Source: Afipia massiliensis
Lineage (GTDB): Bacteria; Pseudomonadota; Alphaproteobacteria; Rhizobiales; Xanthobacteraceae
NCBI RefSeq assembly: GCF_014203115.1
Contig: NZ_JACHIJ010000005.1
Coordinates: 434,001 to 498,000 of the forward strand
DNA length: 64,000 bases
Direction of reading: 5' to 3'
Part shown: positions 1 through 64,000 of the stretch, in pieces
Layout of the letters: each line of letters starts with the position of its first letter
Numbering within the stretch: the stretch's first letter is position 1
Position numbers and translations under genes: made by a program
The notes under the pieces: model-generated
What the model was told of the DNA's origin: nothing
The model's input: only the letters and a program-made list of their open reading frames with translations
Databases searched by the model: none

Positions 1-30
1 TGCCTGCATAAGGCTTGAGTGGGAGAAACG

Positions 31-1011
31 ATGATCGCGCCACATCCTGACGTCCTTGCCTTGATCGCCGCAGGTCGCACGGCCGGCAGTCTGCCTTTCG
101 AGGCAATGGCGCCCGAGCAGGCACGGCAGGCTTATGCGGCTCGCCGGCCGCTGGTGCAGGAGCCGCCCGATCAGGTCGCCGAACTTAGAAACATCACCAT
201 CGATGGCCCAGGCGGCCCGCTTCCCTTGCGACTCTATCGCGGCGCGGGCACGGATCGGGACGCAATTCTCCCTTGCCTGATCTATCTGCACGGCGGCGGC
301 TGGGTTCTCGGCAATCTCGATTCCCACGATGGAATTTGTTGCCGGCTCGCCAACGAGGCGCAGTGCTGCGTCGTTGCGGTCGATTACCGCCTCGCTCCTG
401 AACATCGCTTCCCTGCGGCCGTCGAGGACTGCGCGGCCGCACTCAACTATATCTCGCAACAGGCAAAGACGCTCCGCATCGACCCTTCGCGGATCGCCGT
501 TGGCGGCGACAGCGCCGGCGGTAACCTCGCCGCCGTATTGTCGCTGATGGCTAGGGATGGACAACTGCCGCAAGTGCTCCACCAGGTCCTGCTCTATCCC
601 GCAGTCGATCTCAGTGTCGAGGGAGAGAGCTACAAAGCGACCACGGTTGGGATGACGATTACGCCGGCAACAATGCGCTATTTTATCGACCACTATGCGC
701 CGGACCCAGCAAGCCGCGAAGACTGGCGCTCATCGCCCCTCAAGTCTTCCTCGCTTGCGGGCGCGCCATCGGCGCTAGTCATGACGTGCGGGCACGATCC
801 GTTGCGCGAGGAAGGGCGAGCCTACGCTCGACGCCTCGAACAAGAAGGCGTGCCGGTGACAACGCTACATATGAGTGCGCATACTCATGGCATGCTGACC
901 CTGAGCAAGGTGATTTCAGCAAGCGCGGGAGTTCTCGCATTCATCGGTGCTCATCTTCGCGACGTGTTCAACGTCGCCCATCAGAACGTACGAGGTGTTG
1001 ACCAAGCGTGA
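31..1011 (+). CDS. alpha/beta hydrolase, HSL/GDXG esterase family
   Basis: A cytoplasmic carboxylesterase of the hormone-sensitive-lipase type, 326 residues, which is normal for the family. The oxyanion-hole HGGGW motif starts near residue 87, the nucleophile is Ser161 in GDSAGG, and the likely acid and base are Asp256 (HDPLREEG) and His286 (HTHGM). A GTG twelve bases upstream is in frame, but the ATG at 31 has GGGAGA directly before it and is preferred. It ends just before the binding-protein gene of a LivHMGF importer, so it probably hydrolyses an imported ester or lactone or a related metabolite. The family assignment is firm; the substrate is unknown. Confidence 0.9.
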   Translation: MIAPHPDVLALIAAGRTAGSLPFEAMAPEQARQAYAARRPLVQEPPDQVAELRNITIDGPGGPLPLRLYRGAGTDRDAILPCLIYLHGGGWVLGNLDSHDGICCRLANEAQCCVVAVDYRLAPEHRFPAAVEDCAAALNYISQQAKTLRIDPSRIAVGGDSAGGNLAAVLSLMARDGQLPQVLHQVLLYPAVDLSVEGESYKATTVGMTITPATMRYFIDHYAPDPASREDWRSSPLKSSSLAGAPSALVMTCGHDPLREEGRAYARRLEQEGVPVTTLHMSAHTHGMLTLSKVISASAGVLAFIGAHLRDVFNVAHQNVRGVDQA

Positions 1012-1038
1012 AACGACAGACCAAGCTAACTTGGTCAA
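998..1038. promoter_or_regulatory. inverted repeat TTGACCAAG / CTTGGTCAA before the importer operon
   Basis: TTGACCAAG at 998-1006 is matched by its exact reverse complement CTTGGTCAA at 1030-1038, and a third copy of the core GACCAAG lies at 1019-1025. That last copy also forms a 7-bp inverted repeat with 1030-1036. The repeats straddle the end of the esterase gene and sit 23 bases before the binding-protein start, a position that fits an operator. The repeats are seen; regulatory function is inferred. Confidence 0.45.
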
Positions 1039-1061
1039 TAAAACAAAAAGGGAGGGATACA

Positions 1062-2327
1062 ATGAGTAAAACCACAGGCGGCATTGGACGACGTACTTTC
1101 ATCGGAGGAACGATTGCGAGCGCCGGGGTGGCGATTACCGGCTTTCCCCATGTAGCCCGCGCACAAGCCAAAACGATCAAGGTCGGTATGCCGACCATCC
1201 TGTCCGGACGTGTTGCCCTTTTGGGTACATCGAGCCGAGCCGGCGTGCAGGTTGCCTTCAACCAGATCAACGAAGCAGGCGGCATCAATGGCCGAAAGCT
1301 GGAATTGGTCGACCGCGATTCAAAGGGACGCCCGGACGAAGCCGCGAAAGTCACGCGCGACCTCATCAACAATGACGGCTGCGAGATCATTATCGACGCC
1401 GAGGCATCCTCGGGATCGTTCGCCGTCCATGAAGTTATTCGCGACCTTGGTGTCCTGTGCCTTCACACCTGCTCTGAATCCTCGACTCTCACGGCCGATC
1501 CCAAACAGTTCGTGAAGACCGCGTTCCGTTGCGCACGTCAGGGCATCCATGACGCCGTCGCAGGCGGTTCGTACGCAGCCAAGATTGCCAAGGAGAAAGG
1601 CTTGAAGCGCTGGGCGACCTGCTCGCCCGACTACGCTTACGGGCGGGATAATACAGGAGAGTTCATCGAATACGCCAAGATCTTCGAACCTTCAATCGAG
1701 GTGGTGGATCAACTTTGGCCGAAGTTGTTTGCACCAGACTATACCGAGAGCATCACCAAGCTGCTGCAGACCAAACCGCAAGCGGTCTATTCGGCGCTTT
1801 GGGGCGGCGATCTCGTGGCATTCATCGAGCAATCGAACCTTTACCGGCTGTTCCAGAACACAGCCTTCTTCTCCGGCGGTCTCGGCGACCCGCCGCTTCT
1901 GACAGCGATCAAGCAGCTGCCGACCGGCCTCAACACGGTCTATCGTTACAGCAAGGAATATCCCCCGTATCCGGAGAACAAGGCATTCTACGAGGCCTAC
2001 GTAAAAATCGCCAAACAGGAGCCTACCAACTGGAGCTGGCAGAATTTCGTCGGCGCCAACTTTATCATCGAGGCGTTGCGCCGGACCAACGGCAAGACCG
2101 ATGGCGCTGCGCTCGCTGGTGAGGTCGAGGGCATGCAACTCAAGACGCCGCTCGGCGTCGATGGCACGATCACGATGCGCGCCAAGGATCACACGATCAT
2201 CAACTATCCGGTCGCCTGGGGCAAAACCATACCAAAGGACCCTTGGGTCATCGATTATGTCAACATGGAATGGTCGAAGATCCTCGAGCACGAGCAGCAA
2301 TGGAAAAAGGCGAAGGGATACGCCTGA
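1062..2327 (+). CDS. branched-chain-type ABC transporter substrate-binding protein, Tat signal
   Basis: Periplasmic binding protein of the Leu/Ile/Val-binding (type I) family, 421 residues. The N-terminus carries a twin-arginine-like signal (GRRTFIGG, then a hydrophobic stretch ending near ARAQA), and the mature part begins KTIKVGMPTILSG. An earlier in-frame GTG at 1008 is rejected because GGGAGG lies 5 bases before the ATG at 1062. It heads an operon with livH, livM, livG and livF, so it is the cognate receptor of that importer. Family members bind amino acids, but also aromatic acids, amides and short-chain carboxylates. The surrounding fatty-acid-type genes suggest a carboxylate or ester product. 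It is clearly less like the other three LivJ-type proteins here than they are like each other. Confidence 0.9.
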   Translation: MSKTTGGIGRRTFIGGTIASAGVAITGFPHVARAQAKTIKVGMPTILSGRVALLGTSSRAGVQVAFNQINEAGGINGRKLELVDRDSKGRPDEAAKVTRDLINNDGCEIIIDAEASSGSFAVHEVIRDLGVLCLHTCSESSTLTADPKQFVKTAFRCARQGIHDAVAGGSYAAKIAKEKGLKRWATCSPDYAYGRDNTGEFIEYAKIFEPSIEVVDQLWPKLFAPDYTESITKLLQTKPQAVYSALWGGDLVAFIEQSNLYRLFQNTAFFSGGLGDPPLLTAIKQLPTGLNTVYRYSKEYPPYPENKAFYEAYVKIAKQEPTNWSWQNFVGANFIIEALRRTNGKTDGAALAGEVEGMQLKTPLGVDGTITMRAKDHTIINYPVAWGKTIPKDPWVIDYVNMEWSKILEHEQQWKKAKGYA

Positions 2328-2339
2328 TCTCCTCCAGTT

Positions 2340-2388
2340 CAGGGCAGTCCTGCCCTGATGCAAGTTATGGCCGGGCGCGAGCCCGGCC
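2340..2388 (+). terminator. two consecutive stem-loops between binding protein and livH
   Basis: CAGGGCA/TGCCCTG (2340-2357, 4-base loop) is followed by GGCCGGGC/GCCCGGCC with loop GCGA (2369-2388), both perfect. Neither has a run of T after it. They are more likely to be attenuating or mRNA-stabilising hairpins, which are common between a binding-protein gene and its less expressed permease genes, than full terminators. Confidence 0.5.
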
Positions 2389-2438
2389 ATGAGCGATTTG
2401 CGGAAACAACCGCAAAAAACAAGATCTGGAGGGATATC

Positions 2439-3344
2439 GTGAATCTCGAGGCTTTGGCTGGCTGCTTTTCGTCGAGCGCTTGCGTCGTTACACAACTATC
2501 GACAGCGCTCATCGTCGGCATGCTGCTTTTCATGGTGGCGTCCGGTCTGTCGCTGATCTTCGGCGTGCTCGGCGTCATAAATTTCGCGCATGGCGCATTT
2601 TATATGGTCGGAGCCTATCTCGCATACGCGACCTATCAGGTGACCTCAAGTTTCACCTTGGCATTCCTCGCTGGCGCGATCGGAGTGGGCATCATCGGCG
2701 TCATCTTCGAACGTTTCGCGATGAGCAAGGTCTACGGCAGCGACATCCTCATGCAGTTGCTCGTCTGCTATGCGATCATTCTTATCTTCGATGATCTTGT
2801 GAAAATGCTGGCCGGCCCTGAGTACAAGATGATGGGCATGCCGGAGTCGTTTGCATTGCCTCCGATTGAATTCCTGGGTGGCTTCATACCCGCCTACTAC
2901 GTGTTCATGATCGGGGCGAGCCTCTCCATCGGCGCCATGCTATGGCTGGCTATTAACAAAACGCGCGTCGGAAAAATTGTGCGAGCACTTGCGGTCAATC
3001 CGCAAATGGTCGGCGCACTTGGCATCAATACGACGCTGCTCTACGCCGGAGTCTTCGCCGTCGGAAGTTCCCTCGCGGGCGTTGCCGGCGCCCTTGCAGC
3101 GCCCACGCGGACACTGACACCCGGCATGGGCCTCTCAATCCTGATCGAAAGCTTCATCGTGACGATCATCGGCGGCATGGGATCGATAGCGGGCGCACTG
3201 ATTGCGGCGCTTCTGATCGGCTTCACGCGAGCCTTCGGGGCGATCGGGTTTCCCCTCTTCGTGGATGGCCTGATGTTCGGAATGATGGCGCTCGTGTTGA
3301 TCTTCAAGCCAAGCGGCCTTCTGGGCCGGGAGGCGGCACGATGA
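2439..3344 (+). CDS. livH: branched-chain-type ABC transporter permease LivH
   Basis: Inner-membrane permease of the LivH family, 301 residues. Many hydrophobic segments are visible, starting with LIVGMLLFMVASGLSLIFGV, and the typical GVINFAHGAFYMVGAY stretch follows. A start at 2358 would add 27 charged residues that do not look membrane-like. The GTG at 2439 has GGAGGG five bases upstream and is chosen. It overlaps livM by 4 bases. The protein pairs with LivM to form the translocation channel of the importer fed by the receptor at 1062-2327. Confidence 0.9.
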   Translation: MNLEALAGCFSSSACVVTQLSTALIVGMLLFMVASGLSLIFGVLGVINFAHGAFYMVGAYLAYATYQVTSSFTLAFLAGAIGVGIIGVIFERFAMSKVYGSDILMQLLVCYAIILIFDDLVKMLAGPEYKMMGMPESFALPPIEFLGGFIPAYYVFMIGASLSIGAMLWLAINKTRVGKIVRALAVNPQMVGALGINTTLLYAGVFAVGSSLAGVAGALAAPTRTLTPGMGLSILIESFIVTIIGGMGSIAGALIAALLIGFTRAFGAIGFPLFVDGLMFGMMALVLIFKPSGLLGREAAR

Positions 3345-4342
3345 AGCCGGGTCTTCTGCGCGACCTCGCGGCAGGACTGGCCCTTCTGCTGGTCCTGCTT
3401 GTTTTGCCTTTCATCTTTACCAAGCCCGCCATAAGAGATTTTCTTATCTACGTGATGGCCTATGGCCTTCTGGCAACATCTCTCAACCTGCTGGTCGGCC
3501 TGACCGGCCTCGTGTCATTCGGGCACGCGGCTTACTTTGCGTCTGGCGCCTATATGTTCGGCCTGCTGATGCAGACCGGAAAGGTGTCGATCCCGCTCGC
3601 GATCATGGCAACAATTGCTGGCACAGCGTTCCTTGCTCTGGTCATTGGAGCGATCTGCGTCCGATTGAAGGAAATCTATTTCTCCTTCATCACATTGGCG
3701 TTTCAGATGTTCATTCACTCGATCATTCTCACGTGGGTGAATCTGACCGGCGGAGATCAGGGCCTTCGCGGCGGAATACCGCGCCCGACCTTTCTGGGCA
3801 TCGATCTGAACAATGGAATGACACTCTATGTTTTTTGCGTTGTTGTCTTCATCATCTGCATCGCGATCATGCGGCAGGTTTGGCAATCTCCGTTCGGCTA
3901 CACGCTGCGATTGATCCGGGACAACCCGACCCGCGCCAACTTCATCGGCGTCGACATCATACGAATGAAGCTCGGAATCTTCGTCATCGCAGGCGCGATG
4001 GCGAGTGTCGCCGGCATCCTGCTCGCCCTTTTTGTCTCCGGAGCTTATCCGGAATTCGGATTCTGGACGACGTCGGGCGAAGCCATCTTCATGATCATGC
4101 TCGGGGGAAGCCAGCTCTTTGTGGGACCCATGATCGGCGCCGTTCTCCTTCGCCTGCTGGAGCATTTCGTCACGGTCTACACCGAATATCATGGCCTCGT
4201 TCTCGGTGTGGTCATCCTCGCGATCGTGTTGGGCCTGCGACAGGGCATTGCGGACTACATCGCCGACTGGCTTGAGCGGCGACGTACCACCAGGTCTGCA
4301 ACGGCCCAGACCAGCGCGCTTCCAAGCAAGGAAAGCGCCTGA
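3341..4342 (+). CDS. livM: branched-chain-type ABC transporter permease LivM
   Basis: Second permease subunit, 333 residues, hydrophobic throughout. It contains the family segments NLLVGLTGLVSFGHAAYFASGAY and a central cytoplasmic stretch (IRDNPTRANFIGVD) that contacts the ATPase subunits in this family. The ATGA overlap with livH and the single shared base with livG imply translational coupling. The C-terminal tail is short and hydrophilic, and no ATPase domain is fused to it as happens in some LivM-LivG fusions. Confidence 0.9.
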   Translation: MKPGLLRDLAAGLALLLVLLVLPFIFTKPAIRDFLIYVMAYGLLATSLNLLVGLTGLVSFGHAAYFASGAYMFGLLMQTGKVSIPLAIMATIAGTAFLALVIGAICVRLKEIYFSFITLAFQMFIHSIILTWVNLTGGDQGLRGGIPRPTFLGIDLNNGMTLYVFCVVVFIICIAIMRQVWQSPFGYTLRLIRDNPTRANFIGVDIIRMKLGIFVIAGAMASVAGILLALFVSGAYPEFGFWTTSGEAIFMIMLGGSQLFVGPMIGAVLLRLLEHFVTVYTEYHGLVLGVVILAIVLGLRQGIADYIADWLERRRTTRSATAQTSALPSKESA

Positions 4343-5109
4343 TGCTGAGCGTAAAGAACCTCACAAAAAGCTTTGGCGGCGTGCAGGCAAGCCGCGACAT
4401 CTCCATCGATTTTCCGGATGGGTCGCTGACTGCCATCATCGGTCCGAATGGGGCCGGCAAGACGACCTTCTTCAACCTGATATCAGGGGCTTTCCCGGCG
4501 GATTCGGGACAGGTGATTTTCGACGGTCAGGATATCGTCGGAAAATCCAGCCTTGAGATCGTGCGGCTCGGCATGGTCCGTGCCTTCCAGGTTGCTGCGT
4601 TGTTTCCCAGCCTCAGCGTTTCAGATGCGATCACCGCCGCTGTCACATCGCATCAAAGGCGCTCCGCAGCGTTGTTTCGCAGCTTCCCTCTGGAGGGAAC
4701 AAAGACGCGGGTGGAGGAAATCCTGGAATTGCTGGGTTTGGCATCGAAGGCCGCGACGCTGTCGCGCAATCTCAGTCACGGTGACCAGAAGCTTCTCGAT
4801 ATCGGACTCGCCTTGGCAATGGACCCGAAAGTGCTTTTGCTCGACGAGCCGACCGCAGGCATGGGACCGGACGAGCGCTGGCGAATGATCGGCAAGGTAC
4901 AGCGCCTGTGGGAAGCCAAGAAGATGACCGTGCTTTTTATCGAGCATGACATGGATATCGTGTTCAAGATTGCCCAGACGATTCACGTCCTCAAGTACGG
5001 AGCGATCCTGGCGCAAGGCACTGCCGCCGAGATCCGCAGCAATCAGGATGTTATCGATGCCTATCTCGGAACAGATCATCATCTCGCTCAAGCCGCGGGA
5101 GAGCAATGA
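4342..5109 (+). CDS. livG: branched-chain-type ABC transporter ATPase LivG
   Basis: Cytoplasmic ATPase subunit, 255 residues. It shows Walker A GPNGAGKT, an ABC signature in the variant form LSHGDQK, Walker B VLLLDEP followed by TAGM, and the switch histidine in LFIEHDMD. It has the LivG-type C-terminus (AYLG). It overlaps livF by 4 bases. The signature has H where G is usual (LSGG), which is common in LivG proteins. It powers import together with LivF. Confidence 0.92.
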   Translation: MLSVKNLTKSFGGVQASRDISIDFPDGSLTAIIGPNGAGKTTFFNLISGAFPADSGQVIFDGQDIVGKSSLEIVRLGMVRAFQVAALFPSLSVSDAITAAVTSHQRRSAALFRSFPLEGTKTRVEEILELLGLASKAATLSRNLSHGDQKLLDIGLALAMDPKVLLLDEPTAGMGPDERWRMIGKVQRLWEAKKMTVLFIEHDMDIVFKIAQTIHVLKYGAILAQGTAAEIRSNQDVIDAYLGTDHHLAQAAGEQ

Positions 5110-5822
5110 TGGCTGAGCCACTCCTGAGGATCGAAGCCGCGGAAGTCTTCTACGGCGCCAGTCAAATCCTGTTCGGCATCGATCTCGAGGTGGAGAAGGG
5201 CCAGACCATGGCTCTTCTCGGCCGCAACGGGGCCGGCAAATCCACAACGTTCAAAGCGATTGCGGGCATCGCCCCGCCAAAACGCGGCCACGTGATCCTG
5301 GCCGGCAAAGCCGTAACCGGGCAGCCGCCATATCGTATCGCGAAGGCGGGTATCGGCTATGTTCCGGAAGACCGCCAGGTCTTTCCCGAACACACCGTCG
5401 ATGACAACCTGATTGTCGGTGCGAAGAAAGGCCCATGCGGCGAGGATTATTGGAACACCAAGCGCATCTATGAAGTTTTTCCGCTTCTTGCGGGGATGAA
5501 GACGCGAATGGCTGGCCGATTGTCCGGCGGTGAGCAGCAGATGCTGACACTGGCCCGCACGTTGATGGGCAATCCTGACATCGTCCTGCTCGACGAGCCG
5601 AGCGAAGGTCTCGCACCGATCATCGTTCAAGCCATCGGCGAACTCATCCGAACGTTACGGAATATGGGCGTAACAATCATACTGGCTGAACAGAACATGC
5701 ATTTCTGTCTTGGCATTGCGACCCATGCCGCCATCGTCGACAAGGGGCAGATCGTCTATCGCGCCACGATAGATGATCTGCGGCATAACGAAGCAATCAA
5801 GCAGCGGTATCTTGCGGTTTGA
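5106..5822 (+). CDS. livF: branched-chain-type ABC transporter ATPase LivF
   Basis: Second ATPase subunit, 238 residues, with Walker A GRNGAGKS, signature LSGGEQQ, Walker B IVLLDEPSEGL and the switch histidine replaced by Gln in LAEQNMHF, as is usual for LivF. Two adjacent ATG codons (5106 and 5109) are possible starts; the first overlaps the livG stop. This is the last gene of the importer operon; an SDR gene follows after 80 bases on the same strand. Confidence 0.92.
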   Translation: MMAEPLLRIEAAEVFYGASQILFGIDLEVEKGQTMALLGRNGAGKSTTFKAIAGIAPPKRGHVILAGKAVTGQPPYRIAKAGIGYVPEDRQVFPEHTVDDNLIVGAKKGPCGEDYWNTKRIYEVFPLLAGMKTRMAGRLSGGEQQMLTLARTLMGNPDIVLLDEPSEGLAPIIVQAIGELIRTLRNMGVTIILAEQNMHFCLGIATHAAIVDKGQIVYRATIDDLRHNEAIKQRYLAV

Positions 5823-5902
5823 TCATGGCTGGCGCCCACGCAGGGCACTGTCTGCGATGACAATCCTCAATCGCTCAATAAGAAACTCAGGGAGCATCCG
5901 TT

Positions 5903-6688
5903 ATGAGTGTTGATTCCAAGCGCCGCGTCAGTGTGGTGACCGGCGGCGCCAGCGGCATCGGCGCCGCATGCGCGCGGCAGCTCGCATTGTCCGGTGATCT
6001 CGTGATTGTCGCGGATCGCGATCTGGAACGGGCGCGGTCTGTTGCGGATGCCATTGGTGGCCAGGCTCACAGTATCGATGTCGGCGACGAGACCGCAGTT
6101 GAGACATGCGCTGCGCAAATCGAGCGCGATTGCGGTGCCGTCGATGTGCTCGTCAACAGCGCCGGAATCATCCAGGTGCCGGTGCGGCCGCATGACATGA
6201 AAATGTCCGTATGGGATGACGTCGTGCGCGTGGACCAGCGTGGTACCTATGTTGCCTGCACGGCATTTGCGCGTCGAATGATTGAACGGCGGCGGGGCAA
6301 CATCGTCAACATTGCATCGGTCGCCGGGATGCGTTCGATGCCGCTGCATGCCTATGCGCCGGCCAAGGCTGCGGTGATTGCTATCACTGAATGCCTCGCC
6401 GCGGAGTGGGGGCCATCCGGTATCCGCGTCAATGCGGTGTCGCCAGGCTACACGCTGACCCCGGCGCTGAAGAACGCGATTGATCGCGGCGAGCGCGATG
6501 TGTCGTCGCTGACGGTCAACGCGGCGCTGCGGCGGCTGGTTGATCCTGAGGAGATTGGGCGGGCGGTCGCGTTTCTCGCATCGGACGCGGCGTCGGCTAT
6601 CACCGGGATAAACCTCCCGGTTGATTGCGGCTGGCTCGCGGGAACGTCGTGGAGCACCTATGGCGGGCTCAGGGAAGCAGAAGGCTGA
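5903..6688 (+). CDS. short-chain dehydrogenase/reductase (SDR)
   Basis: NAD(P)-dependent oxidoreductase of the classical SDR family, 261 residues. The Rossmann motif GGASGIG is near residue 14, NSAG is present, the catalytic Ser is in NIASVAG, and the active-site YxxxK is YAPAK. GGAGC lies 8 bases before the ATG. The position behind the importer suggests it oxidises a hydroxyl group of the imported compound or of its CoA ester. It faces the iron-type dehydrogenase gene. The substrate cannot be read from sequence. Confidence 0.88.
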   Translation: MSVDSKRRVSVVTGGASGIGAACARQLALSGDLVIVADRDLERARSVADAIGGQAHSIDVGDETAVETCAAQIERDCGAVDVLVNSAGIIQVPVRPHDMKMSVWDDVVRVDQRGTYVACTAFARRMIERRRGNIVNIASVAGMRSMPLHAYAPAKAAVIAITECLAAEWGPSGIRVNAVSPGYTLTPALKNAIDRGERDVSSLTVNAALRRLVDPEEIGRAVAFLASDAASAITGINLPVDCGWLAGTSWSTYGGLREAEG

Positions 6689-6797
6689 GGGACGCCTGAG
6701 ACGCGCTGGTCGAGGGAAGTGAAAGGTTATCGGCGAAACGGACGGCTTACCTTCGCCGCGCGACTGATACCGCCCCCTCGCTCCTAACCAAAGCACT

Positions 6798-7955
6798 TTA
6801 AGCTTCGTACTTTCCATCCCATGCCATTTCAAGAATTTGCATGGCCTCTTCGACTGTGGCGATGGTACGCGGATTGGCTTGAACAAACGGATTGGCGAGC
6901 GAACTCTGTGCAATCTTCGGAAGCAATGATCTTTCGAGTTTGAGATCATGGAGATTCCGCGGCAGATCAAGCCTTGCGACGAGCTTGGCAACAACCGCCA
7001 CGGCACTCTCACCAGCCCCGCCGAGCGCGCTGGAAATCTCGGCATACCTGTTTCCCACAACGGCGAAGTTGTACGCCAACACAGCGGGCAACAAGACACA
7101 GGAGGTGTAGCCATGCGGCACGCCTGCCAACGCTCCCAATTGATGACCGATGCCGTGAGACGCGCCGTAGCGCACCCGGCCAAGCCCCGCTGCAGCGAGC
7201 CAGACACCCATCTGGCCCTCGGAGCGAGCGCGCCAGTCATCCGGGTTCAGTTTTGAGTTCGGCAAGCCAAGCGCAAGTTGCCGCAGGCCATGCAGCGCGG
7301 TCCCATCGCTAAAGGGATTTGCATCGGGCGAAAGAAACCCTTCTACCGCATGATCAACGGCGCGCATGCCCGTCGATAGCCACAACCATGGCGGCGTGAG
7401 GGTTGCGAGATGCGGATCGTAAATCACGGTGGCTGCGCAAAAATATTGAGCGCGGAACATGTGCTTGATTCCGCTTTCCGGATCGACGCCGCCGCCAATG
7501 ACGCCGAACTCCGCCCCGGACAACGTGGTGGGAATTGCAATGGTCCGGTACGGCGGCAATTTGTCGGAGCTTCCAATTTGCGCCGCTGTATGGCGCAGGA
7601 GCTCGCCTTCACCGGAGAGACCATGCGTCAGGGCAAGGGTCGCGATCTTGACTGAATCAATGGCGCTTCCACCGCCAATGACGACAACAAGATCAGGCCT
7701 TGCCGATCCGATGATTTGCGCCAGTTTGGCCACCAATGGCAGCGGCACATGGGCTTCGATCAAATCGGAATGACCAACGCACACAGCACCCAGCATCGAA
7801 ATGATGTCCTGGACCTGGGTGGATCTTGTGAGACTGCGCGTTGAAACGACGAAGACCCGCTTCGCCCTTCTTCGCTCGACCTCGGCGATGACCGCTTCGG
7901 CAGCGGCCGCCTCGAATACAATGCGATCCTGATCGATATAGTCGAAGAATCGCAT
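6798..7955 (-). CDS. iron-containing alcohol dehydrogenase, maleylacetate-reductase-like
   Basis: Group III metal-dependent dehydrogenase, 385 residues. The nucleotide-binding GGGSAIDSVK is near residue 94, followed by IPTTLSGAEFG. Metal-ligand segments AVDHAVEG and GASHGIGHQLG match the maleylacetate reductase and hydroxyacid-oxoacid transhydrogenase branch. It lies 27 bases behind the gntR gene on the same strand, so it is probably co-transcribed with it and subject to the same operator. It likely reduces or oxidises an oxo/hydroxy intermediate such as a 4-oxo acid or aldehyde. That last point is inference. Confidence 0.85.
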   Translation of the reverse strand: MRFFDYIDQDRIVFEAAAAEAVIAEVERRRAKRVFVVSTRSLTRSTQVQDIISMLGAVCVGHSDLIEAHVPLPLVAKLAQIIGSARPDLVVVIGGGSAIDSVKIATLALTHGLSGEGELLRHTAAQIGSSDKLPPYRTIAIPTTLSGAEFGVIGGGVDPESGIKHMFRAQYFCAATVIYDPHLATLTPPWLWLSTGMRAVDHAVEGFLSPDANPFSDGTALHGLRQLALGLPNSKLNPDDWRARSEGQMGVWLAAAGLGRVRYGASHGIGHQLGALAGVPHGYTSCVLLPAVLAYNFAVVGNRYAEISSALGGAGESAVAVVAKLVARLDLPRNLHDLKLERSLLPKIAQSSLANPFVQANPRTIATVEEAMQILEMAWDGKYEA

Positions 7956-7982
7956 CGGCAGTGGTCTCTTTCCCAGGTCGCT

Positions 7983-8741
7983 TCAGGCAGCGTCGATCTT
8001 GCCCGGCCAACCGACCGGTGCATCGATATCCAGACTTGCGAGCTCATAACCACGACGAAAATCAACGACGTGCTTATCCATCCATTCGCGCGCAACTGCC
8101 GCGTCGCGGCTTCGGAGCGCCTGCAAGATCTTCTCGTGGGCAAAAACGAGACGCTCTCCCGCGTTCAACCGGGAAAATACGTTCAGAAATGCCGGGTAGA
8201 AGAGTTGGCTAATCGGCTGACGACAAAGTTGAAGCGCCCGGTTGCCAGATGCTGTCGCAATCAACTGGTGAAATTCGATATCGAGCTGAACCAGGCTCTT
8301 CTTGTCTGCGTAGGCCACGCGCGTCTTCTCAACGTTCTCCTGCAGAGCGTCGAGGGTATCTTCCGAGATGCGCGACGCTGCGCCTTCGACAAGCGCGGGC
8401 TCGATACAGCGCATGCTTTCCCACAATTCGAAAAAGGTAACTTCCTGCAGCACAATGGCCGCGGTTATCTTCGATGAAATATCGGCTTCGCGGGGCGCCG
8501 TAACGAATAAAAGCTTTCCGCCGTCGTGCCGCCGAACCAATCCGTTCTGCTCAAGGACACGAATGGCTTCCCGGATGGTTGACCGGTGAACCCCAAGATC
8601 CTGCGCCAGGGTGGTCTCTGCGGGCACGCGATCGCCGACAGCCCACTCCCCTGACATGATTTTTGTTTCGATGCGCCGCACCACGGATCGGTAGGCCGGC
8701 TCGTTTGAAACGGGAACAATTTCAACATCTAAAAGGGACAT
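7983..8741 (-). CDS. GntR-family regulator, FadR/FCD subfamily
   Basis: Transcription factor of 252 residues. It has an N-terminal winged helix (RRIETKIMSGEWAVGDRVP, then LGVHRSTIREAIRVLEQNGLV) and an all-helical FCD ligand domain with candidate metal ligands (DIEFHQLI). The open frame runs 36 codons further to a TTG at 8849, but that stretch contains both palindromic operators, so the ATG at 8741 is chosen. One operator ends one base before this start codon, which implies autoregulation. It probably represses until an acid or acyl-CoA intermediate binds. Neighbours: iron-type dehydrogenase downstream, binding protein divergent. Confidence 0.88.
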   Translation of the reverse strand: MSLLDVEIVPVSNEPAYRSVVRRIETKIMSGEWAVGDRVPAETTLAQDLGVHRSTIREAIRVLEQNGLVRRHDGGKLLFVTAPREADISSKITAAIVLQEVTFFELWESMRCIEPALVEGAASRISEDTLDALQENVEKTRVAYADKKSLVQLDIEFHQLIATASGNRALQLCRQPISQLFYPAFLNVFSRLNAGERLVFAHEKILQALRSRDAAVAREWMDKHVVDFRRGYELASLDIDAPVGWPGKIDAA

Positions 8742-8742
8742 T

Positions 8743-8753
8743 TTGTCCGACAA
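8743..8753. promoter_or_regulatory. GntR operator O1, TTGTCCGACAA
   Basis: An 11-bp palindrome around a central C, one base upstream of the gntR ATG on the minus strand, between a GGGAG ribosome site and the start codon. The same core recurs at 8839-8849 and 15091-15101, and in variant form at 15007-15017. Its position over the translation start fits autorepression. Confidence 0.7.
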
Positions 8754-8835
8754 CTCCCGTATGAAGATACAGCTATAGAGTAAAGCTGCGCGATTTTCCA
8801 GACTTTTTGGTTTGACAAACGCTCTTCCAAAGACA

Positions 8836-8852
8836 TTATTGTCCGACAATAA
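8836..8852. promoter_or_regulatory. GntR operator O2, TTATTGTCCGACAATAA
   Basis: A perfect 17-bp palindrome around a central C, 14 bases before the ATG of the binding-protein gene at 8867. It touches the GGGAGGAG ribosome site. It shares the core TTGTCCGACAA with O1 and O4. It lies in the divergent region between gntR and the transporter gene, the typical place for a FadR-type repressor site. Confidence 0.75.
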
Positions 8853-8866
8853 ATTGGGAGGAGTAA

Positions 8867-10072
8867 ATGACAGTTTTTAGAAAGCTCGGCTTCGCCGCCG
8901 CATTGTGCCTCACCACACCGGCGCTTGCGCAAGTTTCCGACGGTGTCGTGAAAATCGGCGTCCTGAACGATCAATCCGGCCTCTATGCCGACATCAGCGG
9001 GCCGGGATCTACGCTGGCGGCCAAAATGGCCGTCGAAGACTTCGGCGGGAAAGTGCTGGGCGTGCCGGTTGAGGTCATCGCTGGCGATCATCAAAACAAG
9101 CCCGACATTGGCAACGCCATTGCGCGACGCTGGATCGATAACGAGAAGGTCGATGTCATCGTCGACGTCCCTCACTCGGCGACCGCACTTGCTGTGTTGA
9201 GCGTTACAAAGGAAAAGAACAAGGTTCTGCTGCTGTCCGGTCCAGCCTATGTGGAATTTACCGGAACACAGTGCGCTCCTACGACGGTCCACTGGACCTA
9301 CGACAGTTACGCAATGGCGAATGGTACGGCACGTGCCGTCGTCAAGCAGGGTGGCGACAGTTGGTTCTTTCTCACCGGCGACAACGCCGGAAGCCATTCG
9401 CAGGAGCGCGACGCCATGGCGTTCGTTCAAAAAGCGGGAGGAACCGTCGTCAGCAACGTTCGACATCCACTCAACACCTCGGACTTTTCCTCGTTCCTGC
9501 TTCAAGCTCAGCAGTCCAAGGCCAAGGTGATCGGTCTTGCGAACGCCGGCGGCGACACGGTGAACGCGATCAAGCAAGCCAATGAATTCGGCTTGACCGC
9601 GAGTGGCCAAAAGCTTGCAGGCCTTCTGATGTTTATCAGCGACGTCAAGGCGGTCGGGCTCGAGCAAGCCAAGGGCCTGATCATCACCGACGCGTTTTAT
9701 TGGGATGCAGATGAGCGTACCCGCACATGGTCCCGTCGGTTCATGAAACTGCATGGCGGCCGTGCGCCGACTTCAGCACAGGCCGGCGTCTACAGCGCCG
9801 TGGGGCACTATCTCAAAGCGATCCAGGCGGCCGGCACCGATGAAGGCGTGACCGTCACCAAAAAAATGAAAGAACTGCCCGTCAATGATTTCTTCAGCGA
9901 CAACTACAAGATCCGACAGGACGGGCGGCTGGTGCGAGACATGTATCTTTTGCAGGTGAAGGCCCCGGCAGAGTCGAAAGAGCCGTGGGATGTGTTCAAG
10001 ATTTTGGCCCGGATTCCCGGCGATGAAGCTTATCGGCCGATGGCGGATGGCAAATGCCCTCTCGTGAAGTAA
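8867..10072 (+). CDS. orphan LivJ-type ABC substrate-binding protein (copy 1 of 3 related)
   Basis: Periplasmic type I binding protein, 401 residues. A Sec signal peptide ends near LTTPALAQ, and the mature protein opens VVKIGVLNDQSGLYADISG. GGGAGGAG precedes the ATG. No permease genes are adjacent. The 19739-20968 and 35646-36863 proteins share the opening, GDHQNKPD and the HPLNTSDFSSFLLQAQ segment, so the three are close paralogues, and they probably feed the LivHMGF complex at 2.4-5.8 kb or one elsewhere. Operator O2 lies just upstream, so the GntR regulator probably controls it. Confidence 0.9.
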   Translation: MTVFRKLGFAAALCLTTPALAQVSDGVVKIGVLNDQSGLYADISGPGSTLAAKMAVEDFGGKVLGVPVEVIAGDHQNKPDIGNAIARRWIDNEKVDVIVDVPHSATALAVLSVTKEKNKVLLLSGPAYVEFTGTQCAPTTVHWTYDSYAMANGTARAVVKQGGDSWFFLTGDNAGSHSQERDAMAFVQKAGGTVVSNVRHPLNTSDFSSFLLQAQQSKAKVIGLANAGGDTVNAIKQANEFGLTASGQKLAGLLMFISDVKAVGLEQAKGLIITDAFYWDADERTRTWSRRFMKLHGGRAPTSAQAGVYSAVGHYLKAIQAAGTDEGVTVTKKMKELPVNDFFSDNYKIRQDGRLVRDMYLLQVKAPAESKEPWDVFKILARIPGDEAYRPMADGKCPLVK

Positions 10073-10085
10073 ATCATGTCGGCAG

Positions 10086-10112
10086 GGGCGCGAGACTCAA
10101 TGTCCCGCGCCC
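10086..10112 (+). terminator. GC-rich stem-loop after binding-protein gene
   Basis: GGGCGCGAGAC and GTCCCGCGCCC pair with one G-U over 11 bases around a 5-base loop, 13 bases after the stop codon. There is no long T run behind it, so it may be a weak terminator or an mRNA-protecting hairpin. Confidence 0.45.
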
Positions 10113-10180
10113 TCTTCGCGTGGAAAATTGATCATCGCGGATATGAAACGATCCCGACCCTGCTCTTCTAGGAGAAGACG

Positions 10181-10918
10181 ATGAACGAATTGGACTACAC
10201 CGGAAAGACCGCGCTCGTCGTCGGAGGATCGAGCGGAATCGGAAATGCAGTTGCGCAATCATTCAGGGAGAGGGGCGCAAATGTGCATGTCTGGGGCACC
10301 AGGCCGCATGCAGCTGACTACGATACCGAAGAAGGTTCCAATCTGGGCGGTCTGAACTACTCGCAGATCGACGTCTCCGATTTCGGAGCCATTGAACAGC
10401 TCAAACCGCCCTTTGATCGGCTCGATATCCTGGTCCTTTCCCAAGGCACCGTTCTATATGGGCGCCGCGAGTTCGAGATGGGCGGATTTCAGAAAATCAT
10501 CGACGTCAATCTCAACAGCCTGATGGCGTGCAGCCTGAAATTTCACGACATGCTGAAGGCCAGCAGCGGATCGCTGATCATCATCAGCTCAATGGCCGCC
10601 TTTCGCTCGACGAAAGGAAATCCCGCTTACAACGCGTCCAAGACCGGCGCATACGGCCTGACCCGCACACTCGGCGAAGCATGGGCGGAGGACAACATCA
10701 GGGTCAACGGAATAGCACCAGGCCTTGTCGATACAAAACTGACCAAGGTGACGACCGCAAATCCGAAGCGGCGCGAAGGCGTCGAACAGAAAGTGCCACT
10801 GAAACGCTTGGGTCGTCCCGAGGACATTGCGGGCGCGGCGCTGTTCCTCGCCTCACCCCTTGCCTCCTATATCATTGGGCAGACCATCATTGTCGACGGC
10901 GGTTTGACGCTCGCCTGA
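10181..10918 (+). CDS. short-chain dehydrogenase/reductase (SDR)
   Basis: Classical SDR of 245 residues with GGSSGIG near residue 16, catalytic Ser in IIISSMA, active-site YNASK and the C-terminal SYIIGQTIIVDGG motif. GGAGAAG lies 6 bases before the ATG. It is downstream of the GntR-controlled binding protein and convergent with the acyl-CoA synthetase gene. In a 4-oxo/4-hydroxyacyl-CoA pathway it could play the role of LvaD (ketoacyl-CoA to hydroxyacyl-CoA) or oxidise a 3-hydroxyacyl intermediate. Role inferred; family certain. Confidence 0.87.
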   Translation: MNELDYTGKTALVVGGSSGIGNAVAQSFRERGANVHVWGTRPHAADYDTEEGSNLGGLNYSQIDVSDFGAIEQLKPPFDRLDILVLSQGTVLYGRREFEMGGFQKIIDVNLNSLMACSLKFHDMLKASSGSLIIISSMAAFRSTKGNPAYNASKTGAYGLTRTLGEAWAEDNIRVNGIAPGLVDTKLTKVTTANPKRREGVEQKVPLKRLGRPEDIAGAALFLASPLASYIIGQTIIVDGGLTLA

Positions 10919-10943
10919 TCGCCATCGCGACCTCAAGCAGGTA

Positions 10944-12593
10944 TCAAGTGCCCGCGCTGTCCTGCGCGCGGGCCAGTTCGCGATCCCGCAAGTCACGCCG
11001 CCGGATCTTTCCTGTAATCGTCACCGGAAGCTCGGAAAGATACTCGATCGCACGTGGATACTTGTAAGGAGCCGTCACGGACTTGACGTGGTCCTGAAGT
11101 TCGCGCGTCAGTTCTGGTGACGGCACCACGCCGTCACGTAGCACCACGAACGCCTTGACGATCTCGCCTCGCTCGACATCCGGGCTGCCCACCACGGCGC
11201 AAACCCGGACCGCCTGGTGCTCGAACAACGCATTCTCGACCTCGAGTGGACCGATCCGGTAACCGGCCGAATTGATCATGTCGTCGGAACGGCCACGATA
11301 CCAAAAATACCCCTCAGCATCCCTTTCCGCACGATCACCGGTCAGATACCAGCGATGCCCATCGCTGCCGTTGAGAATACATGCTTCGGTTTTCTCCGGA
11401 TCCTTCCAGTATTCCAGCATCAATTGCGGATTTGGAAGCAGGAGCGCCAAATCGCCTTCGCTGCCGGGCGGCAGACGCTGCCCTTGCGCATCAATGACAT
11501 CGAGGTCAGATCCTGGTGAAGGCCGGCCCATGGACCCATAGCGCACAGGCTCGGTCGTGTAGTTCAACGCGACCATCAGTGCCTCGGTTTGTCCGTATGC
11601 TTCATCAATGCGAATACCTGTCGCGTCTTCCCACCGCGAGGCGATCACCGGGTTCATGGCCTCACCCGCGGTCACCACGCGGCGCAAAGAGCCGATGTCG
11701 CGGCCTCCGACCTCATCGACGACGCGCGACAACTCCGTGCCAGGCGCGCAATACACCGTGATGTTGTGCTTACGCAAAAGGCGGAGACGCTCCTTGGGTA
11801 CGAACGGGCCGTCATAGAAAAAAGAACAGGCACCGCAGCTCAACGGCCCGAACAGAATGCTGGTGCCGGCCTTTGCCCATCCGGTATCAGCCGTACACCA
11901 GATAATCTCCTGAGGGCGCAGATCCAGCCAATAGACGGCAGAAACGCGCCACGCGTAAATCGCCCTCGACGCGTGAACGACGGCTTTCGGATGGCCGGTC
12001 GATCCCGATGTGTAATACATGATCGCGGGATCTTCCGCGTTGACGATCGGCGCGTCGATCGTCTCCGGCGCACACGCGCATTCCTCATGCCAATTGAGCC
12101 AACCCTGCGCTCGACCTGTTGCGAGCCGCACCGGAATACTTGTTTCTACCCCATCAAACTTCCCTGCATGCTCGGGCCTGCAAATCGCAGCCTTAACTTC
12201 GGCGTTCTTGACCCGATATTCGACGTCGCGCGCCGTCAGCATCTCGATGCTGGGAATGGGAACCGCGCCGATCTTCATCACCGCGATCATGGAGATGAAC
12301 CATTCTGGCAACCGCGGCAGCATGACGATGACGCGATCGCCCTTGGTCACGCCGCGGGAACGCAATACGTTGGCGAGCCTGTTCGACAGCAGCGAGAGGT
12401 CTGAATAGCTGTACGTTCGCTCTTCGCCCGCTTCGTTCTCCCAGATCAGCGCTGGACCATTTCTCTCACGCGCCCAACGGTCGATAACGTCAGCACCGAA
12501 ATTGAAGGTCTCGGGTATATCCCATCGGAAGGCGGCACACATCGCGTCGTAGCTTTGCTCCGAATGCCTTTCGGGCGCCCATACATCACGCAT
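10944..12593 (-). CDS. acyl-CoA synthetase (AMP-forming)
   Basis: Adenylate-forming ligase of 549 residues that would activate a carboxylic acid with ATP and CoA. Motifs: the P-loop YYTSGSTGHPKAV, A5 YGQTE, A7 YLTGDRAERDAEGYFWYRGR, A8 DDMINSAGYRIGPLEVE and the catalytic Lys in TGKIRRRDLR. A longer frame to 12656 exists, but GGGGAG sits 6 bases before the ATG at 12593. It is the third gene of the kinase - dehydrogenase - synthetase operon. The sequence resembles medium-chain and acetyl-CoA-type synthetases; the substrate is not determined. Confidence 0.9.
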   Translation of the reverse strand: MRDVWAPERHSEQSYDAMCAAFRWDIPETFNFGADVIDRWARERNGPALIWENEAGEERTYSYSDLSLLSNRLANVLRSRGVTKGDRVIVMLPRLPEWFISMIAVMKIGAVPIPSIEMLTARDVEYRVKNAEVKAAICRPEHAGKFDGVETSIPVRLATGRAQGWLNWHEECACAPETIDAPIVNAEDPAIMYYTSGSTGHPKAVVHASRAIYAWRVSAVYWLDLRPQEIIWCTADTGWAKAGTSILFGPLSCGACSFFYDGPFVPKERLRLLRKHNITVYCAPGTELSRVVDEVGGRDIGSLRRVVTAGEAMNPVIASRWEDATGIRIDEAYGQTEALMVALNYTTEPVRYGSMGRPSPGSDLDVIDAQGQRLPPGSEGDLALLLPNPQLMLEYWKDPEKTEACILNGSDGHRWYLTGDRAERDAEGYFWYRGRSDDMINSAGYRIGPLEVENALFEHQAVRVCAVVGSPDVERGEIVKAFVVLRDGVVPSPELTRELQDHVKSVTAPYKYPRAIEYLSELPVTITGKIRRRDLRDRELARAQDSAGT

Positions 12594-12666
12594 CGCTTTC
12601 TCCCCGCCTCTCAATTTTGGGCATCGGTCGCTGTGTCGCACCCTTTTTGCGCTCACTTATCTCCGA

Positions 12667-13866
12667 CTATTTCGTATGGCCTCGCACAAGCCGGCGCCCG
12701 ATCGCCCATCGATGCACTTCCGACGGACCGTCATAGATCCGAAAGGCACGCACATCGCGATAAAATCGCTCGATGATCGTGTCCCGCGTTGTGCCGAGGC
12801 CGCCGAGGATTTGAAGCGAGCGGTCTGCGACGCGGGCGATCGCCTCCGAGCAAATGACCTTGGCCATCGAGCTTTCTGCCGAGGCCTTCTCGCCCTTATC
12901 GAGCAACCAGGCGGTATGCCAGATCGTCAACTGCGAGGTATGGATGTCCATGGCATTGTCGGCGAGCATGAAGGATACTCCTTCGTGTTCACCGAGGACT
13001 TTTCCGAATGCCGTCCGGCGACGCGCAAACTCGGTAGCGATTTCCTGCGCTCTGATCGCAGAGCCCAACCAGCGCATGCAGTGGGTCAGCCGTGCGGGCG
13101 CAAGACGAATCTGCGCGTACTTGTACCCTTCGCCGATTTCTCCAAGGATAGCGTCTGACGGAACACGCAGTTGGTCAAACCGAACCACGGCGTGCCCGCC
13201 CGTGAAACTTGAATCGATGGTATCGAGCGTCCGCTCGATCTTGATTGCATCGTCGGACATGTCGGCGAGGAACATGGTTGCCCGGCCATCGGCTTCCCCA
13301 CCGACCACCTTGGCCATGATGATGGCAAATGCCGCTCCCTCGGCTCCCGTAATCAACCATTTCTCCCCATCGATCACCCATGTATTGCCGTCGAGTCGCG
13401 CTGTCGTAAGGAGTTGACTTGGATCAGAGCCCGCCCCCGGCGAAGGCTCCGTCATGCAGAAGCATGAGCGGCCAGCCCCGCTGGCGAGCGGCTTCAGGTA
13501 GCGTTCGCGCTGGTCAGGACGCGCGACGACATCAAGCAAGTGCATATTGCCTTCGTCCGGGGCCGCACAATGCAGAGCGACCGGTCCCAGCATGGAGTAT
13601 CCCGCAGCTGAAAAAACCGCGACCTGGCCGAGGTGCGACAGGTCTTGGCCGCCATACTCCTTTGAAACATGCGGTGCGAATACGCCCGCCTTGCGTGCAA
13701 GATCATTCAGTTCGCGGCGCAGGTCGTCCGTCGGACCGTGCGACGTCCAGCGCTCATCCTTCTCGTAAGGAACGACAATATCGCGGACGAATTCCTTCAC
13801 GCGGGACGCGAGTTCCAACACCTGCGCCGGAACGGAGAAATTCATATCAAGGTCTCGCGGATTCAT
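12667..13866 (-). CDS. acyl-CoA dehydrogenase, ACAD10/11-like
   Basis: FAD-dependent acyl-CoA dehydrogenase fold, 399 residues. The FAD/substrate signature CFCMTEPSPGAGSDPS is present. In the C-terminal motif, where classical enzymes have Y-E-G-T with the catalytic Glu, this protein reads RIYDGPSEVH, so Asp stands at that position. As I recall, ACAD10/ACAD11-type proteins share a DGPDEVH-like version. AAAGGA precedes the ATG, and its first base is the last base of the kinase stop (TGATG), so the two are translationally coupled. That pairing suggests it removes phosphate from a 4-phosphoacyl-CoA instead of performing ordinary alpha,beta-dehydrogenation. The family is clear; the special chemistry is inferred. 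Confidence 0.9.
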   Translation of the reverse strand: MNPRDLDMNFSVPAQVLELASRVKEFVRDIVVPYEKDERWTSHGPTDDLRRELNDLARKAGVFAPHVSKEYGGQDLSHLGQVAVFSAAGYSMLGPVALHCAAPDEGNMHLLDVVARPDQRERYLKPLASGAGRSCFCMTEPSPGAGSDPSQLLTTARLDGNTWVIDGEKWLITGAEGAAFAIIMAKVVGGEADGRATMFLADMSDDAIKIERTLDTIDSSFTGGHAVVRFDQLRVPSDAILGEIGEGYKYAQIRLAPARLTHCMRWLGSAIRAQEIATEFARRRTAFGKVLGEHEGVSFMLADNAMDIHTSQLTIWHTAWLLDKGEKASAESSMAKVICSEAIARVADRSLQILGGLGTTRDTIIERFYRDVRAFRIYDGPSEVHRWAIGRRLVRGHTK

Positions 13867-14984
13867 CAGATTCCTTTCGTCGATCCAGAAGCGATGTCTT
13901 TGGCAAGGAGCAACAGTGCTTCACCAACATGAGCGAAGTCTGCATACCGCGCGTCATTGACAGCGCCATTCAGAAATTGCCGGTGCAATTGCAGGAAAAC
14001 GACGCCCAGCTTGAAGAGAGCAAGAACGCGCATCGCGGGAAGGCCGTCGAGATCGATACCCGTCAGCGCGGCATAGCGCTTCGCCACGTCATCACGGCGC
14101 CAGAACCCCGGCAGCGACGTGGGCATCTGCTTGAGTTGCAACAGGGCGGCGGGATCGTCGGGCTCAACCCAGTAGCTCAGAAGCGTTGCGAGATCGAACA
14201 GCGGGTCCCCCCGTGTGCCCATGTCCCAGTCAACCAGCGCGACCGGTGCAAGCGTCGCCGGATCGAGGATCAAATTATCGAGCTTGAAGTCACAGTGAAG
14301 GATCGTCGGTGGCCGCTCGCGAAAGCGTTGCCGAGCGAGCCAGCCCGAGATGTCATCGACAAGCTTGCGCGCGCCGGTATCACCGACGACGAGCGCTCCC
14401 CTTTTCGACCACCCGGCAATCGCGCGAGCCACGAATCCTTGAGGGCGACCCAAACCATCCAGACCAACGGCTCGCGCATCGACAGCGTGCAACGCGGCCA
14501 GGGTCGACACGAGGGTTTCGCTTAAAATCGCAGAAGCGTTCGCGCAGGACTGGAGCAGCGACATATCGGCTCCGCGCACAACAAGGCCAGGCCGATATTC
14601 GATCAACTGGAACGGTACACCGATGACGCCTTTGTCACCGCAGTAGTGCAGACTTTTCGGAACAAACGACAACGCATGAGACAGGCACGATAGAATGCGA
14701 TGCTCACGGGCCATGTCGTGGGCACCCGGAGGAAGTTCGCCATCGGGCGGACGACGAAAAACCGTCGGCTGACCGTTGATCGTGAGCAGGTAATTGCGAT
14801 TTGCGAGACCACCGGCGAATTGGTGCGCCGATTCTGTCGGATCGAAGCTCATCCCCTGCGCGGAGAGATAGCGCGCCAGCGCCCCCCAATCGCTTGGAGC
14901 AGCGTCCGACGCTGCCAGGAGTTCCCGATTTGCGGTCGATTTCAGGACGCTCATCTGCAAATCGTCCGCGCGTTCGCTGCGCAT
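13866..14984 (-). CDS. APH-family kinase, ACAD10/11 or LvaA-type acyl-CoA phosphotransferase
   Basis: Phosphotransferase of the aminoglycoside/choline kinase fold, 372 residues. The catalytic loop is HCDFKLDNLILD and the metal-binding Asp is in LVDWDMGTRGDPLFDLA. An N-terminal small lobe (FAGGLANRNYLLTINGQ) holds the nucleotide. The frame opens with a TTG at 15017, but that codon lies inside an operator; the ATG at 14984 has AAGGA 10 bases upstream and is preferred. It overlaps the acyl-CoA dehydrogenase by one base. Such kinase-dehydrogenase pairs occur as one protein in ACAD10/11 and as LvaA/LvaC in levulinate catabolism, where the 4-hydroxyl of an acyl-CoA is phosphorylated. Antibiotic resistance is unlikely in this context. 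Confidence 0.85.
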   Translation of the reverse strand: MRSERADDLQMSVLKSTANRELLAASDAAPSDWGALARYLSAQGMSFDPTESAHQFAGGLANRNYLLTINGQPTVFRRPPDGELPPGAHDMAREHRILSCLSHALSFVPKSLHYCGDKGVIGVPFQLIEYRPGLVVRGADMSLLQSCANASAILSETLVSTLAALHAVDARAVGLDGLGRPQGFVARAIAGWSKRGALVVGDTGARKLVDDISGWLARQRFRERPPTILHCDFKLDNLILDPATLAPVALVDWDMGTRGDPLFDLATLLSYWVEPDDPAALLQLKQMPTSLPGFWRRDDVAKRYAALTGIDLDGLPAMRVLALFKLGVVFLQLHRQFLNGAVNDARYADFAHVGEALLLLAKDIASGSTKGI

Positions 14985-15000
14985 GCGAAAGGCATCCTTG

Positions 15001-15023
15001 ATATTATTGTCGTACAATAATAT
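15001..15023. promoter_or_regulatory. GntR operator O3, TTATTGT-CGT-ACAATAA
   Basis: A 23-bp inverted repeat with 10-bp perfect arms and centre CGT, beginning 17 bases before the kinase ATG (minus strand). The arms match O2 (TTATTGT/ACAATAA), but the centre differs from TCCGA. It therefore looks like a variant site for the same regulator, placed to control the kinase-dehydrogenase-synthetase operon. Confidence 0.65.
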
Positions 15024-15089
15024 CTAAATCCGCCCTCAGCCTCCCTGTCAAGGCGCAAAAGTCGCAGGAACTACAGAAGCACCCTATTT

Positions 15090-15102
15090 ATTGTCCGACA
15101 AT
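15090..15102. promoter_or_regulatory. GntR operator O4, ATTGTCCGACAAT
   Basis: A perfect 13-bp palindrome identical in its core to O1 and O2, 85 bp centre-to-centre upstream of O3 on the path to the kinase operon. Two sites about eight helical turns apart would allow looping or cooperative binding. Confidence 0.7.
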
Positions 15103-15225
15103 TTTCGGTTGGGATGACCCACAGCGTTCCCGCGACACCCCTGAACTGACAGTCGCGACGCTTAGGCCCATAGGATTCCAACCGCGAGCTGAAACCCCTC
15201 AGGACCTGCCGTGCAACGAGCCCAT

Positions 15226-16395
15226 CTAGCGCGCGGGCTCAAGAATCGAGACGTAGTTCGCGACCGCCGCGCCGCCCATATTAAAAATGCCCGCAAGCTG
15301 AGGATTCTTCAGCTGCATCCCCTCAGGTGCCTGGCCGGTGAGCTGCATCGCGCTCATCACGTGCATGGACACCCCGGTTGCACCGATCGGGTGCCCCTTT
15401 GCCTTCAGTCCACCGGACGGATTGATCGGCAGCTTGCCGCCAATTTGCGTCCAGCCTTCCTTGATCGCGCGCGCACCCTGCCCCTTCGGCGTCAACCCCA
15501 TTGCTTCGTACTCGATCAGTTCGGCGATTGTGAAACAGTCGTGGGTTTCCACGAAGGATAGATCCGACAGTCCGACACCAGCGGACTGCAATGCGCGCGC
15601 CCAGACCACAGAGCAGCCTTCGAAATCAATGATGTTACGCTTCGACATCGGCAGAAAATCCTGTGCATGCGCTGTTGCCTTGAAGGACACCGCCTTGCGC
15701 ATTGTCTTTGCAGTCTCTGCATCAGTCATCACCAGCGCCGCCGCGCCATCGGACACCAGCGAACAGTCCGTGCGCTTCAGCGGTCCGGCCACGAATGGGT
15801 TCTTCTCGCCTTCCGAACGGCAGTATTCGAAACCGAGATCCTTGCGCATCTGGGCATATGGATTGGCTACGCCGTTCTTGTGGTTTTTCGCGGCGATCAT
15901 CGCCAACGCATCGGACTGATCGCCATAACGCTGGAAGTACTGCTCGGCGATCTTGCCAAATACGCCCGCAAATCCTCCAGCGATCTCACCGTCTTCGGGC
16001 AGGTACGACGCTCGCAGCAGATTGCGGCCGACCTCGAGACCTGGCGTTCGGCTCATCTGCTCAACGCCAACCACCAGAACAACACGGGCAGCGCCCGCCT
16101 GAATTGTCTTGATGGCCTGATGAACCGCCGCCGATCCGGTCGCGCAAGCATTTTCGACACGTGTGGCGGGCTTGAATCGTAACGCGGGGTCCGCCTGCAG
16201 CACCAGTGCAGCGGTAAAATCCTGCGGCGAGAATCCCGCGTTGAAATGCCCGAGTATGATTTCATCGACGTCACCAGGCGCGATGCCCGCATCGACCAAC
16301 GCATCGGTCGAAACGCGAACAATCAGGCTTTCGATAGTTTCCGCGTCCATTTTCCCAAATGGCGTATGCGCCCAACCGACAATCGATGCCGTCAT
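15226..16395 (-). CDS. thiolase, SCP-2/acetyl-CoA acetyltransferase-like
   Basis: Thiolase-fold enzyme of 389 residues. The nucleophilic Cys is in VENACATGSAAVH, followed by VGVEQMSRTPG; then THDCFTIAE and the C-terminal GGLKAKGHPIGATG with the second active-site His. A longer frame starts at 16449, but the ATG at 16395 has GGGGAA 6 bases upstream and gives the expected N-terminus (TASIVGWAHTPFGK). It would cleave a 3-ketoacyl-CoA as the last step of the pathway. The gene lies upstream of the kinase operon on the same strand, with operators O3 and O4 in the gap, so the units are probably separate. The thiolase's own control site is not visible. Confidence 0.9.
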   Translation of the reverse strand: MTASIVGWAHTPFGKMDAETIESLIVRVSTDALVDAGIAPGDVDEIILGHFNAGFSPQDFTAALVLQADPALRFKPATRVENACATGSAAVHQAIKTIQAGAARVVLVVGVEQMSRTPGLEVGRNLLRASYLPEDGEIAGGFAGVFGKIAEQYFQRYGDQSDALAMIAAKNHKNGVANPYAQMRKDLGFEYCRSEGEKNPFVAGPLKRTDCSLVSDGAAALVMTDAETAKTMRKAVSFKATAHAQDFLPMSKRNIIDFEGCSVVWARALQSAGVGLSDLSFVETHDCFTIAELIEYEAMGLTPKGQGARAIKEGWTQIGGKLPINPSGGLKAKGHPIGATGVSMHVMSAMQLTGQAPEGMQLKNPQLAGIFNMGGAAVANYVSILEPAR

Positions 16396-16600
16396 GATGA
16401 TTCCCCTATTCCGAGCAACGAAACAACACGTCGAGATGCACACCTGCACCGGTCAGACGCTGAGCGCAGTCTACAAGGAAGTCATCGCGCGTCAAAGAAG
16501 CCCCACGACCAGCGTTCCCACCGGCGCTGCGCTCTCGGCGCTCGACGGGCAGCGATCAGGTTGGTAAGCCCCTCTCCGCAGGGAGACTTTGAGTCGAGAC

Positions 16601-18115
16601 ATGACCGTTGCAATCGAGATGGGACACACAACGGCAGGCGCCCCGGCGACTCTCGACCTTGAGGAACTGCTGGCGACTCGCCTGCTGGTGCAGGGAAATT
16701 CGGGCTCCGGAAAATCCCATCTGCTGCGCCGGCTGCTGGAACAGACTGCCCCTTGGGTGCAGCAGACCATCATCGACCCCGAAGGCGACTTCGTGACGCT
16801 GACCGACCGTTTCGGCCACCTCGTGATCGATGCCGAGGACCATACCGAGCGTGGCCTGCAGGCCGCCGGCGAACGAGCGCGCATCCATCGCGTCTCCACG
16901 GTGCTCAATCTCGAGGGGCTCGACGCAGAGAATCAGATGCGGCGCGCCGCCGCCTTTCTCGGCGGGCTTTTCGAGGTCGCGCGCGACCACTGGTACCCGA
17001 TGCTGGTGGTGGTGGATGAGGCGCAGCTCTTCGCGCCCGCAGTCGCCGGGGAGGTTTCGGACGAGGCGCGCAAACTCTCTCTCGGCGCCATGACGAACCT
17101 GATGTGCCGTGGCCGCAAACGCGGGCTTGCAGGCATCATCGCAACCCAGCGACTGGCGAAGCTCGCCAAGAACGTCGCTGCCGAGGCTTCCAATTTCCTC
17201 ATGGGCCGAACCTTCCTGGATATCGACATGGCGCGCGCCGCCGACCTTCTGGGCATGGAGCGGCGACAGGCAGACGCCTTCCGGGATCTGGAGCGCGGGC
17301 AATTCATGGCGCTGGGCCCGGCCCTCTCCCGCCGCCCCTTGGGACTGCGCATCGGTCCAACGGATACCCAGCCGCGCAATGCGACTCCGCGACTCATGCC
17401 GCTGCCGGAAGCGACGCTGGAAGACGCGCGCGCCATTATTCTGGCAGCTCCGCCGCCTGAGAATATCCGGCCCCAGCGTCGCCCGTCCTCGCCAGACCTC
17501 CTCGGTCAGCTCATGGCGGCGAAGTCCGCGGCGCTGGAGATTCGTCCCGAAGCGGTGGAGCAGCCACTCAGCGCTGAAGAACTGGCGGAACGGCGAGAGC
17601 GCGTGGACAGTATTTTGCGCGCCGTGCTTGCGGAACCGGACGCAGGATTCCGTGCCATCGGCGTCCTCTATCAGGAATTCGTGGTCCGCTGCCGAATAGC
17701 GGGCCTCGGTTTGGCCGTGCCGGACCTGACTGACTTCCGCCGCATGCTGACGCACGCCCGCGCAGGGCTCGGCTCCGATATGGCGGAGGACGACGCGTGG
17801 CAGGATGTCTCCGTCCGCGCCTCCATTCTGCCTGAGGATATGCAGGGTGTCTTCATGATGATCGCCCGCGCCGCGAAGGAGGGTTGGCCCTGCCCGAACG
17901 ATGCGGCGATTGCCCGCGCCTATGGCTCGCACTCGTTGCGCCGTGCACGGCGTCTGCTGACCTACATCGAGGAGCAGGGCCTCATCGTTTGCCAGCTTGA
18001 CGGGGCTGGCCGACGGATCGTGACGCTTGTCGAACTGGCTTGGGCAACGGCACCGGGCGACCCCAATGCCGAGGAACTAGCGGCGGAGCAAGGCTGCAGC
18101 AACTCGTCTCTATGA
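16601..18115 (+). CDS. HerA-like (DUF87) ATP-binding protein
   Basis: A 504-residue ATPase of the HerA/FtsK type. Walker A GNSGSGKS is at residues 32-39, IIDPEGD is at the start of the DUF87 core, Walker B MLVVVDEAQLF follows, then a sensor-like GIIATQRLAKLAK with an arginine-rich MCRGRKRG. The C-terminal part (after about residue 290) is helical with a winged-helix look (IARAYGSHSLRRARRLLTYIEEQGLI). A TTG at 16589 is in frame, but the ATG is preferred. No NurA-like nuclease is adjacent. The gene sits alone, opposite in strand, between the thiolase and enoyl-CoA hydratase genes, and is probably unrelated to that pathway. Its partner is unknown. Confidence 0.85.
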   Translation: MTVAIEMGHTTAGAPATLDLEELLATRLLVQGNSGSGKSHLLRRLLEQTAPWVQQTIIDPEGDFVTLTDRFGHLVIDAEDHTERGLQAAGERARIHRVSTVLNLEGLDAENQMRRAAAFLGGLFEVARDHWYPMLVVVDEAQLFAPAVAGEVSDEARKLSLGAMTNLMCRGRKRGLAGIIATQRLAKLAKNVAAEASNFLMGRTFLDIDMARAADLLGMERRQADAFRDLERGQFMALGPALSRRPLGLRIGPTDTQPRNATPRLMPLPEATLEDARAIILAAPPPENIRPQRRPSSPDLLGQLMAAKSAALEIRPEAVEQPLSAEELAERRERVDSILRAVLAEPDAGFRAIGVLYQEFVVRCRIAGLGLAVPDLTDFRRMLTHARAGLGSDMAEDDAWQDVSVRASILPEDMQGVFMMIARAAKEGWPCPNDAAIARAYGSHSLRRARRLLTYIEEQGLIVCQLDGAGRRIVTLVELAWATAPGDPNAEELAAEQGCSNSSL

Positions 18116-18230
18116 TGCGCCGGCCGAGCGGCGCACAGACACGCCGGCGCGTTTACCGATCTATCGAATTGCGCAGAAGCCTACCTGAAGACCTTGCTGA
18201 TGGCGCGGACACCATCAGCACCAGGAAGAT

Positions 18231-19031
18231 TTACCGGCCTTTAAAGCGGGGCTTGCGCCGCTCAAAGAATGCATCGACACCCTCTTTATGGTCTGCAGTC
18301 ATGTTCGTGAGCGCGAACTGATCTGCATCCATATGACTGGCAAGATCATCCAAGGCATGAGCGAGACGGTTCACGGTCAGCTTGGTCATCATGACCGAAA
18401 GCGGCGGTTGCTCGGCAATTTTTGTTGCAAGTTCCATTGCGGCCGCGAAGGCGTCAGCCTCAACCACCTTTTCTACTAACCCCCATTCAAACGCTTGATC
18501 GGCAGAAATGCGATCGTTCGCGAGAATGACGGCCTGCTTGGTTCGAGCCGGTCCAATCAGATGCAGCATTCGCGGGATGCTTTGCCAGCTCATGCTCATG
18601 CCGAGTGCGACTTCGGGAACGCGCATGTGAGCGCCGCGAGCCATCACGCGGAAATCGAGTGCCACTGCAAGAGCGACGCCGCCGCCGATACAAAACCCTT
18701 CTATCGCACAAATCGTGATTTGTTCCATTTCCTGCCACGCGCGCGCAAGACGCGGACCCGACTTGAGTTGTCTCCGCCATGCGCCGATGTCCGTGGCGGG
18801 ATCTCGTTCTCTGCCCTCTTTCAAATCGAACCCAGCAGAAAATGCCGTGTCCGTGCCAGTCAGGACAACAACCGACGTTTCGTGATCATCTTCGAAACTG
18901 CGCGCGGCCTCCGTAAGTTGCCGCATGGCGTCCCGCGAAAGCGCGTTGACTCCATCTTGACGGTCGAAACGGACGACTGCAACGCGTCCTTCGGGGCCAA
19001 GCCCCTTCTCAATCGATACAAAATTGTTCAC
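18231..19031 (-). CDS. enoyl-CoA hydratase/isomerase family protein
   Basis: Crotonase-fold protein of 266 residues. The CoA-binding oxyanion-hole region is AFSAGFDLKEGR, and IEGFCIGGGVALAVALD follows. The first catalytic Glu of classical hydratases (GGGCELA) is absent (GGGVALA), while the second is kept in RVPEVALG. The usual PGAGGTQRL loop is replaced by SMSWQSIPRM, a version seen in a recognisable subgroup. It may hydrate or isomerise an unsaturated CoA ester. It is the last gene of the minus-strand series from the PaiB-like gene at 22.6 kb. Confidence 0.85.
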   Translation of the reverse strand: MNNFVSIEKGLGPEGRVAVVRFDRQDGVNALSRDAMRQLTEAARSFEDDHETSVVVLTGTDTAFSAGFDLKEGRERDPATDIGAWRRQLKSGPRLARAWQEMEQITICAIEGFCIGGGVALAVALDFRVMARGAHMRVPEVALGMSMSWQSIPRMLHLIGPARTKQAVILANDRISADQAFEWGLVEKVVEADAFAAAMELATKIAEQPPLSVMMTKLTVNRLAHALDDLASHMDADQFALTNMTADHKEGVDAFFERRKPRFKGR

Positions 19032-19260
19032 TGAAGCTCCATTCCTTGACCGACCCCACCGAGTGGTCCGAATGGCATGTTAGTTTAGGGATTGTATTCT
19101 GACTATCTCCTTTGGTGCTGGCCAGACGAGCGTCTCGGGTGTTGCCAGTGGTCGACATCCCGGAGGTGTGTAGACGCATCGTGTTGCAGTGGCGGCGCCA
19201 GTTTTCGATCACAGTCTATGCCATCTTCAATGTGTAGAATATCTCGTCATTCAGCCAGCG

Positions 19261-19642
19261 CTATTCGAGCGGCCGACTGTGAAAAACCTTGTTGACGATC
19301 TGCCAGCGTCCGTCCGCTTTCAACAGGCTGAGATGATCGGTAAAAAACCGTCCGGGCACCGCGCAGGTCAGCGTGACATTCGCGCAGTTCGGGGCGCTTT
19401 CCTCTACGCGGACAATACGCTCCAACTCGCGGCCGAAATTCTGGCTCTTGGGTGAAGCGCGCCCCTCCACCAACTTGCACCAGTCTTCCAGCGGCAGGTC
19501 CGATACCTTGCCATCCGCAAGCGAGTGCAAATGGCTTACTTCATGGAAAGTCTGCCGGAGCTTTTTTGGTGTCGCCTTCGTACAGGCCGTCAAGATACGT
19601 CTGGACGGTCAACAGAACGTCCTGAATGTTGGATATGCCCAT
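19261..19642 (-). pseudogene. SnoaL/NTF2-like (lumazine-binding-2 type) protein, frameshifted
   Basis: The 5' part from the ATG at 19642 (AGGA 7 bases upstream) reads MGISNIQDVLLTVQTYLDGL, then YEGDTKK. The 3' part in another frame continues LRQTFHEVSHLHS through FFTDHLSLLKADGRWQIVNKVF. Both halves fit one NTF2-like protein of about 126 residues. The shift falls in a run of six A (T on the plus strand, 19562-19567); five would restore the frame. This is a real frameshift mutation, programmed slippage or a sequence error. The family often accompanies catabolic genes. It sits between the binding-protein gene and the hydratase gene. Confidence 0.7.
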
Positions 19643-19738
19643 AATGTTTTCCTGCGGTAGCTGGCTTGTCTGGATTGAGGCGGGAGGCTGCCTGCAAAGA
19701 GCATGGCTGATCAAGCCTCCCGTTGCAATTTTCTTTGC

Positions 19739-20968
19739 TTACTTTTTCAGCAACGCGCAGGTGCTGCTGGAAAGGGGCATGAAGGCCTGATCGGCCGGAG
19801 TCGTACCGACGAGTTTGTACAGATCCCATGGTCCCTTCGATTCCGATGGCTTCTTGACCTCGAAGAGATAAGCCGGATGAATCTTGCGGCCATTAGGCTC
19901 GATCGCTCCTTCACCGAACAGCGGATCATTTGTCTTGAGCTCCTTCATCTTCGCGACAACCTTGACGCCGTCGTGCGGGTTAGCACCCAGCGCCTCGAGC
20001 GTTTTGAAGTAATGGATCAGTCCGCCGTACACGCCGGCGTGTGTCATGGTCGGGGGAGACTTGTTCTTCATGCGCTCAGCGAAACGCTTGGAGAACGCAC
20101 GGGTCTTGTCGTTCAAGTCCCAATAGAAGGTCTCGGTAAGATTGAGTCCCTGCGCAGTCTCCAGCCCGATCGCCTTAACGTCGGTGATGAACAAAAGCAT
20201 CGCCGCAAGTTTCTGTCCGCCTTTTGTAATCCCGAATTCGGCCGCCTGCTTGATTGCATTGGTCGTGTCACCGCCCGCGTTCGCAAGTCCAATGATCTTT
20301 GCTTTTGATGCTTGAGCCTGGAGCAGGAAGGACGAAAAATCGGATGTATTGAGCGGATGCTTGACGCCTCCCGCAACCTTGCCGCCCGATTTCTTGATGA
20401 CGGACGAAGCATCGCGCTCCAGAGCCGCACCGAAAGCATAGTCTGCGGTCAAAAAGAACCAGCTATCGCTCCCGGCCTTGACCAGCGCCTGCCCCGTACT
20501 GTTGGCCAGCATATAGGTATCGTAGGTCCAGTGAACGGTGTTCGGAGAACACTGCGCATTCGTCAGGTCCGTACTTGCAGCACCCGAATTCAGATGAATG
20601 GCGTTTTTCTCCCGCACAAGATTGTTGACGGCGAGTGCAACGCTCGAATTATTGATATCCGCAATAACATCGACCTTGTCGACGTCGATCCAGCTTCGCG
20701 CGAGATTGACGCCGACATCCGGCTTGTTCTGATGATCGCCGGAAACAACGTCAATCTTCCAGCCTTTGGCGCGAAGCCCGGAATCCTCGGCCGCCATCTC
20801 GGCGGCGAGCGTCGAACCTGCACCACCCAGGTCCTGATAAAGTCCGGATTGATCGGTCAACACACCGACCTTGACGGTCTTGTCTTGCGCCGATGCGTGG
20901 AACGAACCGGCCAATGCGAAGGCTGTACTCGTGACGATTGTAGCGATGTGACGGACGATTAGCTTCAT
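19739..20968 (-). CDS. orphan LivJ-type ABC substrate-binding protein (copy 2 of 3 related)
   Basis: Periplasmic binding protein of 409 residues with a Sec signal ending near FHASAQ and a mature start TVKVGVLTDQSGLYQDLGG. AGGAGG lies 7 bases before the ATG. It shares long stretches with the proteins at 8867 and 35646 (GDHQNKPD, HPLNTSDFSSFLLQAQ, LANAGGDT). No permease is adjacent. It lies behind a hydrolase gene on the same strand, in the presumed operon paiB-like, hydrolase, binding protein, NTF2-like, hydratase. Confidence 0.9.
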   Translation of the reverse strand: MKLIVRHIATIVTSTAFALAGSFHASAQDKTVKVGVLTDQSGLYQDLGGAGSTLAAEMAAEDSGLRAKGWKIDVVSGDHQNKPDVGVNLARSWIDVDKVDVIADINNSSVALAVNNLVREKNAIHLNSGAASTDLTNAQCSPNTVHWTYDTYMLANSTGQALVKAGSDSWFFLTADYAFGAALERDASSVIKKSGGKVAGGVKHPLNTSDFSSFLLQAQASKAKIIGLANAGGDTTNAIKQAAEFGITKGGQKLAAMLLFITDVKAIGLETAQGLNLTETFYWDLNDKTRAFSKRFAERMKNKSPPTMTHAGVYGGLIHYFKTLEALGANPHDGVKVVAKMKELKTNDPLFGEGAIEPNGRKIHPAYLFEVKKPSESKGPWDLYKLVGTTPADQAFMPLSSSTCALLKK

Positions 20969-21037
20969 GTCATCCTCCTCCGGGTTACGATTTGTTTTGT
21001 TTTCCTCGGCGGCCGAGGCTTGCGATGAACTCGCCGT

Positions 21038-21910
21038 CTAGGTACGCACCATCCGCAACGTTGCGGCCCATAGCTCGCTGGATGGGTCGGCGAGACGGTC
21101 GATCATGTCGAAGTGATGCCCGCCGTTTTGCTTCACGATGGAGCAGTCGAGTCCGGCTCCGCGCCATGCGTGCGCGAAATCATCCTGCTGCCGGTGGAAT
21201 TCGGCCGATTCCGCGCCGCCCACCGACAGGATCAGGGGTGCGGATGTCTTCGGCAAATGGAGGATCGGACTGTTGCGTTCGGCGGTCGTTTCGTCGAGGC
21301 CGATTTCCTTGTTGAGATAGCAAAGCCTGATGGCCTCAAGATCGTACAGGCCGCTGAGCGCGCAACCGCCTTTGACGGTGTCGGTCGGCAATCCAAATTC
21401 CCGCCAGTCGGTCATAAGAGCCATCACCGTCAGATGGCCGCCGGCCGAGCTTCCCGACACGTAGATCTTGTCAGATGCGTAGCCGTAGTTCGCACTGTTC
21501 TTGTGAAGAAACGCGATGGCCGTCCTGACGTCTGCAACAATGTCATCCATCGTCACATGGGGCGCGAGACGGTAATTGATAACGGCAAGATTGATGCCGT
21601 GCGCAACATAGGTCTCGGCTACGTAGCTGAATTCTGATTTGTCCTGCGCGCGCCAATAGCCGCCGTGAATGAACACGAGCAACGGTGCTCCTGGCTTCTC
21701 GGTCAGGAAAAGATCCAGTTTCTGCAGCGGCTGGGAACCGAACGGAACGTTGATTTTGGCGCGGCTCGCCAAAGCATGACGTACTCGCTCGCTCTCCGCC
21801 CCCCACCTGCGCGAAATTTCAGGATGATCGGGAATCTGGGCGCGAATGTTGTATTGGGCGTCCAAACTTGCCTGATCAAGTCCTCGATAGACCTGTGTCT
21901 TTGCGTCCAT
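21038..21910 (-). CDS. alpha/beta hydrolase (kynurenine-formamidase / BD-FAE-like)
   Basis: Esterase or amidase of 290 residues. Oxyanion motif FIHGGYWRA, nucleophile Ser in GSSAGGH, and a C-terminal His in GGHHFDMIDRL fit the alpha/beta hydrolase 3 family, where HGGYW is typical of formamidase-like members. The ATG at 21910 follows GAGGA by 5 bases; that ribosome site lies in the last codons of the upstream gene, so the two are coupled. An earlier ATG at 21922 is less likely. It could open a lactone or cleave an ester or amide before uptake into the CoA pathway. Substrate unknown. Confidence 0.85.
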   Translation of the reverse strand: MDAKTQVYRGLDQASLDAQYNIRAQIPDHPEISRRWGAESERVRHALASRAKINVPFGSQPLQKLDLFLTEKPGAPLLVFIHGGYWRAQDKSEFSYVAETYVAHGINLAVINYRLAPHVTMDDIVADVRTAIAFLHKNSANYGYASDKIYVSGSSAGGHLTVMALMTDWREFGLPTDTVKGGCALSGLYDLEAIRLCYLNKEIGLDETTAERNSPILHLPKTSAPLILSVGGAESAEFHRQQDDFAHAWRGAGLDCSIVKQNGGHHFDMIDRLADPSSELWAATLRMVRT

Positions 21911-21911
21911 G

Positions 21912-22589
21912 TCATTCCTCATTTTGGGTGGCGTTTACGACGGGTGAGTTCTGCTCGGCGCCTGCTGCACGCCGGTCTTGGAACGAGAAGCGTTCCATCA
22001 ATTGGCTGACCAGACGCTGCGAAAGGCTGCCGTCCTGCAAAGCGCGATAAACCCTGCGGCGATCATCAGGTCCGTTCTGCTGGGCGAGCCTGAGCTGAGT
22101 CTGGATATCCGTGATGTCGACGTGAAAGCCGACAATCCCGGGGAGCAACTGATCGATGTAGGGAGCGACGCTTTCCGGCGTCCAGGCCGATGACGGCGGG
22201 TCCATGTCCTTCGACAAGCGAACGACCATGTCGCGCATGGCACCGGAATCGAGAACCAGTCTCGACGTTCCGCGAACGTGCACGCTGACGTAGAGCCAGG
22301 TCGGTGCACGCGGATGCGTGCCATACCAGCTCGGCGAGACGTAAGTATGCGGGCCCAGAAAGGTTACGAGCACCTCGCGCCCGCCATCGAGACTTTTCCA
22401 TTGCGGATTCGCACGCGCGCAATGTCCGACCAGACGGCCGAGCTGGCCTTCCTCGCGATCGATCATGAAAGGCAGGTGGCTCGCTTCAATACTTTCCGCA
22501 GCGGAGATAATGGAGCCGAGCCTGATTTCCTCGATCAGCGCGTAGGCTGTCTCGCGATCTGCATTCCGAAAGGGCGCCGGGATGTACAT
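21912..22589 (-). CDS. FMN-binding split-barrel protein, PaiB family
   Basis: Protein of 225 residues with the PaiB-type N-terminus MYIPAPFR, the core WKSLDGGREVLVTFLGPHTYVSPSWY and a C-terminal QNGPDDRRRV stretch. PaiB proteins are annotated as FMN-binding negative transcriptional regulators, although many may be flavin enzymes. An in-frame GTG three codons earlier is possible, but the ATG gives the family N-terminus with AGGTGA in front. It heads the minus-strand operon and is divergent from the AraC-type regulator. Confidence 0.85.
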   Translation of the reverse strand: MYIPAPFRNADRETAYALIEEIRLGSIISAAESIEASHLPFMIDREEGQLGRLVGHCARANPQWKSLDGGREVLVTFLGPHTYVSPSWYGTHPRAPTWLYVSVHVRGTSRLVLDSGAMRDMVVRLSKDMDPPSSAWTPESVAPYIDQLLPGIVGFHVDITDIQTQLRLAQQNGPDDRRRVYRALQDGSLSQRLVSQLMERFSFQDRRAAGAEQNSPVVNATQNEE

Positions 22590-22693
22590 GCCGTTCACCT
22601 GGCCTCAGGTCAGAGCTTGAATTCCGAGGAGGCTAGGCGTGGTTGCGGCGGCCTGCTATCTTGAGAGGGTCAAAGAATCTATGGATCGGGCCA

Positions 22694-23455
22694 ATGGCGA
22701 GAAGCCGAAGAGCGGTCGATTATCAGGATGTGCCTCGTCCCGTAGCCGCCATGGCGGACGAGTATCCTGCGGGTCATGCGACCGTTCTCCATTCGCACCG
22801 CAGGTCGCAACTTTTCTACGGCTCATCCGGCGTGGCGCGTGTCGCGACCAGGGACGGAACGTGGGTTGCGCCTCCGCTCCGCGCGATCTGGGTGCCGGGC
22901 GGAATTGAACACCAGGTGGTTTGTCGCGGCCCGGTTTCGTTTCGCACGCTTTACATCGAGCCCGATGCAAGCCCGCAGTTGCCAAAGGCATGCCGCGTCA
23001 TGGAGGTGTCCGACCTTCTGCGATCGCTTATCATCGAGTCAGTCGAAGTCCCGCTGGATTACGACGTCACCGGGCGTGACGGCTGCCTGATGCAGCTCAT
23101 CCTGCATGAAATCGGAATAGCGCCTGTAAGCCCGCTATACATACGGATGCCGCAGTCTCGGCCCTTGCGACGGATGTGCGAGGCAATTCTCCGCGATCCG
23201 TCAACGCGAGCGGACCTCGACGACTGGGCAGCGAAGACAGGCATGAGCCGCAGGACCCTGACACGTCACTTTCGGCTGGAAACAGGCATCAGCATCGCGA
23301 CCTGGATCAAGCAGGCGCGACTGGTGGAGGCCATGTCGCTCATGGCAGAAGGCGCTTCAGTCACAACTGTCGCCTTCGAAGTTGGCTATGAAAGTTCAAG
23401 CGCGTTCGGAGCGATGTTCCGCAAAACGTTCGGATGCTCGCCCACGAGGTATTAG
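22694..23455 (+). CDS. AraC-family transcriptional regulator with cupin sensor
   Basis: Regulator of 253 residues. The N-terminal cupin-like sensor (HATVLHSHRRSQLFYG, then WVPGGIEHQV) spans about residues 20-95, and a C-terminal pair of helix-turn-helices (DDWAAKTGMSRRTLTRHF and VTTVAFEVGYESSSAFGAMF) ends with GCSPTRY. A frame extension to a TTG at 22643 is not supported. It is divergent from the PaiB-like/hydrolase/binding-protein operon across about 100 bases and is the natural candidate to control it. The stop lies about 45 bases from the end of the convergent TonB receptor gene. Confidence 0.88.
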   Translation: MARSRRAVDYQDVPRPVAAMADEYPAGHATVLHSHRRSQLFYGSSGVARVATRDGTWVAPPLRAIWVPGGIEHQVVCRGPVSFRTLYIEPDASPQLPKACRVMEVSDLLRSLIIESVEVPLDYDVTGRDGCLMQLILHEIGIAPVSPLYIRMPQSRPLRRMCEAILRDPSTRADLDDWAAKTGMSRRTLTRHFRLETGISIATWIKQARLVEAMSLMAEGASVTTVAFEVGYESSSAFGAMFRKTFGCSPTRY

Positions 23456-23500
23456 CTCGTGCGCCTTGAAGATTGCTCGATCGGAATGTCGCGCTACAGA

Positions 23501-26086
23501 TCAAAACTTCACAGTCGCGCCAAGCCGCATCATTCTCCCCGGCGCCGGAACGAGCGCGGTCGCGATGGCGTCAAGATAATAGCGATCGAAAACGTTCTCG
23601 ATGCTGAGATTGAACGACACCATGTCGTCAACCTTGTAGCTCGCGAACAGATCGTACACCTGGTAGGGATTCCAATCGGAATCCACCGTGCTGCTTGACC
23701 GGTCTTTCCGCCCCACTGCACGTGGGCCGGCGAATGTCATGCGTCCACCGACAACCAGCTTCTGATCCAGCCAGCGCGTTCCGACCGTGAGCGCGCCGGC
23801 GTATTTCGGCGGAATGTAATTGGAGAAGTAGTCCGCGCCGCTGGTAAAATTGGCGCACGGAACGTTTCTGAAATTACTTTTCGGATTACAGAAATCCACG
23901 TTGGTGTAATAGTTGTAGTTACCTTCGATGAAGACTCCGCCTGCATCATATGCTCCGGACAGTTCAATTCCGTCAAAATGAGCTGACGGGATGTTGCCGA
24001 ATACACGCTCCGTGGTGGGAAGGCCGATTAAAGAGCCGTACTCCCGCATGATGTAATCTTCGTAATTGTTGTCAAAGAATGCCAGCTTGGCGCGGAACTT
24101 GTCGCCACTCCGGAATATCCCGTCGCGCATGAAATTGACGCCGTACTCATAGTTCTTGGAAGTTTCGGGACGCAGGCGCGGATTCGGGACCAGAAGGAAG
24201 GGCATGTTGAGAAGCGTCTCGCGCACGCTCGGCGGCCGCCAACCTTCCGTATAGGTGGCGAACAGCTGAACCCCATCCCAAGGCTTGACCGTGACACCGA
24301 CGCGCGGATTCAACCGGCTGTCTTCGAGACCCTTGAGGGGATTCACGACACTGTCGTCCTGCGACTTGTAGGTTTCGTAGCGTAATCCGCCTGACAGCGT
24401 GAGCCATGATGTCAGATCCAGAGCGCTCTGGAGAAAAACGCTCCCGATCGTACGCGTGCCCATGAAATTGGAAAAACCGATGGTGCCGGGCAACCCGCGC
24501 TGATCGACCGACTCGGTCGAATACTGCCCGCCATATTTCAACGTCAGCGCACCAACAGCGGTATCAAAGCCTGAAGTGTTCCACACTTCGCCGCCCTTGG
24601 TCACCACGTCCGACAAACTGCCGAATGCCACCCACTTGTCCGTGACATCGCTCATCCACGTACTGGCGTGAAAATCGACAAGCGGATTGTCCGTCGGTTT
24701 CCAGTTATACTTCGCAGTGTAGGTGGACGCCGTGACTTCGCTCAATCCAAACTGCTGAATCCAGCCGAACCTGCTGAACGGATTGTTCGCATCGGGATAC
24801 TCCTCGCCGAACTTGCTTCTGTAGTTCACATATCCGAGTTCGACCGAGTGCCCGTCACCGAAACGCACCTTGCCCTTGAGCAACGCCGAATTGGTGTCCT
24901 GCGACGTGTTGAGCACCTCGCCGCCCGGCTTATAGCGCGACATCGGATGCATGGTTGCCCGGCCTTCGTTTGGATTCTTCAGAGCCACCATGCTGTCGCC
25001 GTTGTTGCCGGCGAAGTAGTTTCCGTTGCTGCGATGGGCAAACGCTGCAACAAGGTCGACATGCTCGGTTGCAACCGCCGCCGCCACGCTGCCCATCCGG
25101 TTCTCGGTGCTCATCAGCTCGTTGCCGCCGAATCTCTGCACCATCGTATCTACTGCCGGAGGAGCAATGGTGTTGCCTCCGAACGAGCCACGCAGCCGCG
25201 CTCCGAATGTTTTTCCGTTTTCGACAAGATCGTTCGCGTTGAGCGTACGCATGTTGACCACGCCGCCCATCGCACCGGCGCCGTAAGGACCGCCGCTTGG
25301 ACCCTTCTCGATATCGATGCCGCCGATGAACTCCGAATCGACGAAGGTGCGATTGGAATGCCCCTTGTAACCTCGATAGGTTGAGCTCGTCTGTTGCGCA
25401 CCGTCCACCAGGGTAGCAATGCGGTTCATGCCTTGCAGGCCGCGGATATTGAGATCGAGTGATTGACCGTTGCGGCTACCTGCAGAGATCACACCTGGCG
25501 TGTTGCGGAACATGTCGCCGACGGAGGTTGGCGGCAGGCGCTGAATTTGCTCCTGAGAGATATGTCCCGACGACCCCGGCGTCTGATAAGGCGCATCGGT
25601 CGATGAAACACCACCAGATACATCGACCGGGTCGAGCAGGGTCGCGCCGTTAGCCGCAGCACCAACCGAACTGCTATCGGGCCCGGAAATTGCAACGGTG
25701 CCCGAATTCGGGAAACTATAGGATAGTCCCGAGCCTTTCAGAATTTGCGCCAGCGCCTGCTCGCGCGTCGCAGAACCGGAAAATCCCGGCGATACTTTGC
25801 CGGATGCGATGGAAGCCAGATACGTGACCTGAAGTCCCGTTTGGCGGCCGAATGCGATCAGCGCTCCATTCAGCGAACCTGGAGGAATGGAATAGGCAGT
25901 CGTCTTCGGGGCAGCCTGCGCGAGCACCCTATGAGCCGAGGCAACGACACCGAAACTGATGGCTGTTGTCATCAGCAGCGCCGTGATCAACGCATTCTGC
26001 CTTTTAGTTCTGACCGGATACGTCCCCAACGCCTGCATAACAAAGCCGCCCCTATCGATCGCATCGGAGGGCGGCCGCGCCTTCAT
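23501..26086 (-). CDS. TonB-dependent outer-membrane receptor with STN signalling domain (heme/siderophore type)
   Basis: Outer-membrane receptor of about 861 residues. In order: a signal peptide (after TKRQNALITALLMTTAISFG), an STN domain (IPPGSLNGALIAFGRQTGLQVTY), a plug (TSVGDMFRNTPGV to PSGGPYGAGAMGG) and a beta-barrel ending in aromatic KF. The C-terminal part resembles hemoglobin/heme receptors. The start is uncertain: ATG 26086 is given, but ATG 26038 with AGGGG upstream gives a shorter signal peptide. The STN domain and the fecI/fecR genes upstream on the same strand indicate that ligand binding is signalled to the sigma factor, which induces this gene. Confidence 0.88.
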   Translation of the reverse strand: MKARPPSDAIDRGGFVMQALGTYPVRTKRQNALITALLMTTAISFGVVASAHRVLAQAAPKTTAYSIPPGSLNGALIAFGRQTGLQVTYLASIASGKVSPGFSGSATREQALAQILKGSGLSYSFPNSGTVAISGPDSSSVGAAANGATLLDPVDVSGGVSSTDAPYQTPGSSGHISQEQIQRLPPTSVGDMFRNTPGVISAGSRNGQSLDLNIRGLQGMNRIATLVDGAQQTSSTYRGYKGHSNRTFVDSEFIGGIDIEKGPSGGPYGAGAMGGVVNMRTLNANDLVENGKTFGARLRGSFGGNTIAPPAVDTMVQRFGGNELMSTENRMGSVAAAVATEHVDLVAAFAHRSNGNYFAGNNGDSMVALKNPNEGRATMHPMSRYKPGGEVLNTSQDTNSALLKGKVRFGDGHSVELGYVNYRSKFGEEYPDANNPFSRFGWIQQFGLSEVTASTYTAKYNWKPTDNPLVDFHASTWMSDVTDKWVAFGSLSDVVTKGGEVWNTSGFDTAVGALTLKYGGQYSTESVDQRGLPGTIGFSNFMGTRTIGSVFLQSALDLTSWLTLSGGLRYETYKSQDDSVVNPLKGLEDSRLNPRVGVTVKPWDGVQLFATYTEGWRPPSVRETLLNMPFLLVPNPRLRPETSKNYEYGVNFMRDGIFRSGDKFRAKLAFFDNNYEDYIMREYGSLIGLPTTERVFGNIPSAHFDGIELSGAYDAGGVFIEGNYNYYTNVDFCNPKSNFRNVPCANFTSGADYFSNYIPPKYAGALTVGTRWLDQKLVVGGRMTFAGPRAVGRKDRSSSTVDSDWNPYQVYDLFASYKVDDMVSFNLSIENVFDRYYLDAIATALVPAPGRMMRLGATVKF

Positions 26087-26152
26087 GTCATTCGTGTTGC
26101 CCTGTTCCTGATACAAACGGGGCTTCGACTTTTTCTCTGCTTTAGATGTCTT

Positions 26153-27115
26153 TTAAACTGGAGAGATCACCGTCAGAAACGACGAGACGCGGCGAACATG
26201 GCCACCGACCGGATGGACGACGGCTTCAAGCGCGCGGAGCGGATCATTGAGATCGAAAAGTCCGCTAACTTTCTGCGAACCGACGAAAGGATCAGCCACC
26301 ACAATGCGGCCAGGAACCCAACGGCCGATCCGGGCAACGAGAGCGGAGATGGGCTCACGCTCCGCCACGATAAGTTTGTCGCGCCAAGCGGCGATCTGGC
26401 CCGCTTCTCGCTTGCCGCGATCTACGCTTCGCGAAGACTGATTGAATGCCATCCAGTCGCCCGCCCCGAGCCCTCTGCTTAAAGGAAGCGCTGAACCGGA
26501 AGCGCGCGCTTCGACAAGCCCGTGATCGACAGACACCATGAATATGCCGGCGTCATTGGAAATGTCGAAGGCGGTGCCCAGCGCCGTCGCGGTCAGTTCA
26601 CCCGCCTGCACCATAAAGGGCCGCTGAGCATCTTTCTCGACCTCAAAGTATGCCATCCCCTTCAACAACCCGACCTGGCGTCGGTTCGACCCGTAGCCGA
26701 GTGCGATGGCGCTGTCGGGACCGAGCGTGGCGACACTTCCATCGGGAAGGTTCACGCGGCGAATTTCGCTCTTGTCCGTGATGTGATCTGCCCGAGCGAG
26801 GATGATGGCGTCCGGTATGACAAGTGAACCAGCAACTGCTGCGCCAAGGCCGACCGCACCACCGATCATCAGGTTTCTGCGGGTGAGCCCCAAATTCTTG
26901 CGACGTTCGGCCCTCTGGCGATCCGTGAGAATCTTGCCGGTCATCCCCCGGGCATCGGAAACCCGGGCCCACATCTTTTCATGGTCAGGTCCGCGCGCGC
27001 GCCACGCCCGTATCATCTCCAGTGCGACCGGATTTCCGGGATCGTTTTGCAAGCGAATGACGAGATCAATGGCCTCATCAAGCAGCCGATCAAAATTCGG
27101 CGCAGCATCGTTCAT
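26153..27115 (-). CDS. fecR: FecR-family anti-sigma factor/signal transducer
   Basis: Inner-membrane protein of 320 residues. The N-terminal cytoplasmic DUF4880 part (LLDEAIDLVIRLQNDPG, AWRARGPDHEKMW) contacts the sigma factor. One membrane segment follows near residues 82-105 (MIGGAVGLGAAVAGSLVI, preceded by twin Arg). The periplasmic FecR domain (VNLPDGSVATLGPDSAIAL, KGMAYFEVEKDAQRPFMV) and a C-terminal STN-contacting part complete it. It relays the receptor state to the sigma factor at 27219-27719. The spacing in the operon fits the standard fecIRA order. Confidence 0.9.
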   Translation of the reverse strand: MNDAAPNFDRLLDEAIDLVIRLQNDPGNPVALEMIRAWRARGPDHEKMWARVSDARGMTGKILTDRQRAERRKNLGLTRRNLMIGGAVGLGAAVAGSLVIPDAIILARADHITDKSEIRRVNLPDGSVATLGPDSAIALGYGSNRRQVGLLKGMAYFEVEKDAQRPFMVQAGELTATALGTAFDISNDAGIFMVSVDHGLVEARASGSALPLSRGLGAGDWMAFNQSSRSVDRGKREAGQIAAWRDKLIVAEREPISALVARIGRWVPGRIVVADPFVGSQKVSGLFDLNDPLRALEAVVHPVGGHVRRVSSFLTVISPV

Positions 27116-27218
27116 TCATTTCCGTCCGATAGGGCGCGACCAGAACGGTCAGAAAATCTCACCTACCATCTATTACAAATGAGTGGCGGTGATTTTCTCT
27201 CTTTGGAATAAATACAGT

Positions 27219-27719
27219 TCAGATTCCGCCGGTGCGGGTCACAATATGTCGGTACGCCTCACGGATCAAAGCCCAGGTGCGCGTGGTCGAGAGGTCGAGT
27301 TCCTGCGCCACGTCGCTGATTGTGCGATCCGCAAGACGGTGCAACTCGAAAGCAACCCGCGTGCGCTCGGGAAGTTCACCCAAGGCGGCCTCCGTCAGCT
27401 TCAAACGCTGGCGATCGTAGACAACCGTTTCCGCCGAGGGTGCTGGATCGGCATACTGGGCGACCGCATCGTCACTGAGATCGACAGTGCTGGCCAGGCG
27501 CTCGCGCCGGGCATGGTTGATGCTAAGATTACGGGAGACCTGATACAAATAGGCTTTTGGATTATGATCGGCCGTGCCCTCATCCGGAACGGCAGTGAGA
27601 ATCCGAAGGAATGTGTCCTGCGTCAGGTCAGCTGCCGTCTCCGGGCTGTGACCACGGCGACGCAGAAAACGATCAATCTCCCGGGCATGTTTGATAAAAA
27701 GACTCTGGAGATCCCACAT
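27219..27719 (-). CDS. fecI: FecI-like ECF sigma factor
   Basis: ECF sigma factor of 166 residues with region 2 (AADLTQDTFLRIL, NPKAYLYQVSRNLSINHARR) and region 4 (ALGELPERTRVAFELHRL, ISDVAQELDLSTTRTWALIREA). An in-frame TTG two codons earlier is possible; the ATG is chosen. It is expected to drive the TonB receptor gene in iron- or heme-responsive fashion under control of the FecR-like protein. First gene of the module. Confidence 0.9.
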   Translation of the reverse strand: MWDLQSLFIKHAREIDRFLRRRGHSPETAADLTQDTFLRILTAVPDEGTADHNPKAYLYQVSRNLSINHARRERLASTVDLSDDAVAQYADPAPSAETVVYDRQRLKLTEAALGELPERTRVAFELHRLADRTISDVAQELDLSTTRTWALIREAYRHIVTRTGGI

Positions 27720-28096
27720 CAGCAAAATCCCTGAGCGGCAGCGGTGGTGACTTGATCACCTTCGTCACCATTTTCGCTCACCAGAAGAAGGATCGGCCGT
27801 AAGCTTTTGAACACAGTTCGCGGTGTCATGAACGAGCACTACCGAGATGGAATTTGACGCCGGCACACGTCAATCTCCGGCAGCTGTCGATCAGCTACCC
27901 ATAAGGGTCCCAGAATTTGCCTGCAATGCCAGGGATTTAGATTGCCTCCAAAGACATTGAACGAAGCCCTCGCCTACATCGTGCAAAGCACGCGAGCCCT
28001 ACCACGTTCGACTCGGCGAAACAGCAGCGCGCACGGCTATGACCGACGACCTCTGGTCGTCATGTCAGCGGCAGCGCACATCACAGAATTTGGTAT
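27720..28096. other. non-coding gap upstream of fecI, with inverted repeat
   Basis: No credible gene. GGTGA/TCACC arms (27746-27760, 5-base centre) lie about 27 bases before the sigma-factor start and could be a regulator site. I could not find a clear Fur or Irr box by eye. The rest holds nothing recognisable. Confidence 0.4.
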
Positions 28097-28480
28097 TCAA
28101 GCCTCGCCGATTTCACGCCCCGGATCGATCCCTACTCCGTAGTAATCGGCTTGGCCCGCCGATCTGAATTTCTGAGTAAGCTCGCCTGCCCGCCGGAAGG
28201 CCTTTGTCGTATCGCTCGCCGTGAGCGCCACGGTCGTGGTGATGTCCGTAAGGCTTCCGCCGGCCGCGGCGGCAAGCACCGCTGAAATCATTGTGGGCTC
28301 ATCCGGTGCTTCCGCTATGATCAGCCAATCGTAGGGTCCCAAAGTCAGATACCAACTGATCAGTCGAGCACCGGCGGCAGTGAACAACTCCGCGACCGCC
28401 TCGGAACGGTCCTCCGGACTCGCGGACATCCCCTTGATGGCCGCGGCAGTGTAACGACCTTGAGAAATGTATATCGTCAT
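28097..28480 (-). CDS. GYD-domain protein
   Basis: Small protein of 127 residues. It opens MTIYISQGRYTAAAIKGM, has the family's GPYDWLIIAEAPDEP centre and ends with an IDPGREIGEA tail. GYD proteins are small alpha-beta-barrel-like proteins of unknown biochemical role, widespread in Bradyrhizobium relatives. GGAGG precedes the ATG by 6 bases. It appears monocistronic. Confidence 0.8.
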   Translation of the reverse strand: MTIYISQGRYTAAAIKGMSASPEDRSEAVAELFTAAGARLISWYLTLGPYDWLIIAEAPDEPTMISAVLAAAAGGSLTDITTTVALTASDTTKAFRRAGELTQKFRSAGQADYYGVGIDPGREIGEA

Positions 28481-28675
28481 GCTGGCCTCCTCTGCAGTCG
28501 CTAGTTCTATCTAGCTGAGGGCAGCATACTACTCCCAACCGATGTTCGCCGGATATCCGTTGGCTCCCAGTTCGCTGGTGGAGCGAGCCTCCGTACCGAT
28601 GTGCGCGGATTGAACCGAAAGCCGAATCACTCGCGGCGCCAGGCGCTCTGGAAGAGCGCCCACCCACCTCGATGC

Positions 28676-29197
28676 TCACGGCTTTACATACGACCATCCA
28701 CGCTCCTGCAGCTCCATGACGCGCACAACGCCGGATTTCACAACTTTCGCTTCTGAAACGAGAGCAATCTCCTTATTCTCGGCCTTGCTCATATTCTCCT
28801 GGGTATTGCCGCAGGCCTTGAAGGAGATAGCTGGCGTACTCGCCGTGATCGCCGTGATCCGCGCCTTGACCGGCGAGGTGTCGTCGCGCAGCATATGCAG
28901 GCCGGGACCGAAAGTGACAATCTCGATCGTCACTTTCTCGCCGAGGTCCTTGTAGTATTGCGCGACGTTCGTTGCATTGTTGAGCGCCAGATTCATCATC
29001 GCAGGTTCGTTCGTATTCACCTGCAAGACAAGATTGTGCTGCTTCTTCTCGGTAGCAGGCCGCTTCGACGACTGCGCTGTCGTCGGCTTCTTTGCTATGG
29101 TCTGCTTCTTTTCCTGTGCCGTCGCGGAAGGTGCGACGATGAGCAGCGCGACGAGGGCCCCCAACGCAGCCCTGGCAAATCTTCCAAATTCCATCAT
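28676..29197 (-). CDS. periplasmic DsrE-family protein
   Basis: Exported protein of 173 residues. The signal peptide (LGALVALLIVAPSATA, cleaved before QEKK) is followed by a Lys/Thr-rich linker and a DsrE-like domain: HNLVLQVNTNEPAMMNLALNNA, EKVTIEIVTFGPGLHML, FKACGNT with one Cys, and VRVMELQERGWSYVKP at the end. The single conserved Cys (in KACGNT) is the site that carries sulfur in active DsrE relatives. GGGAG precedes two adjacent ATG codons. The role in the periplasm is unknown. Confidence 0.8.
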   Translation of the reverse strand: MMEFGRFARAALGALVALLIVAPSATAQEKKQTIAKKPTTAQSSKRPATEKKQHNLVLQVNTNEPAMMNLALNNATNVAQYYKDLGEKVTIEIVTFGPGLHMLRDDTSPVKARITAITASTPAISFKACGNTQENMSKAENKEIALVSEAKVVKSGVVRVMELQERGWSYVKP

Positions 29198-29227
29198 CGC
29201 GCATCTCCCGTGTTAGCTCGAGGATCA

Positions 29228-29834
29228 TTAGTTGCGTGGCTTGGCAACGGCGTGAGGCCACTTGCACGCTGCGGCGACCTTGTCTCGGACCGTCTTCAGT
29301 CCGCCGAAGGAAAAATACCCGTCTTGGGCGGCACCATCCCGGGCGGAGAGACGGACGGTAATGCCCCCTTCTTCGGGGAGCGACAGCAACAATTGCACGA
29401 CGTCGCCCCGGAATGCAGCGCCCGCTCCAAATGCTGGCGAACGTGCTGCGGATTGCACCGGCCGATCGTCATTAATGCGATAGGATATCGTGTAGTCCTC
29501 GCCAGTGCGCGAGACCGCTGGCCCTGTGATCACCAGTTCAGTGCGGCCGCTGCGGCAGTGAATCGAGAGGTCCATCGATGAGCTGTTGGGGCCACCGCGG
29601 AAGGAACTGGTGGCGGTGACAATCGGCGTATAGTCGATGGGCGAAGTGGTCTCGCTGACAATCCAGTTGTTGCTGCCCTCCGGGGCCGAACGAGGCCGGC
29701 GACGCGATGTCACGCGACAGCCTGTCCAGACATTCCAGCCGCTCCACACGCTCCATCAGAGAGCAGGCGCGAAGATGGACCATCGGATCGCTCGCGCTTT
29801 GCACAAAAGCGATTCCGGTTCACCATTCCCTCAT
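29228..29834 (-). pseudogene. TagO/VasI-like exported protein gene, broken
   Basis: One frame encodes MVHLRACSLMERVERLECLD, then RLSRDIASPAS; after a one-base shift near the C-run around 29688 another frame continues PEGSNNWIVSETTSPIDYTP to the end at KWPHAVAKPRN. Together they look like one secreted protein with the C-x-D-x-L-x-R-L-x-C-Y/L opening of type VI secretion TagO/VasI-like proteins. The ATG at 29834, which overlaps the stop of the neighbouring pseudogene, meets a TGA after four codons. So at least two lesions are visible. The downstream frame of 173 codons could still be made from an internal start. Confidence 0.6.
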
Positions 29835-30528
29835 TGCCGCAACGCGTTGAATCGGTCCTTCGCTTCCTGAATGCCGCCGGCATAAGCATTTGCATAAAGC
29901 TCGCGCGCTTTCGTCGTATCGCCGCGCGTTCCATATGTCCCCAGGTGGAGAGAATGACGGGGTCATAAGTCTCCGCGAGCGTGAAGCTCGCCTGTGCACT
30001 GCCCGTCTCGGCAGCGCGCTCAAGCACGATCCGCGCCGCGCCAATATCCCCTGGCGGAGCAGCGCGCTGGCGCGCGCAATCAACCGTGCAGCTTCCGGAC
30101 TGTTTTGCGCCTCCGCAGCAAATATGCGGCGATGCCGCAGCCATCTGGGCAACCGGGCTGCTCGCCGCGGTCTGGAGCGCTATGGGCGGATCGGCCGTTC
30201 GGTGGGCCAGATCCCGCTCCAGCGCTTCGGCCCTGTCGCGTTCCTGCTGCAACGAGCGTCGCAATTCCGCCGTGGCGCTTTCCGCCGCTTGCTTGAGCTG
30301 TGCCGCTTCGTCAGCAGTCTTGTTTGACATCGCCACGTGCGTGTCGATCTCGCGGCGCGCTTCCCTGAGTTCGTTTGCGAGTTCGCGTAACTGGAGATTG
30401 CGTGCATTGACAGAGCGCCGCGTCTCAGCAAGCTCATTTGCCAAGGTCTCCGTGCGGCGTCGCTCCTGCTCCAACGACTGCGCTTCGAGCGCCGACGCCT
30501 CCGCTGCCGGCTTGACCTCAATGCACAA
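29831..30528 (-). pseudogene. coiled-coil/Sel1-repeat-type protein gene, truncated and frameshifted
   Basis: The 5' part is a heptad-rich coiled coil (LANELAETRRSVNARNLQL and LRRSLQQERDRAEALERDL). The 3' part is spread over three frames: PEAARLIARASALLRQG, then DIGAARIVLERAAETGSAQA, then TYGTRGDTTKARELYANAYA to ALRQ-stop. Each junction needs one base: one near 30119, one at the G-run near 30049-30052 and one at the G-run near 29939-29942. The coiled coil is also cut at its 5' end by a stop just before 30528. The family pattern (coiled coil followed by Sel1-like repeats) is my reading of the joined frames. It is a decayed gene unless the homopolymer lesions are sequence errors. Confidence 0.65.
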
Positions 30529-30834
30529 ACTCTATTCGACTTGCAGCCGACCCAAGATAATCCTTTTGGCTACGGGTCAGAGCGCCCAATGTCCCAGAGT
30601 TCCCGCGATCAGTTTTCAGTTCGACTAGATTCTCTGTTGGCATACCGCCCAGGAAAACGAGCACCGCTCAACAACTCGCCGGCACGATTGAGGCAAGCAT
30701 CCAGCGATCCGCCTGCATTGCCATCGTGAATAGACGGTATAGGTTGAACTCACTGACGGGATCTGATGCCGGGAATGTATCCGTTCGCCCAGCATCGCGG
30801 CTCATGCGGCCGCACAGTCCTTACGGAGGTCAGC
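30529..30834. other. non-coding gap
   Basis: No credible gene. It separates the truncated coiled-coil pseudogene from a divergent secreted-protein gene and probably held the lost 5' end of the former. No repeat was noticed. Confidence 0.35.
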
Positions 30835-31188
30835 GTGCGAACACTGCTTGCGGGAGCGATGACGTTCGCATTGTCCAGCACGCCGCTCCATGCCCTGCCA
30901 CCGGACAACGCCGATCCGTCATTGGCCCCTTGGTTCAAGAGTTTGAAACAGCCGGGAACGGGCGCGGAATGTTGCTCAATCGCTGATTGCCGCACCGCTG
31001 AGGTGCGGCGGGATAGCCAAGGTTATGAGGTCAAGATTGACCAGAAGTGGCATGTCTCAACGATCTTCTGGCTCCGAGTCCCGGCAGAGAGAATACTCGA
31101 TGAGCACAGCAACCCGACCGGGGGTGCGGTTTTGTGCTACACGCCCGAGGCGGGCATCCTCTGCTTCGTCCCGCCTCCCGAAAGCTAA
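30835..31188 (+). CDS. small secreted protein of unknown function
   Basis: A 117-residue exported protein starting at GTG 30835, five bases after GGAGG; a longer frame from 30766 would bury the signal peptide. The signal (VRTLLAGAMTFALSSTPLHA) precedes PPDNADPSLAPWFKSL. Four Cys follow in GAECCSIADCR and LCYTPEAGILCFVPP, so disulfides are likely. I recognise it only as a conserved alphaproteobacterial periplasmic type; no function can be assigned. It is convergent with the L,D-transpeptidase gene. Confidence 0.7.
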   Translation: MRTLLAGAMTFALSSTPLHALPPDNADPSLAPWFKSLKQPGTGAECCSIADCRTAEVRRDSQGYEVKIDQKWHVSTIFWLRVPAERILDEHSNPTGGAVLCYTPEAGILCFVPPPES

Positions 31189-31208
31189 GATTCGAACGGC
31201 CGAAAGCG

Positions 31209-32078
31209 CTAGCTGACAAAAATCACCCGGGTTTCCAGGGAAACCCGGCGATACAGATCTTCGACATCTTCGTTCACCAATCGGATGCATCCGGAAGCCA
31301 CGAGGTGACCGATGGTTTTCGGCGAGTTCGTCCCGTGAATAAGCAGATCGGGCCTGTCCATCACCAGCGCACGAGCGCCAAAGGGATTTCCAGGACCGCC
31401 GGCCAGCGGACGAAATGCCGCCGTCTCTTTCGCGGTCTCGGCGCTCGCGGGCTTCCACTCAGGCCACTCGAGTTTGTTAGTGACACGATAGAGCGTTCCC
31501 GATTTCAGGCATTCCCGGGCAATTCCGATCCCGTAACGGCGCGCGGAATTGTTGGAATCGATCAGATAGAGAAAGCGGTTTTCCCGGTCGACCACGATAG
31601 ATCCAGGAATGACGGTGGTTCGATAAAACACGACCTGACGCTGGAGCGCGAATGGCAGGCCCTCAGCCGATGAACCGCCATCGACCCCGGGCTTCAGGTC
31701 CGGCATGACGATATCTTCGCGGCCGCGCGAAGCAGTCGCGCTGCCGCGCTTGCCGGCCAGATACTGATAAAGAAAGACCGACAGACCGATCACAGCGACG
31801 ATCGCGCATGCAATCACCGCAACGCGCTTCCAATCAATGCCGGGTGACAGCAGTTCTTCGGCTGCCGTCGACTTGTCCTGGTTCAACTCTTCGGAAGCGA
31901 GATCGCTCTCTATTCGCTGGATGGCAGCTTCGAGTGCAGAGACATGCAGCGCGGCGGCCTCTCGCGCCAGGTTGGACCTGGCAATCAGGCCGCGCGCGTC
32001 CCTGTAAATCTTGTCGCGTTCGGCTGCGCCCTTGCCGGCAACGGCCGTCGTCAACAGCGAGAAATAATCCACATTCAT
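31209..32078 (-). CDS. membrane-anchored L,D-transpeptidase (YkuD)
   Basis: Cell-wall enzyme of 289 residues. A cytoplasmic helical N-terminus (about 1-95) leads into one membrane segment (VAVIACAIVAVIGLSVFLYQYL) and a periplasmic YkuD domain with YLIDSNNSARRYGIGIA, IHGTNSPKTIG and the catalytic SGCIRLVNEDV. The N-in topology with a long cytoplasmic arm is unusual, since most members have a simple signal peptide. The ATG at 32078 is preferred over one at 32126 that would translate a 12-bp repeat as GQFL units. It would form 3-3 peptidoglycan crosslinks or attach proteins to the wall. Confidence 0.85.
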   Translation of the reverse strand: MNVDYFSLLTTAVAGKGAAERDKIYRDARGLIARSNLAREAAALHVSALEAAIQRIESDLASEELNQDKSTAAEELLSPGIDWKRVAVIACAIVAVIGLSVFLYQYLAGKRGSATASRGREDIVMPDLKPGVDGGSSAEGLPFALQRQVVFYRTTVIPGSIVVDRENRFLYLIDSNNSARRYGIGIARECLKSGTLYRVTNKLEWPEWKPASAETAKETAAFRPLAGGPGNPFGARALVMDRPDLLIHGTNSPKTIGHLVASGCIRLVNEDVEDLYRRVSLETRVIFVS

Positions 32079-32084
32079 GACTTG

Positions 32085-32132
32085 CCCCAAGAACTGCCCC
32101 AAGAACTGCCCCAAGAACTGCTCCAAGAACTG
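32085..32132. repeat. four tandem 12-bp repeats at the translation start of the L,D-transpeptidase
   Basis: Units CCCCAAGAACTG at 32085-32096, 32097-32108 and 32109-32120, plus a CTCC variant at 32121-32132. On the coding strand each unit reads CAGTTCTTGGGG, so every copy ends with a GGGG that can act as a ribosome site, and the nearest lies 6 bases before the ATG. A change in copy number would keep the frame of any start within the repeat. Confidence 0.85.
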
Positions 32133-32144
32133 CCCGATAAGGAA

Positions 32145-33179
32145 TTACCTGATGGGAGGCGCGTACTGGATTCCGCCGCGCGTCCAAAGCGCATTCAATC
32201 CGCGAGGAATGCTCAAGCTCGACTGTGTCCCAACATTTCTCTCATAGATCTCGCCATAGTTGCCGACGGCGCGGACAACCCGGACGGCCCAATCCTTGGT
32301 GAGACCCAATTGCGCGCCGAATTCGCCCTCGATGCCGACAAGGCGGCGGACATCCGGATCGGACGATTTCAGCGCCTCATCGACCGATTTCGATTTGACC
32401 CCTAACTCCTCGGCATTGATCAGTGAAAAAAGCGTCCACTTGATCAGGTTGAACCAGCGTTCATCGCCCTGACGCACCGCCGGTCCGAGCGGCTCCTTCG
32501 AAATCACTTCTGGCAGGATAATGTGACTGTCGGGCGCGGACAGCTTGAGACGCTGCGCATAGAGCTGTGAAACGTCGCTTGTCAGGACATCGCACTTGCG
32601 ATCGTCATAGGCTTTCAACGCTTCGTCCGACGTGGGAAGCGCCAGTATCTTGAGCTCCATCGTATTGGCGCGGAAGTAGTCCGCCAGATTGAGCTCCGTC
32701 GTCGTACCGCTCAGGGTGCAAACGGTCTTTCCGCCGAGATCCAGTGCGGTGTCGATCTTGGCAGCCCTGCGCAGCAAAAATCCCTGGCCGTCATAATACG
32801 CAACAGCGGCAAACATCACGCCCAGCGAACCTTCACGCGACATCGTCCAGGTCGTGCCGCGCGACAACACGTCGATCTCCTTCGACTGCAGCGCGGCAAA
32901 ACGCGACGCTGTGTCGAGCGGCACAAACGTCACCTTCGCAGGATCGTCAAAAATGGCGGCAGCCACGGCGCGGCAAAAGTCGACGTCAAAGCCGGACCAA
33001 GCGTTCTTGTCGTCCCTGCTCGAAAAGCCCAGCAGACCCTGACTGACGCCGCAATTGAGCGTTCCGCGATCCTTGACAGCGTTCAATGTCTGAGCGCTGG
33101 CGGACCCGGGCGACACAAATGATACGGCAAGCAAAGCCAGGCTCAGGGCGCCGGAGCGTAACCTGTAACAAGTAAGCAT
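32145..33179 (-). CDS. amino-acid ABC transporter substrate-binding protein (AapJ/BztA type)
   Basis: Periplasmic type II binding protein of 344 residues. The signal peptide ends near SPGSASAQ and the mature part begins TLNAVKDRGTLNCGVSQGL. Family segments DVDFCRAVAAAIF, SREGSLGVMFAAVAYYDGQGF, CTLSGTTTELNLADYF and the C-terminal GRNVG-like ERNVG are present. It matches the general L-amino-acid binding proteins. No permease genes are near, so it is an orphan. The N-terminal start at 33179 removes 20 non-signal residues from the frame. It is upstream of the transpeptidase gene on the same strand, with the 12-bp repeats between them. Confidence 0.85.
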   Translation of the reverse strand: MLTCYRLRSGALSLALLAVSFVSPGSASAQTLNAVKDRGTLNCGVSQGLLGFSSRDDKNAWSGFDVDFCRAVAAAIFDDPAKVTFVPLDTASRFAALQSKEIDVLSRGTTWTMSREGSLGVMFAAVAYYDGQGFLLRRAAKIDTALDLGGKTVCTLSGTTTELNLADYFRANTMELKILALPTSDEALKAYDDRKCDVLTSDVSQLYAQRLKLSAPDSHIILPEVISKEPLGPAVRQGDERWFNLIKWTLFSLINAEELGVKSKSVDEALKSSDPDVRRLVGIEGEFGAQLGLTKDWAVRVVRAVGNYGEIYERNVGTQSSLSIPRGLNALWTRGGIQYAPPIR

Positions 33180-33375
33180 TTGGGTCTCTCGATCAATTGC
33201 GATGCCCACTGGGGCCAAACTTGAAACGAATTTGAACAATCATGTAGAGTTGCGAAAGGCTACCAGAACGTACTTAGCAAGTGAAGTCTGGCCGGTACAC
33301 TCCCTGCGTCCGCTTCCACCCTGGCGTGACAAATACCTCGAATACGGATTCAGTTGAAAACAGCGGAAGGAATCC

Positions 33376-34392
33376 ATGAGTTCGCTGCGCAGGTTTTTGT
33401 CCACGTCGCTCGGCTGGCTAATAGCCGGGCTTTGGTTTCTTTGCCGGGTCCTGCTCATCGCGTGGGCAGCCCTGGCAATCTACTATTCGAACCTGCCATG
33501 GACCGCGGCGCGCCTTGCGCTGGCAGTGGCCTTTGCGGCCTTCGCGATCTGGGCCCTCTGGTTCTCACGTCAACGGCGGATGCCCGCGGTCTTCGGCTTG
33601 TTGTTTCTTGGCGTTGTTGCGTGGTGGATTTCGATTCCTCCCTCGCACGATCGCGAGTGGCGGCCGGAAGTCGCGGTGATGCCACGGGCGATCATCGACG
33701 GCGACCGCGTGCGCATCACCGGCGTGCGCAACTTCGACTACCGTACCCGGAACGACTTCACCGTACGCTGGGAGGAGCGCGAGGTATCGCTGTCGCACCT
33801 GACCGCGCTTGATTTCTACGTCTCATATTTTACCGAGGGGCCGGTCGGGCACACGTTCGTAAGTTTCATCTTCGACAACGCCCCGCCGCTGACGATCTCG
33901 ATCGAGACACGACCAGAGATCGGCGAGGGCTTTGCGCCGGTCGCTTCACTGTTCAAGCAATTCGAGTTGATCTACGTGGTGGGCGACGAGGGCGACCTCG
34001 TCGGCGTACGCACCAACCACCGGCGCGAGCCAACATACCTCTATCGCCTCAACGCCTCCGCCGACGATGCACGCCGGCTGCTGCTGGTTTACCTGACGCG
34101 GATCAACGAACTCGCCGACCGGCCGGAGTTCTATCACCTGCTGACCAACAGTTGCACGATCAACATCGTGCGCTATGCGAATGCCGCCGGACGAGCCGGC
34201 CGGTTCGACATCCGCCATCTGCTTAACGGCCTGATCGACAGCTACCTCTATCACTCGGGCCGGGTGGACACGACGCTTCCGTTTGACGAACTGCGTCGGC
34301 GCTCCCTGATCAACGAAGCCGCGCGGGCCGCCGATGGCGCATCCGATTTTTCGGAGCGCATTCGCGCATCTTTGCCGACAATGTCTCCCTGA
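33376..34392 (+). CDS. DUF4105 membrane protein, possible lipoprotein N-acyltransferase relative
   Basis: Protein of 338 residues with three N-terminal hydrophobic segments (LGWLIAGLWFLCRVLLIAW, LALAVAFAAFAIWALWF, AVFGLLFLGVVAWW) and a large periplasmic DUF4105 domain. Candidate catalytic residues are His in GHTFVSFIFD and Cys in LLTNSCTINI. I recall that a Bacteroides DUF4105 protein (Lnb) was shown to N-acylate lipoproteins using a Cys and a His; whether this relative does so is open. GAAGGA precedes the ATG. The gene stands alone. Confidence 0.8.
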   Translation: MSSLRRFLSTSLGWLIAGLWFLCRVLLIAWAALAIYYSNLPWTAARLALAVAFAAFAIWALWFSRQRRMPAVFGLLFLGVVAWWISIPPSHDREWRPEVAVMPRAIIDGDRVRITGVRNFDYRTRNDFTVRWEEREVSLSHLTALDFYVSYFTEGPVGHTFVSFIFDNAPPLTISIETRPEIGEGFAPVASLFKQFELIYVVGDEGDLVGVRTNHRREPTYLYRLNASADDARRLLLVYLTRINELADRPEFYHLLTNSCTINIVRYANAAGRAGRFDIRHLLNGLIDSYLYHSGRVDTTLPFDELRRRSLINEAARAADGASDFSERIRASLPTMSP

Positions 34393-34717
34393 GACGCTCC
34401 GCCCCCGCAGCTTTCCCGCAGCAGCGTCAGTGCGACGTGGAGCTAAATGATTCTGATCCTCAATGAGCGGGCAGCGCTCCTTTGACGTGATCCTCACTCA
34501 GTGCCGGATCGACCGCCGGAACCCGAGAGAATTGTCTGGCCGCAGACCAATTGATGGCACAAAATGCACATTCCAAACCAACATTTCAAACGGACCACGG
34601 GGGTGGTCTACGCTGTTGCCAATGTCCGATGTCTTGCTAGTCTTGGATGTTGAAGTGCTGGTAACTCGCTGCATGCCGAGTATGGGCGCTTCTCAAGAGC
34701 GATGGAAAGGCGCGCAT
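34393..34717. other. non-coding gap
   Basis: An open frame runs through part of this stretch into the PepSY gene, but it lacks coding character and the PepSY signal peptide starts at 34718. No repeat or RNA gene is recognised. Confidence 0.35.
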
Positions 34718-35041
34718 ATGAATAAATTTCTAGCGTTTGTCCTTGTGGCCGCTGCCCTGCTCTTCGCAGAATTGACGCCACGGCTGGTTTCCAGCGCTAC
34801 TGCGCAAAGCGTCACCATCGACCGCGATGGTGTGCGCATCGATCGAAGATCGCATCGCGTGGGCCGTTCGGAGGCGATTAGAATAGCCCAACGAAACGGA
34901 GTATCTCGCGTCAGACATGCCGACATGCGGGGCCGTTATTGGGTCGTCACCGGTGAAAGTCGCCGCCGGCGCGACATTCTGCGACTGACGATCGATGCAC
35001 GAACCGGACGTGTCATCGGGCGCCGTTATATCCATCGGTAA
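34718..35041 (+). CDS. small periplasmic PepSY-domain protein
   Basis: Exported protein of 107 residues. The signal (NKFLAFVLVAAALLFAEL to SSATAQ) is followed by one PepSY-like domain: RSEAIRIAQRNGVSRV, YWVVTGESRRR and a C-terminal DARTGRVIGRRYIHR. GGAAAGG lies 8 bases before the ATG. PepSY domains are often found in metalloprotease inhibitors and periplasmic sensors. A DUF992 gene follows after 40 bases and may be co-transcribed. Confidence 0.78.
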   Translation: MNKFLAFVLVAAALLFAELTPRLVSSATAQSVTIDRDGVRIDRRSHRVGRSEAIRIAQRNGVSRVRHADMRGRYWVVTGESRRRRDILRLTIDARTGRVIGRRYIHR

Positions 35042-35081
35042 TGAACATTGCCGCGGCTCTTTCTTGAACAAGGAATGAAAA

Positions 35082-35552
35082 ATGCGACGAGGGATATTGA
35101 TTCTGTTTTGTCTTTCGCTGGTCATGGGCGCGTCACACGCCAATGCACAAGAGTCCCGCGCCCAGGCCGGTGAACTCGTATGTAGAGGTGGGCCAAGCGT
35201 AGGACTGATCGTCGGTTCGAGCCAAAGGCTCAGCTGCACTTTTCGTTCTTTTGAGACTGGCCGGCGATACACTTATTCCGGCACCATGAGGCGTGTTGGT
35301 CTCGACATTGGTGTAACAAGCGGATCCAGATTGCTATGGGTGGTTTTTTCCGCGCGATCGTCACGTGTTAAGCGCAGCACTCTCGCCGGGACCTACGTTG
35401 GAGCGAGTGGGGACGCCTCTTTTGGCTTTGGCGCAGGTGCGAATGTTCTGGTTGGCGGATTTAACCGCTCGATTTCGCTCCAGCCGCTCTCAATTCAGGG
35501 CCAGACTGGCGTGAACCTCGCGGTTGGTGTCTCGCGACTGACCTTGCGTTAG
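35082..35552 (+). CDS. DUF992 exported protein
   Basis: Exported protein of 156 residues. The signal ends near ASHANAQ, and the DUF992 body shows GELVCRGGPSVGLIVGSSQRLSCTF, YSGTMRRVGLDIGVT, GTYVGASGDASFGFGAGANVLVGG and FNRSISLQPLS. Members are glycine-rich periplasmic beta proteins of unknown role, common in this order. AAGGAA precedes the ATG. A strong stem-loop lies 60 bases after the stop. Confidence 0.85.
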   Translation: MRRGILILFCLSLVMGASHANAQESRAQAGELVCRGGPSVGLIVGSSQRLSCTFRSFETGRRYTYSGTMRRVGLDIGVTSGSRLLWVVFSARSSRVKRSTLAGTYVGASGDASFGFGAGANVLVGGFNRSISLQPLSIQGQTGVNLAVGVSRLTLR

Positions 35553-35612
35553 CGCGCCCACAAACTCCTGCCTGAGAGCGCATGGCGGCATCTTGTAATG
35601 CGCTTGGGCTTC

Positions 35613-35638
35613 AAGCGCCGTCCCGAAGGACGGCGCTT
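35613..35638. terminator. bidirectional stem-loop between convergent genes
   Basis: AAGCGCCGTCC and GGACGGCGCTT pair perfectly over 11 bases around loop CGAA. It lies between the DUF992 stop and the stop of the minus-strand binding-protein gene, so it can serve both. No long T run follows on either strand. Confidence 0.65.
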
Positions 35639-35645
35639 CGTCGCA

Positions 35646-36863
35646 TTATCGTTGAGCTAGGAGCGGACATCCACCTTCGCTCAGCGGGCGGAAGGCTTCA
35701 TCAGCCGGTATCGTTGAAACGATATCATAGTAGTCCCACCGCTGTTTGGACTCGGCCGGCTTCTTCACCCGCGCGATATACATGTCATGAAGAAACTGGC
35801 CGTCGGCCCTGACCTTTCCATTCGGCGCGAATGCATCCGAAACGGGCAGTTCACGCATCTTGTCGGCCACCTTCAGGGCGTCGTCGGTCTTTGCCGCTCG
35901 CACAGCATGCAAGTAGTGCCGGACCGCGGAATATATCCCGGCCTGCGTCATCGTCGGCATGCGGCCCTGACGTGCGAAGTACTTCTTTGACCAGGTCCGC
36001 GAAGCCTCATCGCGATCCCAGTAGAAAGCCGTGACGAACTGCAGGCCTTGTGCAGCGGCAAGCCCGATGGAGTCGATGTCAGTGAGGAACACTGTGGGAG
36101 CGACAAGCGTCTGCTTGCTGGTGATACCGAACTCGCTGGCCTGTTTGACGGCCGTCGTCATGTCCGCGCCGGCATTGGCGAGCGCAACGACCTTGGCGTT
36201 TGATGCTTGCGCCTGCAGCAGGACCGAACTGAAATCCGCCGTGTTGAGCGGGTGTCGCACCTCGCCGACGACCTTGCCGCCGGCCTTTTCGATGGCGCGG
36301 CGCATATCGTTCGAAAACGCATGACCGAAGGAATAGTCCACGGTTATGAGAAACCAGCTATCGAGCTTTTGCTTGGTCAGCGCGCTCGCGAGCCCATATC
36401 CATTGGTATAACTGGAATAGACCCACTGGAACGAGGTTCGGGTGCAGGCCTTTCCTGTGAAATCGGAAGAGGCCGATGCATTCAGCACGATCCTCTGGCG
36501 TTCGTTTGCCAGTGTCGTTACCGCGAATCCAACTCCAGAGTTGGAAATGTCCGCGACGACATCGACTTTCTCGACATCGAACCAGCGCCGGACAATGCCT
36601 AAACCGATGTCCGGCTTGTTTTGATGATCCGCCGAGATAATCTCGATCGGCACGCCGTCGATAGCATTGCCGAATTCCTCAGCAGCCATTTTCGCTGCGA
36701 CGACGGAGCCTTCGCCCCCGAGATCCGCGTAAGCGCCCGATCGATCATTCAGAATGCCGATCTTGATGACGTTGTCCGATTTCCCGCTGTCGGCAGCGAC
36801 GCTTTGCGAAACCGCCGTGCCGGCGATTGTGCACAATAGAACCCCTAACTTCACGATCTTCAT
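35646..36863 (-). CDS. orphan LivJ-type ABC substrate-binding protein (copy 3 of 3 related)
   Basis: Periplasmic binding protein of 405 residues. The Sec signal (MKIVKLGVLLCTIAGTAVS) ends near SVAADS, and the mature part is VIKIGILNDRSGAYADLGGEG. It shares HQNKPD, HPLNTADFSSVLLQAQ and LPVSDAFAPNGKVRADGQF with the paralogue at 8867. A frame extension to 36995 runs through the divergent control region; GGAGGG before the ATG at 36863 settles the start. It is divergent from the XRE-cupin regulator, with two matching palindromes between them. Confidence 0.9.
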   Translation of the reverse strand: MKIVKLGVLLCTIAGTAVSQSVAADSGKSDNVIKIGILNDRSGAYADLGGEGSVVAAKMAAEEFGNAIDGVPIEIISADHQNKPDIGLGIVRRWFDVEKVDVVADISNSGVGFAVTTLANERQRIVLNASASSDFTGKACTRTSFQWVYSSYTNGYGLASALTKQKLDSWFLITVDYSFGHAFSNDMRRAIEKAGGKVVGEVRHPLNTADFSSVLLQAQASNAKVVALANAGADMTTAVKQASEFGITSKQTLVAPTVFLTDIDSIGLAAAQGLQFVTAFYWDRDEASRTWSKKYFARQGRMPTMTQAGIYSAVRHYLHAVRAAKTDDALKVADKMRELPVSDAFAPNGKVRADGQFLHDMYIARVKKPAESKQRWDYYDIVSTIPADEAFRPLSEGGCPLLAQR

Positions 36864-36886
36864 GGCGACCCTCCTGTTTGTGAGTG

Positions 36887-36903
36887 ATTGCTTGGTACGC
36901 AAT
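36887..36903. promoter_or_regulatory. operator candidate ATTGC-N7-GCAAT, copy 1
   Basis: ATTGCTTGGTACGCAAT, 5-bp inverted arms (6 with flanking G/C), 23 bases before the binding-protein ATG on the minus strand. It has the same size and arms as the copy at 36959-36975, 72 bp away centre to centre. Likely target of the XRE-cupin regulator encoded next to it. Confidence 0.55.
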
Positions 36904-36958
36904 CTTCTTGGCGGCACTCGCTGATTCCGGATATAAACCATCGTAATTCGCCAATTTA

Positions 36959-36975
36959 ATTGCTTATAAAGCAAT
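36959..36975. promoter_or_regulatory. operator candidate ATTGC-N7-GCAAT, copy 2
   Basis: ATTGCTTATAAAGCAAT; with flanking bases the arms are AATTGCTT and AAGCAATT, a near-perfect 19-bp palindrome in an AT-rich segment 41 bases before the regulator start. Probably overlaps a promoter and allows autoregulation. Confidence 0.6.
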
Positions 36976-37016
36976 TTTAATTGACAAGGAAGCAAATTCA
37001 GAGAAAGGTGCCGGAG

Positions 37017-37670
37017 ATGAAAATGCAGGACGATGCGCTGGTTGCTTTGGGAGCGCGAATTCGTTCGCTACGCGAGGGGCGTGGGATGAAACTGAAGGAC
37101 TTGGCCGATGGCGCGGGGCTTTCAGATGCGTTCGTGTCACGCCTTGAGCGCGGGCAGGTTTCCAGTTCGGTGGCCAATCTGATCCAGATCGCACATACGC
37201 TCGATGTCGGCGTCGCAGAACTTTTTGTCGGAGCTCCGGATCAGCTGCGAAGCAGCGTGACTGTGCATCGGGTCAAGGATGCCGGGGAAGCTCAGAACAT
37301 TCCAAGCACCGGCTATCGCTGGCGGCTATTTGCCGGCGGCATGCCGAACGACGATCTCGAAGTGTTTCATCTGGTGTTTCCACGCAAGAACCGGATGGAC
37401 CTGATGGTGTCGCATCCCGGTCAGGAATATTGCTACGTGATAAGCGGACTGATCCGCTTCCATGTCGGAGCCGAGAGCTTTGACCTCTCCCCCGGTGAAG
37501 GCATTTTCCTGAATTCTGAACTGCCGCACCGCGCCGATAACGTCGGAGATGACGAGGCGCGCATCTTGATGGTGGTCGCAAAGTCTCCCTCGAAGACTGA
37601 ACACTTCGATTGGTGGAGAGTACCAACCGCGTCGCCTGCGATGCGGACAACCAAGACCAAATCAAACTAG
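37017..37670 (+). CDS. XRE-family regulator with C-terminal cupin domain
   Basis: Regulator of 217 residues: HTH_3 at about residues 10-65 (IRSLREGRGMKLKDLADGAG, VSRLERGQVSSSVANLIQIA) and a cupin domain at about 110-190 (HPGQEYCYVISGLIRFHVG, LNSELPHRADNVG). The start at 37017 is chosen over 36981. This two-domain type usually controls an adjacent catabolic or transport operon in response to a small ligand. It opens an operon with a cupin and an iron-type dehydrogenase and is divergent from binding-protein copy 3. Confidence 0.85.
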   Translation: MKMQDDALVALGARIRSLREGRGMKLKDLADGAGLSDAFVSRLERGQVSSSVANLIQIAHTLDVGVAELFVGAPDQLRSSVTVHRVKDAGEAQNIPSTGYRWRLFAGGMPNDDLEVFHLVFPRKNRMDLMVSHPGQEYCYVISGLIRFHVGAESFDLSPGEGIFLNSELPHRADNVGDDEARILMVVAKSPSKTEHFDWWRVPTASPAMRTTKTKSN

Positions 37671-37682
37671 GAGAACCAAGGT

Positions 37683-38126
37683 ATGCAGACGGCTCCGATC
37701 ACACCAAGCGGCAAGCACTTGCCGTATGAAGTGAAGCATATGGACGATATCGAATGGGAGACCATTCGCTGGCCGGGAGAAACCGGCAAGATGTTGTTTC
37801 ATCCCCGTCCTGAGCGCCCGACCGAACCCAATGCCGGGATTCTGCGGCTCGCACCCGGCGCCCACCATCCAGTGCACAACCACGACTTCGCGCAGGTCTG
37901 GTACATCCTCAGCGGCGAATTTCAGATCGACGATAATCTATGCAAGGCAGGCACGATGATCTTTCATCCGGACCCGCATTTCGAAGGCAAATTCGAAACC
38001 GCGACCGGCGGGGATATCCTGATCGTGCAATATCCCGGCCCCACCACTGGCGGTCGGCCGATTTATGCCGGGCGCTTCAATATGGAAGAGCGCCGCGACA
38101 TTCGGGAAGAGCGTACGGATCTGTGA
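37683..38126 (+). CDS. single-domain cupin protein
   Basis: Protein of 147 residues with one cupin barrel. Metal-ligand motif 1 is HHPVHNHDFAQVWYILSGEF and motif 2 is the AGTMIFHPDPHFEG region. The usual metal site (two His, one Glu/Gln, one His) is largely present. It lies between the regulator and the dehydrogenase in one operon (12- and 37-base gaps). It may be a small dioxygenase, isomerase or binding protein; nothing in sequence decides. Confidence 0.8.
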   Translation: MQTAPITPSGKHLPYEVKHMDDIEWETIRWPGETGKMLFHPRPERPTEPNAGILRLAPGAHHPVHNHDFAQVWYILSGEFQIDDNLCKAGTMIFHPDPHFEGKFETATGGDILIVQYPGPTTGGRPIYAGRFNMEERRDIREERTDL

Positions 38127-38163
38127 CGCGAGATTGATTGAGTAGACCAAAGGGCAACGCGTC

Positions 38164-39294
38164 ATGACCATGATATCCTATCTCACCACCATCAGATTCG
38201 GTTTTGACGAATCGGATGCGTTGTCCGACGAACTCAAGGCGGTCGGCATTGCCCGACCGCTCGTTGTCACCGATCGGGGGATCATTGCCGCCGGACTGGT
38301 GGAGCGCGTGCTGGCGAAAGCAGGTGGCGCTCATTGGCCCGTGTTCGAGGGAACGCCGCCCAATCCGACCGAAGAGGCGGCGCATCAAGCTCTCGCGATT
38401 TACACAGCCGAACAATGCGATGGCTTGATCGCGATCGGCGGCGGCTCACCGATTGATCTCGCCAAAGCGGTCGCACTGCTTGCCACGCACGAGGGACCGC
38501 TTGAACAGTATGCCGCAATTCTTGGCGGCGTACCGAAGATCAGCGCATCGATCGCGCCTGTCATTGCTGTTCCGACCACCGCCGGGACAGGAAGCGAGGT
38601 TGGACGTGCCGCCCTGATCACGCTGCGCGATGGCCGCAAACTGGGATTCGTCAGCCCGCATCTGATTCCGATGCGCGCAATTTGCGATCCGTTGCTGACT
38701 CTTGGCCTGCCGTCCGGGCTTACCGCCGCGACCGGTATGGACGCGCTCTCGCATTGCGTCGAAACCTATCTCTCGCCGCGCATCAATCCACCGGCGGATG
38801 CTATCGCCCTCGACGGCGCAACGCGCATTATCGGCAATCTGACCCAGGTTGTTGCCCATGGCGACGATCGCGATGCGCGCTGGCAGATGATGATGGGCGC
38901 CCTGCAAGGCGGGCTGTGTTTTCAGAAAGGCCTCGGCGCGGTGCACGGACTTTCCCATGCGTTGGGCGGATTGACGGAGCCTAGTCTTCATCATGGCACG
39001 CTGAATGCCGTACTGATGCCGGCGGTGATGCGCTTCAATGCGGGGGCGATCACCGACAAGATTGCTCGGCTAAGGGCCGCGCTTGGACTGTCGGCTACTG
39101 CAGATGTTGCCGACTTCTTCGCAGGACTAAACGTTGATCTGAAGCTTCCGCGCGGTTTGCGTGCGATGGGTGTTTCGGCCAGTGTCATCGACGACATGAT
39201 CAGGAAGGCCGCGCAGGATCACTCCACCGGCACCAACCCAAGGCCCATTGACGCCGCGGGCTATCGCCAAATCTTTGAACAGTCGTGGGAATAG
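38164..39294 (+). CDS. iron-containing alcohol dehydrogenase
   Basis: Group III dehydrogenase of 376 residues. Nucleotide-binding GGGSPIDLAKA near residue 92, VPTTAGTGSEVGRAA, and metal ligands in GMDALSHCVETYLS, GAVHGLSHALGG and LHHGTLNAVLMP are all intact, so it should be active on an alcohol or aldehyde. It is last in the regulator-cupin-dehydrogenase operon and differs from the maleylacetate-reductase-like enzyme at 6.8-8.0 kb. Confidence 0.88.
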   Translation: MTMISYLTTIRFGFDESDALSDELKAVGIARPLVVTDRGIIAAGLVERVLAKAGGAHWPVFEGTPPNPTEEAAHQALAIYTAEQCDGLIAIGGGSPIDLAKAVALLATHEGPLEQYAAILGGVPKISASIAPVIAVPTTAGTGSEVGRAALITLRDGRKLGFVSPHLIPMRAICDPLLTLGLPSGLTAATGMDALSHCVETYLSPRINPPADAIALDGATRIIGNLTQVVAHGDDRDARWQMMMGALQGGLCFQKGLGAVHGLSHALGGLTEPSLHHGTLNAVLMPAVMRFNAGAITDKIARLRAALGLSATADVADFFAGLNVDLKLPRGLRAMGVSASVIDDMIRKAAQDHSTGTNPRPIDAAGYRQIFEQSWE

Positions 39295-39743
39295 CCCCGC
39301 CTATTCTGCGGCGGGACATCGGTCGCGACTGACTGGTCCTTTCGGTGCCACCGTAACTCGATCAGTCGCCAAAATTCCTTGTGTCCTCGGCTGTTTCGCG
39401 GGAGCCGAGGATAGGAGCTGCATAATCGATCAAAGCTGCACGATGCGCGAAATAAACTCGGTAATGCCCCTCGCCCTTCTTCATATCAGGCACTCCGCCG
39501 GATGATCAGAACTGACTGCAAGTATCTCCGAAGTCCCGCGCGGGCAATGCCTATCGTGCGTGCTCCCAGCCTGCGCGCTTGCTTGTCGCATCCTGTCTTA
39601 AACATGACTGCCTGTTTTCGACCAGCGATGACTGAGAGGCACCTGCCTCTCCTGTCTATTGATCCCCAAGCCCTTCTACAACCGTGGGTGTTTAGAGAAT
39701 CTCCAAGAACTGGCAAAATCGTGAGCCAGCGCTCATAACCTTG
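39295..39743. other. non-coding gap
   Basis: Several short open frames without ribosome sites or family motifs. I see no gene, repeat or hairpin I would defend. It separates the convergent dehydrogenase and propionate-regulator genes. Confidence 0.35.
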
Positions 39744-41180
39744 TCATTGTGCGATCGGTGCAGACGTCGCATAGGGAGAAAAATGCGAGCGAGATTCATC
39801 AATGTTCAGTGCGCGCCCGATCGGCGGAAAAGCGCGCTGCGGACAATCAAGCCGCTCGCAGACCTTGCAGCCCATGCCGATCGGCGTCGCAACCGCCGGA
39901 TCGATATTCAACCCCTGTGAGTAGACGATGCGTTCGGCGTGACGCACATCGCAGCCCAGCGCGACGGCGAATGTCTTCGCGGGCGCGCCATAGCCGCCCT
40001 GCCCGTGCGACACGGTCCGCGCGATCCATAGATATGTCCGCTCGTCCGGCATTCGCGCCAGTTGCGTCAGGACGCGCCCCGGATTCGCAAACGCCTCGTA
40101 GACGTTCCACAATGGGCAGGTTCCGCCGACACGGGAGAAATGGAAGTCGGTTGCGGATTGCCGCTTTGAGATATTTCCCGCGCGATCGACCCGGACGAAG
40201 AAAAAGGGAATCCCGCGCGCATTTGGCCGCTGCAGCGCGCTCAACCGGTGGCAGACGGTCTCGAACCCGACACCGAAACGATGCCCCAGCAATTCGATGT
40301 CATAACGCCAGCGCTCCGCTTCGCTCAGAAATACCGTGTAAGGCAAAACCATCGCGCCGGCGAAATAATTGGCAAGGCCGATGCGAGCCAACCCTCGCGC
40401 GTCGTCATTGGTGAAGCCAGCCTTGTCGATGATCGAGCGCAACTCGTTGTCGAGCTCCAGGATGGCGATCTGTGTGGCGAACTGAAAAGCCTGCTGGCCG
40501 GGCCGCAGACGCCGCGACAACTGCATGACCTTCGCGCGCGTATCGAATTTCCGTTGCGTTCCCGATGGCAATTCGTCGAACGTGTCGAACACCGCTTTGA
40601 CGCCGTGACGGCTTTCGAGATAGGCGGCGAGCGCTGGCGCCATCTGCCCGATGGGAAATTTCATCCGCATGGCGATGGCTTCGGCGGCCTCGTCCAGTTC
40701 CGGAATGTGATTGTTGTGCGCGTAGAAGAAATCGCGCACCTCTTCGAACGGCGTCGATGGCAGGATCGCGGACGCCGCCTGACGGTCCTCGCCGAGCCGC
40801 GCGGACAGTGCCGCACTTTGTTCGGTCGCTAAACGGTATTTGCGATTCAGCGTCACCAGCGCGCGCCCCACCGCCGGCATGTTCAGCGCAAGTTCGCGCA
40901 AGTCGGCTGTCGCAATGGTCTCGCCGAGCGCCGGATCGGCCAGCGCCTCGCGCAGATCGGCAATCAACCGCGCCTCGTCGTCATCGGAAAACGACTGCAC
41001 GTCGAGACCGAAGGTGGAATTCAACGCGAGCAGCACCGGCAGCGTCAGCGGCCGCTGGTTGTTCTCCAGTTGATTCAGGTAGCTCAGCGAAATGCCGAGC
41101 TTGGCGGCGAGCGCCGCCTGCGTCAGCCGCCGCTCCTCGCGAAGCCGCTTCAGCCGCACACCCATGAAAGTCTTTTTCAT
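39744..41180 (-). CDS. XRE-family short-chain acyl regulator (ScfR/RamB/PrpR type)
   Basis: Regulator of 478 residues. HTH at residues 8-62 (LKRLREERRLTQAALAAKLG, YLNQLENNQRPLTLP), a central ImmA/IrrE-like and DUF2083 region (HGVKAVFDTFDELPSGTQRKF, RIGLANYFAGAMVLPY), and a C-terminal Cys cluster GMGCKVCERLDCPQRAFP. In mycobacterial PrpR and RamB relatives this type controls propionate and acetate metabolism, and the cysteines can bind an iron-sulfur cluster. It is divergent from the thioesterase-prpDCB operon, and repeated ACTTYGC motifs lie between them. Confidence 0.88.
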   Translation of the reverse strand: MKKTFMGVRLKRLREERRLTQAALAAKLGISLSYLNQLENNQRPLTLPVLLALNSTFGLDVQSFSDDDEARLIADLREALADPALGETIATADLRELALNMPAVGRALVTLNRKYRLATEQSAALSARLGEDRQAASAILPSTPFEEVRDFFYAHNNHIPELDEAAEAIAMRMKFPIGQMAPALAAYLESRHGVKAVFDTFDELPSGTQRKFDTRAKVMQLSRRLRPGQQAFQFATQIAILELDNELRSIIDKAGFTNDDARGLARIGLANYFAGAMVLPYTVFLSEAERWRYDIELLGHRFGVGFETVCHRLSALQRPNARGIPFFFVRVDRAGNISKRQSATDFHFSRVGGTCPLWNVYEAFANPGRVLTQLARMPDERTYLWIARTVSHGQGGYGAPAKTFAVALGCDVRHAERIVYSQGLNIDPAVATPIGMGCKVCERLDCPQRAFPPIGRALNIDESRSHFSPYATSAPIAQ

Positions 41181-41191
41181 TGGACAGCCTC

Positions 41192-41285
41192 ACTTTGCAG
41201 ACTTTGCAAACTCGACCACGAACCTTCGCAAAACTTCGCTATTTCAGGCATTTTCAAGCACTTCGCTATGCAGATATTGCGAAGT
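41192..41285. promoter_or_regulatory. cluster of ACTTYGC motifs, probable PrpR/RamB-type operators
   Basis: ACTTTGC at 41192-41198 and 41201-41207 (the latter extended to ACTTTGCAAA), ACTTCGC at 41233-41239 and 41260-41266, and the reverse GCGAAGT at 41279-41285. RamB/PrpR proteins are known to prefer sites around AACTTTGCAAA. Five copies in the 140-base divergent region fit control of both directions. Confidence 0.65.
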
Positions 41286-41320
41286 TCTGACGGAATAACA
41301 AGCCGTCCGGAGCGCTCCCG

Positions 41321-41746
41321 ATGCAATTATCTGCAAAAGCCGCCGAGCCAGTCCGGGAAACCCGTTTCGTCGAAATGGTATTTCCCGGCCTGTCCAATCA
41401 CTACGGCACACTGTTCGGCGGCAATGCGCTGAACCTGATGGGTAAGGCCGCATTCGTCGCCGCCGCGCGGCGTGCCCGCTGCAACGTGGTGATGGCGACA
41501 TCCGACAAGATCGAATTCCACCAGCCGATCCCCGTCGGCGAGTTGATCGAGATCGTCGCTCGCGTCGAGCGCGAGGGCCGTAGCTCAATGACGGTGTGCG
41601 TGGAGATGATCCGCGAAAATCTCGCCAGCGGGCAACGCGATGTCGTGACCCGCGGAAATTTCGAGATGGTTGCCGTCAACGAGCACGGCCGGCCGGTCGC
41701 CATCGCGCAAAGCGCTCCACTCAATCTGAAACATCAACTGACCTGA
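41321..41746 (+). CDS. acyl-CoA thioesterase, hotdog fold
   Basis: Cytosolic acyl-CoA thioesterase (YciA/BFIT-like) of 141 residues. The hotdog signature is seen in [21 protein letters not shown] (catalytic Asp/Asn region NHYGTLFGG) and in [20 protein letters not shown]. First gene of the propionate operon, where it could relieve accumulation of propionyl-CoA or methylcitrate-cycle CoA esters. A short GTG-led gap of 16 bases separates it from prpD. Confidence 0.87.
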
Positions 41747-41762
41747 ACAGGGAAAGACACCC

Positions 41763-43307
41763 GTGAAGCAGCATACCGTTCGCACCTACAAGTCGGCAGA
41801 ACCGCTCAATCGCACCGATCAGCTCGCCTGGAAGATCGCTGAGGTCGCATCCGATCCGGTGGCGGTCGAGACCGATGTGGTCGAGATGATCGGCAACCGC
41901 ATCATTGACAATGCAGCGGTTGCGGCGGCTTCAGTGGCGCGCCGTCCAGTCGCGAGCGCGCGGGCGCAGGCAGAGGCGCATCCGTTCCAGCCGGGCGCGA
42001 CCGTGTTCGGCCTCAACAAGAGCCAGCGTATCTCGCCGGAATGGGCGGCGTGGGCAAATGGCGTCGCGGTGCGTGAACTGGATTTTCACGACACCTTCCT
42101 CGCGGCCGACTATTCGCATCCCGGCGACAACATTCCGCCGATCCTCGCCGTCGCGCAGCACTGCGGACTGTCCGGCGCGGATCTCGTTCGCGGCCTCGCG
42201 ACGGGATACGAGATTCAGGTCGATCTGGTGAAGGGCATTTGTCTGCATGAGCACAAGATCGATCACATCGCGCATCTCGGCCCGTCCGCTGCCGCGGGCA
42301 TCGGCACGCTGCTGAACCTGCCGACCGAGACGACCTATCAGGCGGTGCAGCAGGCGCTGCATGTCACCACCACCACGCGCCAGTCACGCAAGGGCGAAAT
42401 CTCGAGCTGGAAGGCCTATGCACCGGCCTTCGCAGGCAAGATGGCGATCGAAGCAGTCGACCGCGTGCTGCGCGGCGAAGGCGCACCATCACCCGCGTGG
42501 GAAGGCGAGGACGGTTTCATCGCGTATCTGCTGAGCGGCCCGAAGGCGCAATACATCGTGCCGCTGCCCGAAAAGGGCGAGCCGAAACGCGCGATCCTCG
42601 ACACCTACACCAAGGAGCATTCCGCCGAATATCAGAGCCAGGCGCTGATCGATCTGGCGCGGCGCATGGGTCCGAAGATCGGTGACCTGTCGAAGGTGGA
42701 AAGCATCGTCATCCACACCAGCCATCACACCCATTATGTGATCGGCACCGGCGCCAACGATCCGCAAAAAATGGACCCGAAGGCGAGCCGCGAAACCCTC
42801 GATCACTCCATCATGTACATCTTCGCCGTCGCGCTCGAGGACGGCGGCTGGCATCACGAGAAATCCTACGCGCCGGAACGCGCCAACCGCGAGAAGACCG
42901 TGGCGCTGTGGCACAAGATCTCCACGGTGGAAGACCCGGAATGGACACGCCGCTATCACAGCCACGATCCGAAGGAAAAAGCCTTCGGCGGCCGCGTCGT
43001 CGTTACGCTGAAAGGCGGCTCGGTCGTCAGCGATGAACTCGCGGTGGCCGACGCGCATCCCCTCGGCGCGCGCCCGTTCAAGCGGCCGGACTACATCAAG
43101 AAATTCCGCACGCTGTCGGACGGTGTGATCGCACAAGCCGAGCAAGATCGCTTCATCGCCACGGTGGAACGGCTGACCTCGTTGAAGGCCGGTGAACTGA
43201 CCGATCTCACATTCACCGTCGATGCGAAACTGCTCGGCAGCCGCACGACGCACGGCATCTTCGATTGGCACCACGATGCGCCGGCAAAGCGCGCAGCTGC
43301 CCGGTAA
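41763..43307 (+). CDS. prpD: 2-methylcitrate dehydratase (MmgE/PrpD family)
   Basis: Cytoplasmic dehydratase of 514 residues, slightly longer than E. coli PrpD (about 483). It converts 2-methylcitrate to 2-methylaconitate. Family segments: [84 protein letters not shown] and the C-terminal [14 protein letters not shown]-like stretch. The start is a GTG after AGGGAAAG. It lies in the order prpD-prpC-prpB behind the thioesterase. Confidence 0.92.
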
Positions 43308-43321
43308 AGGAGGACCATGCG

Positions 43322-44491
43322 ATGGATGTGAAACCTGCCCCCAAGAAATCGGTGGCGCTGTCAGGCGTCGTCGCCGGCAACACCGCGCTGTGCACCGTGG
43401 GCCGCACCGGCAACGACCTGCATTATCGCGGTTACGACATTCTTGACGTCGCCGAGACCTGCGAGTTCGAGGAAATCGCGCATCTGCTGGTTCACGGCAG
43501 CCTGCCGACCGTATCGGAACTGCGCAACTACAAGGCCAAGCTGAAATCGCTACGCGGCCTTCCGGTGGCAGTGCTGCGCAGCCTCGAACTGCTGCCCGCC
43601 GCGGCGCATCCGATGGATGTGATGCGAACCGGCGTCTCAGCGCTGGGCTGCATCCTGCCGGAGGTGCACGATCACGGCCAGCCCGGCGCGCGCGACATCG
43701 CGGATCGGCTGATGGCCTCGCTCGGCTCGATGCTGCTGTACTGGCATCACTACGCCCATCACGGCCGGCGCATCGAGGTCGAGACCGACGACGATTCCAT
43801 CGGCGCGCACTTCCTGCATCTGCTCCATGGCAAAAAGCCCTCGGCGTCGCATGAGCGCGCGATGCACACCTCGCTCATTCTTTACGCCGAGCATGAGTTC
43901 AACGCCTCGACGTTCACCGCGCGATCCATCGCAGGCACCGGCTCGGACATGTATTCGGCTATATCCGGCGCCATCGGCGCCCTGCGCGGACCCAAGCACG
44001 GCGGCGCCAACGAAGTCGCGTTCGAGATTCAGAAGCGTTACGACAGCGCCGATCTGGCGGAAGCGGACATCCGCCGCCGCGTGGAGGCCAAAGAGGTCGT
44101 GATCGGATTCGGGCATCCGGTCTATACGATTGCCGATCCGCGCAACAAGGTCATCAAGGAGGTCGCACGGCGTCTCAGCACCGAGGGCGGCAGCATGCGG
44201 ATGTTTGAGATCGCGGACCGGATCGAAGCCGTGATGAACGAAACCAAGAAGATGTTCGCCAATCTCGACTGGTTCAGCGCGGTGTCCTATCACGCCATGG
44301 GCGTGCCGACCGCGATGTTCACGCCGCTGTTTGTGATCTCACGGACGTCCGGCTGGGCCGCGCATGTGATCGAACAGCGCATCGACAACAAGATCATCCG
44401 GCCGTCGGCGAATTATGTCGGCCCGGAAAACCTGACATTCGTGCCGCTCGACGAACGGGGCAAGGCGCCCTCTTCGGTCCGGGCCGCCTGA
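43322..44491 (+). CDS. prpC: 2-methylcitrate synthase
   Basis: Citrate-synthase-family enzyme of 389 residues that condenses propionyl-CoA with oxaloacetate. [21 protein letters not shown] at the N-terminus and the active-site regions [27 protein letters not shown] and [19 protein letters not shown] are intact. AAAGGAGG lies 8 bases before the ATG at 43322; the longer frame from 43265 overlaps prpD and is rejected. The short form (under 400 residues, with GVVAGNTAL) is that of PrpC and not of housekeeping citrate synthase. Confidence 0.93.
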
Positions 44492-44512
44492 CGGCCATCC
44501 AAGGAAATCCTC

Positions 44513-45433
44513 ATGCCTTATCTTGTTGCCTCCGATCTTCCCGCTGAGAGCGCGGGTCGGCGCTTCCGCGCATTGCTGCAACGTCCCGGCATTCTCCGTA
44601 TGCCGGGCGCTCACAACGGCATGGCCGCGCTTCAAGCCAAGGCTGCGGGATTCGATGCGCTTTATCTGTCCGGCGCGGCCATGACGGCCTCGATGGGCCT
44701 GCCGGATCTTGGCGTCATCACGGTGGATGAAGTCGCGTTCTTCGTGCGCCAGATCGTGCGCGCATCAGGCCTGCCGCTGCTGGTCGATGGCGATACCGGT
44801 TACGGCGAGGCGCTCAACGTCATGCACATGGTGCGGACCTTCGAGGAAGCGGGCGCTGGCGCGGTGCATCTCGAGGACCAACTCCTGCCCAAGAAATGCG
44901 GACACCTGAACGACAAGAAACTTGCGGACGCCCACGATATGGCTGCGAAAGTCGCCGCCGCTGCAAAAGCGCGCCGCGATCTGGTCATCATCGCGCGCAC
45001 CGACGCGGCCGCGAGCGAGGGGTTGGACGGCGCGGTGGCACGCGCGAAGCTCTACATGGAGGCCGGCGCCGACGCGATTTTCCCCGAGGCGCTGAACACC
45101 GCCGAGATGTTTCGCGCGTTCGCAAAGCGCATGCCCGGCGTGCCGTTGTTGGCGAACATGACCGAATTCGGAAAAACGCCGTTCTTCACGGCAGCCGAAT
45201 TTCAGGACATGGGCTACCGGATGGTGATTTGGCCGGTGTCGTCGCTGCGCGTCGCCAACAAGGCCCAGCAGGAGCTCTATGCGGCCATTGCACGCGACGG
45301 CGGGACTCACAAGGTTGTGGACCGGATGCAGACCCGCGCCGAACTCTACGACATGATCGGCCTTCATGAGTACGAAGCGCTGGATGCGTCCATCGTCCAG
45401 ACCATTGTTCCGGAGAGCATGCCGCAACGGTAA
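44513..45433 (+). CDS. prpB: methylisocitrate lyase
   Basis: Isocitrate-lyase-superfamily enzyme of 306 residues that splits 2-methylisocitrate into pyruvate and succinate. LYLSGAAMTASMGLPDLG, LVDGDTGYGEALNV with Mg ligands, EDQLLPKKCGHL carrying the catalytic Cys, and NMTEFGKTPFFT are all present. It ends the operon. No acnD, prpF or acs-like prpE gene is in the locus, so PrpD and a general aconitase are presumably used for the isomerisation. Confidence 0.93.
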   Translation: MPYLVASDLPAESAGRRFRALLQRPGILRMPGAHNGMAALQAKAAGFDALYLSGAAMTASMGLPDLGVITVDEVAFFVRQIVRASGLPLLVDGDTGYGEALNVMHMVRTFEEAGAGAVHLEDQLLPKKCGHLNDKKLADAHDMAAKVAAAAKARRDLVIIARTDAAASEGLDGAVARAKLYMEAGADAIFPEALNTAEMFRAFAKRMPGVPLLANMTEFGKTPFFTAAEFQDMGYRMVIWPVSSLRVANKAQQELYAAIARDGGTHKVVDRMQTRAELYDMIGLHEYEALDASIVQTIVPESMPQR

Positions 45434-45647
45434 CTGAGTTGGCTGTATAAACTTTCAATCGATCTTTGATTGACGACATTCCATAGCCGTACGCGTAGAA
45501 CCAATCAACGGCCAGCTAGCTTTTCAGATTTTCTTATCAGCGATCCCTAAGCCGGAGCGCTGCTCTGACGGAAATACCGGGACCGGCCTGTTCACCGGCG
45601 TCTCACGCCCGACCTAGAACTTGCATCGTCAAAAGCTGGTCGTCCGG

Positions 45648-45923
45648 CTACCGCAACGCCGCTGCTTTGAAGGCAGCTTGCAGCAGTTCGATGTCCTGCG
45701 AGGTCGTTGGCTGCCATCCACAAGGGCATTGCTGATTCCGGTGAGTAGCGGCGACCTGCCGATAGACCGATCCGAGCGCTCCAGCCATGGCACTGATGAC
45801 GGCCACAGGCGAGAGATGCGAAGCATCAAGTGCCCGGCAGAAAGCCGTCATCAGTACGCGATCAAGATCAGCTTCCACCGACCTAGGATCGTCAGTATTC
45901 GGGACGTCTTGTGGTTTCAGCAT
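45648..45923 (-). CDS. hypothetical protein with C-terminal CPCGW motif
   Basis: A 91-residue protein starting at the ATG at 45923, which follows a strong GGGGGAG. The body is helical (VEADLDRVLMTAFCRALDA, SPVAVISAMAGALGSVYRQV) and ends NQQCPCGWQPTTSQD, then a helix. A longer frame to 46043 has no ribosome site. I do not recognise the family; the CPCGW could bind metal. Its strand is opposite to prpDCB. Confidence 0.55.
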   Translation of the reverse strand: MLKPQDVPNTDDPRSVEADLDRVLMTAFCRALDASHLSPVAVISAMAGALGSVYRQVAATHRNQQCPCGWQPTTSQDIELLQAAFKAAALR

Positions 45924-46331
45924 TTCTCCCCCGCTGTGGGGCGCCTGCACAATCGCGGGGCATCTCCGACGACCTGTATGCTTTTCCCGATTGATGCTCA
46001 ATACATCCGCATTAGAAGGCATCGAAGGTATTGGACGCTGCAACAGTCTAGGATTCCGACGTAGCTATGAGCTGTCCCCTACTCGTCTCAATTCAGCGAT
46101 TGCATCGCCTTTAAATCGCGCGGCGCTTCCGCGCTCTATGAAGTCATCGCCAACAATCCACTTGCCGCCGAACCTATACCAAAACCTGATCGCGTCGAAC
46201 TGATACGCGAATTCATAGACACCCCACCGAACGAAGCGCGTCGGATCACGAAGGGCATCGCGCTAAAGTCTACTTGCTCTCCCCCATTGGTTGCGCTTGG
46301 ATGGTGTCTGGGTCTGGGGAGGCTTACAGAA
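45924..46331. other. gap containing a start-less, conserved-looking reading frame
   Basis: From about 46089 to 46280 the plus strand encodes SRGASALYEVIANNPLAAEP, then IPKPDRVELIREFIDTPPNEARRI, which has protein-like composition but no start codon or ribosome site, and the frame runs on into the lipoprotein remnant. It is probably the debris of a gene. The remaining bases show nothing recognisable. Confidence 0.4.
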
Positions 46332-46584
46332 ATGAGAATATTGTGCGTTGCGGCGCTTTGCGTCGCGCTGGGCGGCTGCGCGTCTGTTACGCGCGGCTGG
46401 GATGAGCAAATCGCGGGGCAACATCCTCCTGGGCGGCGTGGTCGATGGCGTAGTTGATGCCGCAAGCGGCGCTGCGCTCGACCACAAGCCAAACCCGGTC
46501 ATTGTCACCCTGAAGCCTATTGCCCCTCCACCGCCTCCGCACAAGCCGCGACGCCCAAAGGCTCCGCCGCGCGCCACTTCGTAA
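46332..46584 (+). pseudogene. lipoprotein gene with internal deletion and frame change
   Basis: The 5' end encodes a lipoprotein signal, MRILCVAALCVALGGCASVT, with RGWDEQI after it, and then a stop at 46453. A different frame from about 46400 to 46584 encodes GNILLGGVVDGVVDAASGAA, LDHKPNPVIVTLKPIAPPPP and a basic Pro-rich tail. Full-length relatives that I recall have both parts joined by some 60 residues, so the middle is missing and the frame is lost. Almost certainly inactive. Confidence 0.65.
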
Positions 46585-46600
46585 AACCTGAGGTCTGATA

Positions 46601-47014
46601 ATGCTCCTTGCAATTACCGGCGTGTGGCTCGCTCTCGCAAGCGCCGCGCCAGATAATCACGTCGTAAAAGTGCAGGAAACGCTCGGGGGAAAGGTTCAAC
46701 CCTTTGGCCGGGAGCAGCTGAATTTGGCGGCGAACGAATGCCGCGCCCGCATGGCCAAGGACAACCCAACGATAAAATTGACAGGAAAGCTCATTCTCGC
46801 CACGCGGCGGAGAAACGAGACCATGGTCAAACTGTTCAGCGTTCCGCCTGACGACGCGATCGCCCTGGTAGCTCCAGCCCTCTTCACGAATGCAATCGGC
46901 GGACCCCGCAAGGGAATTATGGCCTGCAAGTTCGACATCAAAGACAAGCGCCTCGTCTACAATAGAATGGACAGGATTGGGCCTCTCAGCGCAGTCGTAA
47001 CGGGTGTGAAATAG
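46601..47014 (+). CDS. exported protein of unknown function
   Basis: A 137-residue protein with a short signal-like start (MLLAITGVWLALASAAPDN) and no transmembrane segment after it. The body has NLAANECRARMAKDNPTIKL and ACKFDIKDKRLVYNRMD; two Cys may pair. The start is 16 bases after the lipoprotein remnant. No family recognised. It borders the recombinase remnant and the tRNA fragment, so it may belong to either side of the island border. Confidence 0.55.
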   Translation: MLLAITGVWLALASAAPDNHVVKVQETLGGKVQPFGREQLNLAANECRARMAKDNPTIKLTGKLILATRRRNETMVKLFSVPPDDAIALVAPALFTNAIGGPRKGIMACKFDIKDKRLVYNRMDRIGPLSAVVTGVK

Positions 47015-47040
47015 TAACCGTCGAAGATCGTGCTATAGCG

Positions 47041-47355
47041 CCTAGAGCTATCGATATAGCGCCCCGCATTCAAGCACTCGAAGCTGAGAAGATTTCTATC
47101 GCAGATCAGCTCGCAGCGGCAGACGCGGAAAACAACGTCGTCATGATCCACCCCGCCGCGATCAGGCACTATCTCGCCGATGTGGAACTCATGAGGGCGG
47201 CTCTGGAAGACGATAAGGCTGCCGAACGATCCGAACTAATCGAACCGCTAAGGCGACTGATTCAAAGTGTCGTGGTGCACGCCAGCCCCGGCGTAAAGGG
47301 CTTTGAGGTCGAAATTAAAGGCCGTCTGCACGAGTTAGTCGACCGGCCTCTCGTG
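47041..47355 (+). pseudogene. C-terminal remnant of a large serine recombinase
   Basis: Reads RAIDIAPRIQALEAEKISIA, DQLAAADAENNVVMIHPAAI and RHYLADVELMRAALED, followed by ERSELIEPLRRLIQSVVVHA. This is the coiled-coil and end region of resolvase-type large serine recombinases. The catalytic and zinc-ribbon domains are absent; upstream sequence is the unrelated exported-protein gene. The frame continues downstream through the tRNA fragment, giving the artefact GSERGTRTPDPR. It is a leftover of an earlier integration event. Confidence 0.7.
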
Positions 47356-47370
47356 GGTGGGGGGCCGAAT

Positions 47371-47418
47371 GGTAGCGAGAGAGGGACTCGAACCCCCGAC
47401 CCCAGGATTATGATGAGC
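47371..47418 (-). tRNA. 3' fragment of a tRNA (probably Met, CAT), attachment-site remnant
   Basis: On the minus strand the sequence reads from an anticodon loop with CATAA through the variable loop, a T-arm with GGTTCGAGTCC, an acceptor strand TCTCGCT, A and CCA. The 5' half (D-arm and 5' acceptor) is missing. tRNA 3' ends are standard targets of tyrosine integrases, and an integrase gene starts 165 bases away, so this is most likely one arm of an integration site. No second copy was found in the window. Confidence 0.75.
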
Positions 47419-47582
47419 CGCCTTTTATGGTCTAGGAGCCTCACTGGATCATACCGTGACGTTTTTTCCCCGAAAAACGGGGAGACTTCACTCCTTGAGG
47501 CTGCAATCCGGTCCGAATTCTTGGTTTCGCTGGCACGAGCGTGGTACGATTGCCGCGAAATTCCAATTCCAAGGATTCAATT

Positions 47583-49097
47583 GTGGCCGCTAACAAGCTT
47601 TCCACGAGGTGCGACCTGACCGCCAAGGTCGTCGAGGAGGCCATTGCACTGGCGCTCGCGGGCAAAACCCCGCGCTACGATTATTGCGACAACAGTCAGC
47701 CCTACTTCGTGCTGCGGGTCCGGGGTCATTCCTTGTCCTGGTTGGTCAAGACGCGGGATAACAGCATCAAGATCGGCAACGCCATGCCTCCTCAGCATCG
47801 CAAGCGCCTGCCGGAGCGGCGCATGCGGGCGAGCAAGGTGGGCGATGAGGACCTCGGACTGCGGGAGGCCACCAGGAGGGCCAAGATCGAATGGGCCAAG
47901 CTGGGCAACCAGGTCGCCGCGCTGGAAGAGAGGCAGTGCTGGACCTGGGACCAACTCGTCGAAGCCTATAAGACGTATATCTCGGGCATGCGCGAGGACG
48001 CCCGGGGTCAGCCTATCTACCCATCAAAGGAGACCAAAAGCGACGTCAGGCTGATCTTTGCCCGTCCCGAGGTCGCCAAACACGCAACCAGGCTCCTCAA
48101 CAACCTGGATGAGCACTGGTTCGAGGATGTTCAGGAGGCTCTCCATAACGCACATGGCTACGACGCTTACCGGAAGTTCCGGAGCTACGGCCGCGCGGCG
48201 CTGAATTGGGCCCAGAAATTCAAACGCAAGGAGAGCGGCCTGGACGGCCGACAATGGTGGAAGCTGGCTGAGGAGCGGAGGCGCACCTCAAAGGAAGTCG
48301 AAAAGAAGCTCGTCCGGACCAAGGAGCTCAAGAAGAAGAAGTCCGACTTCAGGGTCGAGCATCTCGGCAAGCTTCTGGCCCAGCATGAGCGCTTCTGTCT
48401 TGCACGCTTCGGCAATGAGCGCATTTCGCCCGGTGTGCGATGGGGCTTATGGTGGGACTGCCTGACCGGACATCGGCGGGGATCCGGTACGTGGATTGCT
48501 TACGACGATATCGTCTTCGAGGACCCTCGCCTTCCGAAAGGCTGGGGACTGGCGACTTGGCAGCCGGAAGTCATGAAAACACAGAACGCCTTTACTCTTC
48601 CGATCCCACCGCTCGGACTTCATATCATCCGCTGCTGCCGACGGGATGTGGATACAGCGACCGCTCGCATCGTCAAGAACCTCAAAAGTCCATGGATCTT
48701 CACTTCGAGGGTGCTTCAATCCGATGCGGGCATCATCCCCGCATCAGGCTCCGGCCTCGCGAACCACATTCGAAATATGCGCGGTCAGCGTGCTAAACAT
48801 GGCGGCAATCATCGAGATATTCTCAAGGGCATCCCGCCATTCAGCATGCACATTGTCCGCTCCACGATGGGAGATTATATCCTTGATGAAACAGATCTCC
48901 CTCGAGGCGTGGCCTCGCTCATCATCGCCCATGAAATTGCGGGCGACCACAGGTCAGAAATGGACCGCGTTGGCGATACGGGAAAACGTTGGTACTTCCA
49001 GGCGCAGCGCATCCCCGAAAAGACCAAAGGAATGGAGCTGTGGTCGAAAGCCCTTCTAGAGGCTTTCGATAACGCAGGAGGCATCTATCCGACGTGA
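47583..49097 (+). CDS. tyrosine recombinase / island integrase
   Basis: Site-specific recombinase of 504 residues. Catalytic residues visible: Arg286 in GVRWGLWWD, His423 and Arg426 in HIVRSTMGD, a later His in GDHRSEMDRVGD and Tyr471 in RWYFQAQR. An N-terminal arm and a basic helical core domain (KEVEKKLVRTKELKKKKSDF) precede the catalytic domain. GTG at 47583 is chosen because AAGGA lies 7 bases before it; a GTG at 47541 is also in frame. It is oriented away from the tRNA fragment and probably inserted the accessory genes that follow. Confidence 0.88.
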   Translation: MAANKLSTRCDLTAKVVEEAIALALAGKTPRYDYCDNSQPYFVLRVRGHSLSWLVKTRDNSIKIGNAMPPQHRKRLPERRMRASKVGDEDLGLREATRRAKIEWAKLGNQVAALEERQCWTWDQLVEAYKTYISGMREDARGQPIYPSKETKSDVRLIFARPEVAKHATRLLNNLDEHWFEDVQEALHNAHGYDAYRKFRSYGRAALNWAQKFKRKESGLDGRQWWKLAEERRRTSKEVEKKLVRTKELKKKKSDFRVEHLGKLLAQHERFCLARFGNERISPGVRWGLWWDCLTGHRRGSGTWIAYDDIVFEDPRLPKGWGLATWQPEVMKTQNAFTLPIPPLGLHIIRCCRRDVDTATARIVKNLKSPWIFTSRVLQSDAGIIPASGSGLANHIRNMRGQRAKHGGNHRDILKGIPPFSMHIVRSTMGDYILDETDLPRGVASLIIAHEIAGDHRSEMDRVGDTGKRWYFQAQRIPEKTKGMELWSKALLEAFDNAGGIYPT

Positions 49098-49181
49098 TCG
49101 TTCGCCGCGTGTCTGGCGTCAAGAGGAAGCTCAGATAGCAATATCGCTTTGGGCGGCCCGAGCGCATCCATCAGTATATTG

Positions 49182-49218
49182 CTATACGCCAAAGCGTATT
49201 ATGCGTCATAACGTATAG
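49182..49218. promoter_or_regulatory. inverted CTATACG motifs before the first small XRE gene
   Basis: CTATACG at 49182-49188 and its reverse complement CGTATAG at 49212-49218 flank an inner ATACG/CGTAT pair. The same CTATACG recurs at 50124-50130 before the island operon. They lie 35 bases before the XRE ATG, so they could be its operators. Confidence 0.5.
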
Positions 49219-49252
49219 AAAGTCTTTTGCCCGCGATGCTTGATCGCGGTGG

Positions 49253-49486
49253 ATGGCCAAGGAACCAAGAAATTCGCCACGTAGCGTTCTGGCACGTAAC
49301 GTCAGACGGCTTCGGCTTGAGCGCGGCTATTCCCAGGAGGAACTCGCTGCCGAGGCCAAGACAAGGCAGGCTCTCGTAAGCAAGGTCGAAGTCAGCGACG
49401 CAAATCCCACGCTCGATTCGCTCGCGCGGCTGGCACGGGCTCTGGGCGTGGACTTAGCCGAGCTTTTCGACGCGTCCCGCAAGTGA
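49253..49486 (+). CDS. small XRE-family regulator, copy A
   Basis: A 77-residue single-domain HTH_3 protein: ARNVRRLRLERGYSQEELAA, then QALVSKVEVSDANPTLDSLA with DLAELFD at the end. It matches the second XRE protein 300 bases downstream over most of its length (NPTLDS, ALGV, VELFD-type end). Such minimal XRE proteins act as dimeric repressors, often of the element that carries them. Confidence 0.83.
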   Translation: MAKEPRNSPRSVLARNVRRLRLERGYSQEELAAEAKTRQALVSKVEVSDANPTLDSLARLARALGVDLAELFDASRK

Positions 49487-49798
49487 GCGGAGCAGATACG
49501 CCGGCGTTGTAGGCGAACGCGCCGACTACTTCCGATTGGCATCAGCCGCGAGACTACGCACCTAGGCGACGTGGTGATGCGCCTGTTCACGAGCCACAAG
49601 CAGCGCGCACCACATTCCGATAGGCCGCCGATCTGCACGTAGCTGCGTTGATCACCTCCACGCGAATCCTTGCCCCTAATCGGGGTAGCGGGAGCTTTTG
49701 AATCATGCCAAGGTTGGTGTGGCATGCTCCTACGTCGACTTGTCCGAAGACGCGTCAAGGATTCGACAGGAGCCGTGCCCAAACCTAAGTCCTTTCCG
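49487..49798. other. gap between the two small XRE genes
   Basis: No credible gene. The frame of XRE copy B extends back to 49670 (with possible starts at 49724 and 49775), so the true 5' end of that gene could reach into this stretch. Confidence 0.4.
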
Positions 49799-50029
49799 AT
49801 GCGAAAAGCAGGCGATGATATCGTCAAAGATACTTTCGGCCGAAAGGTAAGAGAACTTCGGCTTTCCTTGAGCATGTCCCAGGCAGATTTGGCAGATAGG
49901 ACGGAGACCCGTCAGGCGTTCATCAGTGAGATTGAGCGAGGAGAAGCCAACCCGACGCTCGACTCGATCCTGCGGATCGCAACAGCCTTGGGTGTTGAGG
50001 TGGTCGAGCTTTTTGACTCACGTCAATGA
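49799..50029 (+). CDS. small XRE-family regulator, copy B
   Basis: A 76-residue HTH_3 protein from the ATG at 49799: FGRKVRELRLSLSMSQADLA, RQAFISEIERGEANPTLDSI, VEVVELFDSRQ. The start is not fixed by a clear ribosome site; GTG 49775 (AGGAG upstream) or ATG 49724 would add 8 or 25 residues. It is a paralogue of copy A. The next segment holds direct repeats that either could bind. Confidence 0.8.
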   Translation: MRKAGDDIVKDTFGRKVRELRLSLSMSQADLADRTETRQAFISEIERGEANPTLDSILRIATALGVEVVELFDSRQ

Positions 50030-50123
50030 TGAAGCTGGATTGATCGTAGGCGGAGCCTGCCTCCGCCGAGACGACCTAAATCCGTCCCAAGACTTTTAGC
50101 GCCATATCTTTGACGTACTTTTG

Positions 50124-50179
50124 CTATACGTTATATCGCATAACATGACTGCGAATTAGTATAACATGAGTGCGAATTA
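50124..50179. repeat. direct 19-bp repeats and CTATACG motif before the island operon
   Basis: ATAACATGACTGCGAATTA at 50140-50158 and ATAACATGAGTGCGAATTA at 50161-50179 differ by one base and are offset by 21 bp, two helical turns. CTATACG lies just upstream at 50124-50130. This stretch is AT-rich compared with its surroundings. It looks like a tandem operator, or less likely iterons. No gene lies between 50030 and 50500. Confidence 0.6.
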
Positions 50180-50500
50180 AATTGTAAGGCGTTTTGATGC
50201 GGCTGAGGATTTGACCAGCAGCCGGTTTTGTCTTCGTCTTGATCACTGCAGAGGCGCCACCTTTCGAATCCGATGTTCGGATTGTCGAAACGGCTGGATT
50301 CGTTAGTCCGAAACGCCACGGACCTTTCCGGCCACCCTGACGGACAGCATCAGAACCGCCATTCTCACCTTTCAATCCCAGATCAATACGGACCTTGAAC
50401 GTTCGAGCTCCATGAAAGAAAGGATTACGCCGATGTCCAGCAAACACCCCCGCCATGACGACATCTTCCGTGATCCGCAACTTCTTCAGGACATCGATCA

Positions 50501-51094
50501 ATGCGCATCTCTCAACTTCGCCGTCAGACTGTCGTCCCGTCCTTCTTCGCGAGCTCCAAATGCAAGATTGCGATTCCCCTACGCAACGTCCTTCTCCGCG
50601 ACGCGCTCCAGCAAGCGAGCCTTGAGTCTTCGGTTCGGGCGATCAGCTATCGGAAGGCTACGCACTTACAAGGCTCGCCGGTCGCGCTTATAGGCGTGGT
50701 GATAGAAAGAGTGGACGGGAATTTTCTTCTCGCGGTTTGCGAGACGCGACCGAAGCGTAGCGACGAGGAACTCTCTCGCCTGGCAGAAGCGCTCGAAAGC
50801 AGCGGACTACGCTTGCTCGAACGGGACGCTCACGATATCAGACGTGAACCCTTGTTCTCCAACGCGCGCACAGTCTGGTCGTATGAGCGCTATCATGTCC
50901 CACTCAAGGACAGGCTCAAGATCGCAGCGGCGCTCAGCGAAGACGGACCGCAATCGATCATCGAGTTGGAAGAGCGTGCTCGTCCTACCTGCGATATCCT
51001 CGCTGCAGTTTGCGCTCTGGCTTGCGAGGACCTGGTGCGGCTCAACATCGACGATGCCCCCTTAAGCCCGAGCACCATTGTGCTCGGAGGATAG
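50501..51094 (+). CDS. hypothetical protein, distant TnsA-like fold possible
   Basis: A 197-residue cytoplasmic protein. N-terminal half: KCKIAIPLRNVLLRDALQQA and a beta-rich VALIGVVIERVDGNFLLAVC, with ETRP after it; then a helix and LRLLERDAHDIRREPLFSNA. C-terminal half: a winged-helix-like RLKIAAALSEDGPQSIIELE and CALACEDLVRLNIDD. The layout (strand pair, E-T-R after the last strand, a helix, then a helical DNA-binding part) resembles TnsA-type endonuclease subunits, but a convincing D-E-K active site is not seen. AGGA lies 10 bases before the ATG. It precedes the six-gene operon by 85 bases. Confidence 0.55.
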   Translation: MRISQLRRQTVVPSFFASSKCKIAIPLRNVLLRDALQQASLESSVRAISYRKATHLQGSPVALIGVVIERVDGNFLLAVCETRPKRSDEELSRLAEALESSGLRLLERDAHDIRREPLFSNARTVWSYERYHVPLKDRLKIAAALSEDGPQSIIELEERARPTCDILAAVCALACEDLVRLNIDDAPLSPSTIVLGG

Positions 51095-51179
51095 GAAATC
51101 TGACCGCGTGTACTGGTGCGAGCTATTCGCGCGGGCTGGTTTCGCGAACGACGTTCGCTGATTTGGCATGAGGCGTATG

Positions 51180-51725
51180 ATGGCAGATATAGTGCGCGAT
51201 TGGCGGACCGAGCTGGTCGAGGCTTACCCCGACCTTTTTCACCCGCCGGTGGGTGACCCAGGTGCCGCCCAGGGATCGCCGGAATGCGGCGAAGGGTGGT
51301 GCGACCTGCTAGAGCGCGCCTTTGCTCGCATCCGGACTGCGGTCCAGGCCGACGGCGGCTCGTTGAAGGTCGCGCAGATCAAGGAAAAGTACGGGACGCT
51401 GAGGCTGTACTGGCAAGGCAGCTTGTCACCCGAGGCCCGCGCCCAGGTCGCAGAGGCCGTCGATTTGGCGGAAGCCCGCTCTGCTTGCACGTGCGAGCTT
51501 TGTGGCGAAAACGGGCGGTTGTACGGCCCGGACTGGCTGACGACGCGCTGCATGACCCACGCCCGGGGACGTCCCGTCGAGAGACCACCAGGCTTCGAAA
51601 ACATTCACCTCATGCAACGCATCGTAGACGGTCGGCTTCGAACCGTCGCGTGTCGCCGCTACGACAGGGCGTCGGACCGCTTCATCGACGTCGACCCGGC
51701 CTCTTTGGGGATCGAGGAAGAGTGA
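51180..51725 (+). CDS. island operon gene 1: Cys-motif protein, paralogue of gene 2
   Basis: A 181-residue protein beginning MADIVRDWRTELVEAYPDLF, with GWCDLLERAF, an alpha-beta stretch VAQIKEKYGTLRLYW and the motif SACTCELCG, followed by TRCMTHARG. Two CxC/xxC cysteines plus a later Cys and His suggest a structural zinc site. The ATG at 51180 aligns exactly with the start of gene 2 and has GAGG before it; the frame's first ATG is at 51168. It ends one base before gene 2. Function unknown; I know it only as an accessory-genome type. Confidence 0.75.
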   Translation: MADIVRDWRTELVEAYPDLFHPPVGDPGAAQGSPECGEGWCDLLERAFARIRTAVQADGGSLKVAQIKEKYGTLRLYWQGSLSPEARAQVAEAVDLAEARSACTCELCGENGRLYGPDWLTTRCMTHARGRPVERPPGFENIHLMQRIVDGRLRTVACRRYDRASDRFIDVDPASLGIEEE

Positions 51726-51726
51726 G

Positions 51727-52260
51727 ATGGCGCAAATCGTCAACGACTGGCGCCTCGACTTCATGCGAGCGCACCCTCGCCTGTTCGACGTCATGCCCGG
51801 CGAGCCGGAGCATTCCTTCGGCTACCCGCTCTGCAACGAGGGCTGGCGCGAAGTACTGGAGAATCTCTGCATCAGAATCGAAGCCGTGTTGCAGCAGGGC
51901 GAGACATTTGCGTTTGTCCGCATCAAACAGAAGATGGGCATCCTCCGCGTCGACTGGGATGGCGGAATCTCCGACGAGACCGAGATCCGGGTCGTTGAGG
52001 CCGTCGATCTTGCGACGGCGCGTTCAGCCTGTACCTGCGAAATCTGCGGTATCGAAGGGACGCTTTACAGCAACCGCGAATGGCTTGCGACGAGGTGTAG
52101 TCGACACGCTACGGGCGATCCGGTCCCGCGACGGCCTGGCTTCGAGAATGTCCACCTCTTGCGCCGGAGACCAAGTGGGTCGGACATGTACCACGCGCGG
52201 TACGACCGGGACACCGACACATTGACCGAGATTGAGCCGCCGTCGGACTCGGATGAATAG
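51727..52260 (+). CDS. island operon gene 2: Cys-motif protein, paralogue of gene 1
   Basis: A 177-residue protein beginning MAQIVNDWRLDFMRAHPRLF, then NEGWREVLENL, FVRIKQKMGILRVDW and SACTCEICG, with LATRCSRHATGDPVPRRPGF. It shares with gene 1 the start, GW-x-x-(L/V)LE, the Cys motif, the TRC..HA.G.PV.R.PGFEN.HL block and an acidic C-terminus. The two are tandem duplicates kept in the same order and frame pattern, which suggests a heteromer or divergent targets. It ends 3 bases before the next gene. Confidence 0.75.
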   Translation: MAQIVNDWRLDFMRAHPRLFDVMPGEPEHSFGYPLCNEGWREVLENLCIRIEAVLQQGETFAFVRIKQKMGILRVDWDGGISDETEIRVVEAVDLATARSACTCEICGIEGTLYSNREWLATRCSRHATGDPVPRRPGFENVHLLRRRPSGSDMYHARYDRDTDTLTEIEPPSDSDE

Positions 52261-52263
52261 GCG

Positions 52264-52431
52264 ATGTCCAGATTTCGCTACCACGGCCGCGGCCGGGGAG
52301 GCACGTTCGTCTACAACGGTCGGCACGCCTGTCCGAACTGCGGCTCGCCGGATGTGCAGTTTGCCTTGGGCATTGAAGAACTGTCGGACGATGACCCACT
52401 CATAGATGCCTTGAAGCGGCTGACCGAATAA
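52264..52431 (+). CDS. island operon gene 3: 55-residue zinc-ribbon protein
   Basis: A short gene starting 3 bases after gene 2. It encodes MSRFRYHGRGRGGTFVYNGR, HACPNCGSPDVQFALGI and an acidic helix to KRLTE. The CPNCG pair and upstream His are a half zinc ribbon. The tight spacing and intact frame support translation. It could be a small adaptor of the neighbouring enzymes. Confidence 0.6.
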   Translation: MSRFRYHGRGRGGTFVYNGRHACPNCGSPDVQFALGIEELSDDDPLIDALKRLTE

Positions 52432-52451
52432 GACGACAAGAAGGACGGGGA

Positions 52452-53240
52452 GTGAAGGCAGTGTTGCTGTGGATCCTCTCAGACCTCCACATCGAGTTGA
52501 CCCGCGGCTGGGACCTGCCGCCGCCACGCGAGCGTCCCCGCTTCGATATCATGGTCGTCGCAGGCGATCTGATTCCGAGAATGGAGCGAGGCGTGCGCTG
52601 GCTGCTCGAGCGAGTAGCCGATCAACAGGTAATCTATGTCGCAGGAAACCACGAGTTTTATGGGGCGGACATCGATCGAACCGTCGAAAAGGCTCGCCAA
52701 ACCGCGGCTGGCACCAACGTCCGAATCCTTCAGAATGAAAGCGCAATGATCGACAACGTTTTCTTTCTAGGCGCAACGCTTTGGACGGATTTCGAGTTGT
52801 TCGGCAATCGTGACTACGCGATGAACTCCGCGGCCAGCGTCATGAACGACTATCGCAAAATCAGGAAGAACTCCTACAGAGAGCGCCTCCGTCCGACCGA
52901 TACCCTCAGCCGGCATTTTGACTCCCGCGAATTCATCGCGCGCTCTGTCCGCGAAATAGATGCGCGACGCAAGGTCGTGGTCTCGCACCATGGTTGCGTC
53001 CGTGAAGCCATCCGGACGGGCATGGAACACGATATAATATCTGCCGCTTACGTGAGCGACTGCTCCGAACTCCTGCACGGGGTAGATCTCTGGATCTATG
53101 GCCACACCCACGAGCGCCGCGAGTTCACGATCGGCGGCACGCGCATCGTTAGCAATGCGAAGGGATACGGTCCTTGGTTGCCGAGTCAGCGCAGTTGGGA
53201 CAACCCACTCTTTGATCCAAATTTGGTTGTCGAAATCTGA
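52452..53240 (+). CDS. island operon gene 4: metallophosphoesterase
   Basis: Calcineurin-like phosphoesterase of 262 residues. All metal motifs are intact: SDLHIE, VVAGDLI, YVAGNHEFYG, VVSHHG and YGHTHE. GTG start with AAGGA seven bases upstream, 20 bases after gene 3. Members of this fold cleave phosphodiesters, nucleotides or serve as phosphatases; the length and GNHEFYG version fit the general cytoplasmic branch and not the Mre11 nuclease. Substrate unknown. Confidence 0.85.
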   Translation: MKAVLLWILSDLHIELTRGWDLPPPRERPRFDIMVVAGDLIPRMERGVRWLLERVADQQVIYVAGNHEFYGADIDRTVEKARQTAAGTNVRILQNESAMIDNVFFLGATLWTDFELFGNRDYAMNSAASVMNDYRKIRKNSYRERLRPTDTLSRHFDSREFIARSVREIDARRKVVVSHHGCVREAIRTGMEHDIISAAYVSDCSELLHGVDLWIYGHTHERREFTIGGTRIVSNAKGYGPWLPSQRSWDNPLFDPNLVVEI

Positions 53241-53256
53241 TGGTGGAGTGCGAGGC

Positions 53257-55341
53257 ATGGACTCGCAGAAGTTTCCGACCGATCTCCTCGCGAGGGCTTA
53301 CCTCGACATGTTAGCCACGGAAGCTGGAACAAACAGCAGTCCGCTCTTACGCAGCGGCAATCCCGACGATCCGATCGAGAGATTAATTGATGATTTGTCG
53401 AGGCCCCCAGAGTCCGCAGGTCGGACATCGATACGAGCCGACCTTGCAGCTGCTGCAGTCTTGGTCGCCCGCGCGATTGAGTCAGTAAACGGACTCACCC
53501 GCGATCTGCGCCGAGGCTGTCCTGTCGTGTCGCTCGCCACCCATAGAGCCGAGGTGGTCTCCCTGGTTAAGCAGGTTCTAGAAGCCTGCGCTTTTGGCTC
53601 TGAAGCAAAAGTGCTCGATGAACGAACCTTCGATCGCGGCTACACGCATCCCGTATTGCTGCTGGCCAGAGACGGCACCTCCAAGGACGCCAAGGCGGAA
53701 CGAGGAAATGACACCGTTGCAAGCGCGCTGCACGCCCGCGCGCCGATCTTCGGCATTGCACCTGATCCGCGTCGTCATCTGGCGCGCGATCTCCTTCGGG
53801 CGGCGGAACACCATCTTTCCCTGAGTCAGCTCGATGCCTCCGCCATCGCGCTGGTGATCGAAGCCGTCACAGGAAGGCCTCCCAGCCTAACAGTGGACGA
53901 GCAGCTCGTCCGAGCCGTCGATATTTCAGACCTCGCGCTGTCGGTTCGATCGGATCGTACGGCAGATGATTGTATCAAGCGGCTCGAAAGGATCGTCTCT
54001 ACAAAATCTTTCTTTGACCATCGTGGTCCAAGCTTAGAGGAGCTTGCCGGCTACGGCGAAGCGCGCGAATGGGGGCTCAATCTTGTTGCCGATCTGCGTG
54101 AGTACCGAGCGGGCCGCCTTGATTGGGAATGTATGGAAAAGGGCTTACTCTTGGCTGGAGCACCTGGCGTAGGTAAGACGCAATTTGCGCGCGCGGTCGC
54201 AAAGTCTTCAAATGTGCCCCTCGTAGCAACGTCTGTCGCCGATTGGAACGCGTCCGCCTATCTTTCGGGTACATTGACCGCGATCAAAGAGTCGTTCTCG
54301 CGGGCACAACAACTCGCGCCCTGTATATTGTTTATCGACGAATTGGACGGAATATCGGATCGGGCAACACTAACCTCCGACTACAGGGAGTATTGGACAC
54401 AGATCGTCAATCTTCTCCTGGAGCAATTAGCTGGCGTCGAAGATCGCCCCGGCGTGGTCGTGATCGGAGCAACAAATCACCCCGACCATATCGATCCCGC
54501 AATACGGCGCGCAGGACGTCTCGATCGAACGATCGAAATCGAGCTACCTGACGCCGAGAACCTGGCGGCGATCTTCCGCTTTCATCTCGGGGAAGACGTC
54601 CTGCCCAAAGTCGATTTGATGCCGGCCGCCCTCGCGGCGTTAGGTAAAACCGGTGCCGATATTGAGGCGTGGGTCCGACGGGCGAAGTCACGTGCCCGCC
54701 GCGCCAAACAAGACCTCGTCTTCGGCGATCTCCTTCACGAGATCCGATCTGGGCGGGAAGGGTTGCCGGAAAGCTTGAGGCGGACCTGTTCCGTCCACGA
54801 AGCCGGGCACCTCATCGTAGGCGTCGCTTTGGCTGTGTTCGAGCCTCAGGCGTTGACGTTACTCGATGATGGCGGCGCCACGCGCGTCGAACTTTCGCGA
54901 GCCAACTCGCAAACTCAGAACGGCATTGAAAACTTCATCACTGCGCTTCTTAGCGGTCGCGCCTCCGAAGAAATCATCCTCGGCTCTTCGCAGGCAACGG
55001 CAGGGGCTGGCATTGGAGAGCAGAGCGATTTTTCGAGAGCCACTGCCGCGGCGATCGACCTGGAACTTCGTTTCGGCTTCGGAGTGATTGGTCTGGCGCG
55101 GTTTTCGGATCGTGCCACCGAGATGTTACTGCAGGACCCCTCCATCGTGAGCCTGATCACGAAACGCTTAGATCGCTGCCATACGCGGGCACGCGAACTC
55201 ATCGCTGCGAATCGGCAGACAGTCGAAGCCGTGGCACGCCTTTTGGAACAGACGGGGTATCTGGATCGAGCCGCCATTGACGAACTCTTGAAAAGGTATC
55301 CGGTGCGAAATGTGGCGACAGATAACGGGGCGCTCAAATGA
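53257..55341 (+). CDS. island operon gene 5: soluble FtsH-like AAA metalloprotease
   Basis: A 694-residue ATP-dependent protease. Walker A GAPGVGKT at about residues 301-308, Walker B FIDELDG with Asp361-Glu362, second region of homology ATNHPDHIDPAIRRAGRLDR, then an M41 peptidase domain with HEAGH at 514-518 and a likely third zinc ligand Asp591 in QSDFSRATAAA. The arginine finger pair R-R-A-G-R is kept. FtsH's two N-terminal membrane helices are missing; residues 1-300 are a unique soluble domain (for example ARSDRTADD-like charged helices). The longer frame from 53098 overlaps gene 4 and is rejected. Confidence 0.87.
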   Translation: MDSQKFPTDLLARAYLDMLATEAGTNSSPLLRSGNPDDPIERLIDDLSRPPESAGRTSIRADLAAAAVLVARAIESVNGLTRDLRRGCPVVSLATHRAEVVSLVKQVLEACAFGSEAKVLDERTFDRGYTHPVLLLARDGTSKDAKAERGNDTVASALHARAPIFGIAPDPRRHLARDLLRAAEHHLSLSQLDASAIALVIEAVTGRPPSLTVDEQLVRAVDISDLALSVRSDRTADDCIKRLERIVSTKSFFDHRGPSLEELAGYGEAREWGLNLVADLREYRAGRLDWECMEKGLLLAGAPGVGKTQFARAVAKSSNVPLVATSVADWNASAYLSGTLTAIKESFSRAQQLAPCILFIDELDGISDRATLTSDYREYWTQIVNLLLEQLAGVEDRPGVVVIGATNHPDHIDPAIRRAGRLDRTIEIELPDAENLAAIFRFHLGEDVLPKVDLMPAALAALGKTGADIEAWVRRAKSRARRAKQDLVFGDLLHEIRSGREGLPESLRRTCSVHEAGHLIVGVALAVFEPQALTLLDDGGATRVELSRANSQTQNGIENFITALLSGRASEEIILGSSQATAGAGIGEQSDFSRATAAAIDLELRFGFGVIGLARFSDRATEMLLQDPSIVSLITKRLDRCHTRARELIAANRQTVEAVARLLEQTGYLDRAAIDELLKRYPVRNVATDNGALK

Positions 55342-55610
55342 TCAAGGTGACGATCGAAATCATCCCTGGCGGCTACGCTGAGGGCCGGCGCACGATCGGG
55401 CTCATGCATATCGCCAATATCTCTGATCTTGCGCGGCGGAGCGATTACCGGGTCGATTTCACGGAAGGAAACAATCCCCTAACCGGTATGAAGTCGTTCA
55501 CCAGAACCGTTTACGTGCGCGATCATGATCGTAACCAGAGCGTCTGGTCGCTAATTGAGAAGGCCATCGCCGCGGGGAAGGATGCGGGGTTCGGCCGCGG
55601 CTCGAGATAG
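55338..55610 (+). CDS. island operon gene 6: small partner overlapping the protease gene
   Basis: A 90-residue protein whose ATG overlaps the protease stop by 4 bases (ATGA), so the two are translationally coupled. It opens with a beta strand, MIKVTIEIIPGGYAEGRRTI, continues GLMHIANISDLARRSDYRVD and ends in a helix SVWSLIEKAIAAGKDAGFG. It has the look of a small alpha-beta adaptor or substrate tag. No family recognised. Confidence 0.7.
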   Translation: MIKVTIEIIPGGYAEGRRTIGLMHIANISDLARRSDYRVDFTEGNNPLTGMKSFTRTVYVRDHDRNQSVWSLIEKAIAAGKDAGFGRGSR

Positions 55611-55752
55611 TGATCCGCCAATGCCGGCGAGGCCAGCAACTAAGTCTGAGCCGACGGCTCGCACCATCTGCCGGTTTCTGAACGCAAAGCGGGCGGCGCC
55701 GTTCGACCCCGTCGGCCCCGACGGCGGGACCCGCAACACGGTCAGCCAGCCA

Positions 55753-57099
55753 CTATCTACGGCGGCCTGTCGAAGGCAATTCTTCGAGATCATCTGTCGC
55801 TATCGTCGGATCATTCAGGTCGTAGCCGAAGCCTTCGTAGACAAAAGCGCTACGGATAAGCTCGCAGTCTCTTTCACTGACGCCAGCCTTGCGAGTTGTC
55901 GGGTACCAAGAGGCGCTGATGGCGTCGATCATGCTGTTGATGATGATCGTCGCTTCCTCTTTTGAGACAAGAAACCGCTCGCACTGGGAAAGCAAATTGG
56001 TGCGATTGGCATATCGGCCCCAATCTCCGAACGTCATCGCTAGATCGCGGCGCTCCATGGCGATCATGGGATTGGGTGTCAGATCGTAAGCTGGCGACAA
56101 TGACCAAGCCGCATCCTTTGCGATGATCGCGTGATTCCGTGGATGATCGTCGGTGTTCGAGATAAGCGCGTTGAAACACACACGACGGAAGAGTTCCGGA
56201 AGATCCTTGCCCTGACTTGCTGTTGCGGCACGCCGTATTTCATCGGCGAGCAATAGATAGGACCATTTCCCACGCTTGTCCGCATCGTTGGGCGAGTCGT
56301 CTGCATCGACTAGGGTCAAGGCGCTCGCCATACGGCTGCGTAAATAACCTCGTTCGGTTTTGTGGCGGTCGAACCGCTTCACCAAAAGCACGTCCCGATC
56401 ACCGACCGTTGTTAATTGGCTTTCTGCGCAAGAAATTCCGCAATCGCGCGCCAGCGTCAACATAGCGTGTTCGACACGCGGATTATTCCAACGGTCGTCG
56501 CGATGCGTAAATTTGGCAAGCCAGAGCGAATTGTCGTCCTCAACGGTTGCTTTTGGGCGGGCGCCGCCCATAGAGGTTCCAGCGTTAAGAAGAGCTTCTG
56601 CCTGCTCTGCATCCGCGCCTGCAGGCTTCGGAGCGTCTGGATCTTTCTCTGCGGCCACGATTTGATCGGCAAGTTCGATCAGTTTTGCCAAGTCGAGCGT
56701 TCGATTAAATTTCCGCACAGGTGCCGGCGGTTCGGCGTTAAGCCCAAATCCCAAAGCGCCGGCGCGGTCATCCGGCGAGTTGAGTAAGTACTGGATTTCC
56801 GTCGGCTCGACGTTACCTAGCCGTTTCTCGATTAATTTCCGTCCCCACGCGTCGGGAGAACTGTCGCGTAGCGCGCCGAAATTGCCGCGTAGTTTCGTCG
56901 TGCGGAAGGCCGGCACCTGAAGCTTGAGTTCGACTGGGTCGAATTCGACTCGGTCATTTCGCGAAAGATAGCTTCGGCCATAAACGAATTGGCCAACCGC
57001 AGTTCCTTGGCGATTTGTGTCCAGTTGGTATTTGCCTGCGGTTACAGGTTCAGTCTGTCCGGGCAATGTAATGTAGACGAAGCATTCTTCAGAAGGCAT
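55753..57099 (-). CDS. hipA: HipA-family serine/threonine kinase toxin
   Basis: Toxin kinase of 448 residues. The N-terminal subdomain (GQFVYGRSYLSR, LRDSSPDAWGRKLIEKR) leads to the P-loop-like GTSMGGARPKA, the catalytic loop NTDDHPRNHAI and the metal-binding SPAYDLTPNP. The family phosphorylates aminoacyl-tRNA synthetases or other translation targets and induces dormancy. GGAGGG lies 7 bases before the ATG at 57099; the longer frame is rejected. It overlaps the antitoxin gene by 11 bases. Confidence 0.9.
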   Translation of the reverse strand: MPSEECFVYITLPGQTEPVTAGKYQLDTNRQGTAVGQFVYGRSYLSRNDRVEFDPVELKLQVPAFRTTKLRGNFGALRDSSPDAWGRKLIEKRLGNVEPTEIQYLLNSPDDRAGALGFGLNAEPPAPVRKFNRTLDLAKLIELADQIVAAEKDPDAPKPAGADAEQAEALLNAGTSMGGARPKATVEDDNSLWLAKFTHRDDRWNNPRVEHAMLTLARDCGISCAESQLTTVGDRDVLLVKRFDRHKTERGYLRSRMASALTLVDADDSPNDADKRGKWSYLLLADEIRRAATASQGKDLPELFRRVCFNALISNTDDHPRNHAIIAKDAAWSLSPAYDLTPNPMIAMERRDLAMTFGDWGRYANRTNLLSQCERFLVSKEEATIIINSMIDAISASWYPTTRKAGVSERDCELIRSAFVYEGFGYDLNDPTIATDDLEELPSTGRRR

Positions 57100-57430
57100 T
57101 GCTGGGCCCTCCTCCGCTTCGCGCGCGCTCGCGCTCGTCGAGACCGCTGAGGGCGAGGCCCTCTTCGTCAGCCTTTGGATCGGCAACGCTTTCGAGAGAC
57201 GAAAGCAGGTTCATAGCCCAAAGCATGCCGACGTAGACGCCAACGCTTGTGCCTAGTTTCCCATTCTCCGCATCGGTCAAGACATGCCTGTCCACGCCGA
57301 GTTTGGCCGCGAGGTCGACAAGGCTCAGGTTGCGCCGAAGTCGTGCGGTACGAAGGTTGTTGCCCAAGGACTTCAGGGCATCTTGGACAGCAAACGGCGG
57401 AGCATTTGTAAGTGCGCTACGAGGTGGCAT
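57089..57430 (-). CDS. hipB: HipB-like XRE antitoxin
   Basis: A 113-residue HTH_3 protein: NNLRTARLRRNLSLVDLAAK, RHVLTDAENGKLGTSVGVYV, then a C-terminal acidic tail that could plug HipA. It is encoded upstream of hipA in the usual order. Three 16-bp direct repeats lie just before its start codon and are its likely operators. The longer C-terminus than E. coli HipB (88 residues) is common in alphaproteobacteria. Confidence 0.87.
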   Translation of the reverse strand: MPPRSALTNAPPFAVQDALKSLGNNLRTARLRRNLSLVDLAAKLGVDRHVLTDAENGKLGTSVGVYVGMLWAMNLLSSLESVADPKADEEGLALSGLDERERARSGGGPSNAF

Positions 57431-57562
57431 GGCGTCTTAAGGCTCCCTTATCTACCTTAAAGGCGTCTTATGGTTCCTGACTTAAGTATCATAAATTTGG
57501 AGAAAGTCAAGGCTTGGTAGCTTAAACTACCACAATCCTAGATATGGGCGTCTTATGGTTCC
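57431..57562. promoter_or_regulatory. three direct repeats GGCGTCTTATGGTTCC before hipBA
   Basis: GGCGTCTTAAGGCTCC at 57431-57446 (two mismatches), and GGCGTCTTATGGTTCC at 57462-57477 and 57547-57562 (identical). Spacings are 31 and 85 bases. The first copy abuts the hipB start codon. Likely HipB-HipA binding sites. The stretch from here to the next small gene at 57826 holds no other gene. Confidence 0.65.
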
Positions 57563-57825
57563 AAAAAACCTCAGCCCGCCCAGCAACACGCAGTCCCCAC
57601 CTGGCATGATGCAACCGCATCGCTCGCCGGGGACGAGGACTTGACGTAGGCGGCTGCAGGCGCCGACATCCTGATCGCGATAGATCCCCGAACATTCGGG
57701 CCCGACACCGCCTCGGAGCAGCCAGCGGTGGCGCCCCTCGCAGGCGATTGATGGTGGTAGGAACGGCGGAAGCTAACTTTTCTACAGCCCAATCGCGCGC
57801 TATCCTGTTCGAACACAGAGCACGA

Positions 57826-57996
57826 ATGACTTACGAAAAGCAGGGTAAACTCAAACTGATTGATGGAGGCGCCGGCGAAGTCAGACCTCCGGCGGCGCAT
57901 CAACCCATGCCGAAATGGCAATGGACAATCCTCTGGATCGGGAGCATCGCGATCTGGCTTTTGCTTTTCTATTACTTCTGGCTGGCTTTGCGATAG
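57826..57996 (+). CDS. 56-residue single-span membrane protein
   Basis: Starts MTYEKQGKLKLIDGGAGEVR, has a proline-rich linker, and a C-terminal membrane helix WTILWIGSIAIWLLLFYYFW. The frame is open upstream to 57748 but those codons look non-coding. The ribosome site is weak. The C-tail-anchored layout is plausible for a small stress or toxin-like protein; no family recognised. Confidence 0.5.
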   Translation: MTYEKQGKLKLIDGGAGEVRPPAAHQPMPKWQWTILWIGSIAIWLLLFYYFWLALR

Positions 57997-58025
57997 TTGG
58001 CCGGTAGCTCGCGATAAAACCTGAC

Positions 58026-58040
58026 ACCTCTGTCAGAGGT
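58026..58040. promoter_or_regulatory. small palindrome ACCTCT-GTC-AGAGGT
   Basis: Perfect 6-bp arms around 3 bases, between the small membrane-protein gene and the Xre-type antitoxin gene, 57 bases before the latter. Could be an operator of that DNA-binding protein or a weak hairpin. Confidence 0.35.
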
Positions 58041-58097
58041 CTATTTCAACAGCGGCACAGCCAGATTTTCCACGACGCGGTCATTTTCTATTTAACT

Positions 58098-58655
58098 ATG
58101 TCTGTCTCTAATAGGAGGCTGGCTTCCATATCGAACGATCAAAGACCACGCCCGTCTGAAGCAGCAAAGGTGCTTCCGCGCCTCGACAAGTCACGTTTTG
58201 CGTCGGCCAACCGACGGCGGCTCAGCGCTCCTGCTTTGCGTACTTTCCTCGCCATTGCGGATCTATGGGGGTTGACTGGAGAGCAACGTCTCCTGATCCT
58301 CGGCTATCCGTCTCGATCCACCTATCACAAGTGGTGCAAGCAGGCCCGAGAGCACGGCGACCTTACTCTCGATGTCGACGTCCTCACACGAATTTCCACA
58401 GTACTCGGGATCCATCGGGGTCTCGGAATTCTGTTCCCAACGGAGCAACTTGGCGTCGAGTGGCTGCGAACCCCGCACAACGCCATCATCTTCGGCAGGC
58501 GACCGCCCATACATCTGGCGACCAGCGGTTCACAGGACGGATTGCTCACGGTGCGGCGCTTTCTCGCCAGCGCCCTTGGCGGTCTCTACATGCAGCCGAA
58601 CACTATTGACGAGGCGTTTATGTCTTACGACGACGCGGAAATCGTCTTTCGGTAA
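58098..58655 (+). CDS. MbcA/ParS/Xre-type antitoxin, no toxin gene beside it
   Basis: A 185-residue protein: a basic N-terminus, an HTH-like segment RTFLAIADLWGLTGEQRLLI and GYPSRSTYHKW, then the MbcA/ParS/Xre toxin-binding domain TRISTVLGIHRGLGILFP and WLRTPHNAIIFGRRPPIHLA. These antitoxins normally precede a RES-domain NAD-degrading toxin gene. The following 387 bases encode no such protein, so it is an orphan, or the toxin was lost. Confidence 0.8.
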   Translation: MSVSNRRLASISNDQRPRPSEAAKVLPRLDKSRFASANRRRLSAPALRTFLAIADLWGLTGEQRLLILGYPSRSTYHKWCKQAREHGDLTLDVDVLTRISTVLGIHRGLGILFPTEQLGVEWLRTPHNAIIFGRRPPIHLATSGSQDGLLTVRRFLASALGGLYMQPNTIDEAFMSYDDAEIVFR

Positions 58656-59042
58656 CGAGCGCTTTTACACACTTGCCACGTCGTCTGCCCCCGTCGCAGC
58701 GGAGACGGCTGCGACTGCAACAGGCAAAAACTGGAGTTGGCAGATCAGCGCCGAGCATAACGTCTGAGCGATCCTGATTCGAACCGCCGATGGGACCGTA
58801 TAGCCTGCTCGCTACGAATCAACACTGGATGAAATATGCTCGCGTTCCAGTTTTCGGCATCGCCCTCACGCGGGGAATGCGAGAGCGGCGGACTGGCGTG
58901 AACGGCAGGCGCGGCATTTGTTCGCGTTGCGATTTGCTCGATGCCATCCCAGCCCGCCCCTATAACTATAGACCAATCCAGAAGGATTGAAGACGCCAGC
59001 GCCAGCGAGTATGGTTCTTGCGGGCAATGGGGAAGTGGGCTG
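58656..59042. other. gap where a RES toxin gene would be expected
   Basis: Short overlapping frames only, none with RES-domain motifs. The protease gene frame extends back to 58941 but its signal peptide starts at 59043. Confidence 0.4.
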
Positions 59043-60212
59043 ATGAAACGCTGGCGCATCGCAGCGATTTTTGGGCTGTGTTTTTTTGGCGGTTGGAACG
59101 ACTTAGCGAACGCCCAATCCAAACTGAATTTCGATGAGAAAATTGCCGCGCTTGACGCGTGGACCGTCGGCTATAACCGCGCGAGTGGCAGTTGTTTGAC
59201 AACTGCCACTTACGGCGATGAAACCACGGTTTGGATAGGTCTGGACGATGATGAAGTTTATCTAGCCCTAACGAACCCCAACTGGCAGTCCATTCAGGAA
59301 GGCAAGCAGTACCGCATTCGTATCGCTTCGCTTGCTGGCACCCGTTGGCAGGGCAATTTTTACGGCATAAGCCGAAGTCAAGAAAAGGGAGTGATTTCGG
59401 GTGGTCTCAAAGAAGAGTTCGTCAAAGAAGTAATCCGAACCCCCGGAATTGCGGTCTATCTCGGATCGACCCTTATAGCGAAACTCAATCTCGATGGATC
59501 GCCGGCCGCATTTGGCGCGATGTTGGACTGTCATTCGAGTCGAAACCCCGGCTCGTCGCAAAAAGCAGGTAGGAGCGTTGGCAAGGTCGTCAGCAGCGGC
59601 ACCGGCTTTATTGTTTCCCAGCAAGGCCACATCCTTACCAACAACCATGTCGTGGAATCCTGTGGCAACTTAGCGATCGAACGAGCTGGACATTCAAGAG
59701 TCCACGGCACAGCACTCGCTAGAGACAAGGCAAACGATCTGGCGGTTCTCAAAACCGGCATCAAACCCGAAAATGTCACCTCCCTAAGAACTAATCTGCG
59801 GGTTGGCGAAAATATCGCAGTATATGGCTTTCCTTTATCTAGCCGGTTGGCAACCACCGGCAACTTCACAGTCGGATACGTCAGCGCCCTCGCCGGGTTA
59901 GGTGACGATAGTTCAAAGTTTCAAATCTCAGCACCAATCCAGCCGGGCAACAGCGGCGGTCCTGTGCTTGACCACTACGGAAACGCGGTTGGCGTGATCG
60001 TTTCTACTGCCACATCTGCGATAATTGCCGACCGCTCAGGCGTCGCTCCTCAGAATATCAACTTCGCAATAAAAGCGAACATCGCAAGGAGCTTTCTTGA
60101 TGCAAACGGCATTCAGGCCGACAGCCCACCCCAAACCGCTAAAATCTATGAATTCGCGGATTTGGCCGAGAGAGCAAAGCTAACCACCGTTAAAATTCTT
60201 TGTGAAAAATAG
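59043..60212 (+). CDS. exported trypsin-like serine protease (S1C, HtrA-like)
   Basis: Periplasmic protease of 389 residues. The signal peptide (RIAAIFGLCFFGGWNDLANAQ) is followed by a unique N-terminal domain of about 140 residues with two Cys, then a chymotrypsin-fold domain: SGTGFIVSQQGHILTNNHVV, catalytic His in NNHVVE, Asp in KANDLAVLK and Ser in QPGNSGGPVLD. No PDZ domain follows, so it is a short DegP relative. A TTG-led small gene follows after 9 bases. Confidence 0.87.
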   Translation: MKRWRIAAIFGLCFFGGWNDLANAQSKLNFDEKIAALDAWTVGYNRASGSCLTTATYGDETTVWIGLDDDEVYLALTNPNWQSIQEGKQYRIRIASLAGTRWQGNFYGISRSQEKGVISGGLKEEFVKEVIRTPGIAVYLGSTLIAKLNLDGSPAAFGAMLDCHSSRNPGSSQKAGRSVGKVVSSGTGFIVSQQGHILTNNHVVESCGNLAIERAGHSRVHGTALARDKANDLAVLKTGIKPENVTSLRTNLRVGENIAVYGFPLSSRLATTGNFTVGYVSALAGLGDDSSKFQISAPIQPGNSGGPVLDHYGNAVGVIVSTATSAIIADRSGVAPQNINFAIKANIARSFLDANGIQADSPPQTAKIYEFADLAERAKLTTVKILCEK

Positions 60213-60221
60213 GAGGTCTTT

Positions 60222-60542
60222 TTGACAGTAAGGAACATCGCTTCGATTTTCGCGATCATTGCGCTATGTGCGATTCTTCCGCAAAATCGGGCTTGGGCCG
60301 GGTCGCGCGATGGAGCCTTCGCCGCAGGTATGATCGGCGCGGCCATCGGCACCGCCATCTTGATGCAGGGCAGCAGGGGCGGTCCAGCTTACTATCACAA
60401 CCAGCGCGGGCACCGTAAACCGGCTCGATCCAGTCGATCTAGATCGGTAGCGCCAAAAGAAGTAAAGGCGTCTAAAGACCCGTTCGCCGGGGCGGCAGCA
60501 CCCGCTGATTACGCAAAACCCGTCAAAGCAAGCGGTCAATAA
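60222..60542 (+). CDS. small exported Gly/Ala-rich protein
   Basis: A 106-residue protein with a TTG start five bases after AGGAGG. Signal peptide (ASIFAIIALCAILPQNRAWA), a small glycine-zipper-like segment AAGMIGAAIGTAILMQ, and a basic Arg/Ser stretch KPARSSRSRS. Coupled by position to the serine protease. Glycine-zipper motifs insert into membranes. Function unknown. Confidence 0.65.
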   Translation: MTVRNIASIFAIIALCAILPQNRAWAGSRDGAFAAGMIGAAIGTAILMQGSRGGPAYYHNQRGHRKPARSSRSRSVAPKEVKASKDPFAGAAAPADYAKPVKASGQ

Positions 60543-61510
60543 CCTACGGCGCATCCCCCGAGAGTCCTGCGTGATCGGCACAGCCGCAGTGCTTCTCCAC
60601 GCTATTCGTCCCGACGTAACCACGCGATCGACAATCTGTGATCAGCGCTTCAGCGCTCCATCGGCGGAATGAAACAGTCCAAGGTGGTTATGGACTTGAC
60701 GTTGTCCCTGCTTTGGACCGTGCGACCTCTTACTCTAACTATTCAAAGTCCGTTCCAAGCGCGCAAGCTGTGACTTCTTTGTCCGGGCGCAAAGACGACT
60801 ACCATGACGAGGCTTATGCATGGCAAGGTCAAGCACGGAAAAATTTGCAATGCGATTGTTCGAGCGGTTACGTCTGAGTTTCGGATTCTTGCCGATCAAA
60901 ACTCAGAGGGATTCAACAGAGACGGGTGATCTGACCGATGTAACCGTTGCGACACCCTATGTTCCCGCCGCGGCTGAGGCCACGTGTTGTGGCCATTGTT
61001 CCGGAAACGCGGCAGGACACATTCCGGAACTGCCCACGCAAACGGCAGGGAAGTTCCGAGGCAAGTTCGAGCCGCGGGATTGAATTTCAAAGCACCGCGA
61101 GCTTGATGCCGCGGTTCGCCAAGAACCGCGGCACACCAGCGATGAATTGCCGCAATTGCTGAAGTCCTCGCTATCGACGAGGCCGCCGGCGCAACCGTGG
61201 CTCCAACGCCGGCACACTCGCCCAACACTATGAGTAACATTGCCCAAATGCGCGGCGATGACGAACTGGGCGAGAGGCCGTGGAGCATTCGTCCGTATTT
61301 TCGTCGGTGATCAACCGGTCAAGACAGATTAAGAAACCGAGAAATGCCGCCCCAGCCGAACGCAGATTCAACAGAAGCACAACTGCAGAGGGCGCGGCGA
61401 TCAACGGCCAACCGCCCGATCGCCCCGTCCGAGACGCGCACTCTCGTGAGAACAAGCGCCGCCCCGGCAAGCAAAGCCACCCGGGGCCGACAATCCGCTC
61501 TGTCCACCGT
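60543..61510. other. long gap without a supportable gene
   Basis: Several short frames overlap on both strands (for example 60850-61083 with CCGHCSG), but none has both a ribosome site and a recognisable body. The composition looks like degraded coding sequence at the border between island and denitrification genes. No repeats noticed. Confidence 0.4.
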
Positions 61511-61966
61511 CTACTTCGCCGCAGCGGCCTGAGTTGGAAGCTTGTCGAACAGACCCGAAAAAACCTGTTTTGCCTTGCCCGTTTGAGGGACTGCTTTGGC
61601 TTCCGCGAGATTGCCCGGCGTCCCTACCACGATCAGCGCGACCATACCCATTCCGTAGTGTGGCAGGCATTTCACACCGTACACTCCGGGCTTGTCAAAG
61701 GTGACATTGATGTCCTCGCCGAGCTTACCAGCAAACGGCGTGGAATCGGCCGGAAACATTCCCTTGATCGTTTCGGCATTGTGACCCTTGTCAGTCGCCA
61801 CGAATTTGACTGTATCCCCGGGCTCGATCTTCACCAGCGCCGGTTCGAACACCATCACTCCCTCGGTTCCTCTGTTGAGCATCTTGACCTTGATTTCGGC
61901 GGCCAGCGCTGGGCTGGTGAGACCCACAAAAACCGCGATCGTTGCCAACGTCATTATCTTGCGCAT
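61511..61966 (-). CDS. pseudoazurin (blue copper electron carrier)
   Basis: Periplasmic cupredoxin of 151 residues. The signal peptide ends at PALAA; type 1 copper ligands are His62 (KGHNAET), Cys100 (VKCLPH), His103 and Met108 (GMGM). It carries electrons to copper nitrite reductase or nitrous oxide reductase. The C-terminal GLFDKL tail is typical. The Crp/Fnr regulator follows upstream on the same strand. Confidence 0.93.
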   Translation of the reverse strand: MRKIMTLATIAVFVGLTSPALAAEIKVKMLNRGTEGVMVFEPALVKIEPGDTVKFVATDKGHNAETIKGMFPADSTPFAGKLGEDINVTFDKPGVYGVKCLPHYGMGMVALIVVGTPGNLAEAKAVPQTGKAKQVFSGLFDKLPTQAAAAK

Positions 61967-62274
61967 TATCGTTCTCCATTGATCATCCGCGACCCGAGCG
62001 GACCGTTTCGGCTGTCATTTAGGATGGCTGCCACGTGATGATGTTGAGCCAGCGCAAGCTCAAACTGATTGGCCTCATACACCGGCGTCTCATTCATGAG
62101 ACGCCGCAAATTCTCGTTCGAGCGCCGTCCCGAACGGTGCATATCCGGAAATTTCGCGGCGTCAGCGCGCGCAAGCCGAACGATAGTCCAGACCCGCCGT
62201 CTCTATCGCTGGTTTGATCCCAAAGTCCTTCGGGATTAAATCCGCCAGCGTGTAGCGATCGACGCGGCGGCGCG
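61967..62274. other. gap with a strong hairpin
   Basis: GGCGTCTCAT and ATGAGACGCC pair over 10 bases around two loop bases at 62084-62105. No FNR box (TTGAT-N4-ATCAA) was found by eye. The hairpin may end the regulator transcript on the minus strand or be a protein site. Confidence 0.45.
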
Positions 62275-63003
62275 CTATCTCGGACCTGGTTTGGCGGACG
62301 GGGCTTCGTGTCCTTCGGTCAGGCCGAACAGCGCATGGGGATCGCGCAGCACGATCCGCTGACGTCCTCCTTCGACCAAACCGCGCTGCTCCCAGGAACT
62401 GAGGATGCGGCTGACCGTATGCAGGGTCGTACCGGTCATCTCGGCTATATCCTGGCGGCTGATCGGAAAGTCAATCTCAATGCCCCCGCCGACCTTCTTG
62501 CCGGCCTGCTTCGCCAATCGCAGAAGCACGTGCGCGACGCGCTGCTCAACTTGCTCGTTCGAGATCTCCATGATCCTGGCCTGTGTGTCCTGCAACCGGC
62601 TGCCCACGATTTGCAGCGCGCTGCTGGCTAGGCTCGGAAATCGGGCGAGAAGACGAGACCAAGAGGACGATGGCCAGACGAGGGCAATGCTGTCGACCGC
62701 CGCGACCGCGGTCGCCGGATAATGCTTGAGGTTCATCGCCTGCGCGACGCCGAACAATTCCCCGGCCGACACGTACCGGACGACGGTTTGCTGTCCTTGA
62801 GGCGACGTCTTCTCGACCCGCAGATGGCCGTGCAGCAGAACGAAGAACCGGTCGGCGTCGGCGCCCTGATCGAACACCGTGGTGTCCTTCGGATATCGCA
62901 CCGAGCGAGCTTCCCTCAGCAGTTCCTCTTGCTCGACGGGCGTCAGGCCGGCGAACATCGGAAGAGCGGCGACCAGCGAGCGGTCGATAGAGGCCATCGT
63001 CAT
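62275..63003 (-). CDS. Crp/Fnr-family regulator (denitrification type)
   Basis: Regulator of 242 residues: a cyclic-nucleotide-binding-like sensor (FDQGADADRFFVLLHGHLRV, GELFGVAQAM), a dimer helix and a C-terminal Crp HTH (ISRQDIAEMTGTTLHTVSRI, LSSWEQRGLV). There is no N-terminal Cys cluster as in Fnr, so a DNR/NnrR-type nitric-oxide sensor is more likely. A later ATG two codons in is also possible. It lies upstream of the pseudoazurin gene on the same strand. Confidence 0.85.
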   Translation of the reverse strand: MTMASIDRSLVAALPMFAGLTPVEQEELLREARSVRYPKDTTVFDQGADADRFFVLLHGHLRVEKTSPQGQQTVVRYVSAGELFGVAQAMNLKHYPATAVAAVDSIALVWPSSSWSRLLARFPSLASSALQIVGSRLQDTQARIMEISNEQVEQRVAHVLLRLAKQAGKKVGGGIEIDFPISRQDIAEMTGTTLHTVSRILSSWEQRGLVEGGRQRIVLRDPHALFGLTEGHEAPSAKPGPR

Positions 63004-63488
63004 TCTCTCTTTCGGTGGCGGACATTAAATCTGTGCAACGTAAACGGCAACTTTTCGCCGGGAAAACAAATATCCGCGCATTCGCCTGAAACCTTGAGCT
63101 GGCGCAAACCGGAACCCGGGACAGGGGATACTGACGGGGTAGGTTGATGATGCGACCGCGGTGGCACCGCGGGAGTGGCGCTCCCCTTCCCGGCCGGGCG
63201 CTGCCAGATTGTCGCGACCGGCGGTCAACGAGACGGTAGGCAAAGAGTCGGCGCGGATCGGTCGGCTCGCTTAGGCGGCGCTAGAGGGAGTGTCAGTCTG
63301 CTTCGGACTCGGCGGAGCAGCAAGAACAGCAGCCACACGTCCAAGGGCGACCATACAAGTATCGGCTCTAATGATGTGGGGGCGGTGGCAGTTTCACCCA
63401 CCGTCTTTTTCCGCCACGTCGTGCACGAAGTCGTTCGAATGTCCGCATATCTCGTCTCCGGTTCCGCTGCTGCTGTCTGGCCGATGGC
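63004..63488. other. non-coding gap upstream of the NnrS-like fragment
   Basis: Long arbitrary frames but no family motif, ribosome site or clear palindrome. No Fnr/NnrR site was recognised by eye. Confidence 0.35.
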
Positions 63489-63623
63489 ATGCTGGCAGTC
63501 CTTGCTCGCGGAGCAACCGATAGGCCCACGCGGGATTTGTGCCGCGACAAAGAACCAACGGCCACGACGACTATCGTACGGACAACAACGAGGATACGTC
63601 GTGGCGATAATGCACAAGCGGAA

Positions 63624-63809
63624 GGCCTATCCGGGCCCGCGATCTTCTCTCGCGGATTCAGGCTCTTCTACTTTTTCGGTGCGATCTATGGGGGCGCGAC
63701 CGCACTCGTCTGGCTGCCGGTGTCCGCCGGCGATCTCTCCCTACCGACCGCGTTCGCCCTGCGGGGCGCCTCCTACATACGCCGCGCGCGGCGCGAGGAA
63801 TGGCGATAA
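63624..63809 (+). pseudogene. NnrS-like N-terminal fragment
   Basis: Reads SGPAIFSRGFRLFYFFGAIY, then GATALVWLPVSAGDLSLPTA, which looks like the first membrane segments of NnrS, a heme-copper membrane protein associated with nitric-oxide metabolism. After that the frame changes to an Arg-rich tail and stops, and the conserved HxHEM-type segment is absent. It seems truncated, or the rest is frameshifted; a real start codon is not obvious. Confidence 0.4.
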
Positions 63810-64000
63810 TGGGTAATAATCTTTCCAGGTGGACCATCACCTACTTCGCGGTTGCGATCACGTGGTTGCTGGCCGCCGAAGTGCTGATGGTTGTCGGATT
63901 CGGTGCGCCGAGCGCCGACGTCGCGTCTCCCGACACGCTCGTGCTGGTACACGTAGTCTGCATCGGCTGGTTAAGTATGGCACTGTGCGGCGCCCTGTTC
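63808..64000 (+). CDS. membrane protein (partial, runs past window end)
   Basis: Starts ATG 63808 (overlapping the fragment's stop) and encodes LSRWTITYFAVAITWLLAAE, a loop, then LVHVVCIGWLSMALCGALF. Two hydrophobic segments with His-x-x-x-x-x-Trp recall NnrS-like and other heme-copper-type membrane proteins. Only 64 residues are visible. Confidence 0.5.

Follow-up and report, generated by a model that had tools for sequence, protein, structure and literature searches.

The window, the whole 64,000-nucleotide stretch of Afipia massiliensis DNA that was analysed, carries at positions 51180–55610 a run of six genes on a single strand, spaced by 1, 3, 20, 16, and −4 bases, exactly as the initial annotation had described it. 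The six genes stood as an operon, but a seventh, g0, lies 85 bases before the first and had been left out. The features of the locus are:

47371–47402, no strand assigned: tRNA-Met(CAT) 3' fragment of at least 32 bases, a probable attachment site that would mark the island's left border
47541–49097, + strand: putative integrase; its position and an HxxR...Y-like C-terminus suggest a tyrosine recombinase
49253–49486, + strand: XRE regulator 1 (Pfam HTH_3, 2.4e-14)
49670–50029, + strand: XRE regulator 2 (Pfam HTH_3, 5.5e-14); the true start may lie further in
50140–50158 and 50161–50179, no strand assigned: direct repeat ATAACATGANTGCGAATTA, two copies, a candidate operator read from the sequence
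50501–51094, + strand: g0, TnsA-like paralogue by profile-profile comparison with TnsA of Tn7-like loci
51180–51725, + strand: CYS1, Cys-motif protein of unknown function
51727–52260, + strand: CYS2, paralogue of CYS1
52264–52431, + strand: 55-aa CxxC zinc-ribbon-like protein (Pfam matches all sub-threshold)
52452–53240, + strand: MPE, calcineurin-like metallophosphoesterase (Pfam Metallophos 7.4e-12; phrog_1649 9.3e-41)
53257–55341, + strand: PROT, non-membrane AAA+-M41 metalloprotease of 694 aa (Pfam AAA and Peptidase_M41)
55338–55610, + strand: g6, protein of 90 aa whose gene shares 4 bases with PROT

CYS1 and CYS2 are the tandem Cys-motif paralogues they had been taken for, with 46–47% identity. 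Pairwise dN/dS, for which dS was computable in 14 of 17 comparisons and was greater than 1, hence rough, in five, was 0.12–0.16 for PROT, 0.14–0.18 for MPE, 0.15–0.41 for g6, 0.18–0.48 for the Cys proteins, 0.30 for g0, and 0.38 for the zinc ribbon. These values indicate that the module genes are constrained and are not chance frames. The operon of seven genes around an ATP-driven protease is genuine.

Similarity of the window to two relatives, whose flanks differ, begins at position 47370. The adjoining 32-base tRNA-Met(CAT) fragment has an identical copy within a complete tRNA-Met at another place in the genome, and by this sequence comparison it is probably both the attachment site and the left island end. 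An integrase had been claimed upstream of the operon; position and C-terminus, which we take to resemble the tyrosine recombinase motif, suggest a putative tyrosine recombinase at 47541–49097, but its product had no family match in Pfam, NCBIfam, PADLOC, PHROGs, or PDB sequences. This gene is kept together with the module in L033, a near-identical copy of the locus, and in the close relative L034 (genome G020). The two XRE regulators and the repeat operators were recovered as described, the former as HTH_3 proteins and the latter as a candidate operator. HipBA is also genuine (HipA_C, 5.3e-47) and is present in L033; L034, however, is without the 2.2 kb that holds it, and we therefore rejected HipBA as a partner of the module. 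Its use as support for a defence or stress role falls with this, the neighbour being incidental and not conserved with the module.

PROT had been read as a soluble AAA/M41 protease. Both domains are present (Pfam AAA, 6.3e-32; Peptidase_M41, 8.7e-11), and hydropathy disclosed no membrane segment, the best 19-residue mean within residues 1–255 being 1.38 compared with 2.68 for the genome's own FtsH; 2 of 75 PROT homologues reached 2.0 within their first 300 residues. In an alignment of 57 of the 75 listed references (18 were left out), the ATPase and zinc-protease residues were intact and occupied invariant columns. The predicted structure (pLDDT 91) had FtsH as its best PDB match (2ce7, E 3.9e-26). 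PROT thus shares with FtsH/HflB an AAA domain fused to Peptidase_M41 and the HExxH motif, but differs in the absence of a membrane segment by hydropathy, in its N-domain, and in its score against the curated NCBIfam FtsH equivalog, 175.5 bits against a cut-off of 600. In 3 of 50 VIA rows (ranks 24, 42, and 50), residues 13–500 aligned with p97 and Rix7 across their paired AAA domains, which hints that the N-domain may be a second, degenerate AAA.

Among the partner genes, g0 matched TnsA of Tn7-like loci by profile-profile comparison with 99% probability (E 4.5e-18), and the catalytic residues of the TnsA nuclease were not recognisable by eye in its alignment. CYS1 was predicted with pLDDT 90, and a Foldseek search of this fold returned no PDB match at E ≤ 0.001. 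Against viral models, CYS1 gave five matches at E ≤ 0.001, of which one is annotated as thymidine kinase, two are uncharacterised, and two are unnamed. The phosphoesterase assignment was borne out by the family matches of MPE given above. As a marker specific for PROT, MPE was rejected: its profile found 24 places in 151 relatives at E ≤ 1e-40, 17 of them without an adjoining PROT call, and the 7 that adjoin PROT are the 7 rows used to build the profile, so that outside those rows the count is 0 of 17.

To describe the module elsewhere, we used 81 PROT loci (L050, without a PROT call, was dropped from 82). From a search of relatives' contigs with profile A1, 80 of 279 relatives were kept; judged by coverage, the majority look to be ordinary FtsH, and only L081, L082, L083, and L085 were used. 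The initial annotation would have been refuted by an unconserved gene order or by housekeeping families throughout, and this refutation failed: the order CYS-CYS-zinc ribbon-MPE-PROT was found again in other islands, for example in L195, L196, and L199, where g0 is placed differently. PROT is the constant part. Its variable partners are MPE (on the strand of PROT in 39 of 81 loci, and at most two genes away in 37 of these 39), g0 (within six genes on the same strand in 30 of 81), the paired CYS genes, the zinc ribbon (preceding PROT along with MPE in 6 of 81, including the window and L033), and g6 (directly 3' of PROT in 12 of 81, always at position +1), as well as a DUF6634-like protein, a 3'-5' exonuclease, and a GIY-YIG-like or HNH-like gene. 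An XRE or RHH-like gene on the opposite strand lies at most seven genes upstream of PROT in 33 of 81 loci; RHH and GIY-YIG are our own presumptive names for these neighbours. The carriers are Tn7-like transposons, a tRNA island, plasmids, and, once, an IS1595-like element. The module is mobile: in alphaproteobacteria, its versions turn up repeatedly on mobile DNA, often close to known defence systems.

The surroundings of PROT were compared with PADLOC models at 1e-10. A random sample of 75 neighbours within 9.5 kb, drawn without 8 near-copies or overlapping loci, matched 136 models; the 25 models listed, each matched by one member, included HerA (6.3e-297), pAgo (5.6e-209), TIR-PNTD, a CBASS cyclase (8.4e-182), NucC (2e-108), a type II methylase, and CARF6. 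By comparison, 75 control genes, taken 20–40 kb downstream in six genomes and unmatched for mobility, matched 4 models: mad3 (4 members), AriA (2), mad8 (2), and ATPase-Toprim (1). In Pfam, the same 75 neighbours were mostly metabolic or housekeeping among the 25 of 52 families listed. Of 29 matches on named plasmids, six were inspected. PROT and a metallophosphoesterase had IetAS and KwaB as neighbours in Rhizobium acidisoli and HamAB (Hachiman) in R. leguminosarum; in Methylorubrum extorquens CM4, a pair of proteins annotated as TIR lay close by. PADLOC gave no match for the single TIR protein and the CHAT protein that were scanned.

We tentatively favour the reading, drawn from these sequence comparisons, that the module is an undescribed mobile system, probably directed against phages or other mobile elements, with the AAA+ protease as effector or regulator, while judging it somewhat short of an even chance. 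The XRE or RHH-like regulator would hold expression of the operon low. On invasion, PROT may be steered by its N-terminal domain and small adaptors (CYS, g6) and could then unfold and degrade a phage or host protein, and the phosphoesterase or a variable nuclease would attack nucleic acid or a nucleotide signal. We count for this the invariant catalytic residues of PROT, an MPE on the same strand, the upstream regulators, the defence neighbours, and the defence cargo that Tn7-like transposons carry (PMC8649781). The earlier proposal of a defence or stress-response module accordingly keeps its defence-model-rich neighbourhood, but not HipBA, and the neighbours also hold many metabolic genes. 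Mobile islands are rich in defence genes anyway, which counts against a defence reading, as do the TIR and CHAT proteins without a PADLOC match, the lack of HExxH in 3 of 81 PROT calls (these may be fragments), the non-exclusive MPE, and the state of L034, which no longer has either CYS gene or the greater part of MPE and has kept g6 and a PROT under selection.

Also counted against it, no model in PADLOC-DB 2023 extended over most of any operon protein; matches below 1e-5 were confined to the AAA part of PROT (IetA, 9.9e-27; TRIP13) and to MPE residues 6–115 (PDC-S10, 3.9e-10). With IetAS the module shares an AAA+ ATPase plus a protease on mobile DNA, but IetAS consists of a separate AAA protein and an S8 serine protease, whereas PROT unites its AAA domain and an M41 zinc protease in one polypeptide. 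IetS had no match in the operon, and the IetAS pair near one PROT locus is a separate system. The literature excerpts covered by our search did not name a mobile module with a non-membrane FtsH-type protease as its constant part. If the defence reading is true, ATP-driven proteolysis with a zinc protease joins the known effector types.

The defence reading does not explain the position of the module beside tnsA or the TnsA-like g0, neither of which the initial annotation had noticed, and both were counted against it. They fit instead an alternative that we consider possible but rather unlikely, in which PROT, with g0, would act on the recombination of its own carrier. PROT lies at most 5.5 kb upstream of tnsABC-tniQ in 28 of 42 TnsB loci, found with a search profile that favours such loci (the 42 are the stronger of 69 places, 27 weaker ones being left out). 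In 44 TnsB loci there are 33 PROT calls, every one of them upstream and on the same strand. The TnsB set excludes L270, a duplicate of L212, and TnsB calls below 380 aa. Among the 81 PROT loci, TnsA- and TnsB-like clusters occur in 25 and TnsC-like genes in 22; Bosea pB32-2 is a named case. One PROT-linked Tns set matched Pfam TniB and TniQ over the cut-off, with rve and Mu-transpos_C just below. On the PROT tree, which leaves out 6 calls below 550 aa, Tns adjacency requires 16 changes, at least 13 of them forced, so it was gained or lost many times. Two integrase clusters near other PROT loci, mostly downstream, have representatives that match phage integrases.

Other observations weigh against such a role. 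PROT is missing, by the rule used, from 14 of 42 TnsB loci (one has PROT 11 kb off, one a weak fragment, and two carry other module genes), and in many PROT loci the seven nearest genes include no recognised recombinase. The Tns genes lie 251–2021 bp from PROT, form one tight run with it in only 1 of 81 loci, and are divergent in L279. PROT DNA of L193 and L197 is 90% identical up to 19 bases before the PROT stop, where the likeness ends, but their TnsB proteins fall on different branches; this exchange argues against tight co-adaptation. The window also differs from the Tn7-like loci, in that no TnsB was found in its genome at E ≤ 1e-60 (two candidates scored), and it contains no match to transposase sites of one known type.

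Carrier control could take either of two routes, by analogy: degradation of the XRE or RHH-like repressor, or the pulling apart of a finished transposition complex. The first resembles the ImmR-ImmA switch of ICEBs1, where an island likewise encodes an XRE regulator together with an HExxH protease; unlike PROT, ImmA is a small protein that is not driven by ATP. For the second, PMC12326709 reports that ClpX helps CAST transposition and raises insertion by wild-type transposase, and offers as a hypothesis that it disassembles the post-transposition complex. The likeness, an AAA+ unfoldase associated with a transposase of the DDE type, is one of analogy only, and ClpX is a host gene whereas PROT is an element-borne fused metalloprotease. 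A bolder version, to which we give a low probability, holds that many Tn7-like transposons of alphaproteobacteria, as a large group, would carry their own transpososome-remodelling machine beside tnsA: an FtsH-like AAA+ protease of the cytosol, to which a TnsA-like pseudonuclease serves as adaptor. This machine would license or terminate transposition as an element-borne counterpart of ClpX, and the window copy would be an escaped unit since adopted by a tRNA island. Were transposition control true, it would be usable in CAST engineering, and PROT would be, to our knowledge, the first transposon-borne remodelling protease.

Because PROT precedes tnsA on the same strand, we also considered PROT as a Tn7 attachment site, with elements inserting behind it, and do not favour it. 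The PROT-tnsA gap contained no convincing repeat family or end pair. One PROT-less Tn7-like element, the only one for which both ends were located, is delimited by an empty site with a 5-bp duplication and holds 3.2 kb upstream of tnsA, which places DNA upstream of tnsA inside such an element; the divergent L279 also speaks against an attachment site. The Tns DNA common to L197 and L257 begins about 440 bp behind PROT, and two weak end pairs lie in the gap (L201 and L220; 14 of 26 bases agree, and 4 of 5 bases of the duplication), both compatible with an attachment site. Inverted repeats and repeat clusters, sought in seven extended loci and in L197, disclosed no convincing transposon ends; in L199, one end was found and no left host flank within 29 kb.

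An ordinary host stress or protein-quality module riding on islands by chance is improbable: PROT is an FtsH-type enzyme with conserved catalytic residues, but its distribution is patchy at E ≤ 1e-100 (66 of 391 family genomes with profile A1, 16 of 398 phylum genomes with profile A6), the genome has its own FtsH, and the identifiable carriers are mobile elements. A toxin-antitoxin-like or addiction set stabilising the carrier, with MPE or a nuclease as poison and the protease or CYS as control, would suit the small paired genes, the regulators, and the nearby HipBA and Xre/MbcA antitoxin-like gene, but is the least probable reading, as no operon gene matched a toxin family in Pfam, NCBIfam, PADLOC, or PHROGs, HipBA does not travel with the module, and L034 kept PROT and g6 after the loss of its CYS pair and most of MPE.

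The gene coordinates of the window bear out the compact six-gene operon of the initial annotation and its spacings, and place a further gene, g0, 85 bases upstream as the operon's first gene, bringing the set to seven:

50501–51094: g0, a TnsA-like paralogue
51180–51725 and 51727–52260: CYS1 and CYS2, Cys-motif proteins
52264–52431: zinc ribbon (55 aa)
52452–53240, forward strand: MPE, a calcineurin-like phosphoesterase
53257–55341, forward strand: PROT, an AAA+-M41 protease
55338–55610: g6

The two XRE genes proposed ahead of the operon were recovered by family search, and the proposed repeat operators correspond to a 19-base direct repeat (50140–50158 and 50161–50179) read off the sequence. 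Pairwise dN/dS across the operon genes ranged from 0.12 to 0.48 (14 of 17 comparisons with usable dS).

PROT matched the Pfam families AAA (6.3e-32) and Peptidase_M41 (8.7e-11), scoring 175.5 bits on the FtsH model against a cut-off of 600. Invariant columns among 57 aligned homologues include Walker A, Walker B, arginine-finger candidates, HExxH and the third zinc ligand (residue names assigned by us), and the HExxH pattern is present in 78/81 PROT calls. Hydropathy disclosed no membrane segment, with a value of 1.38 for residues 1–255 versus 2.68 in the genome's own FtsH; values of at least 2.0 and at least 1.6 were reached in 2 and 26 of 75 homologues, respectively. The predicted structure (pLDDT 91) has FtsH as its best PDB match. 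MPE is near phrog_1649. The paralogues CYS1 and CYS2 have a confidently predicted structure (pLDDT 90), for which Foldseek found no PDB relative; it resembles five viral models, one annotated as thymidine kinase, two uncharacterised, and two unnamed. Among pairs drawn from 14 families, g0 and the TnsA of Tn7-like loci matched with a profile probability of 99%; the next-best pair reached 47%. The zinc ribbon, g6, and g0 matched no Pfam family above threshold.

We searched for PROT in 151 relatives, 391 family genomes, and 398 phylum genomes. It was present in 66 of the family genomes (E ≤ 1e-100) and in 16 of the phylum genomes, every one in the window's own class. We called genes in 82 loci using a codon-bias script of our own; PROT is present in 81, a count that takes in the copy in the window and also near-copies (e.g., L033, L183, L184). 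Gene starts and clusters were assigned mechanically, and some loci lack annotation.

Genes on the same strand as PROT and at most six genes from it
MPE: 39/81 loci
g0: 30/81 loci
TnsA-like: 25/81 loci
TnsB-like: 25/81 loci
c5 (a neighbour gene cluster): 24/81 loci
TnsC-like: 22/81 loci
EXO (3'-5' exonuclease): 17/81 loci
DUF6634-like: 17/81 loci
CYS: 13/81 loci
g6: 12/81 loci, at +1 in every case

Upstream of PROT, CYS and MPE occur together in 9/81 loci, and the zinc ribbon and MPE in 6/81 (the window's own and L033 included). Locus L195 reads CYS-CYS-zinc ribbon-MPE-(48 aa)-PROT, while L196 and L199 read CYS-CYS-(169 aa)-zinc ribbon-MPE-g0-PROT followed by Tns genes, with an additional XRE-like call ahead of g0 in L199. 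The conserved gene order sought in other islands was thus found, CYS-CYS-zinc ribbon-MPE-PROT being common to the window and these three loci. In L196 and L199, g0 adjoins PROT, versus its first position in the window, and g6 is missing. MPE was ruled out as a PROT-only family: 17 of its 24 places in the 151 relatives (E ≤ 1e-40) are not beside a PROT recovered by the search of those relatives, and the 7 that are beside one are the same rows that built the MPE profile.

A TnsB search returned 69 places in the 391 genomes, of which all 42 at E ≤ 3.2e-93 were examined, the other 27 matching more weakly. In 28 of the 42 (23 already collected, 5 of 19 newly fetched), PROT is encoded on the same strand no more than 5.5 kb upstream, a share biased upward by a profile built from PROT-linked TnsB; the 28 include fragmentary or split cases (e.g., L186, L188, L254, L266, L268). 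All 33 PROT calls in 44 TnsB loci, 25 of them fetched via PROT, are upstream and on the same strand. Outside the family, a Tns set adjoins PROT in 4/18 loci, downstream on the same strand in L276, L278, and L282 and divergent in L279; L277 has a divergent set several genes away, and two further loci have a single Tns-like gene. A named example is Bosea sp. F3-2 plasmid pB32-2. The Tns label required 16 changes on the PROT tree, at least 13 of them forced (shuffled mean 19.9; 13/500 shuffles as low), and the PROT label 11 on the TnsB tree, near the shuffled mean of 12.1. The PROT-Tns partnership has therefore been re-formed many times, mostly in one geometry.

Both ends of a Tn7-like element were resolved at one locus only, L255, which lacks PROT, by comparison with 19 same-site loci of the genus (right flank found in 19/19, left in 16/19). 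The element (6880–16349; 9.5 kb) runs TGTAAATG...CATTTACA, with two transposase-type sites per end and a 5-bp duplication, TCACC, and its interior includes 3.2 kb upstream of tnsA. L199 occupies the same host site, and an end of this type follows its tniQ; its left host flank was not found in the 29 kb upstream, the stretch holding its PROT module. On these comparisons, the module most likely lies inside the element. Contrary hints are that Tns DNA common to L197 and L257 starts only ~440 bp behind PROT, and that the PROT-tnsA interval holds two weak end pairs (L201, L220).

Other carriers were also found. In genome G268, an IS1595-like element of 7.8 kb (L194 6872–14643) interrupts a phosphatase-like host gene. 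It has inverted ends of ~24 bp together with a 10-bp duplication, and its cargo comprises a 709-aa gene and a transposase-like gene besides a distant PROT. The window island begins in a tRNA-Met 3' fragment adjoined by a putative integrase, an intact tRNA-Met copy being on another contig; two relatives share this left end with different flanks. A search of 72,556 plasmid records gave 29 matches to PROT (E ≤ 1e-50); in 3, the match spans 80% or more of the query.

Six of the 29 plasmid neighbourhoods were examined. PROT lies near IetAS and KwaB in Rhizobium acidisoli; on Rhizobium leguminosarum pRL1, the HamAB (Hachiman) pair (L316 1–2882) is a few genes from PROT and a metallophosphoesterase. 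In Azospirillum PROT neighbours a helicase-methylase pair, in Bradyrhizobium conjugation genes, and in Bosea a Tn7-like set. M. extorquens CM4 has two proteins annotated as TIR nearby, the one scanned giving no PADLOC match. We also sampled 75 random genes from 453 candidate neighbours at 72 loci, module genes removed, and 75 controls from 86 genes of six genomes, 20–40 kb downstream. At 1e-10, neighbours matched 136 PADLOC models versus 4 for the controls, which were unmatched for mobility. Systems near PROT loci comprised CBASS with NucC, Argonaute, TIR-PNTD, HerA, a methylase, and CARF6; since the PADLOC table counts families and not distinct proteins, we claim several defence systems and no rate. 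Pfam assigned 52 families to the same neighbours at 1e-8, most of the 25 listed being metabolic or housekeeping families; HipA and SMODS also appear in the list.

We tentatively rank a role in defence first, because PROT together with a phosphoesterase is also encoded near defence systems at places where no recombinase was recognised in the vicinity; this reading fits the neighbouring genes and the exchange of nuclease partners. Control of the carrier element, with which the position beside tnsA, the TnsA-like g0, and the regulators are consistent, ranks below it. Among the literature matches listed, no soluble FtsH-like or M41 protease was tied to Tn7-like elements or defence, a weak absence with subscription papers outside the scope, and DUF6634 gave no match. 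The portion of PMC10293859 consulted names no such protease, and the main text of PMC8649781 contains none of the terms protease, FtsH, peptidase, or metallophosph-.

In L034 (genome G020), one of the two relatives sharing the left end, the island copy is missing HipBA, CYS1, CYS2, and the greater part of MPE; at 8338–10800, a natural deletion fuses the zinc ribbon and approximately the first 60 MPE residues in-frame with PROT (820 aa). In the window, the HipBA pair lies at 55753–57430 on the opposite strand, and its absence from the otherwise similar L034 island indicates a separate insertion or loss. An Xre/MbcA/ParS-type antitoxin-like gene follows at 58098–58655; such genes lie at most six genes from PROT in 6/81 loci, and the Bosea pB32-2 set has one annotated next to it. 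A trypsin-like serine protease gene (58941–60212; Pfam Trypsin_2, 4.6e-25) is located in or beside the island.
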